This document shows positions 1 to 64,000 of a stretch of 64,000 bases of DNA, in pieces. Below the pieces are notes generated by a model. The model had not been told where the DNA came from and searched no databases. It saw nothing but the letters and a program-made list of their open reading frames with translations. Positions within the stretch are counted from its first letter, which is position 1. Every line of letters begins with the position of its first letter. This DNA is from Streptomyces sp. NBC_01591. GTDB lineage: Bacteria > Actinomycetota > Actinomycetes > Streptomycetales > Streptomycetaceae. The position numbers were made by a program, and so were the translations under genes. The DNA lies in contig NZ_CP109327.1 of assembly GCF_035918155.1 (NCBI RefSeq), forward strand, positions 8,432,001-8,496,000, written 5' to 3'.

Positions 1-816
1 GAGGGCGCGGCGGAGCGGTGCCGCGGCGGAGGGGTCCCAGCCGCGCCGGGGCACGGAGCCGAGCAGCAGACGTGTGTACGGATGCTCGGGGGCGTCCAGG
101 ACCTGGCCCGTCGGGCCCGATTCCACGACCTGTCCGGCCTTGAGGACCAGCACCTCATCGGCGATGTGGCGCACCACGGCGAGGTCGTGGGTGACGAACA
201 GGTAGCCGATCCCCGCCTCGCGCCGGATCGCGGCCAGCAGGTCGAGGATCTGCGCCTGGATCGATACGTCCAGCGCCGCGACCGCCTCATCCAGAACGAG
301 GACGCGGGGCTCGACCGCCAAGGCGCGGGCGATGGCCACGCGCTGACGCTGGCCGCCCGAGAGGCGCCGGGGCAGCGCCGCCGCCTCCCGTTCGCCGAGG
401 CCGACCTGGTCCAGGAGTTCGGCGACCCGGGCCCGGCGGGCCGCTGCGCCGAGGGAGCCGTGCAGGCGCAGCACCTCCTCGACGCAATCGGCCACGGTCA
501 CCCGTGGGTCGAGCGAGAGGTACGGATCCTGGAAGACCATCTGGATCTCCCGGGCCCGCGCCAGCCGTTCGGCGCGGCCGCGGGCGCGCGCCGAGCGGTC
601 CCGGCCGTCGAGGCGGATGGTGCCGCCGTCCGGGCGTTCCAGGCCGACGAGCATCCGGACCGTTGTCGTCTTGCCGCTTCCGGACTCGCCGACCAGGGCC
701 AGACAGGCCCCGGGAGCCAGGGTGAACGACACGTCGTCGACCGCCGTGTGGTTCCCGTACCGCTTGCTCAGTCCCTCGACGACGAGGCCCTTCGTTTCCT
801 GAGCCGTGCCGGTCAC
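1..816 (-). CDS. Oligopeptide ABC transporter, second ATP-binding subunit (DppF/OppF type), 3' end outside window
   Basis: One of the two ATPases that power a dipeptide/oligopeptide importer on the cytoplasmic side of the membrane. Visible are Walker A GESGSGKTTT (about residues 40-49), the ABC signature LSGGQRQRVAIARAL and Walker B RVLVLDEA followed by the D-loop. The usual EPTSALD reads EAVAALD, a mild change next to the catalytic Glu, which is kept. The C-terminal HPYT segment typical of peptide-transporter ATPases is present. The GTG start (816-814) overlaps the stop of the upstream ATPase as GTGA, so translation is probably coupled. The reading frame is still open at position 1, so only the first 272 codons are seen. 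It is the last visible gene of the minus-strand operon 5312-1. Confidence 0.93.
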   Translation of the reverse strand, partial: MTGTAQETKGLVVEGLSKRYGNHTAVDDVSFTLAPGACLALVGESGSGKTTTVRMLVGLERPDGGTIRLDGRDRSARARGRAERLARAREIQMVFQDPYLSLDPRVTVADCVEEVLRLHGSLGAAARRARVAELLDQVGLGEREAAALPRRLSGGQRQRVAIARALAVEPRVLVLDEAVAALDVSIQAQILDLLAAIRREAGIGYLFVTHDLAVVRHIADEVLVLKAGQVVESGPTGQVLDAPEHPYTRLLLGSVPRRGWDPSAAAPLRRAL

Positions 817-1814
817 AGTGTGATCCCTTCGTCGGCGCGGTGACACGCGGCGAGGCCGTCGCCGTGTCGCGCCAGCGCGGGGGTTTCCTCGGAGCAGCGC
901 GGCTGCGCAACGGCGCAGCGCGCGGCGAAGGCGCACCCGGGCGGTGCCTCGGCGAGAGAGACGGGGCGGCCCGGAATCGGCCGCGGAGCCGGCGCGCCCG
1001 CCTCGATGCGGGGTGTGCAGGCGAGCAGCCCCGCTGTGTACGGATGGCGCGGTTGGTCGAACAGTTCGTCCGTGCCCCGGGTCTCGACGATGCGGCCCGC
1101 GTACATCACGTACACCCGGTCACAGATGGCGGAGGCCAGCTCCAGGTCGTGGGTGACGAAGAGCATCCCGGTGCCGCGCTCGGCCCGCAGACGGGTCAGG
1201 ATCGCGATGATCTCGGCCTGCGTGGTGACGTCGAGGGCGGTGGTGGGCTCGTCGGCGACGAGCAGCGCGGGCTCGCCCGCGAGCGCGGCGGCGATGACCA
1301 CCCGCTGGAGCATGCCGCCGGAGAACTGGTGCGGGTAGCGGCGCAGCGCGCCGCGCGGGTCGCGGATACCGACGGCGTCGAGGAGTTCCTCGGCCCGCGC
1401 GGTGGCGGCCCCGGCCGACGCGCCCGCCGCCCGCAGCCCCTCCGTGAGGAAGTCGCCCACGCGCCGCAGCGGGTTGACGGAGGCACGAGGGTCCTGAAAG
1501 ACCATCGCGACCTGCCGGGCGCGCAGCGCGGCCAGTTCGGTGCGGCTCATCGTGAGGACGTCGCGCCCGGCGACCCGTACCTCACCGCTGGTCCGCGCGC
1601 CGGCCGGCAGCAGCCCCAGTACGCTGCGGCAGGCCACGGACTTGCCCGAGCCGGACTCGCCGACCAGGCCGACGGTCTCTCCGGGGCGCACCCGCAGACC
1701 GACCCCGTCCAGGATCGGCCTGGCGGCCTTGTCGCCCGGCAACCGGATGCCGAGTCCGTCGATCTCCAGGACCGGGTCGGGGCCCGGTGTGCCGTTCTCG
1801 GTCATGCTGCTCAC
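813..1814 (-). CDS. Oligopeptide ABC transporter, first ATP-binding subunit (DppD/OppD type)
   Basis: Partner ATPase of the same peptide importer, 333 residues, the usual family length. Walker A is GESGSGKSVA, the signature is FSGGMLQRVVIAAAL and Walker B is LLVADEPTTALD. The C-terminus carries the Cys-rich oligopeptide/dipeptide ATPase domain (GCAFAARCAVAQPRC). I chose the GTG at 1814 because it overlaps the permease stop as GTGA and sits 4 nt after GGGAGG; an ATG three codons downstream (1805) is the alternative. The much longer open frame that extends upstream is only the permease gene read in another frame. Confidence 0.93.
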   Translation of the reverse strand: MSSMTENGTPGPDPVLEIDGLGIRLPGDKAARPILDGVGLRVRPGETVGLVGESGSGKSVACRSVLGLLPAGARTSGEVRVAGRDVLTMSRTELAALRARQVAMVFQDPRASVNPLRRVGDFLTEGLRAAGASAGAATARAEELLDAVGIRDPRGALRRYPHQFSGGMLQRVVIAAALAGEPALLVADEPTTALDVTTQAEIIAILTRLRAERGTGMLFVTHDLELASAICDRVYVMYAGRIVETRGTDELFDQPRHPYTAGLLACTPRIEAGAPAPRPIPGRPVSLAEAPPGCAFAARCAVAQPRCSEETPALARHGDGLAACHRADEGITL

Positions 1815-2728
1815 CGTTCCTCCCGCCGAGCGATGCGGTCGGCGAGCCCCTCGCCGACGATGCCGAAGGCCACCACCGCGAGGACGATGCACGCGGACGG
1901 CGCGAGCGCGGGCAGCATCGCCCCCTGCTGGAGTGCCGCCTGCCCCTCGTTGATCATGGCTCCCCAGTCGGCGGTGGGCGGCTGCACACCGAAGCCGAGG
2001 AAGGACAGTGCCGCCAGGTCCATCAGCACGTACCCGAAGTTCATCGCGGACTGGGCGAAGACGGTCGGGGCGATGTTGGGCAGGAGGTGCCGCAGACAGA
2101 CCGACCATCCCGACCAGCCCTGCACCCGGTACGACTCGATGTAGGGGCGGGCCTTCTCCTGTCGCGCGATCCCGCGCACCAGGCGTCCCACGTACGGGGT
2201 GTACGCCACGGCCATCGCGACGACCGGCGCGGTCATCCCGGAACCGACCACGGAAACGAGCAGGATCGCGAGCAGCAGTCCGGGGATCGCGAAGACCAGG
2301 TCCATCGACCGGGAGAGGAGCGTGTCCGCCCAGCCGCCGCCCCAGGCCGCGACCACCCCGACGAACGTGCCGAGGAGGGTGGAGACGCCGACGACGAGCA
2401 GCGGACCGAGCAGGCCGGTGCGGGCGCCGTGGAGCAGCCGGGACAGGATGTCCCGCCCGGACTGGTCGGTGCCGAGGAGGTGGTCGGCCGAGGTTCCCGT
2501 CAGGCTCGCCGACAGGTCGACGGCCTCGGGGTCGTACGGGGCGAGGAGCGGCGCCAGGACGGCGACCAGGACGAGCGCCGCCAGAACGGCCACGGCCGCC
2601 GTGAACAGCGGTCCCTGGCCGAGGACCTTGAGACCGCGCAGGCCGGGGCGGCGGCGCAGGGCGCCGGACGCGCCCGACGGGCCGGGGGCTTCGGGCGCGT
2701 TCGCCGCGGAAGGTGGGACGAGGGTCAT
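1811..2728 (-). CDS. Oligopeptide ABC transporter permease (DppC/OppC type)
   Basis: Second membrane subunit of the peptide importer, 305 residues. After a Pro/Ala-rich cytoplasmic N-terminus and a first membrane segment (about residues 35-60) comes the extracytoplasmic part containing the family signature DHLLGTDQSGRDILSRLLHGAR. The binding-protein-dependent transport domain with the EAA-type loop (around GWSGWSVCLRHLLPNI) interacts with the ATPases. It lies between DppB (ATGA overlap at 2725-2728) and DppD (GTGA overlap), so the whole operon is tightly coupled. Confidence 0.94.
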   Translation of the reverse strand: MTLVPPSAANAPEAPGPSGASGALRRRPGLRGLKVLGQGPLFTAAVAVLAALVLVAVLAPLLAPYDPEAVDLSASLTGTSADHLLGTDQSGRDILSRLLHGARTGLLGPLLVVGVSTLLGTFVGVVAAWGGGWADTLLSRSMDLVFAIPGLLLAILLVSVVGSGMTAPVVAMAVAYTPYVGRLVRGIARQEKARPYIESYRVQGWSGWSVCLRHLLPNIAPTVFAQSAMNFGYVLMDLAALSFLGFGVQPPTADWGAMINEGQAALQQGAMLPALAPSACIVLAVVAFGIVGEGLADRIARREER

Positions 2729-3678
2729 GAGGTGCCTTCCCCGTTGAGGGACAGACGGGGGTCGATGAGCGGGACCAGCAGGTCCACGACGAGGTTGACG
2801 AGGACGAAGGCCGCCACGCTGAGCAGCGTGATCGCCTGCACGACGGCGAAGTCCTTGGCCGTCACCGACTGCACGAGCAGTGAACCGATACCGGACACGT
2901 CGAAAGCGGTTTCGACGATCGAGGTGCTGATGAGCAGCCCGGCGAGCATGGTGCCGCCGACGGTGACGACGGGGCCGAGCGCGTTGCGCAGGACATGCCG
3001 GCGGACCACGGCCCGCCCCGGCACACCGCGGGCGCGCGCCACCTCGACATGGTCCCGGACCGACTCGTCCAGCATCGCCGAGCGGGTGACCCGGGCGAGC
3101 AGTCCGGCGAAGGTGAGCGCGAGCGCGAAGGAGGGCAGGGTCAGGTGGTACAGCCGTTCACCGAGGCTCTCCGGCGTGCCGCCGGGCCCCGGGAACCAGC
3201 CCAGTTGTACGGAGAACAGCGAGATGAGCGCGATGGCGGTGACGAACGAGGGCGTCGCCGTGGCGATACCGGTACCGAGGAGCACCGCGCGGTCCGCGAT
3301 CCCGGGGCGCAGCGCGGCGAGGACACCGGCCGTCACCCCGAGGACCGCGACCAGCAGGGCCGCGTAGCCGACCAGCAGGGCCGTGCCCGGGAGCCGCGAG
3401 CCGATGAGGCTCGCGACGTCCTGGTGGTACTGGGCGGAGCGCCCGAAGTCTCCGTGCAGGACGCCGCCGAGCCACTTCGCGTACTGCGCCGGCAGCGGGT
3501 CGTCCAGGTGGTACTGGCTGCGCAGGGACGCCACGGTCTCCGGGGTCGCCGGGCGGCCGTGCAGGAGGAAGGAGACCGGGTCGCCAGGGGCCAGGTGGAC
3601 CGTGCCGAAGACCACGAGCGAGGTCACGAACAGCACCGTCACCAGGCCGGCCAGCCGGCCGAGGAGGTAGCGGGTCAT
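2725..3678 (-). CDS. Oligopeptide ABC transporter permease (DppB/OppB type)
   Basis: First membrane subunit of the importer, 317 residues. The N-terminus MTRYLLGRLAGLVTVLFVTS is the typical first membrane helix of DppB proteins, followed by the periplasmic-type loop HLAPGDP. The transport domain ends in a last helix and the short tail DPRLSLNGEGTS. The ATG at 3678 overlaps the binding-protein stop as ATGA. The family imports di- and oligopeptides, but relatives import nickel, opines or sugars, so the substrate is not fixed by sequence. Confidence 0.94.
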   Translation of the reverse strand: MTRYLLGRLAGLVTVLFVTSLVVFGTVHLAPGDPVSFLLHGRPATPETVASLRSQYHLDDPLPAQYAKWLGGVLHGDFGRSAQYHQDVASLIGSRLPGTALLVGYAALLVAVLGVTAGVLAALRPGIADRAVLLGTGIATATPSFVTAIALISLFSVQLGWFPGPGGTPESLGERLYHLTLPSFALALTFAGLLARVTRSAMLDESVRDHVEVARARGVPGRAVVRRHVLRNALGPVVTVGGTMLAGLLISTSIVETAFDVSGIGSLLVQSVTAKDFAVVQAITLLSVAAFVLVNLVVDLLVPLIDPRLSLNGEGTS

Positions 3679-5312
3679 CGCTGAGCGGCCCCGATCGTCG
3701 CGGCCCAGGGGTAGTACAGCTGGGCGATGCCGGTGGGGGCGCCGGTGATCCGCTCGCCGAGGTAGACCGAGAACGGCGCCTCGTAGAGCGGGATCACCGG
3801 CAGCTCGCGCACCGCGATCTCCTGGAGCTTCGCGGTCAGGTCGGCGCGCTTGGCGGGGTCGGGCTCGGAGTTGGCCCGGTCGAAGGCGGCGTCGAACCCG
3901 GCGTCGGACCAGTTGCCGTAGTTCCCGAAGTCGCCTGTGCGCAGGTACTGGTAGAACTCCAGCGGGTCGGGCGTGTTGTCGTACCCGTTGGTGACCACCA
4001 GGTCGAGACCGGTGCGCGCGTTGGGGTCGACGAAGATCGAGCTGTACGCCTCCGGGGCGACCGTCTTCAGCTCGACGTCGAGTCCGATCTGCCGGCCGGC
4101 CGCCTGCACGGCGTTGGCGACGACGCTGATCTCGGGCGCGAGCGAGCTGGTGACCATGGTGATCTTCCGGCCCGTGGCGCCGGCCTCGGTGACGAGTTTC
4201 TTCGCGGCCTCGACGTCGTACCTCGGTTCGGGCAGAGCGTCGAAGTAGCCGGAGGTCTTCTCCGGCACGAGGGCCCAGGCACCCTGCGCCGCAGGTGCCT
4301 TGGCGGGGACGCCGACGCCGCCGGCCGCCGCCTTGATGATGCCCTTGCGATCGAGCGCCATGGAGAGCGCCTGACGGACCTTGAGGTCGCCGAGCGGACC
4401 GTGGAAGTCGAGGACGGCCAAGTCGGCAGCGGCGGTGTTGGGGCCGAAGAGGACTTGGCCCTTGCCGCTGGAGCGCAGCTGCGCGAGCGAGGTGGAGGGC
4501 ACCATGTAGCCGCCGTCGGCGGTGCCGGAGCGCAGAGCGTTGGTGCGGGCCGCGGGGTCCTCGACGAAGGTGAACTGCACGGTGTCCGTCTTGGGGATCA
4601 GCGCCCGATCCCAGTAGGCGGGGTTCTTCTTGAGCGTGATGCTGTCGCCCTGGGTCCACTTGTCGAGGGCGAAGGGGCCGGTGCAGTTCACGGTGCCCTT
4701 CGGGCTGCCGTAGTCCTTGCCGTTCTCGGCCAGGGTGGCGGCGCTCTCGACGGTGCCGGGGGAAGCGGCCATGAGTTCGCTGAACAGGACGTCGGGCTTG
4801 CGCAGCCGGATCGTCACCTCCAGCGGGCCGGTCTTCTTGATGGAGCCGACGTTCTTGAACGAGGAACCCCACGGGGAGCCGGTGGCCGGGTCCGTGTGGC
4901 GCTTGAGGGAAGCGACCACGTCGTCCGCGGTCATGGTCGTTCCGTCGTGGAACTTCACGTCCGGGCGCAGGGTGTAGACGAGGGTACGCGGATCGGGCTG
5001 GGCGTACTTGACCGCGAGACCCGGTTCGATCTTCAAGTCCGGGGTGACCCTGAGGAGCTGCTCGCAGACGTTGGCGAGCACGGTGTTCGGCGGGTAGTCG
5101 TACGCGAGGGCGTAGTCGAGCGTGTACGGCTCGGCGTAGAGAGACCAGGTGACGGAGTCCAGGGAACCCTTCGCCGGCGCGGAGGTCGGCGTGACCCGGT
5201 ACCCCGGACCGGTTCCGTTCCCGGCGGAACCGGGGTTCGTGGCGCCGGAACAGGCGGTGGCGGTGACCGCGAGCGCGGCAGTACAGACGAGCGACGCGAT
5301 GGCTCTGGGCAT
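3675..5312 (-). CDS. Peptide-type solute-binding lipoprotein (DppA/OppA family, SBP_bac_5)
   Basis: Extracellular substrate-binding lipoprotein that delivers ligand to the DppB/DppC channel. The first 25 residues form a lipoprotein signal peptide with a weak lipobox ending in Cys (ALAVTATACSG). The mature part is a full-length SBP_bac_5 protein of about 545 residues, with the family segments KFHDGTTMTADDVVASLK and DALPEPRYDVEAAKKL. First gene of the operon. The ATG at 5312 has a poor ribosome site; a TTG at 5318, 9 nt after AAAGGGG, is an alternative start. Its promoter region holds the palindromic operator at 5376-5395. Confidence 0.92.
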   Translation of the reverse strand: MPRAIASLVCTAALAVTATACSGATNPGSAGNGTGPGYRVTPTSAPAKGSLDSVTWSLYAEPYTLDYALAYDYPPNTVLANVCEQLLRVTPDLKIEPGLAVKYAQPDPRTLVYTLRPDVKFHDGTTMTADDVVASLKRHTDPATGSPWGSSFKNVGSIKKTGPLEVTIRLRKPDVLFSELMAASPGTVESAATLAENGKDYGSPKGTVNCTGPFALDKWTQGDSITLKKNPAYWDRALIPKTDTVQFTFVEDPAARTNALRSGTADGGYMVPSTSLAQLRSSGKGQVLFGPNTAAADLAVLDFHGPLGDLKVRQALSMALDRKGIIKAAAGGVGVPAKAPAAQGAWALVPEKTSGYFDALPEPRYDVEAAKKLVTEAGATGRKITMVTSSLAPEISVVANAVQAAGRQIGLDVELKTVAPEAYSSIFVDPNARTGLDLVVTNGYDNTPDPLEFYQYLRTGDFGNYGNWSDAGFDAAFDRANSEPDPAKRADLTAKLQEIAVRELPVIPLYEAPFSVYLGERITGAPTGIAQLYYPWAATIGAAQR

Positions 5313-5375
5313 GCGCAAGGAGAACCACCCCTTTACGGGTGTAGTGACGGGCGCTGGGGGATGGAGCGAGTATTG

Positions 5376-5395
5376 GTGCGGGAACGTTCCCGCAC
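5376..5395. promoter_or_regulatory. Perfect palindromic operator of LacI/GalR type between dppA and the lacI-family gene
   Basis: GTGCGGGAACGTTCCCGCAC is a perfect 20-bp palindrome with the central CG step typical of LacI/GalR operators. A second half-site-like copy, GCGGGAACG followed by ATTTTGC, lies at about 5404-5419. The pair sits in the 128-bp gap between the divergent binding-protein and regulator genes, so the regulator at 5441 very probably represses the transporter operon and itself. Confidence 0.75.
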
Positions 5396-5440
5396 AAGGC
5401 TTTGCGGGAACGATTTTGCCGAGGTCGTGAGGGTGGCAGC

Positions 5441-6502
5441 ATGAGCCCCATGACCGAAGCTCCACAACGCGGGCACGCCTCGCCGCCCACCCCGCCACGC
5501 GTCCGGCTCGTCGACGTGGCCCGAGAGGCGGGCCTGTCCAAGACCACCGTCTCGGCGGCGCTCAACGGCACCGGACGGCTCTCCCCGGCCGTCCGGGAGA
5601 GGGCCAGGGAGACCGCGCGCAGGATGGGCTACCGGCCCAACGCCACCGCACGCCAACTACGCGCGGGACGGGCCAGGTTGATCGGATACGTGGTCGGAGA
5701 GTTCGTCGGCGCCCCGTGGACGTTCCTGGAGTCGCCGTACTTCGCGCAGCTCACCAGCGCGACCGCACAGGCGGCGCTCAGCCGTGGCTACGCCCTGGTG
5801 CTGCTTCCCTCGGGCTCCCTCCAGGACGAGTGGGCCGATCTTCCGCTCGACGCGGTGATCGTCGCAGACCCGGTCGCCGACGACCGGATCGTGGGCGACC
5901 TCCTCGCCGCCCGGATCCCCGTCATCAGTGACCGTTCCGTGGAGGGACGGCCGGGAGCCCAATGGGTGGACGTCGACGCGGGGAAGGCCGTACGGAAGAC
6001 GCTCGACCATCTGACCGGGCAGGGGGCGCGGCGGCCCGCGCTCGTCCTGCCCGATAGCACGACCCGCTTCCACACGGGCGCGCTCACCGCCTACCGCGAC
6101 CGGTGCGTCGCGCTCGGTCAGCCGGAGCGCCTCGCACTCGCCGCCGAGGCCGGCAACGGGCCGGTGGTCCGGGCCGTCGAGGAGGCCCTCGGCGGGCCCG
6201 ACCGGCCCGACGCGCTGCTCGTCGTCGCCGAGGCGAGCCCGCCCCTCGTACTGGAGGCGGCGCGCCGCCACGGCTACCAGGTGCCCGACGACCTGCTCGT
6301 GGTGTGTGTGAGCGAGGACGTCACGGCCACCCACACCGAGCCGCCCGTGACGACGCTCAGCCTGCGGCCCGGGGAGATCGCGGAGGCCGGCATCGAACTT
6401 CTCGTGGCCGCCCTGGAACTGGGCCGCGAGGAGCCCTCCGGCGTGCTGGTGCAGACGCGGCTCGACGTGCGGGAGTCCTCGCTCCGCAGGAGCGGGCACT
6501 GA
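5441..6502 (+). CDS. LacI/GalR-family transcriptional regulator
   Basis: DNA-binding regulator, 353 residues. The N-terminal LacI helix-turn-helix and hinge read VRLVDVAREAGLSKTTVSAALN and MGYRPNATARQLR (about residues 20-75). The rest is the periplasmic-binding-protein-like effector domain (LIGYVVGE onward, then VTTLSLRPGEIAEAGIELLV near the end). ATG 5441 is preceded by GAGGG; ATG 5450 is a second option. Its divergence from the peptide ABC operon and the palindrome between them point to local control of that transporter, with a small peptide or sugar-like inducer. Confidence 0.9.
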   Translation: MSPMTEAPQRGHASPPTPPRVRLVDVAREAGLSKTTVSAALNGTGRLSPAVRERARETARRMGYRPNATARQLRAGRARLIGYVVGEFVGAPWTFLESPYFAQLTSATAQAALSRGYALVLLPSGSLQDEWADLPLDAVIVADPVADDRIVGDLLAARIPVISDRSVEGRPGAQWVDVDAGKAVRKTLDHLTGQGARRPALVLPDSTTRFHTGALTAYRDRCVALGQPERLALAAEAGNGPVVRAVEEALGGPDRPDALLVVAEASPPLVLEAARRHGYQVPDDLLVVCVSEDVTATHTEPPVTTLSLRPGEIAEAGIELLVAALELGREEPSGVLVQTRLDVRESSLRRSGH

Positions 6503-6535
6503 GCCGCAGCGGACCCGGCGGCACACTCGGGCGGC

Positions 6536-8170
6536 TCAGACCGTGTGGACGAGCGTGCCGCCCACATATGTCCGCTCCACGCGCGCCTGGGCGATCTCCT
6601 CGGGCGGTGCGGTGAGGATGTCGCGGTCGAGGACGACGAGGTCGGCGAGGTATCCGGCGCGCAGGCTCCCGGAGTCGTCGTGACCGTTCACGTGCGCGGT
6701 GCCCGCGGTGTAGGCGGCGAGGGCGGTCGGCAGGTCGATCCGCTGCTCCGGGTAGAAGGCGCGGTTCCCGGGGGACTCGGGGGCGACCCGGTTGACGGCG
6801 ACGTGAATGCCTTCGATCGGGTCGGGGCTGCTCACAGGCCAGTCACTGCCCGCCGCGAGGGTCGCTCCGGCGCGGACCAGTTCGCCGAACGGGTACTGCC
6901 AGGCAGCCCGTTCGGGCCCGAGGAAGGGGATGGTCAGCTCGTCCATCTGGGGCTCGTGGGCGGCCCAGAGCGGCTGGATGTTGGCGATGGCCCCCAGCCG
7001 GGCGAAGCGGGGGAGGTCGTCGGGGTGGACGACCTGGAGGTGGGCGAGGTGGTGGCGGTTGCCGCGGTGGCCGTTGGCGTCGACAGCGGCTTCGAGAGCG
7101 TCGAGGGCCTCGCGGACGGCTCGGTCGCCGAGTGCGTGGAAGTGGATCTGGAAGTCGAGGGCGTCGAGTCGGGTGACGTAGCCGCGCAGGGCTTCCGGGT
7201 CGACGAAGCTGAGCCCGCTGTTGGTGGTGGCGCAGCCGCAGCCGTCCAGGTAGGGGGCGGTCATCGCGGCGGTGAAGTTCTCGGCGATGCCGTCCTGCAT
7301 GACCTTGACGGAACCGGCGCGGAACCGGCCTTGGCTCAACTTCTCGCGCAGCGCGACCAGTTCGTCGATCTGCTCGGCCCCGCGCTCACGGTCCCACCAC
7401 AGCGCACCGGTGACCCGGGCCGTGAGTGATCCGTCCCGCGCGGCGGTCAGGTAGGCGTCCGACGGGTCGGGCTTGCCGTTGAACACCCCGAGCAGCGCGT
7501 CCTGCCACCCCGTGACGCCGAGCGAGTGCAGCAGCTCCTGGGCGCGCATCAGGCCCGCCAGGCGGTCGGCCGGGGTGCTCGCGGGTATCAGCCGGGAGAC
7601 CAGGGCCGTGGCGCCCTCCTGGAGCATGCCGCTGGGGGCGCCGTCCGGCTCCCGCTCGATCCGGCCGTCGGCCGGATCCGGGGTCCCGGCGGTGACACCG
7701 GCCAGCTCCAGGGCGCGGGTGTTGGCCCAGGCGCCGTGGTGGTCGCGGTTGGAGAGCAGCACCGGACGGTCCGGGACGACGGAATCGAGCAACTGCCGGG
7801 TGGGCAGACCGCCGTCGAAGCTCTCCATCGACCAGCCGCCGCCGGTGATCCAGGCGCGGTCGGGATGCGCGTCCGCGTAGGAGCGGATCCGCTCCAGGTA
7901 CTCCTCGACGCCGATCGTGCTGCTCAGATCGCACTCGGCCAGCTCCGAACCGCCGAACACCGCGTGTATGTGGGCGTCCTGAAAGCCGGGGAGCAGCAGT
8001 TTCCCGCGCAGGTCGACCACTTCGGTGCCGGGTCCGATGAGTTCGAGCACCTCGTCGTGGCCGACGGCGGCGATCCGGTCGCCGACGACGGCGAGCGAGG
8101 TGGCCCGGGTGCGGGCCGGATCGGCCGTGAAGACGGGGCCGCGGGTGAAGACCAGATCGGCTGCGGTCAT
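6536..8170 (-). CDS. Metal-dependent amidohydrolase, YtcJ-like (amidohydrolase 3 family)
   Basis: Probable cytoplasmic metal-dependent hydrolase, 544 residues, of the YtcJ/exoenzyme-regulatory-like group whose members cut amide or formyl groups. Metal-site motifs are in order: HxH in PGFQDAHIHA (about residues 63-73), Lys in SVKVMQDG for a possible carbamylated bridge, His in FHALGDRA, His in HHLAHLQVVHP, and Asp in AAGSDWPVSSPDP. ATG 8170 is preceded by GGAGC; a TTG 18 codons upstream has no such site. Divergent from a TetR regulator, sharing a 100-bp promoter region with an inverted repeat (8243-8257), so it is the likely target of that regulator. The substrate cannot be read from sequence. 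Confidence 0.9.
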   Translation of the reverse strand: MTAADLVFTRGPVFTADPARTRATSLAVVGDRIAAVGHDEVLELIGPGTEVVDLRGKLLLPGFQDAHIHAVFGGSELAECDLSSTIGVEEYLERIRSYADAHPDRAWITGGGWSMESFDGGLPTRQLLDSVVPDRPVLLSNRDHHGAWANTRALELAGVTAGTPDPADGRIEREPDGAPSGMLQEGATALVSRLIPASTPADRLAGLMRAQELLHSLGVTGWQDALLGVFNGKPDPSDAYLTAARDGSLTARVTGALWWDRERGAEQIDELVALREKLSQGRFRAGSVKVMQDGIAENFTAAMTAPYLDGCGCATTNSGLSFVDPEALRGYVTRLDALDFQIHFHALGDRAVREALDALEAAVDANGHRGNRHHLAHLQVVHPDDLPRFARLGAIANIQPLWAAHEPQMDELTIPFLGPERAAWQYPFGELVRAGATLAAGSDWPVSSPDPIEGIHVAVNRVAPESPGNRAFYPEQRIDLPTALAAYTAGTAHVNGHDDSGSLRAGYLADLVVLDRDILTAPPEEIAQARVERTYVGGTLVHTV

Positions 8171-8235
8171 GCGCTGCTCCAGTGCGTGAGGGGGCGGTTG
8201 ATCGTTGTGACGAGTGCCATGCAATCCGGACGGTC

Positions 8236-8264
8236 TTTACACGTCAATGGTGTTGTCATAAGGT
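8236..8264 (+). promoter_or_regulatory. Sigma-70-type promoter of the tetR-family gene, probably giving a leaderless mRNA
   Basis: TTTACA (8236-8241), a 17-bp spacer, then TAAGGT (8259-8264). Transcription would start about 7 nt downstream, at the ATG at 8271 itself, which has no ribosome-binding site. The spacer contains the inverted repeat at 8243-8257. Confidence 0.5.
8243..8257. promoter_or_regulatory. Candidate TetR operator GTCAATGGTGTTGTC
   Basis: Imperfect inverted repeat GTCAA-N5-TTGTC lying inside the promoter spacer between the divergent amidohydrolase and tetR genes. The reverse-complement form with perfect arms, GTCAACACCATTGAC, recurs at 22388-22402 upstream of the FAD oxidoreductase. 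The two sites share an identical 13-mer, CAACACCATTGAC. Confidence 0.5.
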
Positions 8265-8270
8265 CCGGCC

Positions 8271-9020
8271 ATGGCCGATCGCGTGGTTTCCGAAGGGCAG
8301 CGAAAGCGCCGCCGCCCCACCAAGCAGGGCGCTGTCCTTTCCGAACGCCTCATCGTCGACACCGCTCTGCGTCTGGTCGTGCAGCACGGCGCCGAGGCGT
8401 TGTCCGTGCGGCGGCTGGGCGCGGCGCTCGGCGCCGACCCCAGCGCCCTCTACCGCTACTTCCACAACACGGACGCCCTGTTGCTCGCCCTGGCCGACGA
8501 GCTGATCGGGCGCGCCCAGGAAGGCTGGAAGCCGACCGGTGACTGGCGTGCCGACCTCCGGGCGATGGGGCTCAGGATCCACGCGTCGTACTGCTCCAAC
8601 CCGCAGGCCACACTCCTGGCCGCGCACCGCACGACCGGCCGTCCCCACGAGACCCGGGCCGTCGAGAAAATCCTCGGCATCCTGCGCGGGGCGGGCTTTC
8701 CGAACCCCCTGGCGGTACGGATCTACCACGCCTTCGTCGACCAGGCGCTCGCCTTCGCGGCACAGGACGCCGCCGTCCTCGCTCGCCCCGCGAACGCTCA
8801 GGAGGTGGACGTCGAGGTCTGGCACGAGGTGTACGGCAAGCTGTCGCCCGACACCTATCCGAACATCACGTCGGCCTTCTCGTTGCTCGCCGCCGACATG
8901 CGCGACAGCGGGTACCCCTTCGCGCTGGAACTGATGCTGGAAGCGGTGGCGGCCAGGCTGCCGGGGACGGGCGACGCAGGTACCGGGACGACGGGCGGTT
9001 CAGATCACGGGGACGGGTGA
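8271..9020 (+). CDS. TetR/AcrR-family transcriptional regulator
   Basis: DNA-binding repressor-type protein, 249 residues. A basic N-terminus (RKRRRPTKQ) precedes the TetR helix-turn-helix, LIVDTALRLVVQHGAEALSV then LGAALGADPSALYRYFHNTD (about residues 27-70). The C-terminal ligand and dimer domain resembles the TetR_C tetracyclin-repressor-like group. Its last 21 bases overlap the end of the convergent IclR gene. Divergent from the YtcJ-like amidohydrolase and probably its regulator. Confidence 0.9.
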   Translation: MADRVVSEGQRKRRRPTKQGAVLSERLIVDTALRLVVQHGAEALSVRRLGAALGADPSALYRYFHNTDALLLALADELIGRAQEGWKPTGDWRADLRAMGLRIHASYCSNPQATLLAAHRTTGRPHETRAVEKILGILRGAGFPNPLAVRIYHAFVDQALAFAAQDAAVLARPANAQEVDVEVWHEVYGKLSPDTYPNITSAFSLLAADMRDSGYPFALELMLEAVAARLPGTGDAGTGTTGGSDHGDG

Positions 9021-10670
9021 CCAGCGGCCCACCGCCGCGAGGTCGGTACTGATCCGCGCCGCCGTCTCCAACAAGTGGGGGAGGAGCGTGGTCAGGCTCT
9101 GCTCCGCCGGGCAACGTCCGGCGTGCAGGGCCACGTTCACGGCAGCGACCACCCGGCCCCGCCCGTCCGTGACCGGCGCCGCGAGTGAGCGCAGCCCCTC
9201 CTCCAGCTCCTGTTCCACCCACCCGTAGCCGCGTCGGGCGGTCTCGGTGACGGCCTCGGCGAGCGCCTCGGGCGTGAGCACCGTCCGGGACGTGAACGCC
9301 TCGGGGGTGATCCGGGCGAGGAGTGCCGCGCGTTCCTCCTCCGTCAGGGCGGCGAGCAGTACCCGGCCCATCGAGGTCGCGTACGCGGGCAATCGCGTGC
9401 CGACCGTGATGTCGATGTGCATGATCCGGCTGCTCGCGACCCGGGCGACATAGCGGATGTCGTTCCCGTCGAGGACCGCGACGGAGGCCGACTCGTGGAC
9501 CAGGCCCACCAGTTCGGTCAGGTGCGGGCCGGCGATCTCGGCGAGCGCGAGCCCGGAGAGCCGGGCGTAACCCAGCTCCAGTACGCGCGGCCGCACCTGG
9601 AAACTTCCCGCGTCCTCCCGTACGTAGCCCAGGTGCCGCAGCGTGATCAGCGCCCGGCGTGCGGTGGCCCGGGGCAGCCCCGCGAGGCGCGCCAGTTCGG
9701 TGAGCCGCACCGGACCCCGTGCGTCCCCGAACGCGCACAGCACGTCGAGACCACGCGCCAGCGACTGCAGAAAACCTGCCCCCAGCTCTTCCTTGAGCGC
9801 CCCCACGCCCGCGTCCCCGCAGATGGCGGAGGGTGCCGTGTCATCCGACGGCGGGGCCGGGGCCGCCAGGGCGCGCTCCATCGCGACCACGGCGGTGCGC
9901 AGCGGCGGCAGCGCCAGAGCGAGGAGGGAAACGGTGTCGTGGCGGCTGGTGTGGCTGACCACGCTGACCGCGCAGACCACGGCCCCCGCCGCATCGCGTA
10001 CCGGCAGGGCGACCGCGAGCAGGCCCGGCTCGATCAGCTGGTCGTCCACCGCCCAGCCGTCCTCCCGGGCCCGCCGCATCCGGGCGGGAAACCCGCTCTC
10101 GGCCTCCTCGTCCACAGCGCGCGGTGGCACCGCCGGGAAGCCGGTGTCCAGCGGGTCCTCGCGGCGCCGGGACTGCCACTGCGCCCACTCCGTCTCGTCC
10201 CAGCCGGCGGCGAACAGCGCGCCGGGCGCGCAGCGTTCGGCCGGAAGCAGGTCGCCGGTGCGGAACGAGATCGCCATGGCCCGCCGCCGCGTGGCCTGGG
10301 CGATGAAGCGCACTCCGTCCCCGTCGGGGACGGCCACGGACACGGACTCGTCCAGCTCGTCGGCGAGAGCGATGGCGTGCGGTCCGAGGGCCTCGGAGAG
10401 TCCGGCGGCGGCCAGATAGGCATTGCCCAGCTCCGCCGAGCGCGGCGCGAGCAGCAGGTCGCGTCCTTCGGCGCGCAGGAATCCGAGCCGTACGAGCGTC
10501 GTGCCGACCCGGTCGACCGTCGACCGGGCGAGCCCCGTGGTGCGGGCCAGATCCCCGGGACGGTGGCGGGTCTCCGGTCCTGCGGCGATGGCCCGCAGCA
10601 CGGTGAGCCCACGCTCCAGGGGCCCGACCAGCTCGTCGGGTGACGCGGCGGGCTCGGTGGGCTGTGCCAT
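9000..10670 (-). CDS. Tandem IclR-family regulator (two complete IclR units in one chain), probable pca regulator
   Basis: 556 residues, twice the usual IclR length of about 260. Unit 1 has a winged helix at about residues 14-75 (LERGLTVLRAIAA, then DLARTTGLARSTVDRV) and an effector domain to about 255. Unit 2 repeats this from about 290 (LARGLDVLCAFGD, then LARLAGLPRATARRALITL) with a second effector domain to the end. IclR proteins of the PcaR/PcaU/PobR branch control protocatechuate and 4-hydroxybenzoate genes. Being divergent from pcaI, this protein is the obvious local regulator. ATG at 10670. Confidence 0.9.
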   Translation of the reverse strand: MAQPTEPAASPDELVGPLERGLTVLRAIAAGPETRHRPGDLARTTGLARSTVDRVGTTLVRLGFLRAEGRDLLLAPRSAELGNAYLAAAGLSEALGPHAIALADELDESVSVAVPDGDGVRFIAQATRRRAMAISFRTGDLLPAERCAPGALFAAGWDETEWAQWQSRRREDPLDTGFPAVPPRAVDEEAESGFPARMRRAREDGWAVDDQLIEPGLLAVALPVRDAAGAVVCAVSVVSHTSRHDTVSLLALALPPLRTAVVAMERALAAPAPPSDDTAPSAICGDAGVGALKEELGAGFLQSLARGLDVLCAFGDARGPVRLTELARLAGLPRATARRALITLRHLGYVREDAGSFQVRPRVLELGYARLSGLALAEIAGPHLTELVGLVHESASVAVLDGNDIRYVARVASSRIMHIDITVGTRLPAYATSMGRVLLAALTEEERAALLARITPEAFTSRTVLTPEALAEAVTETARRGYGWVEQELEEGLRSLAAPVTDGRGRVVAAVNVALHAGRCPAEQSLTTLLPHLLETAARISTDLAAVGRWSPVPVI

Positions 10671-10791
10671 CGTCCGGCCTCCTCTGGCTGGTCGCGGACC
10701 GGGGTCGCGGGCTGATCACGATGCGGAAACCGTACCCGGTGTTGTTGACAGGGCCCGAAGCGTGGACGGACACTCACCCCGAGGTTACTTA

Positions 10792-10805
10792 TGAACGAAA
10801 GTTCA
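10792..10805. promoter_or_regulatory. Candidate operator upstream of pcaI (TGAAC-GAAA-GTTCA)
   Basis: A perfect inverted repeat with 5-bp arms and a 4-bp spacer, in the 177-bp gap between the IclR gene and pcaI. If pcaI starts at 10848 as annotated, it lies in the leader or around the transcription start, a position suited to control by the divergent IclR protein. Confidence 0.4.
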
Positions 10806-10847
10806 CCAGGCGAACAGCCGTCAATCCTCAGCGAATCGGGTCGTTAC

Positions 10848-11606
10848 ATGGACAAAGTGGTGAGGTCTGCCGCCGAATCGGTGGCAGACATCGGAGACGG
10901 CGCCTCGCTCGCCGTCGGAGGCTTCGGACTGAGCGGAGTACCGGACGTACTCATCGGAGCCCTGCACGCACAGGGCTCGGGGCGACTGAGCATCGTGTCG
11001 AACAACTGCGGTGTGGACGGCGGGGGCCTCGGCATCCTGCTCGCCGCGGGCAGGATCGTCCGTGTGACCGGCTCCTACATCGGCGACAACAAGGAGTTCG
11101 CCCGCCGCTACCTCGGCGGTGAACTGGAGCTGGAGCTCACACCGCAGGGCACTCTCGCCGAACGGCTGCGCGCCGGCGGCTGCGGCATCCCCGCCTTCTT
11201 CACCCCGGCCGGCGTCGGAACCCAGGTCGCCGAGGGCGGGCTGCCCTGGCGGTACGCGGCCGACGGCGGTGTGGCGGTGGCGTCCCCGCCCAAGGAGGTG
11301 CGCGAGTACGACGGCCACCCCTGCGTTCTCGAACATGGCATCACCACCGACTTCGCCCTGGTCCGCGCGGCCCGCGGCGACCGCCACGGCAACCTCGCCT
11401 TCCACCGCTCCTCCCGCAACTTCAATCCGCTCGCCGCGATGGCAGGCCGGATCACGATCGCCGAGGTCGAGGAGCTCGTGGAGCCGGGTGAACTGGACCC
11501 CGACCAGGTGCACCTGCCCGGCGTGTTCGTGCAGCGCGTGGTGGCGCTGACCCCCGAGGAGGCGGCCGCCAAAGGCATCGAGCGAAGGACGGTTCGTACC
11601 CGATGA
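10848..11606 (+). CDS. pcaI: 3-oxoadipate CoA-transferase subunit A
   Basis: Alpha subunit of the enzyme that moves CoA from succinyl-CoA to 3-oxoadipate, the penultimate step of the beta-ketoadipate pathway. 252 residues. The CoA-transferase family I N-terminal pattern is [20 protein letters not shown], with [14 protein letters not shown] and [11 protein letters not shown] further on. An in-frame ATG at 10791 after GAGG would add 19 residues; I prefer 10848 because family members begin with the equivalent of MDKVV. ATGA overlap with pcaJ. First gene of the pcaIJHGBL operon. Confidence 0.93.
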
Positions 11607-12250
11607 GCTGGACCAGGGACGAGATGGCGGCCCGCGCCGCCCGCGAGCTGACCGACGGCTCGTACGTGAATCTCGGGATCGGACTGCCGACCCGGGTGCC
11701 GAACTTTCTTCCCGAGAACGTCGATGTCGTCCTCCACTCGGAGAACGGACTCCTGGGCGTCGGGCCGTACCCGCACGAGCACGAGGTCGACCCCGACCTG
11801 ATCAACGCGGGCAAGGAGACGGTGACCGTTCTGCCGGGCGCTGCCTTCTTCGACTCCGCGCTCTCCTTCGGCATGATCCGCGGCGGCCACATCGACACCG
11901 CGATTCTCGGCGCGATGCAGGTCTCCGCCCGGGGCGACCTCGCCAACTGGGCGATCCCCGGCCGGATGGTCAAGGGCATGGGCGGCGCGATGGACCTGGT
12001 CCACGGCGTCCGGAGGGTCGTCGTCCTCACGGAGCACACCGCCAAGGACGGCTCGCCGAAGATCGTGGACACCTGCACGCTGCCGCTCACCGGCCGGGCG
12101 TGCGTCCACCGGATCATCACCGACCTCGGTGTACTCGACGTCACCGACGACGGTCTGCTGCTCGTGGAGACCGCACCCGGCGTGAGCGCCGACGAGATCG
12201 CGCGTCGGACCGGCGCGGCCGTGTGCGTGCCCACGGGGGAGACATTGTGA
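11603..12250 (+). CDS. pcaJ: 3-oxoadipate CoA-transferase subunit B
   Basis: Beta subunit of the same CoA-transferase, 215 residues. It carries the catalytic Glu in the conserved SENGLLG segment (about residues 50-56) and the family segments [13 protein letters not shown] and [14 protein letters not shown]. Start overlaps pcaI as ATGA. Only 40 bp separate its stop from pcaH; in described Streptomyces operons the thiolase gene pcaF lies at this point, and here it is missing. Confidence 0.95.
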
Positions 12251-12290
12251 CCAAGGACTCGCCCTCGCAAGGGAAAGGTGACAGAACATC

Positions 12291-13043
12291 ATGGAAGTAA
12301 CCCAGCAGGACATCTCCTCGCAGATCGCCGAGGAGCGGGACCAGTACCTGAGTGCCGGTGAGATACGGCACCACCCCGCCCGCGACTATGCCCCGTACCG
12401 AAGTACCGTGCTGCGCCACCCACGGCATCCCCTGGTCGCCGTCCGGGATCCGGAGGCCGTCGAACTCTCCGGCCCGGTCTTCGGTGTCACCGACGTCACC
12501 GGACTCGACGCCGACCTGACCCGCGGCCACGCCGACGAACCGCTCGGCGAGCGGATCACCGTCACCGGCCGAGTCCTCGACCGCGCGGGGCGGCCGGTCC
12601 GCGGCCAGCTCGTCGAGATATGGCAGGCCAACGCCGCCGGCCGTTACGCCCACCAGCTCGACCAGCACCCGGCGCCGCTCGACCCCCATTTCACCGGATT
12701 CGGCCGCTGCCTGACGGATGATCAGGGAAACTACCGGTTCACCACCGTCAGGCCCGGGGCCTACCCCTGGCGCAACCACACCAACGCCTGGCGCCCCGCG
12801 CACATCCACTTCTCGCTCTTCGGTACCGCGTTCACCCAGCGGCTCGTCACCCAGATGTACTTCCCCGGCGACCCGCTCTTCAGGTACGACCCGATCATTC
12901 AGTCCGTCACCGACGACACCGCCCGCGAGCGGCTCGTCGCCGCCTACGAGCACGACCTGTCCACCCCCGAGTGGTCACTCGGCTACCGCTGGGACATCGT
13001 CCTCGACGGCCCCGCCGCGACCTGGATCGAGGAAGGCCGATGA
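12291..13043 (+). CDS. pcaH: Protocatechuate 3,4-dioxygenase beta subunit
   Basis: Subunit carrying the non-haem Fe(III) site of the intradiol dioxygenase that opens protocatechuate to 3-carboxy-cis,cis-muconate. 250 residues. The family signature (GRVLDRAGRPVRGQLVEIWQ) precedes the iron ligands: Tyr in AAGRYAHQ, Tyr in RPGAYPWRN, and the two His of RPAHIHFSLFG. ATG 12291 follows AAGGTGACAGAACATC. The stop overlaps pcaG as ATGA, fitting a heteromultimer made from one message. Confidence 0.96.
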   Translation: MEVTQQDISSQIAEERDQYLSAGEIRHHPARDYAPYRSTVLRHPRHPLVAVRDPEAVELSGPVFGVTDVTGLDADLTRGHADEPLGERITVTGRVLDRAGRPVRGQLVEIWQANAAGRYAHQLDQHPAPLDPHFTGFGRCLTDDQGNYRFTTVRPGAYPWRNHTNAWRPAHIHFSLFGTAFTQRLVTQMYFPGDPLFRYDPIIQSVTDDTARERLVAAYEHDLSTPEWSLGYRWDIVLDGPAATWIEEGR

Positions 13044-13600
13044 CCCTGCTCCCCACTCCCTCACAGACCGTGGGTCCCTTCTACGGCTACGCCCTGCCCT
13101 TCCCCGGCGGCTCCGACATCGCCCCCACCGGTCACCCCGGCACCCTCACCGTCCACGGACACGTCCGCGACGGCGACGGCGCACCCGTCCCCGACGCGCT
13201 CCTGGAATTCTGGCAGCCCGCCCCGGACGGCGACCGCACCGGAGCCCCCGGCTCCCTGCGGCGCGACCCGGTCACCGGTGGCTACGCGGGCCGTGACGGA
13301 GTCACCTTCACCGGCTTCGGCCGCGTCGCCACCGACGCCGACGGCCACTGGGCGGTGCGCACCTTGCCGCCCGGCGGGGTCCCGTACCTCTCCGTCTGCG
13401 TCTTCGCCCGCGGCCTGCTCCACCACCTCTACACCCGGATCTATCTGCCGGGCCCCGCTGCCGACGCCGACCCCCTGCTCGCCGCGCTGGCACCCGAGCG
13501 CCGGGCGACCCTGCTCGCCACGGCGGCGGGGCCGGGTGTCCACCGCTTCGACATCCGCCTCCAGGGGCCCGAGGAGACGGTGTTCCTTGACCTCCGCTGA
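13040..13600 (+). CDS. pcaG: Protocatechuate 3,4-dioxygenase alpha subunit
   Basis: Non-catalytic-iron alpha subunit that pairs with PcaH, 186 residues. It keeps the dioxygenase fold pattern (TPSQTVGPFYGYAL at the N-terminus, PVPDALLEFWQPAPDG, VTFTGFGRVATDADGHW) but lacks the two-His iron motif of PcaH, as expected for the alpha subunit. Start overlaps pcaH (ATGA). The end overlaps the TTG start of pcaB by 14 bases. Confidence 0.95.
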   Translation: MTLLPTPSQTVGPFYGYALPFPGGSDIAPTGHPGTLTVHGHVRDGDGAPVPDALLEFWQPAPDGDRTGAPGSLRRDPVTGGYAGRDGVTFTGFGRVATDADGHWAVRTLPPGGVPYLSVCVFARGLLHHLYTRIYLPGPAADADPLLAALAPERRATLLATAAGPGVHRFDIRLQGPEETVFLDLR

Positions 13601-14966
13601 GACGGACCCGTACGACTTCGGGCTCCTCGCCCCCGACCGCGTGGGCACCGAGACCGAGCGGGCCACCGGCGACCGTGCCTTCCTCCAGGCGATGCTCGAC
13701 GCCGAAGCCGCCCTCACCCGGGCCCAGTCCGCCCTCGGACAAGCCCCGGCCCGGGCGGCGGCCTCCGTGACCGAAGCAGCCCACGCCGACCTGTACGACC
13801 CGCGCGACCTCGCGCTGCGTGCCCGCCGGAGCGGTAACCCGGTCATCCCGCTGGTCGCCGCACTCACCGACGGCGTCCCGCCCGACGTCGCACCGTACGT
13901 GCACCGGGGCGCCACCAGCCAGGACATCCTGGACACCGCCACCATGCTCGTCGCGGACCGCGTCCTCCCGCTGATCACGGCTGAACTGCACCGCGCCGCC
14001 GCCGCCTTCGGGCGGCTCGCCACCGCACACCGCGACACCCCCCTGGCCGGCCGCACCCTCAGCCAGCACGCTGTCCCCACCACCTTCGGCCTCAAGGCGG
14101 CGGGCTGGCGCAACCTCGTCCTCGACGCCGTCGACCGGCTCACCGCTCTCCGGCTGCCCGCCCAACTCGGCGGCGCGGCGGGCACGCTGGCCGCCTTCGA
14201 GTACCTCGCGGAAGCACCGGGCAGCGGACCCGTCCTCGTCGAGCGGTACGCGGCCGAACTCGGGCTCACCGCACCCCTGTTGCCCTGGCACACACTGCGC
14301 ACACCCGTCGCCGACCTCGGCATCGCCCTCGCCTTCACCACCGCGGCGCTCGGCAAACCGGCCGCGGACGTCCTGCTGCTCACCCGCACCGAGACCGCCG
14401 AGCTCGCCGAGGGCAGCGGCGGCTCCTCCTCCGCCATGCCGCACAAGAGCAACCCCGTACGCGCCACCCTCGTCGCCGCCGCGGCCCGCCAGGCTCCCGC
14501 ACTGGCCTCCGTCCTTCTCGGCTCGCTCACCGCCGAGGACGAGCGGCCCGCGGGCGCCTGGCACGCCGAATGGCAGCCACTGCGTCAACTGCTCCGACTG
14601 GCCGGTGCGGCTGCTCACCAAACCGCCGAACTCGCCGAGGGGCTCCGTGTGTTCCCGGACCGGATGCTCGGCAACCTGCACCGCACTCATGGCCTCGTCG
14701 CGAGCGAACGCCTGGCCGCCGCGCTCGCCGGCCTCCTCGGCCGGGCCGAGGCCAAGGAACTCCTCGGCCGCGCCGCCCGCCGGGTGACGGGCGAGGAGAC
14801 GAGCCTCGCGGACGTCCTCACCGCCCACCCGGCACTGACCGGCCGCATCACCCCTGAGCGGCTTCGCGCCCTCGCCGACCCGGCCACCTGCACGGGCGCC
14901 GCGCCCCTCCTCGTCGACCAAGCCCTCCGGAGGCAATCCTCCGCAGTCACGGAAGGCCGCCCATGA
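13587..14966 (+). CDS. pcaB: 3-carboxy-cis,cis-muconate cycloisomerase
   Basis: Second step after ring opening: lactonises 3-carboxymuconate to 4-carboxymuconolactone. 459 residues, fumarase/aspartase superfamily. The superfamily signature GSSSAMPHKSNP (about residues 275-290) carries the catalytic loop Ser, and the N-terminal THRGATSQD-like motif reads VHRGATSQDILDTA. The TTG at 13587 lies 10 nt after GAGGAG inside the end of pcaG. No ATG or GTG lies near, so the short overlap start is the best fit. ATGA overlap with the next gene. Confidence 0.93.
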   Translation: MTSAETDPYDFGLLAPDRVGTETERATGDRAFLQAMLDAEAALTRAQSALGQAPARAAASVTEAAHADLYDPRDLALRARRSGNPVIPLVAALTDGVPPDVAPYVHRGATSQDILDTATMLVADRVLPLITAELHRAAAAFGRLATAHRDTPLAGRTLSQHAVPTTFGLKAAGWRNLVLDAVDRLTALRLPAQLGGAAGTLAAFEYLAEAPGSGPVLVERYAAELGLTAPLLPWHTLRTPVADLGIALAFTTAALGKPAADVLLLTRTETAELAEGSGGSSSAMPHKSNPVRATLVAAAARQAPALASVLLGSLTAEDERPAGAWHAEWQPLRQLLRLAGAAAHQTAELAEGLRVFPDRMLGNLHRTHGLVASERLAAALAGLLGRAEAKELLGRAARRVTGEETSLADVLTAHPALTGRITPERLRALADPATCTGAAPLLVDQALRRQSSAVTEGRP

Positions 14967-16123
14967 CCCCCGTACTCCACCACCGGATCGACGGACCCCC
15001 CGAAGCGCCCGCCTTGATACTCGGCCCCTCACTCGGCACCTCGCTCGCCGTCTGGGACGCCCAGGTTCCCGCCCTCGCCCGCCGGCACCGGGTGATCCGC
15101 TGGGACCTCCCCGGCCACGGCGGCACCCCGGCTGCGGCTCTGCCTGCCCCCGGCGCCACCGTCGCCGGCCTCGCCGGCCTCGTCCTCGACCTGGCCGACC
15201 GGCTCGGCGTGGGCCGCTTCGACTACGCGGGCATCTCCCTCGGCGGTGCCGTCGGCGCGCACCTCGCGGCACACCACCGCGACCGGATCAACGGCCTGGC
15301 CATGGTCTGCTCCTCCGCGCGCTTCGGCGAGCCCAGCGCCTGGCGGGACCGCGCCGAGCTCGTGCGTACGGAGGGCACCGAGGCCCTCGCCCCCACCGCC
15401 CCCGGCCGTTGGTTCACTGCGGGCTACGCCGGCACCCGGACCGCCACCCGCCTCGTCGACGACCTGAGCACCACCGACCCCGCCGGGTACGCCGCCTGCT
15501 GCGACGCCCTCGCCGCATACGACCTCCGGGCGGACCTGCCCCGGATCAGCGCGCCCACCCTGGTGCTCGCGGGTCGCGCCGACCCGACCACCCCACCCGG
15601 GCACGCCCGTGAACTCGCCGACGGCATCCCCGACGCGACGCTCCTCGAACTTGCCGGTGCCTCCCATCTCGCCCCCGCGGAACGCCCGGAGGCCGTCCTC
15701 GCCGCGCTCCTCGGACACTTCGCCGCCCCCGAGTCCGACGCCGGCCGGTACACGGAGGGAATGGCGGTCCGCCGCGCGGTTCTCGGCGACGCCCATGTGG
15801 ACCGGGCGGTCGCCCGCACCACCGCGTTCACCGCGGACTTCCAGGACTACATCACCCGCTGTGCCTGGGGCGAGATCTGGACCCGCCCCGGCCTCGACCG
15901 GCGCACCCGCAGTTGCATCACCCTCACCGCTCTGATCGCACACGGGCACCAGGAAGAACTGGCGATGCACATTCGCGCCGCGCTCCGCAACGGGCTCACC
16001 CCCGAGGACATCAAGGAAGTCCTGCTGCACTCCGCCGTCTACTGCGGGGTCCCCGCGGCCAACTCCGCCTTCGCCACGGCCCAGCGCGTCGTGACCGAGG
16101 ACGGCATTCCGCTCTCCTCCTGA
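14963..16123 (+). CDS. pcaL: PcaD-PcaC fusion: 3-oxoadipate enol-lactonase / 4-carboxymuconolactone decarboxylase
   Basis: Two consecutive pathway enzymes in one chain, 386 residues. Residues 1-255 are an alpha/beta hydrolase (enol-lactonase) with nucleophile motif GISLGGAVG and a late catalytic His in GASHLAPAERP. Residues about 265-386 are the carboxymuconolactone decarboxylase/AhpD-like domain (ITRCAWGEIWTRPGLDRRTRS and YCGVPAANSAFATAQRV). The fusion is the usual actinobacterial form called PcaL. Last gene of the pca operon, 30 bp before pobA. Confidence 0.95.
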   Translation: MTPVLHHRIDGPPEAPALILGPSLGTSLAVWDAQVPALARRHRVIRWDLPGHGGTPAAALPAPGATVAGLAGLVLDLADRLGVGRFDYAGISLGGAVGAHLAAHHRDRINGLAMVCSSARFGEPSAWRDRAELVRTEGTEALAPTAPGRWFTAGYAGTRTATRLVDDLSTTDPAGYAACCDALAAYDLRADLPRISAPTLVLAGRADPTTPPGHARELADGIPDATLLELAGASHLAPAERPEAVLAALLGHFAAPESDAGRYTEGMAVRRAVLGDAHVDRAVARTTAFTADFQDYITRCAWGEIWTRPGLDRRTRSCITLTALIAHGHQEELAMHIRAALRNGLTPEDIKEVLLHSAVYCGVPAANSAFATAQRVVTEDGIPLSS

Positions 16124-16153
16124 CCTCCCCTCCACCACTTCTACGGAGAAGCC

Positions 16154-17332
16154 ATGCCTCGCACCACCGTCGGCATCATCGGAGCCGGACCCGCCGGACT
16201 CCTCCTCTCCCATCTGCTCCACCGGCAGGGCATCGACAACGTCGTCCTCGAACTCCGCAGCCGGGACCACGTCGAGCGACGCCAGCGCGCCGGAATCCTC
16301 GAACAGGACACCGTGGACGTGCTGCGCGACTCCGGCGCCGGCGAACGGATGGACCGGCAGGGCCTGGAGCACCACGGCATCGAGCTCCGTTTCGACCGGC
16401 GCTCCCACCGCATCGACTTCCCGTCCCTCACCGGCGGGCGGTCGGTCATGGTCTACGCCCAGACCGAGGTGGTCAAGGACCTCATAGCCCTGCGCCAACA
16501 GGCGGGCGGCACCGTCCTCTTCGAGGCCGAGGCCTTGTCCGTGGACGGCGTCGAGACCGACCGCCCCGTCATCCGCTACCGTCACGAAGGCGCCGAGCAC
16601 ACCCTCGACTGCGAGGTCGTCGTCGCCTGCGACGGCTTCCACGGCATCGGCCGCCGCTCCCTGCCTGAGGGCCTGCTCACTGTGACCGAGCGCACCTATC
16701 CGTTCTCCTGGCTCGGCATCCTCGCCGACGTGGCGCCTTCCTGCGACGAGCTGATCTACGCCCACCACGAGCGCGGCTTCGCCCTGCACAGCATGCGCTC
16801 GCCCGAGGTCAGCCGGCTCTACCTCCAGGTCGACCCGGACGACAGCACGGACGACTGGCCGGACGAGCGGATCTGGGACGAGTTGGCGACCCGCTTCTCC
16901 GTCGACGGCGACTGGAGCCTGCGGCGCGGCCCCATCACCGAGAAGAGCATCACCCCCATGCGCAGCTTCGTCGCCGAACCCATGCGCCATGGCCGCCTGT
17001 TCCTCGCCGGTGACGCGGCCCACATCGTCCCGCCCACCGGCGCGAAGGGCCTCAACCTCGCCGTCGCCGACGTCACCCTGCTCGCCCAGGCCCTCACCCG
17101 CTTCCACGTCGACCGGGACGAATCGCTGCTCGACGCCTACTCGGAGACCGCCCTGCGCCGCGTCTGGAGGGCCGAGCAATTCTCGTACACCATGACAACC
17201 CTGCTGCACTGCGAACCGGACGAGACCGAGTTCGACCGCAGGCTGCGCCTCTCGCACCTGCGCTATCTCGCGGGTTCGGAGGCGGCGTCGACCTCGCTGG
17301 CGGAGAACTACGTGGGGTTCAGCAAGAACTGA
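16154..17332 (+). CDS. pobA: 4-hydroxybenzoate 3-monooxygenase
   Basis: FAD-dependent class A hydroxylase that makes protocatechuate from 4-hydroxybenzoate with NAD(P)H and O2. 392 residues, the standard length. FAD dinucleotide motif GIIGAGPAGLLLSHLL at residues 6-21, the second FAD motif DG in VACDGFHGIG, and the GD motif FLAGDAAHIVPPTGAKGLN (about residues 280-300). ATG 16154 follows GGAGAAGCC. Directly downstream of the pca operon whose substrate it makes, and ends at a strong terminator. Confidence 0.96.
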   Translation: MPRTTVGIIGAGPAGLLLSHLLHRQGIDNVVLELRSRDHVERRQRAGILEQDTVDVLRDSGAGERMDRQGLEHHGIELRFDRRSHRIDFPSLTGGRSVMVYAQTEVVKDLIALRQQAGGTVLFEAEALSVDGVETDRPVIRYRHEGAEHTLDCEVVVACDGFHGIGRRSLPEGLLTVTERTYPFSWLGILADVAPSCDELIYAHHERGFALHSMRSPEVSRLYLQVDPDDSTDDWPDERIWDELATRFSVDGDWSLRRGPITEKSITPMRSFVAEPMRHGRLFLAGDAAHIVPPTGAKGLNLAVADVTLLAQALTRFHVDRDESLLDAYSETALRRVWRAEQFSYTMTTLLHCEPDETEFDRRLRLSHLRYLAGSEAASTSLAENYVGFSKN

Positions 17333-17344
17333 TGGTCATTCAGA

Positions 17345-17391
17345 AGAGCCCGAAGGGGCGGCTGCTTCGAGCAGCCGCCCCTTCGGGCTCT
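17345..17391. terminator. Strong bidirectional terminator between pobA and the maoC operon
   Basis: A perfect 21-bp stem (17345-17365 with 17371-17391) and a TTCGA loop, located 12 bp after the pobA stop and 7 bp before the MaoC stop on the other strand. No T-tract, as is common in Streptomyces. Confidence 0.85.
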
Positions 17392-17398
17392 GTGGCAA

Positions 17399-17854
17399 TC
17401 AGGCGTAGAAGCGGTACACCGCCTGGGCGACGCAGGCCGGCTTGGCCGAGCCCTCGATCTCCACGGTCAGGTCCACGATGACCTCCACCCCGTTCTTGAC
17501 GTCCTCGACGGAGACGACCCGGCCGTGTGCCCGGATCTTCGAGCCGACCCGCACGGGGGAAGGGAAACGGACCTTGTTCAGGCCGTAATTGACCGCCATC
17601 GACACGCCCTCGACCTGAAACAGCTCGCTCCACAGCGGGATCAGGAGGGAGAGCGTCAGATAGCCGTGGGCGATGGTGCCGCCGAACGGACCCTCCTTGG
17701 CGCGCTCCACGTCCACGTGGATCCACTGGTGGTCGTCGGTGGCGTCGGCGAAGGTGGCGACCCGCGACTGGGTGATCTCCAGCCAGGAGCTGTGGCCGAG
17801 GTCGGCTCCGGCCTGCGCCTTGATCTCGTCGATGCCGTGCACGGTGAGGGGCAT
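17399..17854 (-). CDS. MaoC-family (R)-specific enoyl-CoA hydratase, CouM-like
   Basis: Small hot-dog-fold hydratase, 151 residues. The catalytic Asp/His pair of the MaoC hydratase-2 motif lies in FADATDDHQWIHVDVERAK (about residues 36-55), followed by GPFGGTIAHGYLTLSL. It hydrates an enoyl-CoA to a 3-hydroxyacyl-CoA. Last gene of the minus-strand operon SDR, amidohydrolase, CoA ligase, MaoC. That set matches CouN/O/L/M of Rhodococcus p-hydroxycinnamate degradation, so the substrate is predicted to be p-coumaroyl- or feruloyl-CoA (inference). ATG 17854 follows CGGAG. Confidence 0.85.
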   Translation of the reverse strand: MPLTVHGIDEIKAQAGADLGHSSWLEITQSRVATFADATDDHQWIHVDVERAKEGPFGGTIAHGYLTLSLLIPLWSELFQVEGVSMAVNYGLNKVRFPSPVRVGSKIRAHGRVVSVEDVKNGVEVIVDLTVEIEGSAKPACVAQAVYRFYA

Positions 17855-17868
17855 GGAGTGCTCCGTTT

Positions 17869-17923
17869 CGGAAGGAGTTGGGAAGGAGTTCGGAAGAAGC
17901 CCGGAAGAAGTCCGGAAGAGGGA
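17869..17923. repeat. Five tandem copies of an 11-bp unit between the CoA ligase and maoC genes
   Basis: Consecutive units are CGGAAGGAGTT, GGGAAGGAGTT, CGGAAGAAGCC, CGGAAGAAGTC and CGGAAGAGGGA, 55 bp in all. They fill most of the 87-bp gap upstream of the MaoC ribosome site. On the transcribed (minus) strand the tract is pyrimidine-rich. Confidence 0.8.
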
Positions 17924-17941
17924 GGTGGAGCGGGCGGATGA

Positions 17942-19480
17942 TCAGGAGGAGGGAGCGGGTCGGTCCCCGGAGCCGTAGAGCGCCCGGATCGGTCCCTTGA
18001 GCAGCTTTCCCGCGGCATTGCGGGGGAGTTCGGGGACGAGGGCGACCCCCCGGGGGATCTTGTAACGGGCGAGCCGGCCCTCCAGGTGGGCAATGAGCTC
18101 CTCCGCCGTGGCGGTGGCGCCCGCGCGCAGGACGACGACGGCCCGGCCCACCTCGCCCCACTTGGGGTCGGGCACGCCGACGACGGCCGCCTCGGCGACC
18201 GCCGGGTGCCCGAGCAGGACGTTCTCGACCTCGGCCGGGTAGATGTTCTCCCCGCCCGACACGATCATGTCCTTGAGGCGGTCGACGAGGGTGACGTAGC
18301 CCTCGGCGTCGACCGTGGCCACGTCGCCGGAGCGGAAGCGGCCCCCGTCGAGGAAGGCCGCCGCCGTAGCCTCCGGCAGATTCCAGTACCCGGGGGTGAC
18401 GTTCGGGCCCGCGACGACCACCTCGCCCTTCTCGCCCGGCGCCGCCTCCTGGCCCGAGGGCAGCAGCACGCTCACGTCGGTGAAGAAGTGCGGCACCCCC
18501 GCCGAGCCGGCGTGGGTGAGTGAGTCGGCCCGGCCGAGGACGAGTGCCCCCGGGGCGGTCTCGGTCATGCCGTAGCCCTGGACGAAGGCGAGCCCCCGGT
18601 CCAGATAGGCGCGGGCGGTCCGGTTCGGAACCGGGGCGCCACCGCACAGCAGTGTGCGCAGGCTCGACAGGTCGGCGCTCGCCCAGCCGGGCGCTGCCGC
18701 CATCGCGTCGTACATGGTCGGGACGCCGAACATGCAGGTGACACCGTGTCGTTCGATCAGCTCCAGGCTGCGGGCCGCGTCGAAGGAGGTTTCCAGGAGA
18801 ACCGTCCCGCCCTTGAGGAGGGTGGGCAGACAGCTCATGTTGAGGGCGGCGGTGTGGAACAGCGGCGCCCCGACGAGAGCCACTTCGTCGCTCGCGAGGT
18901 CGGTGTCGACAACCACGTTGAGGCTGTTCCAGATGATGTTGCCGTGAGTGAGGACGGCGCCCTTGGAACGGCCGGTGGTGCCCGAGGTGTACATGATGAG
19001 GCAGTTGTCCTCGTGCCTCACCTCCTCATCGATCGGTTCGGTTCCGGCCGCGGCGAGCAGTTCCTCGTACGGGCGTCCGGGTCCTGCCTCGACGGCGAGG
19101 ACGGTGCCGAGCCCGGCACCCTCGGCCAGCGCCGTCACACGGTCTTCCGGCTGCCGGGCATGCACCAGGACCCGGCTGCCCGAGTCGTCGAGCTGGTGCA
19201 GCAGCTCCGGTACGGCGAGACGGGTGTTGAGCGGCACGAAGACGGCCCCGAGCAGGCCGGTGGCGAAGAGCGTCTCCAGATGGGTGGGGTGATTGGGGCC
19301 GAGGTAGGCCACCCGGTCCCCGCGGCCCACGCCAGCCCCCCGCAGTACGTGCGCGAGCCGCATGGAGCGCTCGTGGAGTTCGGCGTAGCCGATGGCGCGG
19401 CCCTCGTGGAGGAGAGCGGTGCGCCGTGGCGTCCTGCGGTTCCGGCGGGTGGTCCAGGAGCCGATGCCCTGGTTGCGCAT
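17942..19480 (-). CDS. Acyl/aryl-CoA synthetase (AMP-forming), CouL-like
   Basis: Adenylate-forming CoA ligase, 512 residues. The P-loop-like motif is YTSGTTGRSKGAVLTHGN (about residues 163-180), the A5 motif is YGMTETAPG, the A7 region FRSGDVATVDAEGY and the C-terminal A10 Lys lies in NAAGKLLKGP. In this operon it should activate a hydroxycinnamic acid to its CoA ester, as CouL does (inference from context; the sequence alone only says acyl-CoA ligase). Spaced 9 bp from the upstream amidohydrolase. Confidence 0.87.
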   Translation of the reverse strand: MRNQGIGSWTTRRNRRTPRRTALLHEGRAIGYAELHERSMRLAHVLRGAGVGRGDRVAYLGPNHPTHLETLFATGLLGAVFVPLNTRLAVPELLHQLDDSGSRVLVHARQPEDRVTALAEGAGLGTVLAVEAGPGRPYEELLAAAGTEPIDEEVRHEDNCLIMYTSGTTGRSKGAVLTHGNIIWNSLNVVVDTDLASDEVALVGAPLFHTAALNMSCLPTLLKGGTVLLETSFDAARSLELIERHGVTCMFGVPTMYDAMAAAPGWASADLSSLRTLLCGGAPVPNRTARAYLDRGLAFVQGYGMTETAPGALVLGRADSLTHAGSAGVPHFFTDVSVLLPSGQEAAPGEKGEVVVAGPNVTPGYWNLPEATAAAFLDGGRFRSGDVATVDAEGYVTLVDRLKDMIVSGGENIYPAEVENVLLGHPAVAEAAVVGVPDPKWGEVGRAVVVLRAGATATAEELIAHLEGRLARYKIPRGVALVPELPRNAAGKLLKGPIRALYGSGDRPAPSS

Positions 19481-19489
19481 GGAAACCCC

Positions 19490-20362
19490 TCAGCGGTTGG
19501 TCAGACCGAGCAGGGCGGCCGCGTTCTCCTTGAGGATCTTCGGACGTACCGTGTCCTTGATCGGGAGCTTGGCGAAGTCGGCCAGCCAGCGGTCCGGGGA
19601 GAGCAGCGGATAGTCGGAACCGAACAGGACCTTGTCCTGGAGGAGGCTGTTGGCGTACTGGACCAACTGGGGCGGGAAGTACTTGGGAGACCACCCGGAC
19701 AGGTCGATGTACACCTGCGGCTTGTGCGTGGCCACCGCGAGCGCCTCGTCCTGCCAGGGGAAGGACGGATGGGCGAGGACGATCCGCATGCCGGGGAAGT
19801 CGGCGGCGACGTCGTCCACGTCCATGGGGTTGGAGTACTTCAGCCGGATACCACCGCCGCCGGGGGCGCCCGCGCCGATGCCGGTCTGGCCGGTGTGGAA
19901 GACGGCGATCGCGCCGGCCTCCTCGATGGCCTCGTACAGCGGGTACGCCAGCCTGTCGTTGGGGTGGAAGGCCTGGATGCTGGGGTGGAACTTGAAGCCC
20001 TTGACCCCGAACTCCTCCACCATACGGCGGATCTGACGGACCGCAGCCTTGCCCTTGTAGGGGTCGACGCCGGCGAACGGGATGATCACGTCCGGGTTCT
20101 GCCCGGCCGCCTCGGCGATCTCCTCGTTCGGCACCGGCGGCGTGCCGGTGGCCGACTCCGCGTCCACGGTGAAGACCACGCAGGCCATCTTCCGCTCGCG
20201 GTAGTGGGCGGCGATCTCCGGCAGGGTGGGATGGCGGTGCTCGGCCTTGAAGTAGGTGCCGGCGGCGCTGTCCAGCTCCGCCGAGAGGGAAGTGCCGCCC
20301 TTGGCGGAGACTTCGGCGTGGGTGTGGACGTCGATCGCGACGAGCTCGTCGAGGTTCAGCAT
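19490..20362 (-). CDS. Amidohydrolase-2 family metal-dependent hydrolase, CouO-like
   Basis: TIM-barrel metal enzyme, 290 residues, PF04909 type. Metal motifs: HxH in AIDVHTHAE (residues 9-17), His in AVFHTGQTG, His in VLAHPSFPW and Asp in LFGSDYPLL. Family members are decarboxylases and C-C or C-S hydrolases. In Rhodococcus, CouO of this family releases 4-hydroxybenzoate from the 3-keto-CoA thioester, taking the place of a thiolase. Position next to an SDR, a CoA ligase and a MaoC hydratase supports that role here. Starts 10 bp after the SDR stop. Confidence 0.85.
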   Translation of the reverse strand: MLNLDELVAIDVHTHAEVSAKGGTSLSAELDSAAGTYFKAEHRHPTLPEIAAHYRERKMACVVFTVDAESATGTPPVPNEEIAEAAGQNPDVIIPFAGVDPYKGKAAVRQIRRMVEEFGVKGFKFHPSIQAFHPNDRLAYPLYEAIEEAGAIAVFHTGQTGIGAGAPGGGGIRLKYSNPMDVDDVAADFPGMRIVLAHPSFPWQDEALAVATHKPQVYIDLSGWSPKYFPPQLVQYANSLLQDKVLFGSDYPLLSPDRWLADFAKLPIKDTVRPKILKENAAALLGLTNR

Positions 20363-20372
20363 GCTCCGCCCC

Positions 20373-21275
20373 TCACAGCCGCGGGGCGGGGATGCCGAAG
20401 GTCTGCGGGGTGCGGCCGACGGTCACCGGCCAGGCGGCGGCGATCGTGTCGGCGCTCCAGCCCCCGTCGGCGTACGCCACCGAGACCTCCTGCGGGTGCG
20501 ACCAGAGGGACAGCTTGTCGCCGCCGATGCCGATGCACTGGCCGTTCACGTCGGCCGAGGCGTTCGAGGCGAGGAAGGTCACCAGACCAGCGACGTCCTC
20601 GACGGTGCCGAACCCCTCGCCCTTGCGCAGGCTGTCGGGAAAGGCCGTGCCGTCCTGCTCCAGCGCCTCGATGTGCGGGGCGAAGGCGGGGATGGTCTTG
20701 GTCATGGCGGTCGCGGCGACCGGGATGACGGCGTTCGCGGTGATGCCCGCGCGCGCCAACTCCATCGCCCAGGTGCGCACCATGGCGGCGACGCCGGCCT
20801 TGGCGGCGGCGTAGTTGGTCTGGCCGAAGTTGCCGAGCTGCCCGGCAGGGGAGCCGGCGACGATGATCCGCCCGCCCTCGCCCTGCTCGCGCATCCGGGC
20901 CACGGCGGCTCGGACGCAGGTGAAGGTCCCGCGCAGATGTACCTGGACGACGGTGTCGAAGTCCTCGTCGGTCATCTTCCACAACACCTTGTCCCGCAGC
21001 ACACCGGCGTTGGTGACCATGACGTCGAGGCGGCCGAAGCTGTCGACCGCGCGGGCGACCAGGGCCTCGGCTGCCGAGGTGGTGCCGACCGGCACCACCT
21101 CGGCGACGGCCCGGCCGCCGGCGGCGGAAATCTGCTTGACGGCCGCGTCGGCGGCCTCGGCGTCGACGTCGTTGATCACCACGGCGGCACCGGCGGCGGC
21201 GAGGGACCGGGCGTAGCCGAGCCCGAGGCCACGGCCGCTGCCCGTGACGACGGCGACCTTGTCGGAGAGATCCAT
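20373..21275 (-). CDS. Short-chain dehydrogenase, 3-hydroxyacyl-CoA type, CouN-like
   Basis: NAD-dependent SDR of 300 residues, longer than classical SDRs because of a C-terminal extension like that of multifunctional-enzyme-2 3-hydroxyacyl-CoA dehydrogenases. Cofactor motif TGSGRGLGLGYARSL (about residues 11-25), NAG at VTNAGVLRD, catalytic Ser in IIVAGSPAGQ and Tyr/Lys in TNYAAAKAGV. Expected to oxidise the 3-hydroxy-CoA formed by the MaoC enzyme. ATG 21275 follows AAAGGA. First gene of the four-gene operon and divergent from the PaaX-type regulator. Confidence 0.87.
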   Translation of the reverse strand: MDLSDKVAVVTGSGRGLGLGYARSLAAAGAAVVINDVDAEAADAAVKQISAAGGRAVAEVVPVGTTSAAEALVARAVDSFGRLDVMVTNAGVLRDKVLWKMTDEDFDTVVQVHLRGTFTCVRAAVARMREQGEGGRIIVAGSPAGQLGNFGQTNYAAAKAGVAAMVRTWAMELARAGITANAVIPVAATAMTKTIPAFAPHIEALEQDGTAFPDSLRKGEGFGTVEDVAGLVTFLASNASADVNGQCIGIGGDKLSLWSHPQEVSVAYADGGWSADTIAAAWPVTVGRTPQTFGIPAPRL

Positions 21276-21420
21276 GAACGGGGTCCTTTCCCGTGGAACG
21301 GGGGAGATGAGGGGGGAGCGCGGAGGCGCGGGCGCGTGGCGCCGTTCTTCTGCGGGGCAGCGTGTACGGAGCAGCGACCGGTAGAACGCGCCGATGGCGC
21401 CAAAGCTAGGCATGTTCGTG

Positions 21421-21442
21421 TCGGCAGTCAATGAATTGCCGA
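21421..21442. promoter_or_regulatory. Inverted repeat in the SDR/paaX-family intergenic region
   Basis: TCGGCA and TGCCGA arms separated by 10 bp (GTCAATGAAT). It lies 43 bp before the ATG of the PaaX-type regulator and is the best dyad in the 210-bp divergent gap, so it is a candidate operator. The site differs from the known E. coli PaaX site, so assignment rests only on position. Confidence 0.35.
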
Positions 21443-21485
21443 ATATTGATCGTCGTCGCCCGGGTCGCACCCCTACGCTGTCCCC

Positions 21486-22355
21486 GTGACCCATCCCGAC
21501 CCCGCCCAGGGACGCGAGCCGGAGCCTGCCGCCGAACGCGGAGCCCCACCCCGCCCCCAGTCCTTGATGCTGAGCTTCTTCGGTATCCACGTCCTCGGTA
21601 CCGACACCGCGCTCTCCTCGGCGAGCGTCATCGACGCCTTCGCTCGTGTGGCGGTGGGGGAGGACGCCGTCCGCTCCACCCTCACGCGCATGGTCGGCCG
21701 CGGCCTGCTGGAGCGGCACCGACGTGGCCGCAGGATGTACTTCTCGCTCACGAGCCGCGCTGCCGCCGTGCTCGCCGACGGGCAGGAGCGTATCTGGCGC
21801 ACCGGCGCCGTGAACCGAGCCTGGGACGGCACCTGGACCCTGATCGGATTCTCGCTGCCGGAATCCTGGCGACGCGAGCGCCACGACCTCCGCTCCCGGC
21901 TCGTCTGGGCCGGCTTCGGCCCGCTGCAGAACGGCCTCTGGGTCGCCCCCGGCCGGGTGGACGTTGCTCCCCTCGCGGCGGAGCTGGGACTGGGGGACCG
22001 CATCAGGGCCTTCCGGGGCGAGGTCGCCGCGCCCACCGAGGTCGGCCCCCTGGTCCGTACCGCCTTCGACATCGACGCGATCGCCGAGGGCTACCGTGAC
22101 TTCCTGGTCCGCTGGGGCGGCGGCTCCGCGCCCGCCGAGGCCGGCGACGACCTCGGCCGCCAGCTCCTGCTCCACACCGACTGGCTCGACCTGGTGCGAC
22201 GCGACCCCCACCTGCCGGCCGAGCACTTGCCCGAGGAGTGGCCGGCCGCGCGCGCCGAGGAGCTCTTCCGGGAGCTGGCGCTCCGCTTCGAGCCCGAGGC
22301 GAGCCGGATCGCGCACGAGATCCTCGACCGCTGGGACCCGGCCAGACCTGCCTGA
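21486..22355 (+). CDS. PaaX-family transcriptional regulator
   Basis: 289 residues. The N-terminal winged helix of PaaX proteins is seen at about residues 25-95 (PQSLMLSFFGIHVLG, then VRSTLTRMVGRGLLERHRRGRRMYFSLT). The middle PaaX domain is DGTWTLIGFSLPE, and the PaaX C-terminal domain begins near AFDIDAIAEGYRDFL. In E. coli, PaaX senses phenylacetyl-CoA; here the divergent operon suggests an aryl-CoA such as p-coumaroyl-CoA as inducer (inference). Confidence 0.9.
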   Translation: MTHPDPAQGREPEPAAERGAPPRPQSLMLSFFGIHVLGTDTALSSASVIDAFARVAVGEDAVRSTLTRMVGRGLLERHRRGRRMYFSLTSRAAAVLADGQERIWRTGAVNRAWDGTWTLIGFSLPESWRRERHDLRSRLVWAGFGPLQNGLWVAPGRVDVAPLAAELGLGDRIRAFRGEVAAPTEVGPLVRTAFDIDAIAEGYRDFLVRWGGGSAPAEAGDDLGRQLLLHTDWLDLVRRDPHLPAEHLPEEWPAARAEELFRELALRFEPEASRIAHEILDRWDPARPA

Positions 22356-22387
22356 CCTGCGGAAACGGGTGTGCGGTGGGCCCTTAC

Positions 22388-22402
22388 GTCAACACCATTG
22401 AC
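22388..22402. promoter_or_regulatory. Candidate operator GTCAACACCATTGAC upstream of the FAD oxidoreductase
   Basis: Inverted repeat GTCAA-N5-TTGAC in the 121-bp gap before the gene at 22477. It shares 13 consecutive bases with the site in the TetR/amidohydrolase promoter at 8243-8257. Its TTGAC half could also be a -35 box, but no convincing -10 follows at 17 bp. Confidence 0.45.
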
Positions 22403-22476
22403 CTTATCGAGTCCGGGCGGGTCTCATTACGGCATTCCGGAGGCCTGTACCTCCGCGATCCTAAGGAGCCCGCCCC

Positions 22477-23871
22477 ATGGACCACCTCACCTCGCTCCGG
22501 GACGCCGAACCGACCCCGTTCTGGCTGGACGACCCCGACAGGCCGCAGGGCACTCCCGCCCTGACCGGGGGCACCACCTGCGACCTCCTCGTGGTCGGCG
22601 GAGGGTACACCGGCCTCTGGACCGCCCTCGTCGCCAAGGAGCGCGACCCCTCGCTCGACGTGGTGCTCATCGAGGCCGACGAGGCCGGCGGTGCAGCTTC
22701 CGGCCGTAACGGCGGATTCTGCGAGTCCAGCCTCACCCACGGCCTGCACAACGGCCTCGACCGCTGGCCCGACGAGATCGGCATCCTCGAACGCCTGGGC
22801 CGCGAGAACCTCCAGGCGATCGAGGACACCGTCGAACGCCACGACATCGACTGCGCCTGGGAGCGCACCGGCTCCATCGTCGTCGCCACCGAGCCCTACC
22901 AGGTCGAAGGCCTCCAGCACGAGGCCGAGGTTGTCGCCCGCTACGGCGGCAACCCCGTCCTGCTCGACACCGAGGCCGTCCGGGCCGAGATCAACTCCCC
23001 GACCTTCCTCGGTGGTCTGTGGAACAAGGACGACGTCGCCATGGTCAACCCGGCCCGGCTCGCCTGGGGCCTCAAGCGCGCCTGCCTCTCCCTCGGCGTC
23101 CGCGTCTTCGAGCACACACCGGCGCTCTCGCTCGACGAGCGGGGCGCCGTGATGACAACCCGCACCCCCTACGGCAGGATCACGGCCCGACGGGTCGCCC
23201 TGGCCACGAACGCGTACCCCTCCCTGCTCCGTCGCCACCGCCCGTACACCGTCCCCGTCTACGACTACGCGCTGATGACCGAACCGCTGAGCGAGCGGCA
23301 GCTCGCCTCCGTCGGCTGGCGGGGCCGTCAGGGCTTCGCGGACAGCGCCAACCAGTTCCACTACGTGCGGCTCTCCGCGGACAACCGCATACTGTGGGGT
23401 GGCTACGACGCCATCTACCGCTACGGGGGCCGCGTCCGCGCCGAACACGACCAGCGGCACGCGACCTTCGCCACCCTGGCGCGGCACTTCTTCACGACCT
23501 TCCCGCAGCTGGACGGAGTGCGCTTCACCCACGCCTGGGGCGGGGCCATCGACACCAGCACCCGCTTCTGTGTCTTCTTCGACACGAGTCACCACGGAAA
23601 GGTCGCGTACGCGGCCGGCTACACCGGCCTCGGTGTCGGCGCGACCCGATTCGGTGCGGAGGTCATGCTCGATCTGCTCGCCGGCGAGCGCACCGAGCGC
23701 ACGGCGCTCGACCTCGTCCGCCGCAAACCCCTTCCGTTCCCGCCCGAGCCGGTCCGCTCGATCGGCATCGGGCTCACCAAATGGTCCCTGGCCCGCGCCG
23801 ACCTCAACGAGGGCCGCCGCAACCTCTGGCTGAGGTCTCTGGACCGCTTCGGCCTCGGCTTCGACAGCTGA
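22477..23871 (+). CDS. FAD-dependent oxidoreductase of the DAO family (glycine/gamma-glutamylputrescine oxidase-like)
   Basis: 464 residues, one flavoprotein domain. FAD-binding motif DLLVVGGGYTGLWTALVAKE (about residues 36-56), the second strand ending in DVVLIEAD, GGAASGRNGGF typical of the PuuB-like group, and the C-terminal FAD segment GYTGLGVGATRFGAEVMLDL. Such enzymes oxidise secondary amines or amino acids with O2. ATG 22477 follows CTAAGGAG. It stands alone on the plus strand, with a TetR-like operator upstream, so it may share regulation with the amidohydrolase at 6536. The substrate is unknown. Confidence 0.87.
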   Translation: MDHLTSLRDAEPTPFWLDDPDRPQGTPALTGGTTCDLLVVGGGYTGLWTALVAKERDPSLDVVLIEADEAGGAASGRNGGFCESSLTHGLHNGLDRWPDEIGILERLGRENLQAIEDTVERHDIDCAWERTGSIVVATEPYQVEGLQHEAEVVARYGGNPVLLDTEAVRAEINSPTFLGGLWNKDDVAMVNPARLAWGLKRACLSLGVRVFEHTPALSLDERGAVMTTRTPYGRITARRVALATNAYPSLLRRHRPYTVPVYDYALMTEPLSERQLASVGWRGRQGFADSANQFHYVRLSADNRILWGGYDAIYRYGGRVRAEHDQRHATFATLARHFFTTFPQLDGVRFTHAWGGAIDTSTRFCVFFDTSHHGKVAYAAGYTGLGVGATRFGAEVMLDLLAGERTERTALDLVRRKPLPFPPEPVRSIGIGLTKWSLARADLNEGRRNLWLRSLDRFGLGFDS

Positions 23872-24179
23872 GTGTCCGCCGCCCACACACCCGCATCATC
23901 CGCACAACCGTCCTGCCCTCCCTGCACTGGGCACGGCCGAGGAGGCCCGTGACCGCACCCGAAATCCGGCCCGCAGCTCCCGTGATGCCGGATCCCGGCG
24001 GGCACACCATGTCCGCCGGACGCGCCCTGCTACGGCTGATGCCCATGCTCACCGTGTCCAGCGCCGCGATGCGGAGGCGATCGGGCTCGCGGCCATCGGT
24101 GATCCGGAGCACACTGCCCACGACCCCCCGAGCCGGCTCCGGAGGCCGTAGCACTCCCAGGGCCCACCGGCCGTGACGG
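23872..24179. other. 308-bp gap with no convincing gene
   Basis: Lies between the convergent FAD oxidoreductase and CoA ligase genes. Several frames are open on both strands, but none has a ribosome site, a recognisable family motif or a natural N-terminus. No clear terminator stem was seen. Confidence 0.5.
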
Positions 24180-25682
24180 TCAGGCGTCCAGGGGTTTCGG
24201 CGGAGCGACCACGATGTCCCGCTTGAGGATCTTGCCGGTCGCACCCTTGGGCAGTGCGTCGACGAACTGCACTATCCGCGGGTACTTGTAGGCTGCCACC
24301 CGCTGTCTGACATGGTCGCGCAGTTCGTCCGACGTCGTGCGGGTACCGGGCCGCAGGACCAGCACGGCGGCGATCTCCTCACCGTGTGCGGGGTCGGGAA
24401 CACCGACCACCGCGGCCTCCAGGACGTCCGGGTGCTGGTACAGAACCTCCTCGATCTCCCGCGGATACACGTTGTAGCCGCCGCGGATGACGAGGTCCTT
24501 CTTGCGGTCGACGACGAAGTAGTAGCCGTCCTCGTCGACTCGGGCGAGATCGCCGCTGTGGAACCACCCGTTGCGGAAGGCGCGCGCGGTGGCGTCCGGC
24601 CGGTTCCAGTATCCCTTCATGACGTTCGTCCCCCGGATCGCCAGTTCGCCGACCTCGCCGGGGCCGACCGGGGAACCGTCGTCCGCGACGAGCCGCAACT
24701 CGACCCCGCGAACGGGAACCCCGATGGAGCCGGGCTTGCGGGGTCTGTCCGGCGGGTTGAAGCAGGCCACCGGAGACGTCTCCGAGAGGCCGTAGCCCTC
24801 CAGCACGGTGACGCCCAGTTCCCGCTCGGTGGCGTGCAACAGCTCGACAGGCAGCGAGGCGCCGCCCGAGACCGCGAGGCGCAGCCGCGGCAGGGGTTGT
24901 CCGATGCCGTTCTGGAGGAGCGCGTTGTACATCGTGGGCACCCCCAGGAAGACGGTCACCTCGTCCCGACGCATTGTCTCCAGAGCTCCGCCCGCGTCGA
25001 AGCGGGGCAGCAGGGTCAGGCAACAGCCCGCCGCGACCGCGGTGTTGAGGGCGCAGGTCTGCCCGAACGCGTGGAACAACGGGAGGCCTCCGAACAGGAC
25101 GTCGTCCGGCCCCACGCGCAGCAGCGTCCGCGCCGTCGTCAGCGCGTTGCTCACGAGGTTGCGGTGTGTCAGCTCCGCACCCTTCGGAGTCCCCGTGGTG
25201 CCGGACGTGTACAGAATCACCGCGGTGTCGTCGTCGGCGCAGCGGGCCGCCCCGGTCATCGCCGGAATCGAGCGCAGTAGCGCGTCGAACACCGCCGGAT
25301 CCGCGACCAGGCACTCCGCACCGGCCTGCGCCGCCGCCGGTGCGGCCTCGTCCGCGCAGGAGGGAGAGGCCACCACCAGACGGGCACCGCAGTCACGGAG
25401 CACGAAAGCCATTTCACCGGACTTCAGCAGTGGATTCATCGGGACCACCACGCCACCGGCGCGCAGGATGCCGTAGTACACGACGGGGAAGTGGATGACG
25501 TTGGGCAGGGCCACCGCCACGCGGTCGCCCGCGCGCAGCCCTTTGGCGCGCAGGAGTGCAGCGAGCCGGGCGGTCATGTCGTCGAGCTGGGAGTACGTGA
25601 GCAGGGCCCCGCCCTGCCGCACGGCCGTCCGGTCAGCGTGGGACCGGACGGATCGGGCCAGGAGTGCGAACAGGTCGGTCAT
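24180..25682 (-). CDS. AMP-forming acyl-CoA synthetase (FadD-like)
   Basis: Adenylate-forming CoA ligase of 500 residues. Motifs: YTSGTTGTPKGAELTHRN (about residues 157-174), EGYGLSETSPV, FHSGDLARVDEDGYYFVVDRKKD, GGYNVYPREIEE and the C-terminal catalytic Lys in KGATGKILKRD. Closest in style to long-chain-fatty-acid or dicarboxylate CoA ligases; the exact acid is not evident. ATG 25682 follows AAGGA. Its first 50 bases overlap the end of the upstream oxygenase gene, so the pair is probably co-translated, and both may serve the BKACE island to the right. Confidence 0.88.
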   Translation of the reverse strand: MTDLFALLARSVRSHADRTAVRQGGALLTYSQLDDMTARLAALLRAKGLRAGDRVAVALPNVIHFPVVYYGILRAGGVVVPMNPLLKSGEMAFVLRDCGARLVVASPSCADEAAPAAAQAGAECLVADPAVFDALLRSIPAMTGAARCADDDTAVILYTSGTTGTPKGAELTHRNLVSNALTTARTLLRVGPDDVLFGGLPLFHAFGQTCALNTAVAAGCCLTLLPRFDAGGALETMRRDEVTVFLGVPTMYNALLQNGIGQPLPRLRLAVSGGASLPVELLHATERELGVTVLEGYGLSETSPVACFNPPDRPRKPGSIGVPVRGVELRLVADDGSPVGPGEVGELAIRGTNVMKGYWNRPDATARAFRNGWFHSGDLARVDEDGYYFVVDRKKDLVIRGGYNVYPREIEEVLYQHPDVLEAAVVGVPDPAHGEEIAAVLVLRPGTRTTSDELRDHVRQRVAAYKYPRIVQFVDALPKGATGKILKRDIVVAPPKPLDA

Positions 25683-26718
25683 GCGGCTTCCTTGTCGTCG
25701 GGGTTTGCGGGGTGATCACATCGCGTGGCGCGACTCCGCCGCGGCCACCGGCAGGGGAGTGCGCATCGCCCCAGAACTCCGGGGGCAGCTCGCGGGGGCG
25801 ATGCGGGGTGAGCCACAACCGGAGTGCGTGAAACCGCGCTCCGGGCCCGGTGGTGCTCTCCGATGTCGTGAGGGAGTGCAGGACCGCGTGGTTGTTGACC
25901 AGCAGCAGGTCTCCGGGGGCGAGGGCGAGGTCGAGGCGGAGCTCCGGGGAGGCCGCCGACCCGTCGATGTGGTCGAACAGTTCCAGGTCGCCGGGGGTCA
26001 GACGCGGCACGTCGGGAAAGCGCTGTGCCGACTCCAGCCGGTGGCGGTCGTAACGCAGGCTGAACCTCTCCAGGCCACGGTGCGCGAGGGGCACCGCGTG
26101 ACAGGGGCGCTGCCCCGGAGCCTGCTCTCCGAGGCGGTCGAGGAAATGCGTGCGATAGAGACCGCCGATGAGCTCGGGTCGACGCGCCAGCACGGTGTTG
26201 TGGACCGCCGCCGAACTGGCCAGCGCCGCATGCCCTCCGCTGCCGTCATTGCGCAGGCACAGCAGAGCGAGCATGTCGGCCTCGTCGGTGTGGAACGGCC
26301 GCGCCGCCCGGACCTCGTGCGTGTCCTCGATGTGGCCGAGCATGTGCCCCGTCGCGTTCTGCGACACCGGGATGCCGAGGTGCCGGCCCAGGCCCCAGAG
26401 AAGGACGCCGGCCGCCGCGAGGCCAGGTCTCTCGACCGGGATGCGGCGGACCAGGACGAAGCCCCGGCCGTACTCCAACTCCTCGGCCATGCAGGCAAGT
26501 TGTGAAGCAAGCCCCGGTACGGGGAAGCGGTCTGCGGTTATCCTCAGCAGCGGGGTCCCCCGTACACGTACTGCCTGCAGCGCCGCGTCGAGCTCGTCGA
26601 GCTGAGCCGGTGCAAGATGCCACTCCCAGGCACGGGAGTGCGCCAGCTCCGGACCCCGCCACACGGCAGAACCGGTGCAGGGGCTACGGGGAATCTCTAC
26701 TGATGGCCGGCCCACCAT
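25633..26718 (-). CDS. Fe(II)/2-oxoglutarate-dependent oxygenase, clavaminate-synthase-like (TauD/TfdA fold)
   Basis: 361 residues, jelly-roll oxygenase. The iron triad starts with HxD in ARPFHTDEADMLALLCLR, and the distal His is likely in LLVNNHAVLHSL. The 2-oxoglutarate Arg lies in ARFHALRLWLTPHR. The N-terminal region and the VLVRRIPV segment resemble clavaminate synthase and asparagine hydroxylase, enzymes that act on free or carrier-bound amino acids. I chose ATG 26718 because it follows GAGGAG at a good distance; the open frame upstream lacks such a site. Divergent from the AraC regulator. Confidence 0.85.
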   Translation of the reverse strand: MVGRPSVEIPRSPCTGSAVWRGPELAHSRAWEWHLAPAQLDELDAALQAVRVRGTPLLRITADRFPVPGLASQLACMAEELEYGRGFVLVRRIPVERPGLAAAGVLLWGLGRHLGIPVSQNATGHMLGHIEDTHEVRAARPFHTDEADMLALLCLRNDGSGGHAALASSAAVHNTVLARRPELIGGLYRTHFLDRLGEQAPGQRPCHAVPLAHRGLERFSLRYDRHRLESAQRFPDVPRLTPGDLELFDHIDGSAASPELRLDLALAPGDLLLVNNHAVLHSLTTSESTTGPGARFHALRLWLTPHRPRELPPEFWGDAHSPAGGRGGVAPRDVITPQTPTTRKPHDRPVRTPGPIRPVPR

Positions 26719-26902
26719 GATTCTTCTCCTCTCTTCTTCGGTGCATTCCGCTGCACCAAGGGGTGGAATCCCGATTTCGTCCGCGAATTCGAGTCGAGAA
26801 CGAGGCATTTTCAAAAGGCTGAGAATTTGCCAAGGTGTTTGTGCCAGAATTCCGTGAGGGCCCCGCGGTGGTGCCACGCTAGGTCACGGCCCGACGCATC
26901 GC

Positions 26903-26943
26903 TTGACCTGACGGGACAGAGCGCTTATCAATTTGGGACAGAG
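26903..26943 (+). promoter_or_regulatory. Promoter of the araC-family gene with flanking GGGACAGAG direct repeats
   Basis: TTGACC (26903-26908), 17-bp spacer, TATCAA (26926-26931). Identical 9-mers GGGACAGAG lie at 26913-26921 and 26935-26943, 22 bp apart, that is two helical turns. A third near-copy, GGAACAGAG, lies at 26962-26970. Direct repeats spaced about two turns apart around a promoter are the usual layout of AraC-family sites. Confidence 0.55.
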
Positions 26944-26985
26944 TCTTGGAGCGCCCCGACTGGAACAGAGCCCTGGAGTGCCCTG

Positions 26986-28005
26986 ATGAAGCCGCTGGTC
27001 CGCAACGCAGCACTGAGCAACTACATAGAGCTCAGCCAGTCCCTCGGCATCGATCCGCGCACCCTGATGAAGCGCGTGGGTCTCGATCCGGTCGGGCTCG
27101 CCGTCCAGGACCGGTGGATCTCCGGCATCGCCGTCACCGAGCTCCTCGAACTCTCCGCCGCGGCCGCCGACCGCGACGAGTTCGGCCTGCTTCTCGCCGA
27201 GCGCCGCCGCTTCTCGAATCTCGGGCCCATCAGCCTCGTCCTGCGCGAGGAGCCCGACGTCCGCAGCGTCATCCAGCTCCTGGTCCGCCACGAGCGCATG
27301 TACAACGAGATGCTGCGCAGCCGGCTCACCGAGGCGAACGGCCTCGCCACCGTCAAGGTGAGCCTGGAGCTCGGTGAGGTGCGCCAGGCCCGGCAGGCCG
27401 TCGAGCTGGCCGTGGGTGCCTTCCACGGATTTCTACGGGTCTTCCTCGGCGCCCGCTGGCGGCCGGTGTCCGTGTGTTTCACCCACGGAGCCCCTCGCGA
27501 CATCGCGGCGCACCGCCGCCACTTCGGGCCAGTGGTGGAATTCGACCAGGAATTCAACGGCCTGGTTTTCTACGCCACCGATCTCGACACCCCAAATTCG
27601 ATGTCGGATCCCCTCTTGCGTGGCTACGCCCGCCAGTATTTCGAGTCCATCGCGGTGGCCTCGGAGACCACCGAGCTGGACCGGGTGCGCGAGCTGATCG
27701 AGGTCCTGCTGCCGACCGGACGCTGCTCGATCGAACAGGTCGCGGGGAGCCTCGGCGTCGACCGCAGGACCGTCCACCGGCATCTGGCCGCATCCGGCGA
27801 GACGTTCTCCTCGCTCGTCAACGCCACGCGCACACAGCTGGCCGAGCAACTGGTGGCGAACCCGCGCCGCTCCCTGACGGAGATCTCCGGCCTGCTCGGC
27901 TTCTCGGCCCCCAGCGCCTTCTCCCGCTGGTTCCGTGATCAGTTCGGCACCAGCGCACGCGAGTGGCGCACCCGGCGGGCGGCCACCGGCCCTGTCCCCA
28001 AGTGA
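26986..28005 (+). CDS. AraC-family transcriptional regulator with N-terminal ligand domain (OruR/ArgR-like)
   Basis: 339 residues. The N-terminal about 200 residues are the arabinose-binding-like domain of the PF12625 group (NAALSNYIELSQSLGIDPRTL at the start, then VRHERMYNEML). The C-terminal AraC DNA-binding domain has two helix-turn-helix units, CSIEQVAGSLGVDRRTVHRHL and SLTEISGLLGFSAPSAFSRWF. ATG 26986 is 7 nt after GGAG; the open frame before it has no site. It lies between a divergent oxygenase/CoA-ligase pair and the BKACE gene, so it probably controls both sides. Confidence 0.9.
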   Translation: MKPLVRNAALSNYIELSQSLGIDPRTLMKRVGLDPVGLAVQDRWISGIAVTELLELSAAAADRDEFGLLLAERRRFSNLGPISLVLREEPDVRSVIQLLVRHERMYNEMLRSRLTEANGLATVKVSLELGEVRQARQAVELAVGAFHGFLRVFLGARWRPVSVCFTHGAPRDIAAHRRHFGPVVEFDQEFNGLVFYATDLDTPNSMSDPLLRGYARQYFESIAVASETTELDRVRELIEVLLPTGRCSIEQVAGSLGVDRRTVHRHLAASGETFSSLVNATRTQLAEQLVANPRRSLTEISGLLGFSAPSAFSRWFRDQFGTSAREWRTRRAATGPVPK

Positions 28006-28177
28006 CAAGTCTTCTGTCACCTCGGGTGAAGCGCGGCGCGTAACCCGCTCTTAACGTGGCCGTACCGCAAGGGACACCGAAGCTCCTTCGAGCAATGCCC
28101 TTGTGAACAGCCCGAGTTGGTTCGGATGGTGCCCGACGGCCATCCGCCCGCCGCGTCCGCGTACCAGGAGATGACCC

Positions 28178-29236
28178 ATGCACTTCCTCGATGACTCCCT
28201 GCTGCCCGAGAACCAGGAAAAGCTGGTGATCCAGGCCGCTCCCTACGGCCCGGAGTGGCTCCCCGGCGACGCCGACGACCTCCCCCTGACCATGGACGAG
28301 CACGTCCAGGCCGCCGTCGACTGCTACAACGCCGGCGCCACCGTGCTCCACATCCACGTACGCGAACTGGACGGTCACGGCTCCAAGCGCATGTCCATGT
28401 TCAACGAACTGCTCGGACGGCTGCGCGAGGCCGTTCCGGACATGGTCCTGCAGATCGGGGGATCCATCTCGTTCGCTCCCGAGGGCGAGGGTGCCGATGC
28501 GAAATGGCTGAGCTACGACACCCGCCACCTGCTGGCAGAACTCACCCCGCGTCCCGACCAGGTGACGATCGCCATCAACACCAGCCAGATGAACATCGTC
28601 GAGATCATGACGGACGACGATCTGACCGGCACCTCCATCGCCAAGCCCGACTACTACAAGGCCTACCGCGACATGGTCGTCGAGGCCGGTCCCGACTTCT
28701 ACCTCGAACACCTGAAGCGCCTGCACGCCAACGACATCCAGCCGCACTTCCAACTCGCCACCATGGCACAGCTGGAGACCGTCGAGCGCCTCATCCGCAG
28801 CGGCGTGTACACAGGCCCGCTGGTCCTCAACTACGTGGCCATCGGCGGCGGATTCGCCGGGCGCCACCCAGCCGACCTGATCGAGTTCGTCCGCCGCGTC
28901 CCCGACGGCGCCGTCCTCACCATCGAGTCCTCGATGCGCGCCGTCGCCCCCATGAACGCCATCGCCATCGCCCTCGGCGTGCACGTCCGCGTGGGCAACG
29001 AGGACAACCTGTGGGCGAGCAAGGGCGAGCGCATGAGCTCCGTCCGACAGATCGAGCAAATGGTGCGGATCTCCGACGCCCTCGGTCGCGACATCGCGAG
29101 CGGCGCGGAGGCCAAGGAGATCTACCGCATCGGCGAGTACTACACCGACACCGACCAGACCCTGGCCCGGCTCGGCATGGTGCCCAACCGGCGTCCCGGA
29201 CAGCGCGGGTTCATGCTCCGCGACACGACCCGCTGA
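28178..29236 (+). CDS. Beta-keto acid cleavage enzyme (BKACE, DUF849 family)
   Basis: 352-residue TIM-barrel zinc enzyme. BKACE proteins transfer an acyl group from a beta-keto acid to acetyl-CoA, giving acetoacetate and a new acyl-CoA. Seen here: the opening EKLVIQAAPYGPEWLP, the zinc motif HIHVRELDGHGSKRM (two His), TIAINTSQMNIVE, QPHFQLATMAQLE, and the C-terminal VRVGNEDNLW with the catalytic Glu region. Members act on 3-keto-5-aminohexanoate, dehydrocarnitine and other beta-keto acids. ATG 28178 follows CCAGGAG. Acetoacetyl-CoA synthetase at the end of the same operon would recover the acetoacetate. Confidence 0.88.
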   Translation: MHFLDDSLLPENQEKLVIQAAPYGPEWLPGDADDLPLTMDEHVQAAVDCYNAGATVLHIHVRELDGHGSKRMSMFNELLGRLREAVPDMVLQIGGSISFAPEGEGADAKWLSYDTRHLLAELTPRPDQVTIAINTSQMNIVEIMTDDDLTGTSIAKPDYYKAYRDMVVEAGPDFYLEHLKRLHANDIQPHFQLATMAQLETVERLIRSGVYTGPLVLNYVAIGGGFAGRHPADLIEFVRRVPDGAVLTIESSMRAVAPMNAIAIALGVHVRVGNEDNLWASKGERMSSVRQIEQMVRISDALGRDIASGAEAKEIYRIGEYYTDTDQTLARLGMVPNRRPGQRGFMLRDTTR

Positions 29237-29262
29237 CCACCGCCGAACGAAGAGAGCATCCC

Positions 29263-30234
29263 ATGGCACACGCCATCCGCTTCCATGAGACCGGCGGCCC
29301 CGACGTCCTGCGGCTGGAGCAGGTCACCGTCGGTGACCCGGGCCCCGGACAGGTCCGCGTCCGGCACGAGGCCATCGGCCTCAACTTCGCCGACACCTAC
29401 TTCCGCACCGGCCTCTACCCGGCGCCGCTGCCCGCCGGTCTCGGTGTCGAGGGCGCCGGCATCGTCGAGGCCGCCGGCGCGGGCGTCACCCACGTCGCCG
29501 AGGGCGACCGCGTCACGTACACCGGCAGCCCGCTCGGCGCCTACAGCACCGAACGGATCATGCCCGCCGACCCGCTGATCCGGCTGCCCGACGGCATCGA
29601 CTGCGAGACCGCCGCCGCGATGACCATGCGTGGCCTCACCGCCGCCTACCTGCTGCGCCGGATCCATCCGCTGAAGCCCGGCGACACGATCCTGCTGCAC
29701 GCCGCCGCGGGCGGTGTCGGCCTGATCATCTGCCAGTGGGCGAAGCTGCTCGGCCTCACCGTGATCGGCACGGTCTCCACGGACGCGAAGGCCGAACTCG
29801 CCCGTGCCCATGGTTGCGACCACACCATCCTGTACCGCCGGGAGGACGTCGCCGAGCGAGTGCGGGAGCTGACCGGCGGGGCAGGTGTGCCCCTCGTCCT
29901 CGACAGCATCGGCAAGGACACCGTCGCCGGGTCCATGGCCTCGCTCAGCCGCCGCGGCCTGCTGGTCTGCTTCGGCACGGCATCCGGCGTGCCGCCGCTC
30001 GACGCGATGCAACTCGCCCTCCACGGCTCGCTGTTCGTGACCCGGCCCGCACTGGCCGACTACATCGCCGAGCCGACGGAGCGCGACGGCCTGGCCGACG
30101 AGCTGTTCGGCCACGTCGCTGCCGGCCGGATCGCGATCCGTGTCAACCAGCGCTACACCCTCGACGACGCGGCGGCGGCGCACCGTGCTCTGGAGGCGGG
30201 CCGCACCACGGGTTCGTCCGTCCTCATTCCCTGA
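29263..30234 (+). CDS. NADPH:quinone oxidoreductase-like protein (zeta-crystallin type, MDR superfamily)
   Basis: 323 residues. The N-terminal GroES-like domain (IRFHETGGPDVLRLEQVTVG, then FADTYFRTGLYPAPLP) lacks zinc ligands. The Rossmann motif is LLHAAAGGVGLIICQWAKLLG (about residues 143-163). It could reduce a quinone or an enoyl/enone intermediate. ATG 29263 follows GAGAGC; the gene starts 26 bp after the BKACE stop in what looks like a single operon. Confidence 0.88.
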   Translation: MAHAIRFHETGGPDVLRLEQVTVGDPGPGQVRVRHEAIGLNFADTYFRTGLYPAPLPAGLGVEGAGIVEAAGAGVTHVAEGDRVTYTGSPLGAYSTERIMPADPLIRLPDGIDCETAAAMTMRGLTAAYLLRRIHPLKPGDTILLHAAAGGVGLIICQWAKLLGLTVIGTVSTDAKAELARAHGCDHTILYRREDVAERVRELTGGAGVPLVLDSIGKDTVAGSMASLSRRGLLVCFGTASGVPPLDAMQLALHGSLFVTRPALADYIAEPTERDGLADELFGHVAAGRIAIRVNQRYTLDDAAAAHRALEAGRTTGSSVLIP

Positions 30235-30268
30235 ACCCCTCATTCCCCCACCGCCCCAGGAGAGTGCA

Positions 30269-31144
30269 ATGACGCAGACCTCCACCCGCACCCGGATCCA
30301 GGTCGAACCACTGACCTGCACCATCGGCGCCGAACTGCACGGCGTCCAGCTCAGCGAGGCCGCCCACGACGCCACCCTCCACGCCGAGATCAAACAGCTC
30401 CTGCTCCGCCACAAGGTGTTGTTCCTGCGTGACCAGGACATGACCCGCGCCGAGCACGTCGCCTTCGCCTCCCGCCTCGGCCCGCTGGAGGACCACCCGG
30501 TCCTCGGCAGCGACCCGGACCACCCGGGCCTCGTCCGCATCTACAAGGACCTGGACAGCAAGCCCGAGCACTACGAGAACGCCCTGCACTGCGACGCGAC
30601 ATGGCGCGACAGCCCGCCCATGGGTGCCGTGCTGCGCTGCGTCGAGACCCCCGAGGTGGGTGGCGACACGATCTGGGTGAACATGGCCGAGGCGTACCGC
30701 AGGCTCCCCGAACACATCCGCACACAGATCGCCGGCCTGCGAGCCCGGCACAGCATCGAAGCGAGCTTCGGCGCGGTCCTGCCGATGGAACAGCGCCACC
30801 AGCTCAAGGCCCGCTACCCGGACCCGGAGCACCCGGTGGTCCGCACCCACCCGGAGACCGGGGAGAAGATCCTCTTCGTCAACGCCTTCACCACCCATTT
30901 CGTCAACCACCACACCCCCGAGAACGTACGGTTCGGCCAGGACCATGCCCCCGGCGCCAATCTCCTGCTGAACTACCTGATCAGCCAGGCGGCGATCCCC
31001 GAGTACCAGGTCCGCTGGCGCTGGACCACGAACAGCGTGGCCATCTGGGACAACCGCTCCACCCAGCACTACGCCGTCCAGGACTACTGGCCGGCCGTCC
31101 GAAAGATGGAGCGCGCCGGGATCGCCGGTGACCGGCCCTGCTGA
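30269..31144 (+). CDS. TauD/TfdA-family 2-oxoglutarate-dependent dioxygenase
   Basis: 291 residues. Iron triad: HxD in ENALHCDATWRDSPP (about residues 103-117) and distal His in NRSTQHYAVQDY; the 2-oxoglutarate Arg follows in RKMERAGI. The N-terminus (IQVEPLTCTIGAELHGVQLS) is the classic start of taurine and 2,4-D dioxygenases. In catabolic operons such enzymes hydroxylate a carbon next to a heteroatom or charged group and so release it. ATG 30269 follows CAGGAGAG. Operon partner of BKACE. Confidence 0.9.
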   Translation: MTQTSTRTRIQVEPLTCTIGAELHGVQLSEAAHDATLHAEIKQLLLRHKVLFLRDQDMTRAEHVAFASRLGPLEDHPVLGSDPDHPGLVRIYKDLDSKPEHYENALHCDATWRDSPPMGAVLRCVETPEVGGDTIWVNMAEAYRRLPEHIRTQIAGLRARHSIEASFGAVLPMEQRHQLKARYPDPEHPVVRTHPETGEKILFVNAFTTHFVNHHTPENVRFGQDHAPGANLLLNYLISQAAIPEYQVRWRWTTNSVAIWDNRSTQHYAVQDYWPAVRKMERAGIAGDRPC

Positions 31145-32414
31145 GCCGATGACCCGCCGCTACGCGTGGCTGGTGTTCGCCCTCAGCTTCGGACTGCTGC
31201 TGTCCGACTACATGTCGCGGCAGGTCCTGAACGCGGTGTTCCCGCTGCTGAAGGCCGAATGGTTGCTCTCCGACGCCCAGTTGGGCTCCCTGAGCGGGAT
31301 CGTCGCCCTGATGGTCGGATTGCTGACCTTCCCGCTGTCGCTGCTCGCCGACCGATGGGGCCGGGTCAGGAGCCTGGTCCTGGCCGCGGTGGTGTGGAGC
31401 CTGGCGACCCTGGGCTGCGCCGTCTCCGCGAGCTACGGACAGATGTTCCTGGGCCGCTTCATGGTCGGCGTGGGCGAGGCGGCGTACGGCAGCGTCGGCA
31501 TCGCGGTGGTGCTGAGCGTGTTCCCGATGGGCCTGCGAGCCACCCTCTCCGGCGCGTTCATCGCGGGCGGCGCCTTCGGATCCGTACTCGGAGTGTCGAT
31601 CGGCGGTGTCGTGGCCCAACACCTGGGCTGGCGCTGGACGTTCGCCCTGATGGGTCTGTTCGGACTGGTCCTGGCAGCGGTCTACGGCGCCGTCGTGACG
31701 GAGCGGAAACTGGCAGCGGCCGACGTCGGACTCGGTGGCGCACCGGATACCAGGGGGCCGGTGCGGACCCTTCTGCCGCGGCTGTTCTCCTCCGTCTCCG
31801 TGCTGTGTGCCTATGTCGGCAGCGGGCTCCAGATGTTCATCGCGATGGCGCTGCTGGCCTGGATGCCCAGCTTCCTCGATCGCTCCTACGGCCTGGCGCC
31901 CGCCAAGGCAGGGCTCGCTGCCGGCGTCTTCGCGCTGATCACCGGGATCGGCATGATCGGCGGCGGAATGGTCAGTGACCGGCTCGGACGCGGAAAGCCC
32001 CATCTCAAATGGACCGTCGCCGTCGTCTGCAGCCTCGGATCGCTGGCACTGCTCACGGCAGGGTTCCAACTCCCTCCCGGCGCACCGCAACTCGTCCTCG
32101 TCGGCATCGGCACACTGCTGTCCAACGCCACCGCGGGACCTGCCGCCGCCATGGTGGTGAGCCTGACCCCGGCCGCCGTCCCGGCGACCGCCATGGCCAC
32201 GCTCACCCTCGCCAACAGTCTGCTGGGCCTGGCACCCGGACCCGCGGTGACCGGCATGCTCGCCGACCGCATGGGCCTGCACGCCGCGCTCCAGGTGATC
32301 CCGCTCGTCTCGCTGGTGGCGGGCCTGGCCTTCGCCCTCGGCAGACGCCATTACGACAAGGGTCTCGTCTCGGTCTCGGCCTGGGCCCTCAGAGAATCGG
32401 AGCTCCCGACATGA
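31128..32414 (+). CDS. Major facilitator superfamily transporter (anion:cation symporter-like)
   Basis: 428 residues with about 12 hydrophobic segments. The first membrane helix is YAWLVFALSFGLLLSDYMSR; the loop 2-3 motif reads LADRWGRVRSL and the loop 8-9 copy reads VSDRLGRGKPHLKW. Probably the uptake carrier for the substrate of this catabolic operon. The GTG at 31128 overlaps the dioxygenase gene by 17 bases; an ATG at 31149, just after that stop, is an alternative. Ends with an ATGA overlap to the next gene. Confidence 0.88.
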   Translation: MTGPAEPMTRRYAWLVFALSFGLLLSDYMSRQVLNAVFPLLKAEWLLSDAQLGSLSGIVALMVGLLTFPLSLLADRWGRVRSLVLAAVVWSLATLGCAVSASYGQMFLGRFMVGVGEAAYGSVGIAVVLSVFPMGLRATLSGAFIAGGAFGSVLGVSIGGVVAQHLGWRWTFALMGLFGLVLAAVYGAVVTERKLAAADVGLGGAPDTRGPVRTLLPRLFSSVSVLCAYVGSGLQMFIAMALLAWMPSFLDRSYGLAPAKAGLAAGVFALITGIGMIGGGMVSDRLGRGKPHLKWTVAVVCSLGSLALLTAGFQLPPGAPQLVLVGIGTLLSNATAGPAAAMVVSLTPAAVPATAMATLTLANSLLGLAPGPAVTGMLADRMGLHAALQVIPLVSLVAGLAFALGRRHYDKGLVSVSAWALRESELPT

Positions 32415-33004
32415 ACCCCACCCCCACCCCCACGGTCGTGCTGGTGCCCGGACTGCGTGACCACGTCCCCGACCACTGGCAGACGATACTCGCCGCCCGG
32501 ATCGCCGGCGCCGTGACCGTGCCGCCTCCGACGGACGCCGGACTCGGCCGCGGCGCGCGGGTGACGGCCCTGAACGACACACTGTCCCGGATCCAGGGGC
32601 CGGTGGTGCTCGTCGCGCACAGCGCCGGAGTGCTCACCACCGTGCACTGGGCGGCCCGGCACCGCCACCCGGTGCGCGGCGCGCTGCTCGCGACACCACC
32701 GGATTTCGACACCCCGCTGCCCGACGGCCACCCCGGCCCGGGGACCCTGCGGGAGAACGGATGGCTGCCGATCCCCCGTACCCCGCTGCCGTTCCCCAGC
32801 GTCGTCGCGGCGAGCACCAACGACCCCCTGGCCCGCCTCGACCGGGTCGCCGAACTGGCCCGCGCCTGGGGCAGCCGCCTGGTGGACATCGGCCCGGTCG
32901 GCCACCTCAACCCCGCGTCGGGCTACGGGGAGTGGCCGCAGGCGCTGGAGTTCCTCCACACCTTCGACTGCGGCACGAGCTCGGACACCGAGGCGTCCGT
33001 ATGA
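32411..33004 (+). CDS. Small alpha/beta hydrolase (RBBP9/YdeN family)
   Basis: 197 residues. The nucleophile Ser is in VLVAHSAGVLTTVHWA (GxSxG variant HSAG), the acid in STNDPLARLDR and the His in VGHLNPASG, all in RBBP9/YdeN positions. Serine hydrolase of unknown substrate. In this operon it might hydrolyse a thioester or ester intermediate. Both ends use ATGA overlaps (32411-32414 and 33001-33004), so it is translationally locked between the carrier and acetoacetyl-CoA synthetase. Confidence 0.85.
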   Translation: MNPTPTPTVVLVPGLRDHVPDHWQTILAARIAGAVTVPPPTDAGLGRGARVTALNDTLSRIQGPVVLVAHSAGVLTTVHWAARHRHPVRGALLATPPDFDTPLPDGHPGPGTLRENGWLPIPRTPLPFPSVVAASTNDPLARLDRVAELARAWGSRLVDIGPVGHLNPASGYGEWPQALEFLHTFDCGTSSDTEASV

Positions 33005-34977
33005 GCGCACCCAACTCCAACACCGCCGACTTCCTACGATGGTTGAGCAAGGAGCGCGGCCTGTCGTTCACCGACTACGCCGAGCTGTGGCGGTGGAGCA
33101 CCGACGACCTGCCCGGCTTCTGGTCGGCCGTGTGGGAGTACTACGGCCTGCACGCCGTCAGCGACTACGACGAGGTGCTCGCCGACGCGACCATGCCCGG
33201 CGCGACCTGGTTCACCGGAGCGCGCCTCAACTTCGCCCGGCAGTGCCTCGCCCGCGCCACCGACGAACGCCCCGCACTCATCGCCGTGACCGAGACGGGC
33301 GACCCTGCGGAGATCTCGTGGGACCGGCTCAGCAGCGAAGTGGCCGGCGTGGCCGCCACCCTCCGCGAGATGGGCGTGGGCCCCGGCGACTGTGTCGCCG
33401 GGTACCTGCCGAACATCCCGCAGGCCGTGGTCGCCCTCCTGGCCGCTGCTGCCGTCGGCGCGACCTGGACGGTCTGCTCGCCGGACTTCGGTACGCCGAG
33501 CGTGCTCGCCCGGCTGCGCCAGGCGCGGCCGACGGTTCTGGTGGCCGCGGACGGCTACCGCTACGGGGGCAAGGACTACGACCGGCGCCCGCACGCCGCC
33601 GAGATCCTGGACGGTCTGCCCACGGTCCGCCACCTTGTCGTCGTCGACCGTCTGTACGCGTCCGAGAGCGGCCCGGCATGGTCCCGGCGGCCGGATGTGA
33701 CACAGCACAGGTGGACCGAACTGGCCGACCGGCAGGCCCGACCGGTCTTCGCCGACGTCCCGTTCGATCACCCGCTGTGGATCCTGTGGTCCTCGGGCAC
33801 CACCGGCGTACCGAAGGGCATCGTGCACGGCCACGGCGGCATCGTCGTGGAACTGCTCAAGGCCCTCGGGCTCGGTGCCGACCTGGGGGCGCAGGACCGC
33901 TATCTCTTCCACACCTCCACCAGCTGGATGGTGTGGAACTTCATGGTCGCGGGCCTGCTGCACGGGGCCACGCTCGTCCTGTACGACGGCAGCCCCGCCC
34001 ACCCCGACATCAATGGGGTCTGGCGGATCGCCGAACGTACCGGCGCAACAGTCGTCGGCGTCGGCGCCGCGTACCTGATCGCCGCGGAAAAGGCGGGCGC
34101 CCACCCGGGGGCCGATACGGACCTCCGCGCGGTGCGGTCCATCCTGCAGACCGGCTCGGCGATGCCCGACAGCACCTGGCACTGGGTCCACGACCGGCTC
34201 GCCCCCGACGCCCGGCTCCAGTCGATCTGCGGCGGCACCGACATCTGCTCGGTCCTCGCCGGCGGCTCCCCGCTGCTGCCGGTGCGCACGGGCCGGATCT
34301 CCGGGCCCGCCCTGGGCGTGGCCCTTGCGTCCTGGGACGCCACGGGGCAGCCGCGCACTGGGCAGCAAGGCGAACTGGTGGTGACGGCGCCACTGCCGTC
34401 GATGCCGTTGTTCTTCGTCGACGACCCTGGCGACGAGCGTTACAGGAGCAGCTACTTCGACGTCTATCCGGGCGTGTGGCGGCACGGCGACTGGGTCACC
34501 GTCGACACCGACCTCTCCGTCGTGGTGGCCGGACGCTCCGACGCCACGCTCAACCGGATGGGGGTGCGGATGGGCTCGGCCGATCTCTACGCCGTCGTCG
34601 AACAGCTCCCGCGGATCGCGGACAGTCTCGTCGTCGGCGCCGAGCTGCCGGACGGGCGCTACTGCATGCCTCTGTTCGTCGTGCCCGCGGAAGGGGCGCG
34701 ATTCGACGACGACCTGTGCGACGAGATCGTCGGCGCGATCCGGCAGAGCCTGTCGCCCCGGCATGTACCGGACATCGTGGTCCCCATCGAGGCGGTGCCC
34801 CGCACCCTCACGGGAAAGAAGCTGGAGGTCCCGGTCAAGCACATTCTCCAGGGCGCACGCGTCACCGATGTGAGTACGGAAGGCGCGGTGACCCGGCCCG
34901 ACATGCTGGCCTGGTTCGCGGACTTCGCCGCCGAACTGCGCACCGGCAGGGGAGAGGAGCCACTGCAGAGCACGTGA
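33001..34977 (+). CDS. Acetoacetyl-CoA synthetase (acetoacetate-CoA ligase)
   Basis: 658 residues, the right size for acetoacetate-CoA ligases, which are longer than most acyl-CoA ligases. The ACS N-terminal lid reads FWSAVWEYYGL; the AMP motif is WILWSSGTTGVPKGIVHGHGG (about residues 258-278); the characteristic segments TSTSWMVWNFMVAGLLHG and SICGGTDICS follow; and the C-terminal Lys lies in RTLTGKKLEVPVK. It converts acetoacetate, the by-product of the BKACE reaction, to acetoacetyl-CoA. Last gene of the island 28178-34977. Confidence 0.93.
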   Translation: MSAPNSNTADFLRWLSKERGLSFTDYAELWRWSTDDLPGFWSAVWEYYGLHAVSDYDEVLADATMPGATWFTGARLNFARQCLARATDERPALIAVTETGDPAEISWDRLSSEVAGVAATLREMGVGPGDCVAGYLPNIPQAVVALLAAAAVGATWTVCSPDFGTPSVLARLRQARPTVLVAADGYRYGGKDYDRRPHAAEILDGLPTVRHLVVVDRLYASESGPAWSRRPDVTQHRWTELADRQARPVFADVPFDHPLWILWSSGTTGVPKGIVHGHGGIVVELLKALGLGADLGAQDRYLFHTSTSWMVWNFMVAGLLHGATLVLYDGSPAHPDINGVWRIAERTGATVVGVGAAYLIAAEKAGAHPGADTDLRAVRSILQTGSAMPDSTWHWVHDRLAPDARLQSICGGTDICSVLAGGSPLLPVRTGRISGPALGVALASWDATGQPRTGQQGELVVTAPLPSMPLFFVDDPGDERYRSSYFDVYPGVWRHGDWVTVDTDLSVVVAGRSDATLNRMGVRMGSADLYAVVEQLPRIADSLVVGAELPDGRYCMPLFVVPAEGARFDDDLCDEIVGAIRQSLSPRHVPDIVVPIEAVPRTLTGKKLEVPVKHILQGARVTDVSTEGAVTRPDMLAWFADFAAELRTGRGEEPLQST

Positions 34978-35105
34978 TCACCCCAGGGTGCCTGGAGAGC
35001 AATGCTCGCTCCGGGCACCCGACGTGAGGCTTTCAGGAAGAACCGGGTTTCTCGGCGGAGCAGCCGCGGGAAAGGTTCTTCGTCTGCTGTTACGAGCCGT
35101 GCAGC

Positions 35106-35357
35106 GCCTACCGGAACGAGATGTACCGCCAAGGTCTCTTCGGCTTGCTCCCCGAACACCCCATGAATGTCGACGATTTGGAGGAACGAGCCCGCAACGC
35201 CATGCCGCCGTCCGTGTGGTCGTACGTGGCCGGGGGAGCGGGAGCGGGCGACGAGCGCACGCAGGGGGCCGATCGAGAGGCGTTCGCGCATTGGGGACTC
35301 ATCCCGCGCATGCTCGCGCCACAAGCCCTGCGACGCGTCTGCCCTTGGCTTCACTGA
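35106..35357 (+). pseudogene. N-terminal remnant of an FMN-dependent alpha-hydroxy-acid oxidase / lactate 2-monooxygenase
   Basis: The frame reads NEMYRQGLFGLLPE, then LEERARNAMPPSVWSYVAGGAG, then EAFAHWGLIPRML, and stops. This matches the opening of lactate 2-monooxygenase-type proteins (about 390 residues), including the YVAGGAG segment. Only about 80 residues remain and all FMN and catalytic residues are lost. The remaining part of 34978-35444 holds no other gene. It marks a deletion junction between the BKACE island and the amidase. Confidence 0.65.
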
Positions 35358-35444
35358 CCGCCCCCCGTGTTTGAGGCCTCGCGTGTTACTTATCGGTAAG
35401 GAATGATGGGAGCAACCAACCACACGGCGGGGGCTGAGGCAGCG

Positions 35445-36860
35445 ATGACGACTTTCGAGGAACGGACCAGGGTGCACGCCTTCCGGGACGACGCCCTGGG
35501 AGACCACGACGCCGTCGGTCTCGCCGCGGCGATCCGACGGGGCGAGGTCGGCGCCGCCGAGGCAGCCAGGGACGCGGCGGCGCGGGTACGGATGGTCGAG
35601 GCACGGCTCAACGCGGTCCGGACATACGTCGACGTCCCGGCGGCCGCCATCCGCGCGGGCGGTGCCTTTGCCGGGGTGCCGACATTCGTCAAGGACAACA
35701 TCGACTACCTGGGGCTCCCCACCGGCCATGGCAGCGCGGCCTTCACCCCGAGGCCCGCACAGCGGCACGCGCCGTTCGCCCGGCAGTTCCTGAGCAGCGG
35801 CGTCACGGTGCTGGGCAAGACCCGGCTGCCCGAGTTCGGGTTCAGCCCGACCACGGAGTTCGAGGGCGCCGAGCCCGTTCGCAACCCGTGGAACACGGGG
35901 TACTCGGCGGGTGGTTCGTCGGGCGGCAGCGCGGCGCTCGTCGCCGCCGGTGCGGTGCCGATCGCGCACGCCAATGACGGCGGTGGCTCGATCCGTATCC
36001 CCGCCGCCTGCTGCGGTCTCGTCGGTCTCAAACCGACCCGCGGACGGGTCGTGGCGAACGCCGAGAGCCGTCGACTGCCGCTCGACATCGTCTCCGACGG
36101 CATCGTGAGCCGTTCTGTTCGGGACACCGCCGCGTTCCTCGCCGCCGCCGAGAGGTACTGGCGCAACCCGAAGCTGCCGCCCCTGGGCCTGGTCGAAGGT
36201 CCCTCGGAGCGGCGGCTGCGCATCGGGTTCCTGGTGGACTCGCCGAACGGTGTCCACGCCGACACCGCCACCCGGGCGGCCGTCACGGAGACCGTGGCCA
36301 CGCTCGATCGGCTCGGCCACACCGTGGAGCCGGTGGAGTTGGACCTCGACGCCCGATTCACCGACGACTTCCTCACCTACTGGGGCCTGCTGTCATTCCT
36401 CATCGGTTCCACAGGCCGGACCCTCGGCGCCGACTTCGACCGGCACCGCATGGACGGCCTCAGCCGAGGGCTGCGGGATACGTACCTGGAGAACTGGCGG
36501 CGCACCCCGGGCGTGCTGCGGAGGCTCAGGCGTACGAGGGAGGCGTACGCGGCGGCGTTCCGCGGCTTCGACCTCATCCTTTCCCCCGTACTCGCCCACA
36601 CCGCGCCCCCGATCGGCCACCTCAGCCCCACCATTCCCTACCCGACGTTGATCGAACGGATCCTCGCGTACGTCGCGTTCACGCCCATCGACAACGTGGT
36701 CGGCACACCGTCGATCTCGGTGCCCGCCCCGAGCGCGACCGAGGACGGGCTGCCCGTCGGCGTCATGCTCTCCGGCCGCCCGGGCAGTGAACGGACGCTG
36801 CTGGAGGCCGCGTTCGCACTGGAGGCGGAGCAGCCTTTCCGGTGTATCCAGGACCTGTGA
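35445..36860 (+). CDS. Amidase-signature family amidase
   Basis: 471 residues. The Ser-cisSer-Lys triad is visible: Lys83 in PTFVKDNIDYLG, cis-Ser158 in SAGGSSGGSAALVAAG, nucleophile Ser182 in GGGSIRIPAACCGLVGLKPTRGR. Hydrolyses a carboxamide to acid and ammonia; the family is broad and the substrate cannot be told. ATG 35445 is 6 nt after GAGG; an ATG at 35403 has only an ill-placed AAGGA. A TTACTTAT/TATCGGTAAG stretch just upstream could hold the -10 box. Confidence 0.9.
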   Translation: MTTFEERTRVHAFRDDALGDHDAVGLAAAIRRGEVGAAEAARDAAARVRMVEARLNAVRTYVDVPAAAIRAGGAFAGVPTFVKDNIDYLGLPTGHGSAAFTPRPAQRHAPFARQFLSSGVTVLGKTRLPEFGFSPTTEFEGAEPVRNPWNTGYSAGGSSGGSAALVAAGAVPIAHANDGGGSIRIPAACCGLVGLKPTRGRVVANAESRRLPLDIVSDGIVSRSVRDTAAFLAAAERYWRNPKLPPLGLVEGPSERRLRIGFLVDSPNGVHADTATRAAVTETVATLDRLGHTVEPVELDLDARFTDDFLTYWGLLSFLIGSTGRTLGADFDRHRMDGLSRGLRDTYLENWRRTPGVLRRLRRTREAYAAAFRGFDLILSPVLAHTAPPIGHLSPTIPYPTLIERILAYVAFTPIDNVVGTPSISVPAPSATEDGLPVGVMLSGRPGSERTLLEAAFALEAEQPFRCIQDL

Positions 36861-36912
36861 CACCGCGGCGACACCCCGGGCCTCCTGCGGTTCTGGCGGC
36901 CGCTCGCTGTCG

Positions 36913-37527
36913 TCAGAGCCCTTCGAAACCCCATGATGTGATGTCGCGGTAGCGGATCGGCCCCGGACCGCGGCCGATGTTGCTGCCGACCAGATGCAGG
37001 CGCGCCGCCCGCCACGGCCGGCCGGTGAACCCGGACAGACCGGCGGCCGCCACCGCGCACGAGGTGTCGTCGCGGCGGGCGCGGGCCAGGGTGAGATGCG
37101 GCCGCAGGGGCCGGCCCGCGAAGGGGACACCGCACTCCTCGACCACGGCGCGCACCGCGGTGGCGAGCAGGCGCAGTCCTTCCAGGTCTCCGTCGATCCC
37201 GCTCCACAGCACCCGCTCGTCGAAATGCCCGCTGCCGCGCAGTGCCAGTTCCAGTGGTGGGCGCGTCGCGGCCAGATGCGCGAGGGGTGGCAGCAGCAAG
37301 GGCACTGCCGTGACAGGGAGCTCCCCGAGGAACGCCAGGGTGATGTGCCAGTCCTCGATGCGGTTCCACCGCATGCGTGGGTACGCCTCGTACGTGGGGC
37401 TCAGCGCCCGCGCCAACTCGTCCTTCGCCTCATCGGGCGGGGCGAGGGCGATGAACACACGTATCGTCCCCGCCGGGAGCTGTTCGCCCGCTCCGGATTC
37501 CATGGCCTGCTCGGACGGATCGGTCAT
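36913..37527 (-). CDS. thpR: RNA 2',3'-cyclic phosphodiesterase (ThpR/LigT family, 2H phosphoesterase)
   Basis: 204 residues. Both HxTx catalytic motifs of 2H phosphoesterases are present: HITLAFLG (His61, Thr63) and HLTLARAR (His144, Thr146), with the conserved opening RVFIALAPPDEAKDELA. It opens 2',3'-cyclic phosphates in RNA ends. ATG 37527 follows AGGAAA; an upstream in-frame start lacks such a site. Convergent with the amidase across a 52-bp gap. Confidence 0.92.
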   Translation of the reverse strand: MTDPSEQAMESGAGEQLPAGTIRVFIALAPPDEAKDELARALSPTYEAYPRMRWNRIEDWHITLAFLGELPVTAVPLLLPPLAHLAATRPPLELALRGSGHFDERVLWSGIDGDLEGLRLLATAVRAVVEECGVPFAGRPLRPHLTLARARRDDTSCAVAAAGLSGFTGRPWRAARLHLVGSNIGRGPGPIRYRDITSWGFEGL

Positions 37528-37695
37528 TGTCGCTTTCCTGCTCGGGGCGCGGCCGGTCCCGCGTACGCCGCCCGATGACACGCCGCCCGGCCCCGCAATC
37601 TCATTCCTTGCCGACCCGAGGGTACGGGGTGGCCGGGACGCGCCGACGACGCGGTGCGGTGCAGGGGGCGCGGGCCATGCGTGGCAGCGCGGACG

Positions 37696-38667
37696 TCAGC
37701 TCGTGGAGGCGGCGGAAGGCCATGCCTCAGCATGCTTTTCGTGCCGCCGGAACCATTCGACGGTGCGTTCCAGGCCCTCGCGCAGGGGGACGGGTTCGAC
37801 CTCGGGGAAGAGGCGGAGCAACCGGGAGTTCTCCGCGTGGGAGTGCCGCACGTCCCCCGGGCGAGGGGACACGTATTGCGGATTCAGTGGAGTCCCGAGG
37901 ACCGCTTCCAGCTCCTCGATCAGTTCTCCGAGCGAAGTGCGCGTGCCGTAGGCGAGGTTCACCGGTTCGGCGGAGACGACCTTTCGCAGTGCCGCTCGGG
38001 TGAGCACGCGGCAGACGGTCTCCACGTAGGTGAAGTCGCGGCTCTGGCGGCCGTCGCCGTGCACGACGACCGGGCGACCGGTGGTCAGCGCGCTGATCCA
38101 GGCGGGCACCACTGCTGCGTAGGCGTGCCCGGCGGCCTGACGGGGTCCGTACACGTTGAAGAAGCGGAACGGCAGGACCGGCAGGTCGTAGCAGTGGTGG
38201 AAGGCGGCCAGATACGCCTCGGAGGCCAGTTTGCTCACCGCGTAGGGGCTGAGGGGGACAGGACGCAGGTCCTCGTGCTTGGGGATACCGGGATTGGCGC
38301 CGTAGACGGAGGACGAGGAAGCCGCGATCACCTGCGCCGCGCCTGCGCGCCGGGCGGCCTCCAGGACGGTGAGCGTGCCCGTGGCGTTGGCGTGGTGGCT
38401 GGCGAGGGGATTCTCCACCGACCGGGGCACGGAGGGAAGGGCGGCGAGATGCACGATCGAATCCATGCCCTGGAACGCCCGGTCGAGGAGGGGGCCGTCC
38501 AGGACGCTGCCCTCGGTGAAGTGCACATCGAGTCCGGCGAGGTTGTCCTTGAACCCGGTGGACAGATCGTCCACGACCCGCACTTCGGACACCTCGCTGT
38601 GCCGGGTGAGGGCATGTGCGAGATTGCTGCCGATGAAGCCGGCACCTCCGGTGATCACGATCTTCAC
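37696..38667 (-). CDS. NAD-dependent nucleotide-sugar epimerase/dehydratase
   Basis: 323 residues, extended SDR. NAD motif KIVITGGAGFIGSNLAHAL at the N-terminus, Ser in IAASSSSVYGANPG, Tyr/Lys in YAVSKLASEAY, and the sugar-nucleotide loop FFNVYGPRQ. Similar to UDP-glucose/UDP-glucuronate 4-epimerases. I chose GTG 38667 because it sits 8 nt after GGGAG and gives the standard MKIVITGG opening; two GTGs upstream are possible. Directly follows the UDP-sugar dehydrogenase gene (21 bp), so together they would oxidise and epimerise a UDP-sugar. Confidence 0.9.
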   Translation of the reverse strand: MKIVITGGAGFIGSNLAHALTRHSEVSEVRVVDDLSTGFKDNLAGLDVHFTEGSVLDGPLLDRAFQGMDSIVHLAALPSVPRSVENPLASHHANATGTLTVLEAARRAGAAQVIAASSSSVYGANPGIPKHEDLRPVPLSPYAVSKLASEAYLAAFHHCYDLPVLPFRFFNVYGPRQAAGHAYAAVVPAWISALTTGRPVVVHGDGRQSRDFTYVETVCRVLTRAALRKVVSAEPVNLAYGTRTSLGELIEELEAVLGTPLNPQYVSPRPGDVRHSHAENSRLLRLFPEVEPVPLREGLERTVEWFRRHEKHAEAWPSAASTS

Positions 38668-38688
38668 GCTCACCACTCCCGATCAGAG

Positions 38689-39984
38689 TCAGAGGACGTC
38701 GATATTGTCGCCGCCGAGCCGTCGGCGGCAGTCCAGTACATAGGCGGAGCATGCGGCAATGAGGTCGTAGTCGAACGCGTCGTGATCGGCGAGCAGGAGC
38801 ACCGCGTCAGCGGCCGACAGCTCGCCGGCACCGGCCGTCACCCTGAGGACTCCGTCCAGTACCCCGGAAACCGGGGGCACCGACTGGGCGACATGCGGAT
38901 CTGCCGCGGTGACGTCCGCCCCCAGGGCGAGGAGGAGTTCGGCGATACGCGCGGCGGGGGTTTCGCGGGCGTCGCTGGTGTTCGCCTTGTAGGCAAGTCC
39001 CAGCAGCAGCACGCGGGAGCCCTTGACCGCCTTTCCGCGCCGCTCGAGCGCTTCTGCCAGCCGCCCCACCACGTAGTCGGGCATGTGGCTGTTCACGTCA
39101 TTGGCGAGTTCGACGAAGCGGAAGGTACGACCGGCCGCGCGCTCGGCCCACCAGGACAGATAGGACGGGTCGATGGGCAGACAGTGCCCGCCGACGCCCG
39201 GGCCGGGAAGGAAGCGCAGGAACCCGTGGGGTTTCGTCGCGGCCGCATCGATCGCTTCCCACACGTCGACGCCGAGGTCGTGGGCGAACGTGGCGAGTTC
39301 GTTGACCAGGGCGATGTTCACGTGGCGGAAGGTGTTCTCCAGCAGTTTGGCCATCTCTGCGGTCCGGCAGCTGCTGACCGGCACCGTCGTGTCCACGATG
39401 GAACCGTAGAAGTCCGTGATGGACTCCAGTGAGGCCGCGTTCACCCCGGAGACCACCTTGGGGGTGTTCTCCAGGCGCCAGCGTGTGTTGCCGGGGTCTA
39501 TGCGCTCCGGGCTGTACCCGAGATGGAAGTCCCGGCCCGCGACCAGGCCGGACGCTGTCTCCAGGAGAGGCGCGACAAGTTCCTCGGTCGTCCCGGGGTA
39601 GGTGGTCGACTCCAGTACGACGGTGGCTCCCACCCGGAGGAACCCGCTCAGCATCCGGGCCGAGTCGACGATGTGCGACAGGTCGGGCAGTCCGTCGCTC
39701 AGGGGTGTGGGCACGGTGATGAGCGCGATGTCGAAGCCCTCGCAGTCGGCCGGGTCCCGGCCGGCCCGGTAGGCCCCGGATGCCAGCAGCGGGGCAAGCC
39801 GTGCGGAGGAGACGTCCTCGACGTACGAGTCTCCGGCCAGGAGGCGGCCGACCCGCTCCTTGTCCACGTCGTGTCCGACGACCTCGTACCCGGATTCTGC
39901 GGCTCGGACCGCCAGCGACAGCCCCACGTAGCCCTGCCCGACGACGACCACGCGGCCGAGACCTTCAGGTGCGGTGGGATTCAC
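38689..39984 (-). CDS. Nucleotide-sugar dehydrogenase (UDP-ManNAc/UDP-GlcNAc or UDP-Glc 6-dehydrogenase family)
   Basis: 431 residues in three domains: NAD-binding (VVVVGQGYVGLSLAVRAAE, first 30 residues), central UDPG-MGDP domain with catalytic Cys at about residue 268 in GPGVGGHCLPIDPSYLSWW, and C-terminal UDP-binding domain (LLLGLAYKANTSDARETPAA). The motif GGHCLPIDP is that of UDP-N-acetyl-D-mannosamine/glucosamine dehydrogenases (WecC/CapL-like) rather than plain UDP-glucose enzymes. GTG 39984 follows GGGGGGAAGG. It makes a uronic acid sugar nucleotide for a polymer or glycoside. Confidence 0.9.
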   Translation of the reverse strand: MNPTAPEGLGRVVVVGQGYVGLSLAVRAAESGYEVVGHDVDKERVGRLLAGDSYVEDVSSARLAPLLASGAYRAGRDPADCEGFDIALITVPTPLSDGLPDLSHIVDSARMLSGFLRVGATVVLESTTYPGTTEELVAPLLETASGLVAGRDFHLGYSPERIDPGNTRWRLENTPKVVSGVNAASLESITDFYGSIVDTTVPVSSCRTAEMAKLLENTFRHVNIALVNELATFAHDLGVDVWEAIDAAATKPHGFLRFLPGPGVGGHCLPIDPSYLSWWAERAAGRTFRFVELANDVNSHMPDYVVGRLAEALERRGKAVKGSRVLLLGLAYKANTSDARETPAARIAELLLALGADVTAADPHVAQSVPPVSGVLDGVLRVTAGAGELSAADAVLLLADHDAFDYDLIAACSAYVLDCRRRLGGDNIDVL

Positions 39985-40127
39985 CCTTCCCCCCTGGTCG
40001 CGCGCCCTCGGGGACGGGTTCTCACGGGTCGCCGGCTCTGCGGTGCGGTTCCTGTGGGGCCGTTCCGGCTGCATGCGCCGGGCCGTACTGGCATAGGTAT
40101 TCCCCTCCGGGTGTTCGCCCCCATGGA

Positions 40128-40160
40128 GTGGCTCCGGGCAGTCGAACTGCCCGGAGCCAC
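40128..40160. terminator. Hairpin terminator after the dimethylformamidase-like gene
   Basis: A perfect 14-bp stem (GTGGCTCCGGGCAG and its complement) around a TCGAA loop. It lies 63 bp past the stop at 40223 on the minus strand and before the sugar dehydrogenase gene, so the glycosyltransferase/DMFase pair and the dehydrogenase/epimerase pair are probably separate transcripts. Confidence 0.75.
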
Positions 40161-40222
40161 CGGTGCGTTGGTGCCGGGCCGGACGGTGGCGCGCGTCCGG
40201 TCCGGTGCGGCGGTGTCCGGCC

Positions 40223-41767
40223 TCAGGTGAGCAGGGTGATCACATTGCGGGTGATGGCGCGTATCCGTGGGTCCAGGCGCAGTAGCCGTGGCCAGTCGGT
40301 GGTGGCCGCGTTGAAGACCGTTCCGCCCCTGGTGTAGAACCCGAAGGTCGCGGCCCTCCTCGGGTCGGTGTTCTCGCGAGCGGTGGTTTTCCATCCGGAT
40401 TCCGGGGCGGTGGGAAGATCCGCGACGCCCAGGATGGTGAAGTCGGCGGGTGTGCCGTCGCTTCCGGTCGGGACGGCCGGCCCGTGGATGTCGCGCCGGT
40501 ACGCGGCTCCGTCGCATTCGTAGCCCACGAGGGAGTGTTCGGCTCCGAGGATTTCGCCTTCACGCAGTCCGGTGCCGGCGAAGACAGGGTGCCCGGTGTG
40601 CTGAACGGTGAAGCCCAGTTCTTCGCGCGGACCGTCCCAGTGGCCGCCGCCGTTGCGGTAGCTGACGCCGATGAGCAGGTTCTCGGGTTCGGTCTCCCAC
40701 CAGTGGTCGGGGGCGCCTCGCATACGGTCGACGTCGGATCCCTGGGGGACCCCGGGAGGGTACTTGGCACAGCTGATGGCGGTGCCGTCGTCATTCGGTG
40801 TGACCCGCCACCAGCAGGTGTTGGCCCCGAAAACAGCGATGTTGCCACCCCGGTCGCGGAAGGCGGTGACGTTCCTGCGGGTGCGCGGGCTCCAGTACTC
40901 GTCGTGTCCCGCGGACAGCAACAGCCGGTATCCGTCGGTGAGATGAGGAGATTCGTCGAGGTCGAGGTCGGTGCAGTAGTCGGCGGTGAACCCAGATGCC
41001 TCCAGCCACGAGATGAAGGGCGCGTCCCAATGCGCGAAGGTCTGGCGGGGTGTTCGCGGGTCGTGTGCGTCGGGCATGCCTTTCACCGGGCCGCCGATCC
41101 CGCCGCCCGGGCGCCGCAGAGTGACGGTGCGGTGCGCCTCGTCACGTGGAAGGGCACCGTACAGACTCGCTCCTCCGCTTCTGTTGTAGGCGTGGTAGGT
41201 GAAGACGGGCACCTTGTACAGGATGTGAGCGGTCCGGGCGGGTTCGCGGGCCGTCACCACGAAGAGCGTCCGGGAGTGCCGGGCGTCCAGGGCTTCGGCA
41301 TCGGCCGGGGGCGGGGCGGTCGGTCGGGCGGTAGCGGGGCCGAGCACCGCGACGTAGACACCCGAGGGCCACTCTTCGGGAATCGTGAAGTCGTGGCAGG
41401 GCCAGTTCCAGTCCTCGTCGTGGCTGCCCGGGCTCGCATACCGGCCCGGACCTTCGGTACCGCCCATGAGACGCGGGCGGGCACCGCAACGGTAGAAGTC
41501 GGCCCGGAACCGTTCCGCGCGGGTCGAGACGTGCAACCGCAGGGTCTCTCCGGCGCGAACGCTCGGCCGGCCGGGATATCCGTCCACGACCACGTCGGCG
41601 GAGGGCTCCGGAGTACTGGTCCGTACACGGGGCAGGCCGATGCCGACGGCATGGCTCCTGGGTCCGCCGGTGTGGCTGGTGCGGCCCGCACCGCTCTCGG
41701 GACGTGCCGCCGCCACTGTCGTGGGGCCGGGGCTGTGCACGGCGTCCTTTCCTGCTGCCGCCCTCAT
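40223..41767 (-). CDS. N,N-dimethylformamidase beta-subunit-like protein
   Basis: 514 residues. An N-terminal beta-rich region (VVVDGYPGRPSVRAGETLRLHVS, then FYRCGARPRL) is followed by the large C-terminal domain of dimethylformamidase large subunits, with segments VPVFTYHAYNRSGGASLYG, GYRLLLSAGHDEYWSPRTR and NIAVFGANTCWWRV. Known members pair with a small subunit and hydrolyse formamides, but most homologues, including those beside glycosyltransferases, are uncharacterised. The ATG at 41767 overlaps the glycosyltransferase stop as ATGA. No signal peptide is evident. Confidence 0.75.
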   Translation of the reverse strand: MRAAAGKDAVHSPGPTTVAAARPESGAGRTSHTGGPRSHAVGIGLPRVRTSTPEPSADVVVDGYPGRPSVRAGETLRLHVSTRAERFRADFYRCGARPRLMGGTEGPGRYASPGSHDEDWNWPCHDFTIPEEWPSGVYVAVLGPATARPTAPPPADAEALDARHSRTLFVVTAREPARTAHILYKVPVFTYHAYNRSGGASLYGALPRDEAHRTVTLRRPGGGIGGPVKGMPDAHDPRTPRQTFAHWDAPFISWLEASGFTADYCTDLDLDESPHLTDGYRLLLSAGHDEYWSPRTRRNVTAFRDRGGNIAVFGANTCWWRVTPNDDGTAISCAKYPPGVPQGSDVDRMRGAPDHWWETEPENLLIGVSYRNGGGHWDGPREELGFTVQHTGHPVFAGTGLREGEILGAEHSLVGYECDGAAYRRDIHGPAVPTGSDGTPADFTILGVADLPTAPESGWKTTARENTDPRRAATFGFYTRGGTVFNAATTDWPRLLRLDPRIRAITRNVITLLT

Positions 41768-42906
41768 GACAGGGGGCCGGATCTCCCGGTGTTTGGCCGG
41801 TGGAGGCCCGCAAGGACGACATCGGCTCGGCGGCGCCAGGTATAGCGCTCCAGGACCTGCCGCCGGGCCTCGGCGCCGAGCTCTCGGCGCAGCGCGCCGT
41901 CGGTGATCAGCTCGTCCAGTGCTTCCGCCCAGGCGGCCGGGTCCTCGGGAGGCCGGAGCAGGCAGTTGACCCGGTCCTGGAGGACTTCGCGCAGAACCGG
42001 CAGATCGGAAGCGATCACGGGGCAGCCGTGGGACATGTACTCGAACACCTTCATGGGAGAGGCCCAGCGTCCGGTCTCGCTGAGCCGGCCCCACGTGTAC
42101 ACCTTCTGCTCGTAGGGGGCGAGGACGACATCGAAGAGGGCGTAGTAGCCCGGGAGCGCGGACGGCGGCCGGTGCCCGTGGAAGTACACGTGGGGGGATC
42201 GGCAGGCCTGTTCCCAGCGGGTGCGGTCCTCGTCGGTGCCACCGACCAGATGAAAGTCCAGGCCGGGAAACCGGTTCGCGAGCTCCAGGACGAGGCCGAT
42301 GCCGCGCCCGTCGTAAAGATGCCCGACGTAGCCGACGCGCGGTACGTCCGAGCGGCCCGGCAGCCGGGTGGTCCCGCTCGCCGCGGCGGGAGCGGGCGGA
42401 TCCGCGCAGTCGGGCGCGACGACGATGGGCAGGGTGCCCAGCGTCTCGTACTTCCGTTGCATATCGCGTGCGAGGACGTGGGTGATCACGACCACGCGGG
42501 ACAGCCGGGGCATCCGGAGGAGCGCTTCCTCGGTCCCGGCCGGGGACAGGTCTTCGCGCAGCTGGTGGACCTCGTACACGAGGGGCGCCAGATCGGAGAG
42601 AGTGGCCAGGGCGTAGGGGTCGCGTCCGTAGATGAGGTCGGGGGCAGGTCCGTTCGTCACCAGTTCCCGGACCGTCTCGGCGCGCCTCCAGTAGCCGGTC
42701 GGCGTGTAGGCGGGGCAGGGGACAAGGCGGATCGGGAAGCGGTGGTGGACGCCGTAGTAGGCGTACGGGTCCTCGTCCGAGCCGGGCATGGAGTAGAGGG
42801 TGACTTCATGTCCCGCGGCGGTGAACGCGTCGCACATGCGCATGACATGTACACCGTTGGCGAAGTAGGAGGGGATGCTGCCTCCGTGCATGTACGCGAT
42901 GCGCAT
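41764..42906 (-). CDS. Glycosyltransferase family 4 protein
   Basis: 380 residues, GT-B fold. The opening MRIAYMHGGSIPSYFANGVH gives the N-terminal acceptor domain; the GT1 domain has VPRVGYVGHLYDGRG and the nucleotide-sugar EX7E-like region SPMKVFEYMSHGCPVIASD. It transfers a sugar from a nucleotide donor to an unknown acceptor. It heads a two-gene unit with the DMFase-like protein. The nearby sugar dehydrogenase and epimerase may supply its donor (inference). Confidence 0.88.
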   Translation of the reverse strand: MRIAYMHGGSIPSYFANGVHVMRMCDAFTAAGHEVTLYSMPGSDEDPYAYYGVHHRFPIRLVPCPAYTPTGYWRRAETVRELVTNGPAPDLIYGRDPYALATLSDLAPLVYEVHQLREDLSPAGTEEALLRMPRLSRVVVITHVLARDMQRKYETLGTLPIVVAPDCADPPAPAAASGTTRLPGRSDVPRVGYVGHLYDGRGIGLVLELANRFPGLDFHLVGGTDEDRTRWEQACRSPHVYFHGHRPPSALPGYYALFDVVLAPYEQKVYTWGRLSETGRWASPMKVFEYMSHGCPVIASDLPVLREVLQDRVNCLLRPPEDPAAWAEALDELITDGALRRELGAEARRQVLERYTWRRRADVVLAGLHRPNTGRSGPLS

Positions 42907-43705
42907 GCCGGTCTACGCCCGCTCGGTTTCGTTCGCGGGCACCGCGTGGCAGACCGTGGCGTGGGGTCGGTGAGGCGTCGTGTCCGTCGAATCCACAGGC
43001 GTCTCCTCGTGATGGGCCGCGACGATGGGCAGTGTCACGCGGGTACTGCGGCAGTGGTCCGGTCGCCCGGATCGTGCGAGTCGGGTGGGGCGTAGCCGCT
43101 GCTGGGCGGGGGTGAACCACGCGCCGGGACAGGCGGTTCACATGGCTGTGCCGTACGGAGCAGGTGACGCATCATCATCGTGGCTGGTGTCGAGCATTCC
43201 AAGAGTGGCATTTCGGCCCTTCTTCGAGGCCGGATTTCTGCCGGTCCCCAGGGTCCGGAGAGGCCGGGGCGCGAGGCGGTGCTTCGCAAGGTGCCCATCC
43301 GCACGACGGCACCTCGGCACCCCCGTCCGGTGCTCCGTGCGGCAGGTCTTCCCAGCACCTTCCGGACAGAAGAGTGACCGAGGCGGAGGGGGTTGTCGCG
43401 CAAAGCGGGATGTGCGGTGTTGCGTCGGTCCGATGGGCGAGCGGCGGATTCAGCGCGAGTGTCCGGACCTTTCTGCCGGGCAGGAAGCAGCAGGTCGGGG
43501 CAGTCGAGCGGTCGTCGCCGCCGGTGTCCATGGTGTGCGGCGAAGACTGTGTCCGACCCTGCGGATCGTGGTCGGCACGGGGCGCCCCGTGTCCGTGGGG
43601 GCAGTTACTTCGCATCTTGTGATCACTTCAGAACCGTGCGTACCGTGGCAGCGCCGTGACTCCCCGTCAACGTCGGAGGAGCCGGTCATCCGAAGGGAGA
43701 TCGAT
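42907..43705. other. 799-bp non-coding stretch between the glycosyltransferase and the RiPP precursor
   Basis: All frames were read on both strands. Open frames exist but have neither ribosome sites nor recognisable motifs, and GC at third positions is not raised as in neighbouring genes. It should carry two divergent promoters and perhaps regulator sites. No clear dyad was found apart from a weak promoter near its right end. Confidence 0.5.
43617..43646 (+). promoter_or_regulatory. Possible promoter of the RiPP operon
   Basis: TTGTGA, 18-bp spacer, TACCGT, ending 59 bp before the precursor ATG. The match is weak but is the best in the region. Confidence 0.25.
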
Positions 43706-43780
43706 ATGCACGAGGAGATCGAGCAGATTCCCGAAGAAGAACTTCCCGACCTGGCGCTGATGATCGACGTACCCAGCTGA
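43706..43780 (+). CDS. Candidate RiPP precursor peptide, 24 residues
   Basis: A 24-codon gene with a good ribosome site (AGGGAGA, 6 nt before ATG). The N-terminal half is strongly acidic (seven Glu in the first twelve residues, IEQIPEEEL in the middle) and the C-terminus reads LALMIDVPS. Acidic leader plus short hydrophobic tail, and position immediately before HExxH and YcaO peptide-modifying genes, are what a ribosomal precursor should look like. It has no Cys or Thr and only one Ser, the last residue. It is unusually short, so most or all of it may be recognised by the enzymes. I do not know a named family for it. Confidence 0.6.
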   Translation: MHEEIEQIPEEELPDLALMIDVPS

Positions 43781-43794
43781 CGCTGCGTCGCTCC

Positions 43795-43823
43795 GGGCGA
43801 CGGGTCGGTCCGGCCCGTCGCTC
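43795..43823 (+). terminator. Hairpin between precursor and first modification gene (probable attenuator)
   Basis: GGGCGACGGG pairs with CCCGTCGCTC (10 bp with one G-T pair) around a 9-nt loop, 15 bp after the precursor stop and without a T-tract. Such stems behind short precursor genes let the precursor be made in excess over its enzymes. Confidence 0.45.
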
Positions 43824-43853
43824 GCCCCTACCGGCTTCATGGAGGTACGCACG

Positions 43854-44828
43854 GTGCGAGTGGAACCCGACGCACGCCAGAGCGCCGAGGAATGCTCCGC
43901 TTTGGCACACATGACCCGGTCGGCCCTGGAGCGGGCCGGATTGACGGTCTCCCCGAAGGAAGCCACGCACCCCGCGGTCATCGAAGCGGCACACATCGCA
44001 CAGTACGTCCTGCGGACCGGCCCGCCCGCTCCGGAACGCCTCGCCCGCCTCGGCGCCATGGTCGACCGGGCCCGGTCGGACATCACGGCATCATCCGCGT
44101 CCGCACTGCCATGGCCGGACCGGCTCACGGCACCAGGACCCCATCTGGAACGCAGCGTCGCCCGCGCAGTGAAGTCCATCCCGAGTCCGGGCGGAGAACC
44201 CGGCACACCACACGGCTCCGCCGTGGTCGGATGGCGCGAACACGAAGAGGCGGTCATCCGCGAGACGGCCGCCCTCCTGGCCGCCAACTGGCCCGGCGCG
44301 TACGCCGAGCTGAGGCAGATCCTGCTCCAGATCGCTCTTCTGGACGGACCTGCCATCGATGGCTTCACCGACTTCACCGTCCACGGTGCCGTCTTCATCC
44401 GGCGCAGCCGTCTCGCACCGGATCCGGACGGGCTGCCGGGGGCCGTCCGGCTCGCCGAGGCACTCGTCCACGAGGGCGCGCACACTCGGTGCAATGCCGC
44501 GTCCGTGGCGGCCCAGCCCTTCCTGCGGCCCCTGGACGACGACGGCCCGATGGTCCCCACGCCGCTCAGACTCGACCCCCGGCCGCTCACCGGGCTGTTC
44601 CAGCAGATGGTCGTCCTGGCCCGCAGCGTTCTGCTGTACCGGCATCTGCTGGCGGGGGACACGGCGGGCAGCAGCGCGGCCGCGACCGTCCGGGCCCGCC
44701 ACGGTCGACTGGCCTTCTCCGCAGCCGATGCGGTGCGCACCATGACGGAACACCGTGACATGCTCACCGACCACGGGAGAGCGGTACTGGAGGACACCGC
44801 CGAGGTGGCACGGGTGCGTGTCCGATGA
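43854..44828 (+). CDS. HExxH-motif RiPP enzyme, aKG-HExxH-type peptide beta-hydroxylase family
   Basis: 324 residues. The diagnostic motif is HEGAH (His206, Glu207, His210) in AEALVHEGAHTRCNA, followed by the family segment TPLRLDPRPLTGLFQQMVVLAR. Proteins with this pair belong to the HEXXH modification family (TIGR04267-like), found beside YcaO and other RiPP genes and described as 2-oxoglutarate-dependent peptide beta-hydroxylases rather than proteases. GTG 43854 sits 7 nt after a perfect GGAGGT; the in-frame ATG at 43839 lies just upstream of that ribosome site and is less likely. Stop overlaps the YcaO start as ATGA. Confidence 0.82.
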   Translation: MRVEPDARQSAEECSALAHMTRSALERAGLTVSPKEATHPAVIEAAHIAQYVLRTGPPAPERLARLGAMVDRARSDITASSASALPWPDRLTAPGPHLERSVARAVKSIPSPGGEPGTPHGSAVVGWREHEEAVIRETAALLAANWPGAYAELRQILLQIALLDGPAIDGFTDFTVHGAVFIRRSRLAPDPDGLPGAVRLAEALVHEGAHTRCNAASVAAQPFLRPLDDDGPMVPTPLRLDPRPLTGLFQQMVVLARSVLLYRHLLAGDTAGSSAAATVRARHGRLAFSAADAVRTMTEHRDMLTDHGRAVLEDTAEVARVRVR

Positions 44829-46015
44829 GTGTGTCTCCCTGGACACCTCAGGTCTTCGCCCCCTACGCGCCCTGGCCGCAAGTCGTCTTCGCGCGCGTCG
44901 CGGCCCGCTCGCCGCAGTTCGACGCCGTCTGCGCCGCCGGAGACCGCCCTGTCGTCGTGGGCAGCGCGGCCGGGCACCACACGGAACGCGTTGTGGCGAG
45001 TGCGCGCGGCGAACTCCTGGAACGCGTCGGCAACATCCTCGCGGGCCGTGCGGCCGAGGCGGACGCCGCGGTCGTGGCGAGCCACAGCGAACTGCGGCGC
45101 AAGGGGATACCCGCCGTGGACCCCGCCGAGCTCCTGCCGGAAGACGCGCCAGTCAGCCTTCACGACTCACGTGACAACCGCCGGCTCTGGGTGCTCGGAC
45201 GCTCCCTGCACTCCGGAGCCGACATCCACGTACCCGCCGGGGCGGTCTTTCTGCACCACCGGGCGCCGACAGGCTGCGACCCCGGCCCCGGCGTCGGTTC
45301 CACCGGCGTCGCCGCGCATCCGGATCCGGATGCGGCCACGCAGCACGCCGCCTGGGAGGTCCTGGAACGCGACCTCGTCCGCAGAAGCTGGTACGGACCG
45401 TCCTGTGCCCCCGAGGTGATTCCGGCCGCCGGTCTGCCACAGCCGCTGGCGGAACTCCTGACGGGGACGGACGTGATCGCCACCGCGCTCGACGTCCCGG
45501 CGCCCACCGGATCCCGCTGTGTCGCGGTGTCGCTCCACGCGCCGGACCGGACCCGTCAGACCTTCGGAGCCCGCTGCGGCCCGGACGACGGCAACATCGA
45601 CCCGCTGATCGAGAAGGCCGCCTACGAGGCACTCATGGTGCGCTGGAGCATGAACACGCCGGTGGCAGAAGGAACGTGGGCCCGCTGGCAGGGCGCCGAG
45701 GCCCCGGACTCCGCCGTCAAGCACGCACTGTGGACCTTTCACCGGCAGGACAGCCTCCGACTGTGGACGGCGCGTCCCCCGGAGAGCAGTGCTCGGCCGG
45801 AACCGGCTCCGGGCGGACCCGAGCGGTCCGGCACCGACGTGCTGTCCGCCCACACCGGCCGGGACCTCGTCCTCGTGGACACCACCTGCGGACCGGCGCG
45901 CACCCTGGGCTCGGCGGTGCTACGGGTCGTGGCCCCGGGCGCCCGAGCCCTGCCCACCGGCCCGCACGGTGGAAGCGACCTGCCCCTCACCCCCGCCCCG
46001 CATCCCTTCGGATGA
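44825..46015 (+). CDS. YcaO-domain cyclodehydratase, stand-alone type
   Basis: 396 residues. YcaO ATP-site elements are in order: SARGELLER (Glu63, Glu66), AAWEVLERD (Glu178, Glu181) and IEKAAYEAL (Glu263, Glu268). The chain ends in PAPHPFG, a PxPxP tail (residues 390-394) of the kind found in azoline-forming YcaOs. YcaO enzymes use ATP to activate a peptide-bond oxygen, giving azolines, amidines or thioamides. No E1-like or TfuA partner is in the window, so it must act alone or with the HExxH protein, whose gene it overlaps (ATGA). Confidence 0.8.
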   Translation: MSVSPWTPQVFAPYAPWPQVVFARVAARSPQFDAVCAAGDRPVVVGSAAGHHTERVVASARGELLERVGNILAGRAAEADAAVVASHSELRRKGIPAVDPAELLPEDAPVSLHDSRDNRRLWVLGRSLHSGADIHVPAGAVFLHHRAPTGCDPGPGVGSTGVAAHPDPDAATQHAAWEVLERDLVRRSWYGPSCAPEVIPAAGLPQPLAELLTGTDVIATALDVPAPTGSRCVAVSLHAPDRTRQTFGARCGPDDGNIDPLIEKAAYEALMVRWSMNTPVAEGTWARWQGAEAPDSAVKHALWTFHRQDSLRLWTARPPESSARPEPAPGGPERSGTDVLSAHTGRDLVLVDTTCGPARTLGSAVLRVVAPGARALPTGPHGGSDLPLTPAPHPFG

Positions 46016-46110
46016 TCCTGCGGTACTCGCACAGCCCGCTCAGCGCCCATGTCCACCCGGCCCGGTCCGCACCGCGGCGACCGGACCGTCCGCAGGCCGA
46101 GGAGACCGGC

Positions 46111-46929
46111 ATGTCCACGTCCTACGACCACCCGAAACCCACGACAGCAGCCGACCTCGACGCTGCATCGGACAGCGGGCGCGACCACCTTGCCACCGCA
46201 GCAGGCGGTTCCGGGTACGCCGACATCCACGCCGCCGACTACGACCGGTGGTTCGCCAAACCGGGAATCACCGGTGCGACCGTCGATGCCCTCGCGGCTC
46301 TCGCCGGTGACGGGCCCGTACTCGAACTCGGCATAGGCACCGGCCGAGTCGCGCTGCCGCTGGCCGCACGCGGCTTCCACGTCCACGGCGTCGAAGCGTC
46401 GGAGGCGATGGCGGCACGGCTTCGGTCGAAACCCGGCGGCGACAGGATTCGGGTCACTCACGGAGATTTCGCCGAGGTACCTGTCGACGGCGCGTTCTCC
46501 CTCATCCACGCCGTCGGAGGTACGTTCTTCGAGCTCGCGAGCCGCGAAGATCTGCAGCGCTGCCTGACCGCTGTGGCCGGCCACCTGGAACCGGCGGGCG
46601 TATTCGTCCTCGACGCGCACGTGCCCGAAGCCCTCGCTGTCGCCGCGGCGTCGGGCGTGCCCGAGGTCGTCTCCGAGACCGACGAGCATCTGATCCTGTG
46701 CCATCGCAGGATCGACCCGTCCACCCAGACGTACCAGTCCCACTACCTCGTCCACGAGGCGGACCGGACCCGTCACCTGCGGGTGCGCTTCCACTATGCG
46801 TCACCGGGCGAACTGGACCTCATGGCGGAGCGGGCCGGACTGCGGCTGCGCCGGCGCCGGGGCTCATGGGCCGGCGGGCCGTTCACCCACGACAGCACCT
46901 ATCACGTCTCCGTCTACGAGCGCTGCTGA
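46111..46929 (+). CDS. SAM-dependent methyltransferase (class I)
   Basis: 272 residues. A polar N-terminal extension of about 45 residues precedes YADIHAADYDRWFAKPG. The SAM motif I is PVLELGIGTGRVALPLAARG (about residues 70-89), motif II VHGVEASEAM and the later DGAFSLIHAVGGTFF. The methyltransferase-25/11 family methylates small molecules or peptides. ATG 46111 follows GAGGAG. It belongs to the RiPP operon by spacing and orientation; the 95-bp gap before it is the largest between the enzyme genes. Confidence 0.85.
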   Translation: MSTSYDHPKPTTAADLDAASDSGRDHLATAAGGSGYADIHAADYDRWFAKPGITGATVDALAALAGDGPVLELGIGTGRVALPLAARGFHVHGVEASEAMAARLRSKPGGDRIRVTHGDFAEVPVDGAFSLIHAVGGTFFELASREDLQRCLTAVAGHLEPAGVFVLDAHVPEALAVAAASGVPEVVSETDEHLILCHRRIDPSTQTYQSHYLVHEADRTRHLRVRFHYASPGELDLMAERAGLRLRRRRGSWAGGPFTHDSTYHVSVYERC

Positions 46930-47012
46930 TGCAGGCCCGCAGCGCCCCTCGCCCCACGTGGCCGTCAACTCCTCACGGCCGCCCGCCGAAAACCATCCCG
47001 GAGCAGTCGTGA
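46929..47012 (+). CDS. Possible 27-codon gene bridging the methyltransferase and P450 genes
   Basis: The ATG overlaps the methyltransferase stop by one base (TGATG) and the stop overlaps the P450 GTG (GTGA), so it fills the 79-bp gap exactly. The peptide is basic and Pro-rich (six Pro in 27 residues). About 80% of codons end in G or C, somewhat below neighbouring genes. It has no clear ribosome site and would depend on coupling. It could be a chance frame. Confidence 0.3.
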   Translation: MQARSAPRPTWPSTPHGRPPKTIPEQS

Positions 47013-48211
47013 CAGACGAAGATCCCGGTCGCCCGGTCCCCACCGCGGACTTTCCCTTCCCGCACCATGACGGGCTCGGTCCCCTCCCGGAGTTGGCCGC
47101 GCTGCGCCGCGACGCTCCGTGCGCCCGGATCGTACTGCCCAGTGGCGACCCGGCATGGCTGATAACCCGGTACGGCGACGTGCGCACCGTGCTGGCCGAT
47201 CCGCGCTTCAGCCGTACACGTGCCACCCGGGGAGCGGGGCCGCGCATGGCACACGTCCCCACCCTGCCGGACTCGATCCTGGCCGCGGACCCTCCGGAAC
47301 ACACCCGGCTGCGCAAGCTGGTCGCCCCGGCCTTCACCGCCCGCCGCGCCGAGGCCATGCGGGCGTCCGTGGCCCGGCTCGTGGGAGAGCTCCTCGACGA
47401 ACTCGCCGCACACGACCGCCCGGCCGACCTGGTCGCGCTGTTCGCCCGGCCGCTTGCGCTGACAGTCATCTGCGATCTCCTCGGTGTGCCGCGACGGGAC
47501 GGCGACCTGCTCGACGCCTGGTGCGACACCCTGCGCAACCTCACCGCCATCGCCGACACCGAGGTCACCGCCGCCGTCGGTGAGATGACCGGATACCTCA
47601 CCGAGCTCGTCGCCACCAAGCGCCGCCATCCGGGCAATGACGTCCTGAGCACCCTGATTGCCGCACGCGACGAGGGCGACCGGCTCAGTCAGGACGAACT
47701 GATCTCCTTCTGCTTGGTACTGCTCGCCGGAGGCTACGGCACCACCGCCGACCGGCTCGCCGGTATGGTGCACCTCCTGCTGGACGAACCCAGGCTGTAC
47801 CACCGGCTTCGACACGAACCCGGGATGGTCCCCAAGGCCGTCGAGGAACTGCTGCGTTACGCCCAGACCAATGTCCAGGCCAACCTTCGTGTCGCCACCG
47901 AGGAGGTCCGGCTCAGCGGTGTCAGGATCGCCGAGGGCGAAGCCGTGATGGCGGTGAACTCGTCGGCCAACCACGACGAGACCGTCTTCGACGCCCCCGA
48001 CCTGCTGGACCTCGACCGCGACCGCAACCCCCATCTGGGGTTCGGGCACGGTGTCCACCACTGCGTCGGGGCGCAGATCGCACGCGTACAACTCCAGGAG
48101 GCCCTGACCGGGCTCCTGCACCGGTTCCCGGGACTGCGGACCGCGGCACCGCCGGTATGGAAGGCCGGGCTGAAGACCAGGGCTCCCCGCACCCTGCCCG
48201 TGACCTGGTGA
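47009..48211 (+). CDS. Cytochrome P450
   Basis: 400 residues, bacterial class I P450. I-helix oxygen motif LLAGGYGTTADR, ExxR in VEELLRYAQ, haem loop FGHGVHHCVGAQIARVQLQ with Cys352 as ligand. The N-terminal part PEHTRLRKLVAPAF is standard. GTG 47009 follows GGAG. It needs ferredoxin and reductase, not encoded here. In the RiPP cluster it could oxidise or cross-link the peptide. Confidence 0.93.
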   Translation: MTDEDPGRPVPTADFPFPHHDGLGPLPELAALRRDAPCARIVLPSGDPAWLITRYGDVRTVLADPRFSRTRATRGAGPRMAHVPTLPDSILAADPPEHTRLRKLVAPAFTARRAEAMRASVARLVGELLDELAAHDRPADLVALFARPLALTVICDLLGVPRRDGDLLDAWCDTLRNLTAIADTEVTAAVGEMTGYLTELVATKRRHPGNDVLSTLIAARDEGDRLSQDELISFCLVLLAGGYGTTADRLAGMVHLLLDEPRLYHRLRHEPGMVPKAVEELLRYAQTNVQANLRVATEEVRLSGVRIAEGEAVMAVNSSANHDETVFDAPDLLDLDRDRNPHLGFGHGVHHCVGAQIARVQLQEALTGLLHRFPGLRTAAPPVWKAGLKTRAPRTLPVTW

Positions 48212-48300
48212 GCGGGGTGCTCCCGGAGCCTTCGAGGCTCGTCAGCGCCGGGCACCGTATTGGTTCTGTGGCTCTGCACACGAATCCGGAAGGTTCACAC

Positions 48301-49128
48301 ATGCAGTGCCTCACCCTCAACAACGGCGTTTCCATCCCCCAGATCGGCCTCGGTGTCTGGCCGCTGACGGACGGACAGGCCTACACCGCCGTATCCCACG
48401 CCCTGATCACCGGGTACCGGCACATCGACACCGCCCGCATCTACAACAACGAGGCGGGCGTCGGCCGTGCGGTCCGCGATGCCGGGGTCCGCCGTGAGGA
48501 CATCTTTCTCACCACCAAACTGTGGAACGCAGACCAGGGCTACGAGGCCGCACTGCGCGCTTTCGACGCGAGCCTCCAGCGCCTGGGTACGGACTACGTC
48601 GACCTCTATCTGATCCACTGGCCCGTACCGGAACAGGATCTGTACGTCGAGTCGTACAAGGCTCTGGAACGGATCCACGCCGATGGACGTGCCAGGGCGA
48701 TAGGCGTGTCCAACTTCACCGCCGCCACTCTGGACCGCCTGCTGGCGAAGACCGACATCGTGCCGGCCCTCAACCAGATCGAGCTTCACCCCTACTTCCC
48801 GCAAGGCCGAATGCGCAGGGTCTGCGCCGAGCGGTCCGTCACCACGGGGGCCTGGAGCCCGCTCGCCCAGGGTGGTGTACTGCTCGCCGAACGTACGCTG
48901 GCCCGTATCGCCGAGACGCACGGGAAGACCCCGGCCCAGGTCGTCATCCGCTGGCATCTCCAACTCGGCCACGTGGTGATCCCCAGATCCGCCACGCCCA
49001 CTCGAATCGAGGAGAACTTCAGGGTCTTCGACTTCGACCTCGGCCCGCAGGAGTTGCGCGACATCACCGCCCTCGACAACGGCGGCCGTATCGGCCCTGA
49101 CCCGGACGCGGCCGGCCATCAGGGCTGA
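48301..49128 (+). CDS. Aldo/keto reductase (AKR5-like)
   Basis: 275 residues. The catalytic tetrad is complete: Asp in GYRHIDTARIY, Tyr in the same segment (IYNNEAGVG), Lys in LTTKLWNADQ and His in LYLIHWPVPEQ. NADPH-binding C-terminal IPRSATPTRIEENF. ATG 48301 follows GGAAGG. It lies 89 bp after the P450 and may be the last gene of the RiPP operon or an independent housekeeping-type reductase; sequence does not decide. Confidence 0.92.
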   Translation: MQCLTLNNGVSIPQIGLGVWPLTDGQAYTAVSHALITGYRHIDTARIYNNEAGVGRAVRDAGVRREDIFLTTKLWNADQGYEAALRAFDASLQRLGTDYVDLYLIHWPVPEQDLYVESYKALERIHADGRARAIGVSNFTAATLDRLLAKTDIVPALNQIELHPYFPQGRMRRVCAERSVTTGAWSPLAQGGVLLAERTLARIAETHGKTPAQVVIRWHLQLGHVVIPRSATPTRIEENFRVFDFDLGPQELRDITALDNGGRIGPDPDAAGHQG

Positions 49129-49284
49129 GCCACCTGGTCACGGCGAGGCTGCCACTGAGGTGTCGACCGGCCGCGGGGGCGCTGTCTGTCCGGCCGGTCG
49201 GTCTGGCGCCAGGCCGCGCCGGTGCCGTGTGTCCCTCCTGAGTCATCGCCTACTCGGGAGGCGTGGCTCCCGTCCGTGACATCG

Positions 49285-50118
49285 CGGGGGGCCACCGGCG
49301 GCACCGGACTTCTGATCACGGGCAACGTCATGGTGCACGCCGAGGCGCTGACCGGCCCCGGCGGTGTCGTGCTCGACGATGCCGCGCCGCTGAAGCCGTT
49401 CACCGAGTGGGCCGAGGCCGGCAGGGCCGGCGGTGGGGCGATATGGATGCAGATCAACCACCCGGCCGCCAGATCCAGGCCGACAGGTCCGGCGTCGTGT
49501 GGGGCCCGTCCGCCGTCGGCGTCGACCTGGGCAAGCACAGCAGGCGCTTCGGCCGCCCGGTCGCCATGTCCCCCGAGCAGATCGAGGCCACCGTGACCCG
49601 GTTCGCCGTCATGGCCCGTCGCGCCGAGGAGGCGGGGTTCGACGGCGTGGAGGTCCATGCCGCGCACGACTACCTGCTGTCACAGTTCCTGTCCCCGCTG
49701 GTCAACAAGCGCACCGACGCGTGGGGTGGGTCGCTGGAGAACCGGGCCCGGATGCTGCTCGACGTCGCCCGCGCAGTCCGCGCTGCTGTCTCACCGTCCT
49801 TCGCGGTCGCGGTGAAGCTCAACTCCGCCGACTTCCGGCACGGCGGATTCGACGCCGACGACGCCCGGCAGGTGATCGAGACGACCGTGAGGCCGACCGG
49901 CAGATGACGCCGGTGTACTGGTCCGACAAGGCTCTCGCCTCGGCCGCCGGCATGGCGCAGATGCGCCGCCTCGCCCGGGGTATCAGCCCCAGGCCGGGCA
50001 CCCACCCGGCGTACGCTCCCCGGTTTTCGAGCAGCGGAAGCAGCGACGGGCACTGCGCCGCTACCACACCTGGTTGTCCGCGTCACAGGGCGCTGCGGCA
50101 CTGAACCGGCTGGCGTAA
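49285..50118 (+). pseudogene. Broken NADH:flavin oxidoreductase (old yellow enzyme family)
   Basis: Three frames together spell an OYE protein. Frame 1 gives GTGLLITGNVMVHAEALTGP to WMQINHP, but the first 40 or so residues are missing. A one-base loss near 49463 (CCGGCCGCC where CCGGGCCGCC is expected) shifts to RFAVMARRAEEAGFDGVEVH and DAWGGSLENRARMLL. After DDARQVIE a large part of the barrel is deleted. A third frame near the end reads EQRKQRRALRRYHTWLSAS and stops at 50118. It cannot make an active enzyme. Confidence 0.75.
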
Positions 50119-50128
50119 CCGGTTGGCG

Positions 50129-50175
50129 CCCCTGGATCGGAAGCCCCGGCTGCGGCGGGGCTTCCGATCCAGGGG
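50129..50175. terminator. Strong bidirectional terminator before the esterase gene
   Basis: A perfect 20-bp stem (50129-50148 with 50156-50175) and a 7-nt loop, 11 bp past the OYE remnant and 29 bp past the stop of the convergent esterase gene. Confidence 0.85.
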
Positions 50176-50203
50176 GGAGTGTGAGCAGTCGATGTGGGCT
50201 GTC

Positions 50204-51178
50204 TCAGCTGTTGTGCAGCGCCGTTCTCAGAGCGTCCACGGCGAGTCTGCGTGCCACGCCGGCGGCGCGGGTGTCGCGCAGGCTGTCCAGGAGGAGGAAG
50301 TCGTGGACCATGCCCGCGACGCGGACGGAGGTGACGTCGACGCCGGCCTCGCGGAGCTTGTTGGCGTACTGCTCTCCCTCGTCGCGCAGGACATCGGCCT
50401 CATCGGTGATGACGAGGGTGGTGGGAAGTCCCCGGAGCTGTTCCAGAGAGGCCTGGAGCGGGGAGGCATGAGCCTCGGCGCGCTGGGCGGGGTCGGTGGT
50501 GTAGGCGTCCCAGAACCACTTCATGCCGTCGCGGGTGAGGTAGTAGCCCTCGGCGAACTGCAGGTAGGACGGGGTATCGAAGTCGGCGTTGGTCACCGGG
50601 TAGAGCAGGACCTGCGCCTTGAGGTCGATGCCGCCGCGCTCCTTGTTCATGAGCGCGAACACCGCCGACATGCAGCCGCCGACCGAGTCGCCGGTCACTG
50701 CCACTCGGGAGGTGTCCAGGCCGTGCTGTGCGCCGTGTTCCATGACCCACTGGCCGACGGCGTAGTTCTGCTCGACCTGGGTGGGGTATTTTGCCTCCGG
50801 CGCGCGGTCGTAGACGGGAAAGACACCGGCCGCACCGGCGCCGATGGTGAGTTCGCGGAAGAGGCGGTCGTGCGTCTTGTCGTCACCGAAGACCCACCCG
50901 GCTCCGTGGATGCAGAAGACGACGGGCAGCGGTCCGGTGGCTCCCTCGGGCCGGATGATGCGGGTGCGGACCGTGCCCCACCGGCCCGCGTCCACGTCGA
51001 CCCACTCCTCGTCGACATCGGGCCGGGGAACGCTCGGGTCGCTCTGCAGACCCAGGAGAATCTCACGGCCCTTCTCGGGCGGGACCTCATAGATCCGCGG
51101 GCGCGGATCGGCCGCCTCGGCCAGCTCCTTCGCGGCGGGTTCGAGATAAGGGGTGATCGGCGGAGGAAGCTCGGTCAT
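50204..51178 (-). CDS. Alpha/beta hydrolase, hormone-sensitive-lipase-like esterase
   Basis: 324 residues. HGG-type oxyanion motif as CIHGAGWVFGDDK, nucleophile in VTGDSVGGCMSAV (GDSVGG), acid in ITDEADVLRDEGEQYA and His in GMVHDFLLLDSL. This is the complete class IV bacterial esterase set. ATG 51178 lies 5 nt after GGGAG; a GTG two codons upstream is possible but too near that site. Monocistronic, ended by the hairpin at 50129. Confidence 0.9.
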   Translation of the reverse strand: MTELPPPITPYLEPAAKELAEAADPRPRIYEVPPEKGREILLGLQSDPSVPRPDVDEEWVDVDAGRWGTVRTRIIRPEGATGPLPVVFCIHGAGWVFGDDKTHDRLFRELTIGAGAAGVFPVYDRAPEAKYPTQVEQNYAVGQWVMEHGAQHGLDTSRVAVTGDSVGGCMSAVFALMNKERGGIDLKAQVLLYPVTNADFDTPSYLQFAEGYYLTRDGMKWFWDAYTTDPAQRAEAHASPLQASLEQLRGLPTTLVITDEADVLRDEGEQYANKLREAGVDVTSVRVAGMVHDFLLLDSLRDTRAAGVARRLAVDALRTALHNS

Positions 51179-51650
51179 GTTCACTCCCTGTCACGAGCAC
51201 GGGCGCGCCCTGTTCCCGCGGCCTCACCGGCCGCGACTGATGATCCGCCCCCGGCCAAACGTCTCCCGTTCCATCGTCGTGGCCTGGCCGCAAAGCGCAA
51301 CCTGCGACAGGCATCCCTTGCCTCCGGTGCCGACCGGTCCGTCGGGCATCGGGCACCGGCACTGCGACCGTCGTGTCCGTACATCCAGAAGGGCTACACC
51401 TCCCTGATGGTGCGCAGTGCCCCCTCCACGGGGTCACCGGCACGGCCTGCCAGTGGGCCCGTGACGGGCTCAAGGCACTGGCCGGGAACGTCACGCATTT
51501 TCGGGAATGACTCCCGGATTCCCCTGCGGCGAACATGAGTTGATGCAGGATTCGGTCGGGACGCAGGCAGGCCGGAAAGGGCGGGGCGTCGCCGCTCACG
51601 GACAGTGCGGAAACCTCGGGGCTGCCTGCGCTCGCCAGGGTCTTTCGTTC
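51179..51650. other. Non-coding gap between the esterase promoter and the PKS terminator
   Basis: About 470 bp. No frame has both a start signal and a recognisable product. It must hold the esterase promoter (minus strand). Nothing else could be recognised. Confidence 0.5.
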
Positions 51651-51698
51651 GGATCAGGCCGGGTCGGCGTGCCGGTGCCCGCCGACCCGGCCTGGTCC
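51651..51698. terminator. Terminator of the minus-strand type II PKS genes
   Basis: A perfect 15-bp stem (51655-51669 with 51680-51694), extended by four more pairs including one G-T, with a 10-nt loop. It lies 13 bp after the ACP stop. Confidence 0.8.
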
Positions 51699-51710
51699 GA
51701 TGGGGAGGTT

Positions 51711-51965
51711 CTAGACAGCGATGCGGTCGTTGACCAGGCTCAGCAGCTCTCCGAGGGTGCTCACCTCGATGATCTGCTCGTCGGGGATGGCCACCCCGTG
51801 GTCGACCTTCAGCCTGGCCGCAGTCTCCATGAGGGCCAGCGAGTCGTAGCCGAGTGCGGTGAGCGAGGTGTCGGCGATGTCGCCGTGCAGCGCGGCGTTC
51901 TCCTCCCCGCCGGCGCACGAGACGAGGATGCCGCGCAGTTCGTCGATGGTCATCAACTTGGACAT
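51711..51965 (-). CDS. Type II PKS acyl carrier protein
   Basis: 84 residues. The phosphopantetheine site is Ser42 in ALGYDSLALMETAARL, in the usual LGxDSLxxxE context. The start KLMTIDELRGILVSCAGGEE is typical of aromatic-polyketide ACPs. It carries the growing poly-beta-keto chain. Starts 2 bp after the chain-length-factor stop (51968). Confidence 0.95.
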   Translation of the reverse strand: MSKLMTIDELRGILVSCAGGEENAALHGDIADTSLTALGYDSLALMETAARLKVDHGVAIPDEQIIEVSTLGELLSLVNDRIAV

Positions 51966-51967
51966 GT

Positions 51968-53185
51968 TCAGCTTCCGTTCTGGGGGAGGCGGATGACGGT
52001 GGCGGCGTTGAACCCCCAGCGGCCCCGGGCGAGGACCAGGGCGGTTCCCACCGCCGCCGGTCGGGGCTCGCCGATGACGAGGTCAAGGCCGTACTCGTCG
52101 GGCACCGAAGCGGTCCCGAATGTCGGGGGAATCACGCTGTCCTGCATGCTCATCAGGGCCGCGACGACGTCGAGGACGCCGCCGCCGGAGAAGAGCCTGC
52201 CGGTCAGGGACTTGGGGGCGGTGACAGGGACGCCGCGGACCCCGAACAGGTCCCGCAGGGCCTGCGCCTCGGCGCGGTCCAGGGCCGGCAGGCCCGCCGC
52301 ATCGGCGAACACGACGTCCACCGCGTCCGGGCCGAGCCCCGCGTCGGCCAGTGCGAGCCGCGCGGCCCGACCCAGACCCGGCGGGCGTCTGCTGCCGGGG
52401 GCCGGATCGAAGGTGGCCGCATAGCCGACGATCTCACCGTAGACACGGGCCCCTCGTGCGCGGGCCGCCCCGGCGTCCTCCAGGACGCAGATCGCGCCGC
52501 CCTCGCCGGGTACGTGTCCGGCCGCGTGCGAATCGAAGGGGCGGTACGCCGTGGCCGGGTCGGGGTCGACGCTGACCCGGCCGCCTGCCAGGTGGGAGGC
52601 CCAGCCCCACGGGTCGAAGGTGGAGTCGACTCCACCGCAGACCACGAGCGGCACACCGGTACGGACGACCCGTCGTGCCTGCCCCAACGCGTCGATCCCG
52701 CCCGCCTGTTCGGCGACCAGAGCGATGGAGGGTCCGCGCATCTTGTGCCTGATGGAGATCTGGCCGGTGTTCACCGCGTAGAACCAGGCGAAGGACTCGT
52801 ACACGCTCACGTGTTCCGGCCCCTGGCTCCACAGCTTCTTGAACTCCCGGTGGGTGAAGTCGAATCCGCCCGAGGCATTGGCCGTCACGACGCCCATGTC
52901 GTAGTCGGTCATGGCGGAGGTGTCCACGCCGGCGTCCTCTATGGCGCCCTGGGCGGCGATCAGGGCGAGACGGGTGGAGACATCGGTCTGCGACATCAGC
53001 CTGCTGGGCAGGTGCTGCGCCGGATCCACACCGTCCACCAGCCCGGCCAACCGCGCCGGGAAGCCCGAGGTGTCGAACCGGTCCAGCTCGCCGATGCCGC
53101 TGCGGCCGGTCAGGGTGGCTGCCCAGAATTCCTTGACGCCGACGCCGTTCGGCGCGACCACGCCCAGCCCGGTGATCACGCTCAT
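51968..53185 (-). CDS. Type II PKS chain length factor (ketosynthase beta subunit)
   Basis: 405 residues, full-length KS fold. The Cys of the KS active site is replaced by Gln160 in [14 protein letters not shown], the hallmark of chain length factors. Other segments: [16 protein letters not shown] at the start, [23 protein letters not shown], and [18 protein letters not shown] where KS-alpha would have the His motifs. It needs a complete KS-alpha partner; the one encoded upstream is truncated. ATG 53185 overlaps that remnant's stop (ATGA). Confidence 0.94.
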
Positions 53186-53577
53186 GCGGCCTCCCGGTCC
53201 GGCCGGGTGAGGACCATCGCGCTCTGGAAGCCGCCGAAGCCGCTGCCGACCGTCAGCACGGTGTCGGTGCGGTGCTCGCGCGCCACATTCGGCACGTAGT
53301 CCAGGTCGCACTGCGGATCGCTCACGTGCAGGTTCGCCGTCGGCGGCACCGTGTGATGCTCCATCGCCAGCAGCGAGGCGGCGATCTCGATCGAGCCGAC
53401 GGCCCCGAGCGAGTGCCCCACCATCGACTTGATCGAGCTGATCGGCGTCTTGTACGCGTACTCGCCGAGGCTCCGCCTGAACGCCGCGGTCTCGTGCCGG
53501 TCGTTCTGCTTGGTGCCCGAGCCGTGCGCGTTGATGTAGTCGACCGCGGACGGATGCACCTCTGCCTGTGAGGACAT
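53182..53577 (-). pseudogene. Ketosynthase alpha (KS-alpha) reduced to its C-terminal third
   Basis: The open frame encodes 131 residues that match only the end of type II KS-alpha: [20 protein letters not shown] (first catalytic His), [14 protein letters not shown] (second His region), and [15 protein letters not shown] complete KS-alpha has about 420 residues, so the N-terminal 290 or so, with the catalytic Cys, are absent. The region just upstream (53584-53827) contains no KS sequence in any frame. Stop overlaps the CLF start as ATGA, showing the original operon order KS-alpha, CLF, ACP. Confidence 0.85.
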
Positions 53578-53827
53578 CTGCACGCGGCCGGAAGTCGGAC
53601 AAGGCGGCGGGCGGCACCCTCTCCCGGTGGACGCGCTCCGGGGCCCGAGCCTTCCTGCCGCGGGCGGCCACCGTTTTTTTCCTGGTCACGCGACGCCGGT
53701 GATCCGCGGACCCGCCCCGGCCCGCGGCGTCGGCGGCCCGTGGCCGTTCTGCCGGGGTACGACACCTCGTTCCACCGGTTCACCGCTTTCTGCGCGCCCG
53801 CCCTGCGCCCACCACTCGGAGGACAGC

Positions 53828-54649
53828 ATGATCGTGCACACCCTCATCTACCGGTTCCCGCCGGAGGCCGATGCCGAGGACATCCGTCAGTTCTTCGAGG
53901 GGCTGGGCGATCTCGCGGTCGGTTCCGGTCTGGTCTCGGCCTTCGGCTGGAAGCCGCACGTCCTGCTCCCCGTCGACGAGCAGAGCAAGGGGATGACTGC
54001 GACGCACATCGCGCAGTTCTCCTGCGACGACGTGCAGACCCTGCAGGTGTTCTCCGAGCGGCCCGTCGTGCACGAGTTCATCAGCAAGTGGCGCGGAAAG
54101 CTCAACTACGAGGCCGCGTACGCAAACCACGAGCAGATGCTGCCGTCGAGCAGCGGAAACGGACCTTCCATGTTCCACACCGAGCACACCGTGACCGTCG
54201 AGGCGAACGCGGATGTCGTCTACGCAGTGCTGGCCGACATCGAGGGCTACGCCAAGCTGTTCCCGCCCACCGAGACCTCGACGATGCTGGAGGAGACCGA
54301 GACCTGCCAGATCGCCCGTCTGGTGGTCGACGTCAGCGGGCAGCGGCAGAGCTGGGTGACCCGGCGCGACCTCGACCGCGACCACCGCACCATCGCCTAC
54401 CGTCAGCTGGACAACGCCCCGATGATCGAGTTCATGGGCGGCGAGTGGCGCGCCCTGCCGCTCGACGACAACCGCACGCAGCTGGTCATCACCCACGACT
54501 TCGCGGCCCGCCCCACCGAGGCCGTACCCAGCCAGGAGCAGGCGTCCACGCTGCTGCGGGCCGCCGTCGACCGCAACAGTCACGCCGACCTCGACGCGGT
54601 CCGCAAGGAGGCCGAGCGGCGCGCGCAGGTCGTCGGGAGCCCCGCGTGA
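53828..54649 (+). CDS. Fusion of a Dabb (stress-responsive A/B barrel) domain with a polyketide aromatase/cyclase (SRPBCC)
   Basis: 273 residues. Residues 1 to about 105 form a Dabb ferredoxin-like domain (MIVHTLIYRFPPEADAEDIR, then ERPVVHEFISKWRGKLN). From about 115 the START/SRPBCC aromatase domain follows (FHTEHTVTVEANADVVYAVL, AKLFPPTETSTMLEETETCQ, RQLDNAPMIEFMGGEWRALP). Both folds act as ring-forming cyclases or aromatases on poly-beta-ketone chains. ATG 53828 follows GGAGGA. The stop overlaps the next cyclase as GTGA. Divergent from the KS/CLF/ACP genes. Confidence 0.85.
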   Translation: MIVHTLIYRFPPEADAEDIRQFFEGLGDLAVGSGLVSAFGWKPHVLLPVDEQSKGMTATHIAQFSCDDVQTLQVFSERPVVHEFISKWRGKLNYEAAYANHEQMLPSSSGNGPSMFHTEHTVTVEANADVVYAVLADIEGYAKLFPPTETSTMLEETETCQIARLVVDVSGQRQSWVTRRDLDRDHRTIAYRQLDNAPMIEFMGGEWRALPLDDNRTQLVITHDFAARPTEAVPSQEQASTLLRAAVDRNSHADLDAVRKEAERRAQVVGSPA

Positions 54650-55401
54650 CCCAGCGCCTGATCGACCTCAGCGTGCCGACCGTGGACGGCCCGAGCGAGG
54701 CGACACCGGTAGAGGTGGAACTCCTCGACCACGCCGCGGCGCCAGCCGCACTGGGGCTGACACCCGAGGATTTCCCCGAGGGCGAGTCGATCTCCAACGA
54801 GACGGTCACCCTGACCACCCACACCGGCACCCACATGGACGCCCCCCTGCACTACGGGCTCACCAGCGGAGGACGTCCGGCCGCCGCCATCGGCGACATC
54901 CCGCTGGAGTGGTGCTACGCGCCCGGAGTCCGCCTCGACCTGCGGCACGTGCCACCGGGCACCGGCATCACCGCCGCGGACATCGAAGACGCGCTGGCGA
55001 AGATCCCACACCAACTCCGCCCCGGCGACATCGTGTTGATCTGGACCGGTGCGGACCGGCTGTGGGGAACGGACGCATACCGTGCCGAACACCCCGGTAT
55101 GACAAGGGAGTCCACGGCCTGGCTGGTCGAGCGCGGTGTCAAGGTGATCGGCATCGACAGCTGGGGCTTCGACCGGCCCTTCGGATCGATGATCGGCGAC
55201 TACCGGGAGACCGGCGACAACAAGGTCCTCTGGCCGGCTCACCTGTACGGGCGCGAACACGCCTACTGCCAATTGGAGAAGCTCGCCCACCTGGACGAGC
55301 TGCCCGCTGCCACCGGGTTCACCGTGGCCTGTTTCCCCATCAAACTCACCGGACTCGGCGCCGGATGGACGCGGGTGGTCGCCATCGTCGAGGACGAGTG
55401 A
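54646..55401 (+). CDS. Cyclase-family protein (PF04199, kynurenine-formamidase-like fold)
   Basis: 251 residues. The family metal motif HxGTHxDxPxH is seen as THTGTHMDAPLHYG (about residues 62-75), with RLIDLSVPTVDG at the start and the later KVIGIDSWGFDRP. Members hydrolyse formylkynurenine or act as isatin hydrolases; in aromatic polyketide clusters they serve as late cyclases. GTG 54646 overlaps the aromatase stop. Probably a ring-closing enzyme of the same pathway. Confidence 0.87.
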   Translation: MTQRLIDLSVPTVDGPSEATPVEVELLDHAAAPAALGLTPEDFPEGESISNETVTLTTHTGTHMDAPLHYGLTSGGRPAAAIGDIPLEWCYAPGVRLDLRHVPPGTGITAADIEDALAKIPHQLRPGDIVLIWTGADRLWGTDAYRAEHPGMTRESTAWLVERGVKVIGIDSWGFDRPFGSMIGDYRETGDNKVLWPAHLYGREHAYCQLEKLAHLDELPAATGFTVACFPIKLTGLGAGWTRVVAIVEDE

Positions 55402-55515
55402 TCCACAGCAGAAGCGGGAGCGGGGCGCGGCCCGAGCGGGTTGCGCCCCGCTGTCACACGTGCGGCCCTCGTCGGCCGTCACGCTCGCGTGGCGAGGGGA
55501 CGGTGCGGCCGCTCC

Positions 55516-55989
55516 TCAGCTCGCTTCGGCCTCCGGGAAGGGGACCCAGAGCTGGTCGGCGTCGCCGGCGGCGAGCCGGCCACGGTACACGTCGATCTTG
55601 TGGTCGATGAGCGCCAGATTCCCCTGCAATTCGGCGAGCCTGGCGGTCACCTCGGCGCGGTGCGCCTCCATGAGAGCCAGCCGCTCCTCCTCGTTGCCGT
55701 ACCCGTCGGCGACGAGCTGGGCGTACCGCAGGATCGTCTTGATGGGCATCCCGGTCGCCCGCAGCTTGGTGCAGAGCGTGATCCACGCCAAGTCCCGTTG
55801 GTGGTAGCGGCGTCGGCCGCCGACCGTGCGGTCGACGTCGGTGATGACCAGACCGACGCGCTCGTAGTAGCGCAGTGTGTGCACGCTGACGCCGGTGCGG
55901 CGTGCGGCCTCGGCGATGGCGATACCCGGGTCGGACTCGCCCTGCGGGCGAACGGAAGAAGATCGAGTCTGCGACTTGATTTCGAGCAC
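55516..55989 (-). CDS. MerR-family transcriptional regulator
   Basis: 157 residues. The MerR winged helix is IAIAEAARRTGVSVHTLRYYERVGLV (about residues 22-48) with wing RTVGGRRRYHQRD; a long coiled-coil dimer helix follows (ERLALMEAHRAEVTARLAEL). No cysteine metal site, so an organic ligand is likely. The GTG at 55989 lies inside the operator palindrome, 7 nt after TACAAT, which with TTGAAG 18 bp upstream would give a leaderless mRNA. Divergent from the DHA2 exporter it probably controls. Confidence 0.88.
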   Translation of the reverse strand: MLEIKSQTRSSSVRPQGESDPGIAIAEAARRTGVSVHTLRYYERVGLVITDVDRTVGGRRRYHQRDLAWITLCTKLRATGMPIKTILRYAQLVADGYGNEEERLALMEAHRAEVTARLAELQGNLALIDHKIDVYRGRLAAGDADQLWVPFPEAEAS

Positions 55990-56006
55990 GCTCTAAATTG
56001 TAGCGT
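55976..56006 (+). promoter_or_regulatory. MerR-type promoter/operator: -35 TTGATT, 19-bp spacer with dyad, -10 TAGCGT
   Basis: TTGATT (55976-55981) and TAGCGT (56001-56006) are 19 bp apart, the overlong spacing typical of MerR-activated promoters. The spacer carries the near-palindrome TTTCGAGC-AC-GCTCTAAA (55980-55997, one mismatch). It reads toward the exporter at 56383 and overlaps the merR start on the other strand. Confidence 0.6.
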
Positions 56007-56013
56007 CGAGGAC

Positions 56014-56088
56014 ATGAGCACTTCAACGCGGCCCAGCGCCGCTCCTGGCAGGCCCGGCCCGCGGATACGCGGAGAGGAAGCGGTCTGA
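56014..56088 (+). CDS. Possible 24-codon leader ORF
   Basis: The ATG lies about 8 nt after the MerR-type -10 box, at the expected transcription start, so it could be a leaderless leader peptide (24 residues, basic and Pro-rich). The rest of the 56089-56382 leader contains no gene. It may also be a chance frame. Confidence 0.2.
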   Translation: MSTSTRPSAAPGRPGPRIRGEEAV

Positions 56089-56382
56089 CAGTGCCCGTTC
56101 GGGCCCTGGCGGCCCCGCGGCAGAAGCCGCTCCAGCAGGCCGTCCGGCACGCGTCGGCGGCCGGGTCGGTGGCCGTCGCCGCAGTCGCGGTGAACGCGCG
56201 GCCGCCACTCCCGAGAGCCACCCGCAGAAGCCCGGCGTTTCGACGGAACCGCCAACCGTGCCGGCCGTGCCGGTGCCACCCGGCAGGGCATCCCCCGCCT
56301 CCATCCGCGTGGCCACCGGCACGGCCCTTGAAAAGCGTCACTTGCGATCGCCGGCAGTGGCCTTCGATTGGATTGGATCCCT

Positions 56383-57834
56383 ATGACCGAACTCAGTCCC
56401 CAGCGACGGTCGTTGGTGCTTGCCATCTGCTGCGCCAGCATGATCGTCGTCGTCATGGACATCTCTATCGTCAACGTCGCCCTGCCGAACATCCGTGACG
56501 ACTTGGACGCCTCGGTGTCCAGCCTGCAGTGGGCGGTCGACGCATACACCCTGGTGCTGGCGAGCTTCCTGCTCCTGGCCGGATCCACCGCCGATCGGAT
56601 CGGCCGCAAGCGCCTCTTCCTGATCGGTCTGGCAGCCTTCGGGATCGGCTCCCTGCTGTGCGGCCTGGCGCCGGGCATCGGCTGGCTCATCGGCGCCCGC
56701 GCCGTGCAGGCCATCGGCGGAACCATGCTCAACCCGGTGGCGATGGCGATCATCGCCACTACGTTTCCGGACCCGAAGGAGCGGGCCAAGGCCATCGGTG
56801 TGTTCGGCTCGATGTCCGGTCTGTCGCTCGCACTCGGCCCGATCCTCGGCGGCGCCCTGGTCGACGCCTTCGACTGGCGGTCCATCTTCTGGATCAACGT
56901 GCCGATCGTGGCGATCGCGTTCGTGATGACCGCCGTGTACGTCCCCGAGTCCCGCGCCCCGCGGGCACGCCGCCCCGACCCTGTCGGCCAGCTGCTGGTG
57001 ATCGTCATGCTCGGCAGCCTGGTCTACGCCGTCATCGAGTCGCACAAGCTGGGCTGGGGCTCGACGACCATCATCGCCCTGCTCGGGGTCACCGTGCTCG
57101 CCGCGCTCGCCACCGTCGCCTACGAACTGCGCCGCTCCGACCCGCTGCTTGAACTGCGGCTCTTCCGCAGCGTGCCGTTCAGCTCGGCGATCCTGATGGC
57201 CTTCGGGGCGCTGTGCGCCTTCGGCGCGTTCCTCTTCGTGACCACCCTTTACCTGCAGGAGGTCCGCGGCATGTCGGCGCTCAAGGCCGGTCTGTGCCTG
57301 CTGCCGGTGGGCCTGCTGATCGTGCTGCTCTCCCCGCGTACCGGCAAGTACGTCGGCGCGCACGGTCCCCGGCTGCCGCTGGTGGTCTCCGGGGCCGCGC
57401 TGGCGGTCGGAGGCGCCGTGTCGCTGCTGATCCGGCCGTCCACGTCGCTGCCGGCCGTGCTCGCGATGTACCTGCTGATCGGCGTCTTCCAGGGCACCAT
57501 CAACCCGCCGATCACCAACACCGCAGTGTCCGGCATGCCGCGCTCCATGGCAGGCGTGGCCACCTCCCTCGCCTCCGCCGGCCGGCAGACCGGCACCACT
57601 CTCGGTGTCGCCATCGCGGGCACCATCGTGGGCAGCTCCCAGGCACACGGCGGCACCTCGTACACCCACGCGGAGCACGGCGTCTGGTGGCTGATGATCG
57701 GCCTCGGGGCCGGCATTGTCGCCCTGGCACTGATCAGTACCGGTAGTTGGGCCAAGGAGACCTCGAAGAGGGCCGCGGCACTCTTCGAGGAGGTGGACCG
57801 GGGCGCGGTTCCCGAGCCCGCGGGCCGCCGCTGA
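56383..57834 (+). CDS. DHA2-family MFS exporter (EmrB/QacA type, 14 membrane segments)
   Basis: 483 residues. Signature of 14-TMS drug:H+ antiporters: LVLAICCASMIVVVMDISIV with the D1 motif VNVALPNIRDDL in helix 1, motif A GSTADRIGRKRLFLIG, and motif C GPILGGALVDAFDWRSIFWINVP. Likely exports the polyketide or a toxic intermediate. ATG 56383 has a weak site (TTGGAT). Controlled by the MerR-type promoter 380 bp upstream and followed by three strong hairpins. Confidence 0.92.
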   Translation: MTELSPQRRSLVLAICCASMIVVVMDISIVNVALPNIRDDLDASVSSLQWAVDAYTLVLASFLLLAGSTADRIGRKRLFLIGLAAFGIGSLLCGLAPGIGWLIGARAVQAIGGTMLNPVAMAIIATTFPDPKERAKAIGVFGSMSGLSLALGPILGGALVDAFDWRSIFWINVPIVAIAFVMTAVYVPESRAPRARRPDPVGQLLVIVMLGSLVYAVIESHKLGWGSTTIIALLGVTVLAALATVAYELRRSDPLLELRLFRSVPFSSAILMAFGALCAFGAFLFVTTLYLQEVRGMSALKAGLCLLPVGLLIVLLSPRTGKYVGAHGPRLPLVVSGAALAVGGAVSLLIRPSTSLPAVLAMYLLIGVFQGTINPPITNTAVSGMPRSMAGVATSLASAGRQTGTTLGVAIAGTIVGSSQAHGGTSYTHAEHGVWWLMIGLGAGIVALALISTGSWAKETSKRAAALFEEVDRGAVPEPAGRR

Positions 57835-57864
57835 CCCCACCGCGGGGACCGGGAGAGGCAGGCA

Positions 57865-57914
57865 CGGCCGGCCGTTGCCGGGAGGCCCATGAGCCTCCCG
57901 GCAACGGCCGGCCG
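57865..57914. terminator. Hairpin 1 of 3 after the exporter gene
   Basis: A perfect 22-bp stem (57865-57886 with 57893-57914) with a CCATGA loop, 30 bp past the exporter stop. Confidence 0.85.
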
Positions 57915-57948
57915 CGTGATCGGGCCCCACATGAGCCCCGTCCATGCG

Positions 57949-57992
57949 ACCGGCCCCCGCACCGCGGCGGTCGCAGCGGTACGGGGGCCGGT
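57949..57992. terminator. Hairpin 2 of 3 after the exporter gene
   Basis: A 17-bp stem with one mismatch (57949-57965 with 57976-57992) and a 10-nt loop. Confidence 0.75.
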
Positions 57993-58045
57993 CGGGGCGG
58001 AACGGCGGCTTTGTGCCGGGCGACGAGGTGTCCCGCAGAAGGCGG

Positions 58046-58083
58046 CCGGTGCGGCGGCCCTCCCGGGAGGGCCGCCGCACCGG
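58046..58083. terminator. Hairpin 3 of 3, immediately downstream of the FMN-reductase gene
   Basis: A perfect 38-bp palindrome centred on CCCGGG, ending one base past the stop region of the convergent reductase gene (58085). Confidence 0.8.
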
Positions 58084-58084
58084 G

Positions 58085-58713
58085 TCACCGAGCGGTCGGC
58101 GAGCCGTTACCGGAGGGGGTGGCCGGCAGACCGGCACCGTTCTGCCCGGCCGACAGCCGCATCGGGCGCAGGGCCGCCTCGGTGCGCAGGAGTTCGTCCA
58201 GCATGGCCGTAGCGGCCTGCTCCATGACCTCGGTTCCCTGGAACCGCCCGTCTTCGATGAACTGAGGGTGCCAGGGGATGTTCACCCCTTCGAACACACC
58301 GGCAGCATCCGCAGGGTCGTCATGACCTGCTTGAGCTGCTGCACCGCCCGGGTGCCGGCGGCCACCCCGCCGTAGGAGACGAACCCGACCGGCTTGTGGT
58401 GCCACTCCTGGTGGAGGTAGTCGATCGCGTTCTTGATCGTGGCAGGGTAGCCGAAGTTGTACTCCGGGGTGACGAGGACGACCGCGTCCGAAGCATCGAC
58501 GATCGCGCTCCACTCCTTGGTGTGCTGCTGGGTGTACTGCCGCAGCCGGGGGATGTGCGGCTCGTCCAGCAGGGGCAGATCGAGCTCGGCGAGGTCCACC
58601 AGGGTGATGTCGAACCCGCCGTGGGACCGAGCCTGCTCGACGAACCACTGGGTAATGGGAAGCCCGGCGCGGCCGGGGCGGGTTGAGCCGACAACGATCA
58701 TCAGGCTGGGCAT
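58085..58713 (-). pseudogene. NADPH-dependent FMN reductase with a frameshift
   Basis: The first 135 or so residues are an intact FMN reductase start: MIVVGSTRPGRAGLPITQWF with the FMN phosphate loop, LVTPEYNFGYPATIKNAIDYL and VGFVSYGGVAAGTRAV. After RMLPV the frame ends in CSKG-stop. Two bases further along, the normal continuation FEGVNIPWHPQFIEDG runs on to 58085. A two-base TG duplication in GTGTG (plus-strand 58294-58299) explains it. The product would lose its last 70 residues. Either a fresh inactivation or a sequencing error. Such reductases feed FMN-dependent oxygenases in polyketide clusters. Confidence 0.8.
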
Positions 58714-58894
58714 GAGACCTCATCCTTTTGCCAAGTGTGATCCGTGACGGGACCGCTGACCGAAGCGGCCCGCGCCGCGTCACGGACGGTGCCGCGACGC
58801 GGGTCACTCGGCACCGTTCCGGTGAACGGCTTCCGGAGTCGGATGGCGCCGGGTACGGGCGGTCGGACGGCGGTTCCTACCGCCGCCTCGTCCT

Positions 58895-59326
58895 TTACGC
58901 GCTTGCCGCGGAAGGGGTGTTCCCTTTCCCCGCCGAAGCGGTGAGCACATCGTGCCGGTAGCTTTCGATGATGTCCAGGTATTCCTTGGCCTCTTGCTGC
59001 GGGACCCCGCAGAAGCTCAGCGTGGCCGCGATCTCCAGCGCCACGACGTCGAAATCGTATTCGGTCGCGACCATGTTCTCGTGAGCTTCCCTCATGTCAC
59101 GTCCCGGATAGCACTGGGGACCTCCGGTCTCCTGGATCGACCACGCCGTAACCATGAACTTGAACCCGGCACGCGAATTCGTCTCGTGAAGCTTCTGCAC
59201 GTCGGGATTGCGGTTGGCCGAAACGTTGTCGTAAAGCCTGTCCGTGAGAACGTCCATCAGGGCGGCGATACCGAAAGTTCCTCCAAGACGATCGTAGAGG
59301 GAGGGGGTCTGTGCTGATTCCGTCAT
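58895..59326 (-). CDS. Truncated (2/2) haemoglobin family protein
   Basis: 143 residues. The family opening YDRLGGTFGIAALMDVLTDRLYDN, then FKFMVTAWSIQETGGPQCY-PGRDMREAHENM with the proximal His of the F helix in REAHENM, and a C-terminal ATLSFCGVPQQEAKEYLDII. Binds haem and O2 or NO; some relatives in gene clusters have enzyme-like roles. ATG 59326 follows GAGGAGAAG; the frame upstream has no start signal. Confidence 0.85.
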   Translation of the reverse strand: MTESAQTPSLYDRLGGTFGIAALMDVLTDRLYDNVSANRNPDVQKLHETNSRAGFKFMVTAWSIQETGGPQCYPGRDMREAHENMVATEYDFDVVALEIAATLSFCGVPQQEAKEYLDIIESYRHDVLTASAGKGNTPSAASA

Positions 59327-59475
59327 GACGCTTCTCCTCACATGATCCGTGGCCTGGCACCACACTTCACCCGCCTGCTAAAAATCCACTCAAGCCGAGG
59401 GTCCGGCGGGGGAGTCCGGCAACCGTTCCATGGCGCCCGCGCGTTGTTGCGCCCCAGAGGCACCACACCCGGAGG

Positions 59476-60435
59476 TCAGGGGATCAGCACCGTCCTGTGG
59501 CCCTGCTGGTCGAGATCCCAGACGTGCCGCACCCGGGTGAGCGGCACCCGATTGACCTCCATGCGGAGCCTGCCGCCGGCCAACAGGTCCAAGACCTGAC
59601 CGAGTTCACGGGCGAGCACCTCGGCAGGGGGAGCGTTGCCGGTGCCGCTGCCCACGATCTCCAGGCCGCTGCTGCGCAGTACCTCGGCCGAGAGGTTCAG
59701 GGTGGGGGAGGCCATGACGCCGATCTGGACGAGGCGGGTTCGGGAGAACCGAAGCTCCATGTCGGCGAAGCCGAGCGTGCTGATGAAGACCTCGGTGGGA
59801 CGCCCCCACAAGTAGTCGAGCACCACATCGAAGTCCGCGGGTCCCGCTGCGTCGCGCAGCGCGCGGCGCAGCGCATCGTCCGGCTGGTCGAGCTGGACGG
59901 TCGCGTCCGCGCCCAGTGCGGGCAGCCCGGCCAGCACCCGCGGATTGCGTCCGGCGGCCACCACCCGGCCGGCGCCCAGGTGCTTTGCGACCTGCACCGC
60001 GATCTGGCCGGCCACTCCGGTCGCGCCCAGCACGAGCACGGACTCACCCGGCTGCAGCTTCGCCCGCCACTCCAGCGCGTTCCACGCCGATACCCCGGGA
60101 TTCTGTACCGCGGCCGCGAGTGCGTCGTCCACTCCCTCCGGAATGGGCGAGCACCACCCGTGCCGGGTCACCGCCCGCTCGGCCATGGTGCCGCCCGGCG
60201 ACCTGAACAGAACCCGGGTGCCGTCCGGCAGCCGGCCTGCGGCCAGCGCGGAGCCGCACACCGCCGGCAGCTTGGCGGGAGCCGAGAAGTGTGTGCCTGC
60301 GGCCCGCGCCCGGTCCAGGTTGGTCAGCGGACAGGCCGTCACCTGCACGACCTCCTCGCCCTCTTCCAGATGCGGTTCGGCTACCTCCTCGCAGCACGGT
60401 GGTTCTCCCAGCGCGCGGAGCACCGCCGCCCTCAT
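59476..60435 (-). CDS. Zinc-free alcohol dehydrogenase-like / quinone oxidoreductase family protein
   Basis: 319 residues, MDR superfamily. The GroES-like N-terminal half (MRAAVLRALGEPPCCEEVAE, then NLDRARAAGTHF) lacks zinc ligands; the nucleotide motif is VLVLGATGVAGQIAVQVAKHLGA (about residues 133-155) and GADATVQLDQPD follows. Probably an NADPH-dependent reductase. The ATG overlaps the stop of a 58-codon gene upstream as ATGA. The function in the locus is unknown. Confidence 0.85.
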   Translation of the reverse strand: MRAAVLRALGEPPCCEEVAEPHLEEGEEVVQVTACPLTNLDRARAAGTHFSAPAKLPAVCGSALAAGRLPDGTRVLFRSPGGTMAERAVTRHGWCSPIPEGVDDALAAAVQNPGVSAWNALEWRAKLQPGESVLVLGATGVAGQIAVQVAKHLGAGRVVAAGRNPRVLAGLPALGADATVQLDQPDDALRRALRDAAGPADFDVVLDYLWGRPTEVFISTLGFADMELRFSRTRLVQIGVMASPTLNLSAEVLRSSGLEIVGSGTGNAPPAEVLARELGQVLDLLAGGRLRMEVNRVPLTRVRHVWDLDQQGHRTVLIP

Positions 60436-60608
60436 GACCGCCCCCGCCACGCCGATGGGCGCCGGGTGCACGCGGCGCCGTGCACCCGGCCGCCGGGGCC
60501 CCGGCGGCCGCCGCAGCGCTCGTCGGGGGTGGCGTCGTCGGCCGGGTGCACGGGAATCGGCCGCGCCACGTGGGCCGGCACATCCCGCAAGAATCTGGTG
60601 GTCGACAT
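60432..60608 (-). CDS. Small protein of unknown function, 58 residues
   Basis: The ATG is 9 nt after AAAGG, and the stop forms an ATGA overlap with the oxidoreductase gene, both signs of a real gene. The sequence starts MSTTRFLRDVPAHVARPIP and ends in a Gly/Arg-rich part with two Cys (ERCGG and GAACTRR). No family recognised. It might be a small partner of the oxidoreductase, a peptide precursor, or a frame kept open by chance. Confidence 0.4.
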   Translation of the reverse strand: MSTTRFLRDVPAHVARPIPVHPADDATPDERCGGRRGPGGRVHGAACTRRPSAWRGRS

Positions 60609-60747
60609 CGTGAACCTTTCTCGACGCGTATGACGTGCGTTCCGAGCCACGGTGCCGTGCCACGCTAATAAGACGCTGTACGCGCCCCAAGGTCCGCCGT
60701 CGACCTGCGGATACGGGGCCGACCTGAGCCTGTGGTCCGGCTCGCGC

Positions 60748-61746
60748 TCAGGGCACCATCGCCGCGAGCCGCTCCTGGTACCACTCGCCCGGCGTCGTGG
60801 CCATGTGGAACCGCTCCTCGGTGGTGGAGTCGGTGAACGGGAACAGTGGCTCGACCGGGGCGTCGTGGTTGGGCATGTGGAAGAACGGGATACTGATCCG
60901 CGCCTCGGTCCGTCCCTCGACCGGAATGCGCACCCGGTGCAGGGTCGACACCCACCGCCCGGCGGTCCAGAACGCCATCAAGTCGCCGATATTGACGACG
61001 AAACTGCCCTGTGTGCAGGGCACTTCGCGCCAACCGTGCCCCTTCTGCTCGACCTCCAGGCCGCCGACCCCGTCCTGGTAGAGGATGGTCAGGTTCCCCC
61101 AGTCCGTGTGGGCGCTCTTTCGCAACTGCCCGGGCAGGGGCGGTTCGGTCAGCGGGTAGTAGTAGTTCGCCGCCAGCGTCGACATGTTGTCGCCGATCTT
61201 GTCGTCGAAGAAGTGTCGGTCCAGGCCCAGGGACAGGGCGAACAAGCGGATCAGGTCGGTCGCCAGGCGCTCCATCGCAGCCATGTACTCGAGCCACACC
61301 GCCCGGAACTCCTCCGGTGCCGCGGGCCAGCGGTTCGCGGCAGCCCAGGGCGTCTTCGTGTTCCCGTCCGGAGCCCGCAGTGCCGCGGGCTGGTCCCCCC
61401 GGACGCTGGTGATGAACACCTCGTTCAGGTCCGGAGGTGCGTCATGGCCCAGGCTCTTGGAGGCGCTGCCGGCGTTGACGTAGAAGCCGTGGGTGCCGGG
61501 TGAGACGGCCACCTCGGCCTTCTCCTCTTCGGGCCGCTCGAAGAACGCGCGGGAAGCCGCGTACATACGGTCGATCAGGCGCTGGTCCACGCCGTGGCCG
61601 ACGACGGTGAAGAATCCGGAATTCTCACAGGCGCTTCCTATCGCCTGTGAGACCAGTAATTCCCCGGCCTTCGTCCAGACACCGGACAGGTCGATGACCG
61701 GAACGTATCCGTCCGCCGGAGTGGCGTGATCGATCGAGGATGACAA
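60748..61746 (-). CDS. 2-oxoglutarate/Fe(II) oxygenase of the isopenicillin-N-synthase family
   Basis: 332 residues. The N-terminal DIOX_N domain (VPVIDLSGVWTKAGEL, then FFTVVGHGVDQRLIDR) and the catalytic domain are both complete: HxD in RKSAHTDWGNLTILYQDG, distal His in RWVSTLHRVRIP and the RxS motif in EARISIPFF. Uses Fe(II) and usually 2-oxoglutarate to hydroxylate or desaturate a small molecule. TTG 61746 follows AAGGAG by 5 nt; no ATG or GTG nearby is better placed. It may belong to the polyketide locus or be an independent oxygenase. Confidence 0.88.
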   Translation of the reverse strand: MSSSIDHATPADGYVPVIDLSGVWTKAGELLVSQAIGSACENSGFFTVVGHGVDQRLIDRMYAASRAFFERPEEEKAEVAVSPGTHGFYVNAGSASKSLGHDAPPDLNEVFITSVRGDQPAALRAPDGNTKTPWAAANRWPAAPEEFRAVWLEYMAAMERLATDLIRLFALSLGLDRHFFDDKIGDNMSTLAANYYYPLTEPPLPGQLRKSAHTDWGNLTILYQDGVGGLEVEQKGHGWREVPCTQGSFVVNIGDLMAFWTAGRWVSTLHRVRIPVEGRTEARISIPFFHMPNHDAPVEPLFPFTDSTTEERFHMATTPGEWYQERLAAMVP

Positions 61747-62079
61747 AACTGCTCCTTCTAAGGGTGATGTGGAGCGTGACGAGGTGGTGTGCGAACGGGA
61801 TAGCCGGTCCGGCACAAATCCGTCCGGCGCGCGTCGCGGTTGCCTCTGCGGCATATGCCGTCCGTCATGACTTCCGCCGTGCAGACCTGGGTGGCCTTGA
61901 GGGGAAGCGCGGGACATGAAACGCCTCCGAATATTCCTACGGGCGTCCCTGTTCGTCAAGGCCGGCCTACTCTCTGCATTCCGGAACTGTCCGATAAGGG
62001 TTTCCCGGTGTTCCGGGCGGATGACCCCGCGGAGGGCTCGATGAGAGGAGGCAAGACATCTGAAGAATGCGGCCATGAC
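61747..62079. other. 333-bp gap, promoter region of the oxygenase
   Basis: No gene recognised. It holds the promoter of the minus-strand oxygenase and borders the insertion-sequence remnant at 62080. Confidence 0.5.
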
Positions 62080-62395
62080 ATGACCGAATGCCGCCGCCCG
62101 TATCCGGGTGATCTGTCCGATGCCCGCCGGGAGTTGGTGTGGGGATCATCCAACACGAGCCCGGGAAAAGGGGCTTCACCCCGATCCCGAAGCAATCGGC
62201 CTTCGAGTGAACGTACGGATGGCTGATGCTCCACCGCCGCCTGGCCCGCGACTACGAGGCCCTGCCCATCCGCTTCGAAGCCCTGCCCACCCGCTCCGGC
62301 GCAGTGATCCGCCTTGCCATGACCGACCTCATGGCCTGCCGCCTCTCCGGCGGAACCACCGTGCCCTGGCGCGACCCGACACCCCAGGACGAGAC
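62080..62395 (+). pseudogene. IS5-family transposase remnant with internal deletion
   Basis: MTECRRPYPGDLSDARREL (62080-62136) is the N-terminus of IS5-family transposases (RRPYPSDLSDAxWEL type). It runs directly into the extreme C-terminus: IIQHEPGKRGFTPIPK, a stop codon, then YGWLMLHRRLARDYEALP and AVIRLAMTDLMACRLSG. About 200 residues, with the central DDE residues, are gone. No terminal inverted repeats were found. Confidence 0.75.
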
Positions 62396-62408
62396 GCAAT
62401 CCCCCAAG

Positions 62409-62956
62409 CCGCAGATCGTCCTGGGCCAGCATGTGGCCCCCTGCCGGCGGGGTTCATCGGCTACGGCGCCGGAACGGTGATGGCCGCCGCGGACTCCCTC
62501 GACGTGACACTGCACGGCCGCGGCGCGCGGCTCCCGTCCTGAGGCATCGATCGACCCCGTGCTGATGGCCGCCAACGTCGTCACCCGGCTCCAGGGCATC
62601 GTCGCCCGAGAAGTGCCGCCCGCGGAGTCCGCGGTCGTGACAGTGGGCCGCCTGCAGGCCGGCACCAAGGACAACATCATCCCGACACGGCGGAACTGGG
62701 CATCAACATCCGCACCTACACCCCGGCCGTACGCGACCTGGTCCGCACCGCGATCGAACGCATCGTCACCGCAGAGGCGCAGGCGAGCGGCGCGGAGAAG
62801 GACCCCGAACTCACCTGGTTCAGCTCAGCCCCGGAACTGATCAGCGAACCGGAGGCGACGAAGACCACGATGACCGCCTACGCCGAGCACTTCGGGGCAC
62901 AGCGGATCACGCCGATGCCGCAGGTCAATGCGAGCGAGGATGTTGGTGCAACCTGA
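62409..62956 (+). pseudogene. Decayed M20-family amidohydrolase (hippurate-hydrolase-like)
   Basis: Shifting between frames gives QIVLGQHVAP, GFIGYGAGTVMAAADSLDVT, ASIDPVLMAANVVTRLQGIV, ESAVVTVGRLQAGTKDNIIP, ELGINIRTYTPAVRDLVRTA and PMPQVNASEDVG. This is the middle of an M20D peptidase/amidohydrolase. At least three frameshifts are needed (near 62442, 62527 and 62690) and both ends are lost. It abuts the IS5 remnant, which probably truncated it. Confidence 0.75.
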
Positions 62957-63315
62957 CATTGGCGCACAGATCACCATCTGTATCTGGCCAGCAGTCCAGC
63001 AACCGCCTTCTGAAGCAGAGGGAAGTGTCCAGGTATCGATTGAACCGGAGACGGCAACCCTTGTCGTCGGCCGGCTCGGTTTGGGCCCTGCCGGAGAAGC
63101 GACACTTTCACGGCCAGGCGTTTACGAGGGAGTCGCCTGGTGGAGCGGACGAGAAGCCACATCCAGTTACTACACAGGAAACCCTGCGACAGGTCACTGA
63201 CGACTGGACATGCGAGCAGATCGCTCAAGCATGGACGCAATGCCCGACCACGGAGAGATACGTCCTGGAGCTGCTGTTCACCTCGCCGTGCCTGCCGGAT
63301 GAGGACGATGAGTAG
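62941..63315 (+). pseudogene. Fragmented protein of unknown function
   Basis: One frame reads DIGAQITICIWPAVQQPPSE and GVYEGVAWWSGREATSS to a stop near 63200. The frame beside it continues DDWTCEQIAQAWTQCP and YVLELLFTSPCLPDEDDE to 63315. The two halves look like one small acidic actinobacterial protein broken by a frameshift, but I cannot name the family. Confidence 0.35.
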
Positions 63316-63460
63316 GCCGCGAACCGTCGACGTTCAGGTGTGCAGCAAGCACCACTTGAACACCCCTACCGCTGGCGTCCCGCTCGCCATCATCCTGACT
63401 GGCGGCAACCGCAACGACGTCACCCAGGTCATCCCGCCGCTCGGCTGCCCGACCGCTGGT
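63308..63460 (+). pseudogene. Second IS5-family transposase scrap (DDE region)
   Basis: The frame gives VCSKHHLNTPTAGVPLAIIL and TGGNRNDVTQVIPPLG, matching the GSKHHLI...GNxNDVTQ segment of IS5-family transposases just after the first catalytic Asp. Fewer than 50 residues remain. Confidence 0.65.
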
Positions 63461-63816
63461 TCACAGGCGGTTCGAGCGCTCGTGCCTTGCCGCGGAGCCA
63501 GTCGGCGATGTCGGCGAGCGTGGCCTGCCACCTGAAGGCCTCGATGGCCGCGGGCGGAACCTGGTCGGGGACCACGGTGCCTGAGTGGTACGGCGGCGAG
63601 GGGGAAGCACCTTGTTGTTCGGACGCATGCGTACGGCTGTGGCCGCTGCCGTGGCGCTGACTCTTGCTGGTACGTGTATGGGGGCGGAGCAGGCCGATTC
63701 GGCCCGGCTCGAGCTGAAGGTCACACAGAGCCAGGCCGCTGCTGCCGATGCCACATTCAGGGTCAACTCGGTCGTCTGCAACCGGAGAAGGGTGCGCCAG
63801 ACCGTGCAGGCAACGG
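63461..63816. other. 356-bp stretch of uncertain content
   Basis: On the plus strand an open frame from 63627 begins like a secretion signal (MRTAVAAAVALTLAGTC) but has no ribosome site and runs into the next fragment out of frame. On the minus strand 63476-63590 reads IEAFRWQATLADIADWLRG, which looks protein-like but has no start or stop of its own. Probably further gene debris. Confidence 0.3.
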
Positions 63817-63992
63817 TTCGGGTACCTTATCGACCAGCTGAACCTGGCGCTCCGTCGACCTGGGACGTACGGGGCGAGATGGCTCTTCGGATCCTGCTTG
63901 ATCAGCTGCTGCTTGTGGAGCGCCGGCCTGAGGCGTTCGCTCAGCGGCAGCGGGCCTGGGAGGCCGCGGGGCCTGGTCGGCCACAGGTGTGA
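63817..63992 (+). pseudogene. Fragment of a conserved actinobacterial hypothetical protein, frameshifted
   Basis: FGYLIDQLNLALRRPGTYG in one frame continues as GEMALRILLDQLLLVERRPE and AFAQRQRAWEA in another. Together they read as a small cytoplasmic protein of unknown function. The left part is missing, and the sequence ends near the window edge. Confidence 0.35.
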
Positions 63993-64000
63993 CGGGGCCT

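Follow-up and report, generated by a model that had tools for sequence, protein, structure and literature searches.

What kind of peptide could be made by a gene set in which a short acidic precursor is followed by a HExxH protein and a YcaO? The question is raised by positions 43706-48211 of the window, which here means the whole 64,000-nucleotide stretch of Streptomyces sp. NBC_01591 DNA that was analysed. An initial annotation had read this stretch as a RiPP cluster, and both its gene content and the cluster reading held up. Three components strongly support the reading: a genuine precursor, short and acidic, an aKG-HExxH protein (HEx) and a YcaO. Related gene sets were found not only in Streptomyces but also in a few relatives; 33 loci were read. 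Judged from sequence, the genes at 43706-48211 together with genes upstream very probably constitute the pathway of an undescribed RiPP family. This compact RiPP family has no known product. HEx and YcaO, which probably carry out the central chemistry, are retained jointly in every related genome examined, in one case as a fusion and in two cases at separate places.

The precursor peptide

The precursor gene (43706-43780, plus strand) encodes the 24-residue peptide MHEEIEQIPEEELPDLALMIDVPS. The 24-codon gene with a good ribosome site was correctly recognised at the outset, since AGGGAG is read at 43694-43699 on the plus strand, six bases 5' of the ATG. Of the 19 rows listed (those of L029 and L034 being the same contig), 14 have the string GAAGGGAG ahead of the precursor; it is missing in L039-L041, and L043/L044 carry GAAGGAG. 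The initial annotation had looked to related clusters for a homologous small gene, and one is present in 32 of the 33 genomes, intact and under purifying selection; both HEx and YcaO are found in all 33. A profile built from 14 precursors gave 13 matches at E≤2.1e-11 in 291 Streptomyces genomes, a draw overlapping the 295-genome draw of the HEx search, and the next best match was at 0.084. Among six 24-codon homologues, the variable sites per codon position were 4, 1 and 9 of 24, compared with 14, 18 and 19 over the preceding 72 bases and 19, 21 and 22 over the following 72. A chance open reading frame is ruled out by the profile matches and this codon-position pattern, and the peptide gene belongs to a conserved precursor family. 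In one locus (L045, genome G225), HEx and YcaO stand with only a remnant of the peptide, and the methyltransferase MT1 has no match; this HEx lacks some conserved residues.

The 27 distinct peptides share the block LP[ED][LFY][AG]LM[VI]D[VIL]P, in which L, P, L, M, D and P are invariant and which never contains Ser, Thr or Cys. These three residues are missing from the whole peptide in six of the 27. Position 17 is Ala in 26 peptides and Gly in one. We infer that the leader is the acidic N-terminal stretch, which runs to about ..EELPE. The C-terminal tail is variable (for example S, D, SED, DQD, FEE). Ser directly follows the last Pro in 15 of 27 peptides, where it could be an ordinary YcaO target. 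Ser24 was rejected as a general YcaO target, Asp or Phe standing there in the other 12.

HEx and YcaO

HEx (43854-44828, plus strand, GTG start) is annotated as an aKG-HExxH-type peptide beta-hydroxylase. The HEGAH site and the TPLRLDPRPL segment named initially were both found, the former as LVHEGAH. The protein scores 54.4 bits against TIGR04267 (cutoff 40), and 40 of 40 members of the A1 set match this model at E≤0.001. Its fold is that of ChlH, a beta-hydroxylase, and of SjiH across 280 residues, with the HExxH iron site and the conserved Arg motif of the ChlH type. HEx is thus a predicted Fe(II)/2-oxoglutarate-dependent peptide hydroxylase. His, Asp, Phe, Gln and Pro are among the residues that HExxH enzymes are reported to hydroxylate, according to PMC13060819.

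The YcaO gene (44825-46015, plus strand) overlaps HEx by ATGA and would encode a stand-alone, ATP-dependent amide-activating enzyme. It scores 88.8 against PF02624 (cutoff 25.7). Its structure model (pLDDT 88.7) retrieved LynD (1.9e-15), the M. jannaschii YcaO (1.0e-14) and MusD (1.4e-14) with Foldseek. Five glutamates, E63, E66, E178, E181 and E268, are invariant in 36 of 36 aligned YcaO sequences, in line with the early remark that all Glu motifs are present; by their motif we take them to be the ATP-site residues. The PxPxP tail noted beside them is real in the window's YcaO (PAPHP), but it is not family-wide, ending only this protein and seven close ones (8/36), and it therefore does not favour azoline formation. 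The ending PHP[FL]G is found in 36/36. The HMM families of HEx and YcaO are peptide-modifying ones, not the non-RiPP families that had been considered as a possible outcome.

Members of both families are present in 33/33 genomes, HEx having been looked for from the YcaO side in the six loci of one YcaO scan only. YcaO is near HEx in 31 genomes and elsewhere in the genome in two. In the two split genomes HEx stands alone (L100, L101), and a separate contig (L119, L120) carries the precursor immediately ahead of YcaO. In L102 the two are fused in a single 748-residue open reading frame without a stop, and no ATG, GTG or TTG occurs in any frame from the HEx end to the start of YcaO homology. Because both are present in all genomes, even when split, and once fused, HEx and YcaO probably act as a pair. 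The L102 fusion may hide an assembly error, and 14 residues into its region of YcaO homology there is a GTG in frame. The assembly of G926 is fragmented, with 7% contamination, and its YcaO contig stops inside the gene.

Tailoring genes and cluster boundaries

A class I methyltransferase (MT1, 46111-46929, plus strand) follows YcaO, as first annotated. It is probably an N-methyltransferase, judging from its nearest solved structures, CcbJ (3.8e-34), YunM (1.1e-18) and the cypemycin N-terminal methyltransferase (7e-17); against the daptide methyltransferase model it scores 74.1 (cutoff 175). MT1 is near YcaO in 30 of 33 genomes. Relatives at E≤1e-30 occur in 115 of 159 Streptomyces genomes, 105 of them HEx-negative, so the presence of MT1 at the family level says little. 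The ten best MT1 matches are the ten HEx-positive genomes, the best outside them being 49% identical (E 2.7e-57). The cytochrome P450 (47009-48211, plus strand, PF00067), a putative tailoring enzyme with FGHGVHHCVGAQ, was also rightly placed at the cluster end of the initial annotation. In eight of the 33 relatives a second methyltransferase is present and no P450 match is found.

Upstream, on the minus strand, lies a sugar module (37696-42906) that the initial annotation had overlooked, so that its boundaries, precursor to P450, were too narrow. The module contains a GT4 glycosyltransferase (41764-42906, from Pfam), a DMFA2_C protein resembling the N,N-dimethylformamidase beta subunit (40223-41767; PF20254, 238 bits), a nucleotide-sugar dehydrogenase (38689-40074; TIGR03026, 374.6 bits, cutoff 189.8) and a TviC/WbpP-like NAD-dependent sugar epimerase (37696-38676; PF01370), whose solved relatives include WbgU and WbpP. 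GT4 was found in 8 of 10 HEx-positive and 0 of 149 HEx-negative Streptomyces genomes (Fisher 5.3e-12, a test that treats kin genomes as independent), where the negatives are not absolute as 12 candidates were scored per genome in this survey and seven in the HEx survey. The 159 genomes of the GT4 and MT1 surveys (handles G000-G158 as far as listed) lie inside the 295-genome draw. Near the precursor, HEx or YcaO, GT4 is present in 23 of 33 genomes and missing in 10. The DMFA2_C protein is near the cluster in 10/33 and the dehydrogenase, which probably supplies an acidic sugar, in 7/33. The epimerase occurs in 9/33, with another epimerase kind in 11 more.

Comparison of the loci, at the level of sequence, shows the 24-residue peptide, HEx, YcaO and MT1 to be a single evolving unit, of which GT4 is a member wherever it is present. 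A cluster starting at the precursor or ending at the P450 is ruled out by the neighbourhood tables and the GT4 linkage. The cluster reaches upstream at least to GT4, and its upstream edge is probably 37696. An aldo/keto reductase gene (48301-49128, plus strand, PF00248) may be accessory; it was rejected as a core gene, being found in 7/33 genomes only (the window and six close relatives). A 32% match in L033 is a different aldo/keto reductase. L104 has no MT1, P450 or GT4 match, and the end of an epimerase follows its ycaO. The 130-residue neighbour in L105 has no Pfam domain. A subtilase adjoins L037 (by Pfam) and L038 (by family clustering).

Comparison with known systems

HEx has the HExxH motif and the P-x-R-x-D-x-R-P..GL segment in common with ChlH/ChlBH, SjiH, PflC/PosC, PesO and BpmH. 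However, the chains of ChlH and SjiH belong to radical-SAM proteins, and PflC, PesO and BpmH sit in MNIO clusters, whereas the partner of HEx here is a YcaO, once fused to it. A literature search for SjiH gave unrelated texts only.

Membership in the streptamidine, bottromycin, LAP and thioamide families was considered, and the features differ for each. The actinobacterial streptamidine (ami) clusters likewise combine a stand-alone YcaO with a short precursor whose core is not rich in Ser, Thr or Cys. In the major subset of ami clusters, as outlined in PMC8442711, there are AmiB (with an E1-like fold), the hydrolase AmiC, the dehydrogenase AmiE and FecBCDE genes; ami precursors are 31-89 residues long with an ALV motif. 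None of these gene types is found by Pfam among the 10 proteins scanned here, and the ALV motif is absent: ALM or GLM stands in 27/27 peptides of 24-34 residues. A bottromycin cluster has methyltransferase and P450 genes, and the bottromycin core is at the N terminus with a follower. Bottromycin is described in PMC8442711 as having YcaO chemistry without an E1-like partner, with a pair of YcaOs and a thiazoline made from Cys. In contrast, the present cluster has one YcaO, a block without Cys and an acidic N-terminal part. The YcaO fold and ATP-site glutamates recall the LAP/TOMM enzymes of the SagD type, but the TIGR03604 score is 73 (cutoff 219.25) and the block lacks Ser, Thr and Cys. E1-like, TfuA and nitroreductase domains were absent from the 10 proteins scanned with Pfam from 37696 to 49128, which bears out the initial annotation on the E1-like partner and sets the cluster apart from LAP/TOMM and from the thioamide RiPPs (YcaO-TfuA).

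Proposed chemistry and alternatives

With Ser, Thr and Cys all missing from the conserved block, YcaO is unlikely to form an ordinary azoline there. The initial annotation had proposed a peptide that is hydroxylated, cyclised or azoline-modified, methylated and oxidised; of this, the ordinary azoline is what fails. The chemistry that we prefer, tentatively, is hydroxylation followed by cyclisation. With Fe(II) and 2-oxoglutarate, HEx would beta-hydroxylate the Asp that never varies in ALM[VI]D[VIL]P or, as second choice, an invariant Pro. YcaO with ATP would activate the backbone amide preceding the hydroxylated residue, and the new hydroxyl would attack it, giving an oxazoline-type ring where none could form otherwise. 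This exact site and ring, with Asp hydroxylated by HEx and the new hydroxyl cyclised by YcaO and ATP, are possible rather than probable. MT1 may then N-methylate the product, probably on the N terminus that loss of the leader exposes, and such N-methylation has an even chance. The P450 would add a further change, with the second methyltransferase in its place in the eight relatives, and GT4, where present, would then add a sugar, which in the case of the window is probably acidic and derived from N-acetylhexosamine. The window's product is likely to be glycosylated. HEx is kept without a nearby GT4 in L037, L038, L042, L046, L102, L105, L106 and L108, so the hydroxyl would not be merely a sugar handle. 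It is possible that this HEx-YcaO relay is new to RiPPs, the beta-hydroxyl placed on Asp, which normally lacks one, serving as the YcaO nucleophile in an ATP-driven ring closure. The outcome would be a carboxy-oxazoline or something derived from it, with N-methylation and glycosylation added.

An amidine product has almost the same likelihood. Once the leader is off, YcaO would close an amidine ring at the N terminus, the reaction known from streptamidine and bottromycin, and HEx would only decorate a side chain. A stand-alone YcaO and a core without Ser, Thr or Cys suit a chemistry that needs just a free amine, and according to PMC8442711 the streptamidine motif-B precursors also have no heterocycle-forming residues at the equivalent place. 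However, the amine must be freed first. No conserved protease was seen in the cluster across the related loci, which leaves leader removal unexplained, and no conserved hydrolase was seen either. MT1, being N-methyltransferase-like, would compete for the same amine. The co-retention of HEx and YcaO in 33/33 genomes and the L102 fusion are left without explanation by the amidine, and they are what the hydroxylation-cyclisation scheme would accommodate.

Two further alternatives, both rather unlikely, would supply the missing cut. Like PflC/PosC at A-R-M-D, HEx could split the backbone oxidatively at Ala17 of A-L-M-x-D, a nearly invariant residue, and so remove the leader without a protease. The conservation of position 17 agrees with this, as does PMC12636437, in which the residue targeted by PosC is the Ala of an A-R-M-D tail at the C terminus, a place where PflC can also hydrolyse. 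However, the likeness of A-L-M-x-D to A-R-M-D covers few residues and could be coincidental; according to that paper PosA could do without Arg, Met or Asp singly; and what PflA/PosA are described as losing is a discarded C-terminal tail, whereas the piece cut off here would be the conserved block. With a similarly low probability, YcaO could be an ATP-dependent peptidase that frees the core, the chemistry being left to HEx, MT1 and P450. One of the closest folds is that of MusD (7u58), whose entry title names it a YcaO acting as an ATP-dependent peptidase, and the lack of a conserved protease would fit; LynD and the archaeal YcaO are equally near, however, and the fold cannot tell the reaction. 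It is very improbable that the peptide instead assists the enzymes as a small regulator or structural component: the peptide is conserved over its whole length with little core variation, and many RiPP precursors have a more variable core, but its gene sits with peptide-modifying HExxH and YcaO genes, lies directly before YcaO where HEx has moved away, and is only a remnant where HEx lost conserved residues, and its tail varies as expected for trimmed residues.

The hydroxylation-cyclisation relay, if true, would take YcaO heterocycle chemistry past Ser, Thr and Cys. If an oxygenase creates the YcaO nucleophile, the substrate rules for predicting YcaO products would need widening, and the cluster is a test case for whether an oxygenase can supply it. 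The natural fusion and the 24-residue precursor should make reconstitution in a laboratory strain easy.

Occurrence of the family

The 33 distinct loci consist of 14 strong HEx matches, five found via a YcaO scan and 14 from further draws, so that 28 were found through HEx and five more through YcaO. The HEx search gave matches in 24 of 295 genomes at E≤1e-3, and 10 weak partial ones (29-38% identity) were dropped. L047 and L048 (genomes G289 and G085), with weak partial HEx matches, have no YcaO and no precursor. The YcaO scan found six loci, one of which is the same contig as G100. A class-level search gave 4 of 394 genomes, the already counted G000, G330 and G332 and, as a partial weak match, G649, which was dropped as its locus L058 had no tblastn match. 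Gene families in the neighbourhoods were tested by tblastn because GC-frame gene calling often picked the wrong strand inside HEx and YcaO. No publication on the family was found by title or abstract start, and six core strings were absent from 5.39 million texts; the RiPPER networks in the supplements of PMC8442711 may include such peptides. The further draws, of 343 and 345 genomes, overlap and jointly gave the 14 new loci. Overall, the family occurs in about 3-5% of the genomes sampled (14/295, 10/343 and 14/345).

Gene content of the cluster

The pathway very probably consists of the precursor peptide, the HExxH-type protein (HEx), YcaO and the methyltransferase MT1, together with the glycosyltransferase GT4 where it is present. 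The window lies at C1:8432001-8496000 of the 10.25 Mb genome (G000). The initial annotation had read a precursor, an HExxH protein, a YcaO, a methyltransferase and a P450 between 43706 and 48211, and this gene list was borne out. The precursor gene occupies 43706-43780, HEx 43854-44828, YcaO 44825-46015, MT1 46111-46929 and the P450 47009-48211. With its flanking genes, the cluster was taken to span 37.7-49.1 kb of the window. HEx scored over the cutoff of the aKG-HExxH peptide beta-hydroxylase model, and a Pfam scan of HEx matched no family. YcaO was a good match to PF02624 and scored far under the cutoff of the SagD/TOMM model. Neither protein was thus placed by these models in a non-RiPP family, and the reading of both as RiPP enzymes stands. 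Named homologues came from Streptomyces, Embleya, Kitasatospora and Streptacidiphilus. Type II polyketide-like genes were also seen beside the cluster at 51711-55401, where a carrier protein and a ketosynthase are on the minus strand and polyketide cyclase and Cyclase-family genes are on the plus strand.

The precursor gene

Homologous peptides were found upstream of HEx in related loci. A precursor profile built from 14 peptides was searched over 291 Streptomyces genomes and gave 13 matches at E<=2.1e-11, followed by noise only, beginning at 0.084. All 13 positive genomes belong to a set of 14 in which HEx gave a strong match. The fourteenth (G225, locus L045) holds a degraded precursor remnant, MAAELPERALM..., and its HEx is without the Cys-Asn pair that comes after the HExxH motif, a pair which is invariant in the alignment of 40 HEx sequences. 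The variation by codon position indicated that the peptide is under purifying selection, while its flanks are free. Judged from these sequence patterns, the small gene is real. The search for the small peptide across genomes, as the initial annotation had proposed, thus found homologues, with an intact precursor in 32 of 33 genomes. L045, with its remnant precursor and altered HEx, is one of two decayed clusters. The other, L104, shows an apparent deletion: the end of an epimerase gene comes after ycaO, and the middle of the cluster is apparently lost.

Association of HEx and YcaO

The comparison set contained 33 distinct loci, 19 and 14 from two neighbourhood comparisons, with the duplicate L029 and the unrelated L047 and L048 left out; 28 came via HEx and 5 via YcaO. 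YcaO is within 10 kb of HEx in 31 of these loci, and both proteins are present in all 33 genomes. HEx is alone in L100 and L101, and the same genomes have YcaO on another contig with the precursor directly before it. In these split pairs (L100/L119 in G1015 and L101/L120 in G926), HEx was relocated from the precursor-ycaO cluster yet kept in the genome. The gene order is rearranged to YcaO-MT1-MT2-precursor-HEx in L098 and L099, MT2 being a second methyltransferase. A natural fusion of HEx and YcaO was found in L102 (G332), where 9258-11501 is a single open frame of 748 residues. The precursor is just upstream of this frame, and its motif begins 138 bases ahead of HEx. Between the end of HEx and the start of the YcaO homology in L102, no ATG, GTG or TTG was present in any frame, and the first in-frame GTG sits 14 residues within the YcaO homology. 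In the other loci, ycaO is normally in a different frame from HEx (offset 2 in 26 of the 30 loci having both). HEx and YcaO were retained together through fusion, relocation and rearrangement, which points to a functional pair more strongly than plain neighbourhood would; the YcaO-to-HEx direction was examined in six loci only.

Possible chemistry on the peptide

Thirty-two precursors of 24-34 residues, 27 of them distinct, were compared. The block LP[ED][LFY][AG]LM[VI]D[VIL]P is present in every one, with L, P, L, M, D and P invariant. Among the distinct peptides, the last Pro is followed by S in 15, D in 10 and F in 2. Ser, Thr and Cys are absent from the block in all precursors, and six distinct peptides have none along their whole length. 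An ordinary azoline-making YcaO would find nothing to work on within the block, and the azoline formation suggested in the initial annotation is unlikely there as ordinary chemistry. From such a block we infer that either HEx would make the nucleophile or the product would be an amidine. For the first of these, HEx would hydroxylate the invariant Asp, which is Asp21 with Met counted as residue 1, and the new hydroxyl would be handed on to YcaO for an ATP-driven ring. Action of HEx at the Asp is a tentative assignment, given slightly less than an even chance, and the handover to YcaO is rather doubtful. The amidine ring made by YcaO, which would also suit a block free of Ser, Thr and Cys, is nearly as likely as that handover. 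Oxidative release of the leader by HEx and a peptidase role of YcaO are both quite improbable. These last three readings are not all mutually exclusive.

RiPPs, HExxH hydroxylases, YcaOs and glycosylated RiPPs are kinds already known. A conserved HEx-YcaO pair on a core free of Ser, Thr and Cys was not found described in a literature search of titles and starts of abstracts, with most subscription journals and supplements outside it.

The sugar module

The minus strand upstream of the precursor carries GT4 (41764-42906), a DMFA2_C protein (40223-41767), a nucleotide-sugar dehydrogenase and an epimerase, the DMFA2_C gene being between GT4 and the dehydrogenase. A nearby GT4 was found in 23 of 33 genomes, its side and orientation relative to the cluster varying among them. 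Among 159 Streptomyces genomes, ten of them HEx-positive, GT4 was detected at E<=1e-30 in eight, all HEx-positive, and was absent from the 149 HEx-negative genomes (Fisher 5.3e-12, for genomes that are not independent). Of two kinds of epimerase, one was found close to the cluster in 9 of the 33 genomes and the other in 11. The families matched by the dehydrogenase and epimerase include TviB and TviC, with scores under those equivalog cutoffs, and therefore an acidic amino sugar is our guess. Several relatives have sulfotransferases and a PhyH-type oxygenase (domains confirmed in L033 and L039). The DMFA2_C protein could be the missing amide hydrolase. Its gene is on the plus strand in L120, shortly ahead of the precursor. 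Two genomes (G066:C1:144386-145492 and G100:C1:128889-130010) have an additional GT4, which shares 61-63% identity with that of the window, is upstream of HEx by about 6-7 kb and is perhaps for a disaccharide.

Methyltransferases, P450 and other accessory genes

Among solved structures, those most similar to MT1 are CcbJ, YunM and the cypemycin N-terminal methyltransferase. MT1 lies close to YcaO in 30 of 33 genomes; the exceptions are the damaged L045 and L104, which gave no match, and L120, which is cut by a contig end. Less similar relatives of MT1 are widespread (115 of 159 Streptomyces genomes, 105 of them HEx-negative). Therefore, the membership of MT1 rests on its position and on the ten best matches being the ten HEx-positive genomes. 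The P450 is present in 17 and MT2 in 8 of the 33 genomes, and both together in none. Eight have neither, and two of these (L030 and L120) stop at a contig end. L102, L105 and L106 have the minimal set of precursor, HEx, YcaO and MT1. After MT1, L105 encodes a 130-aa protein (12221-12610), for which a Pfam scan gave no match, and a like gene is present in L106. A subtilase with an I9 propeptide is downstream of the P450 in L037 (by Pfam) and L038 (by family clustering), and in these two loci it is a candidate for the leader protease.
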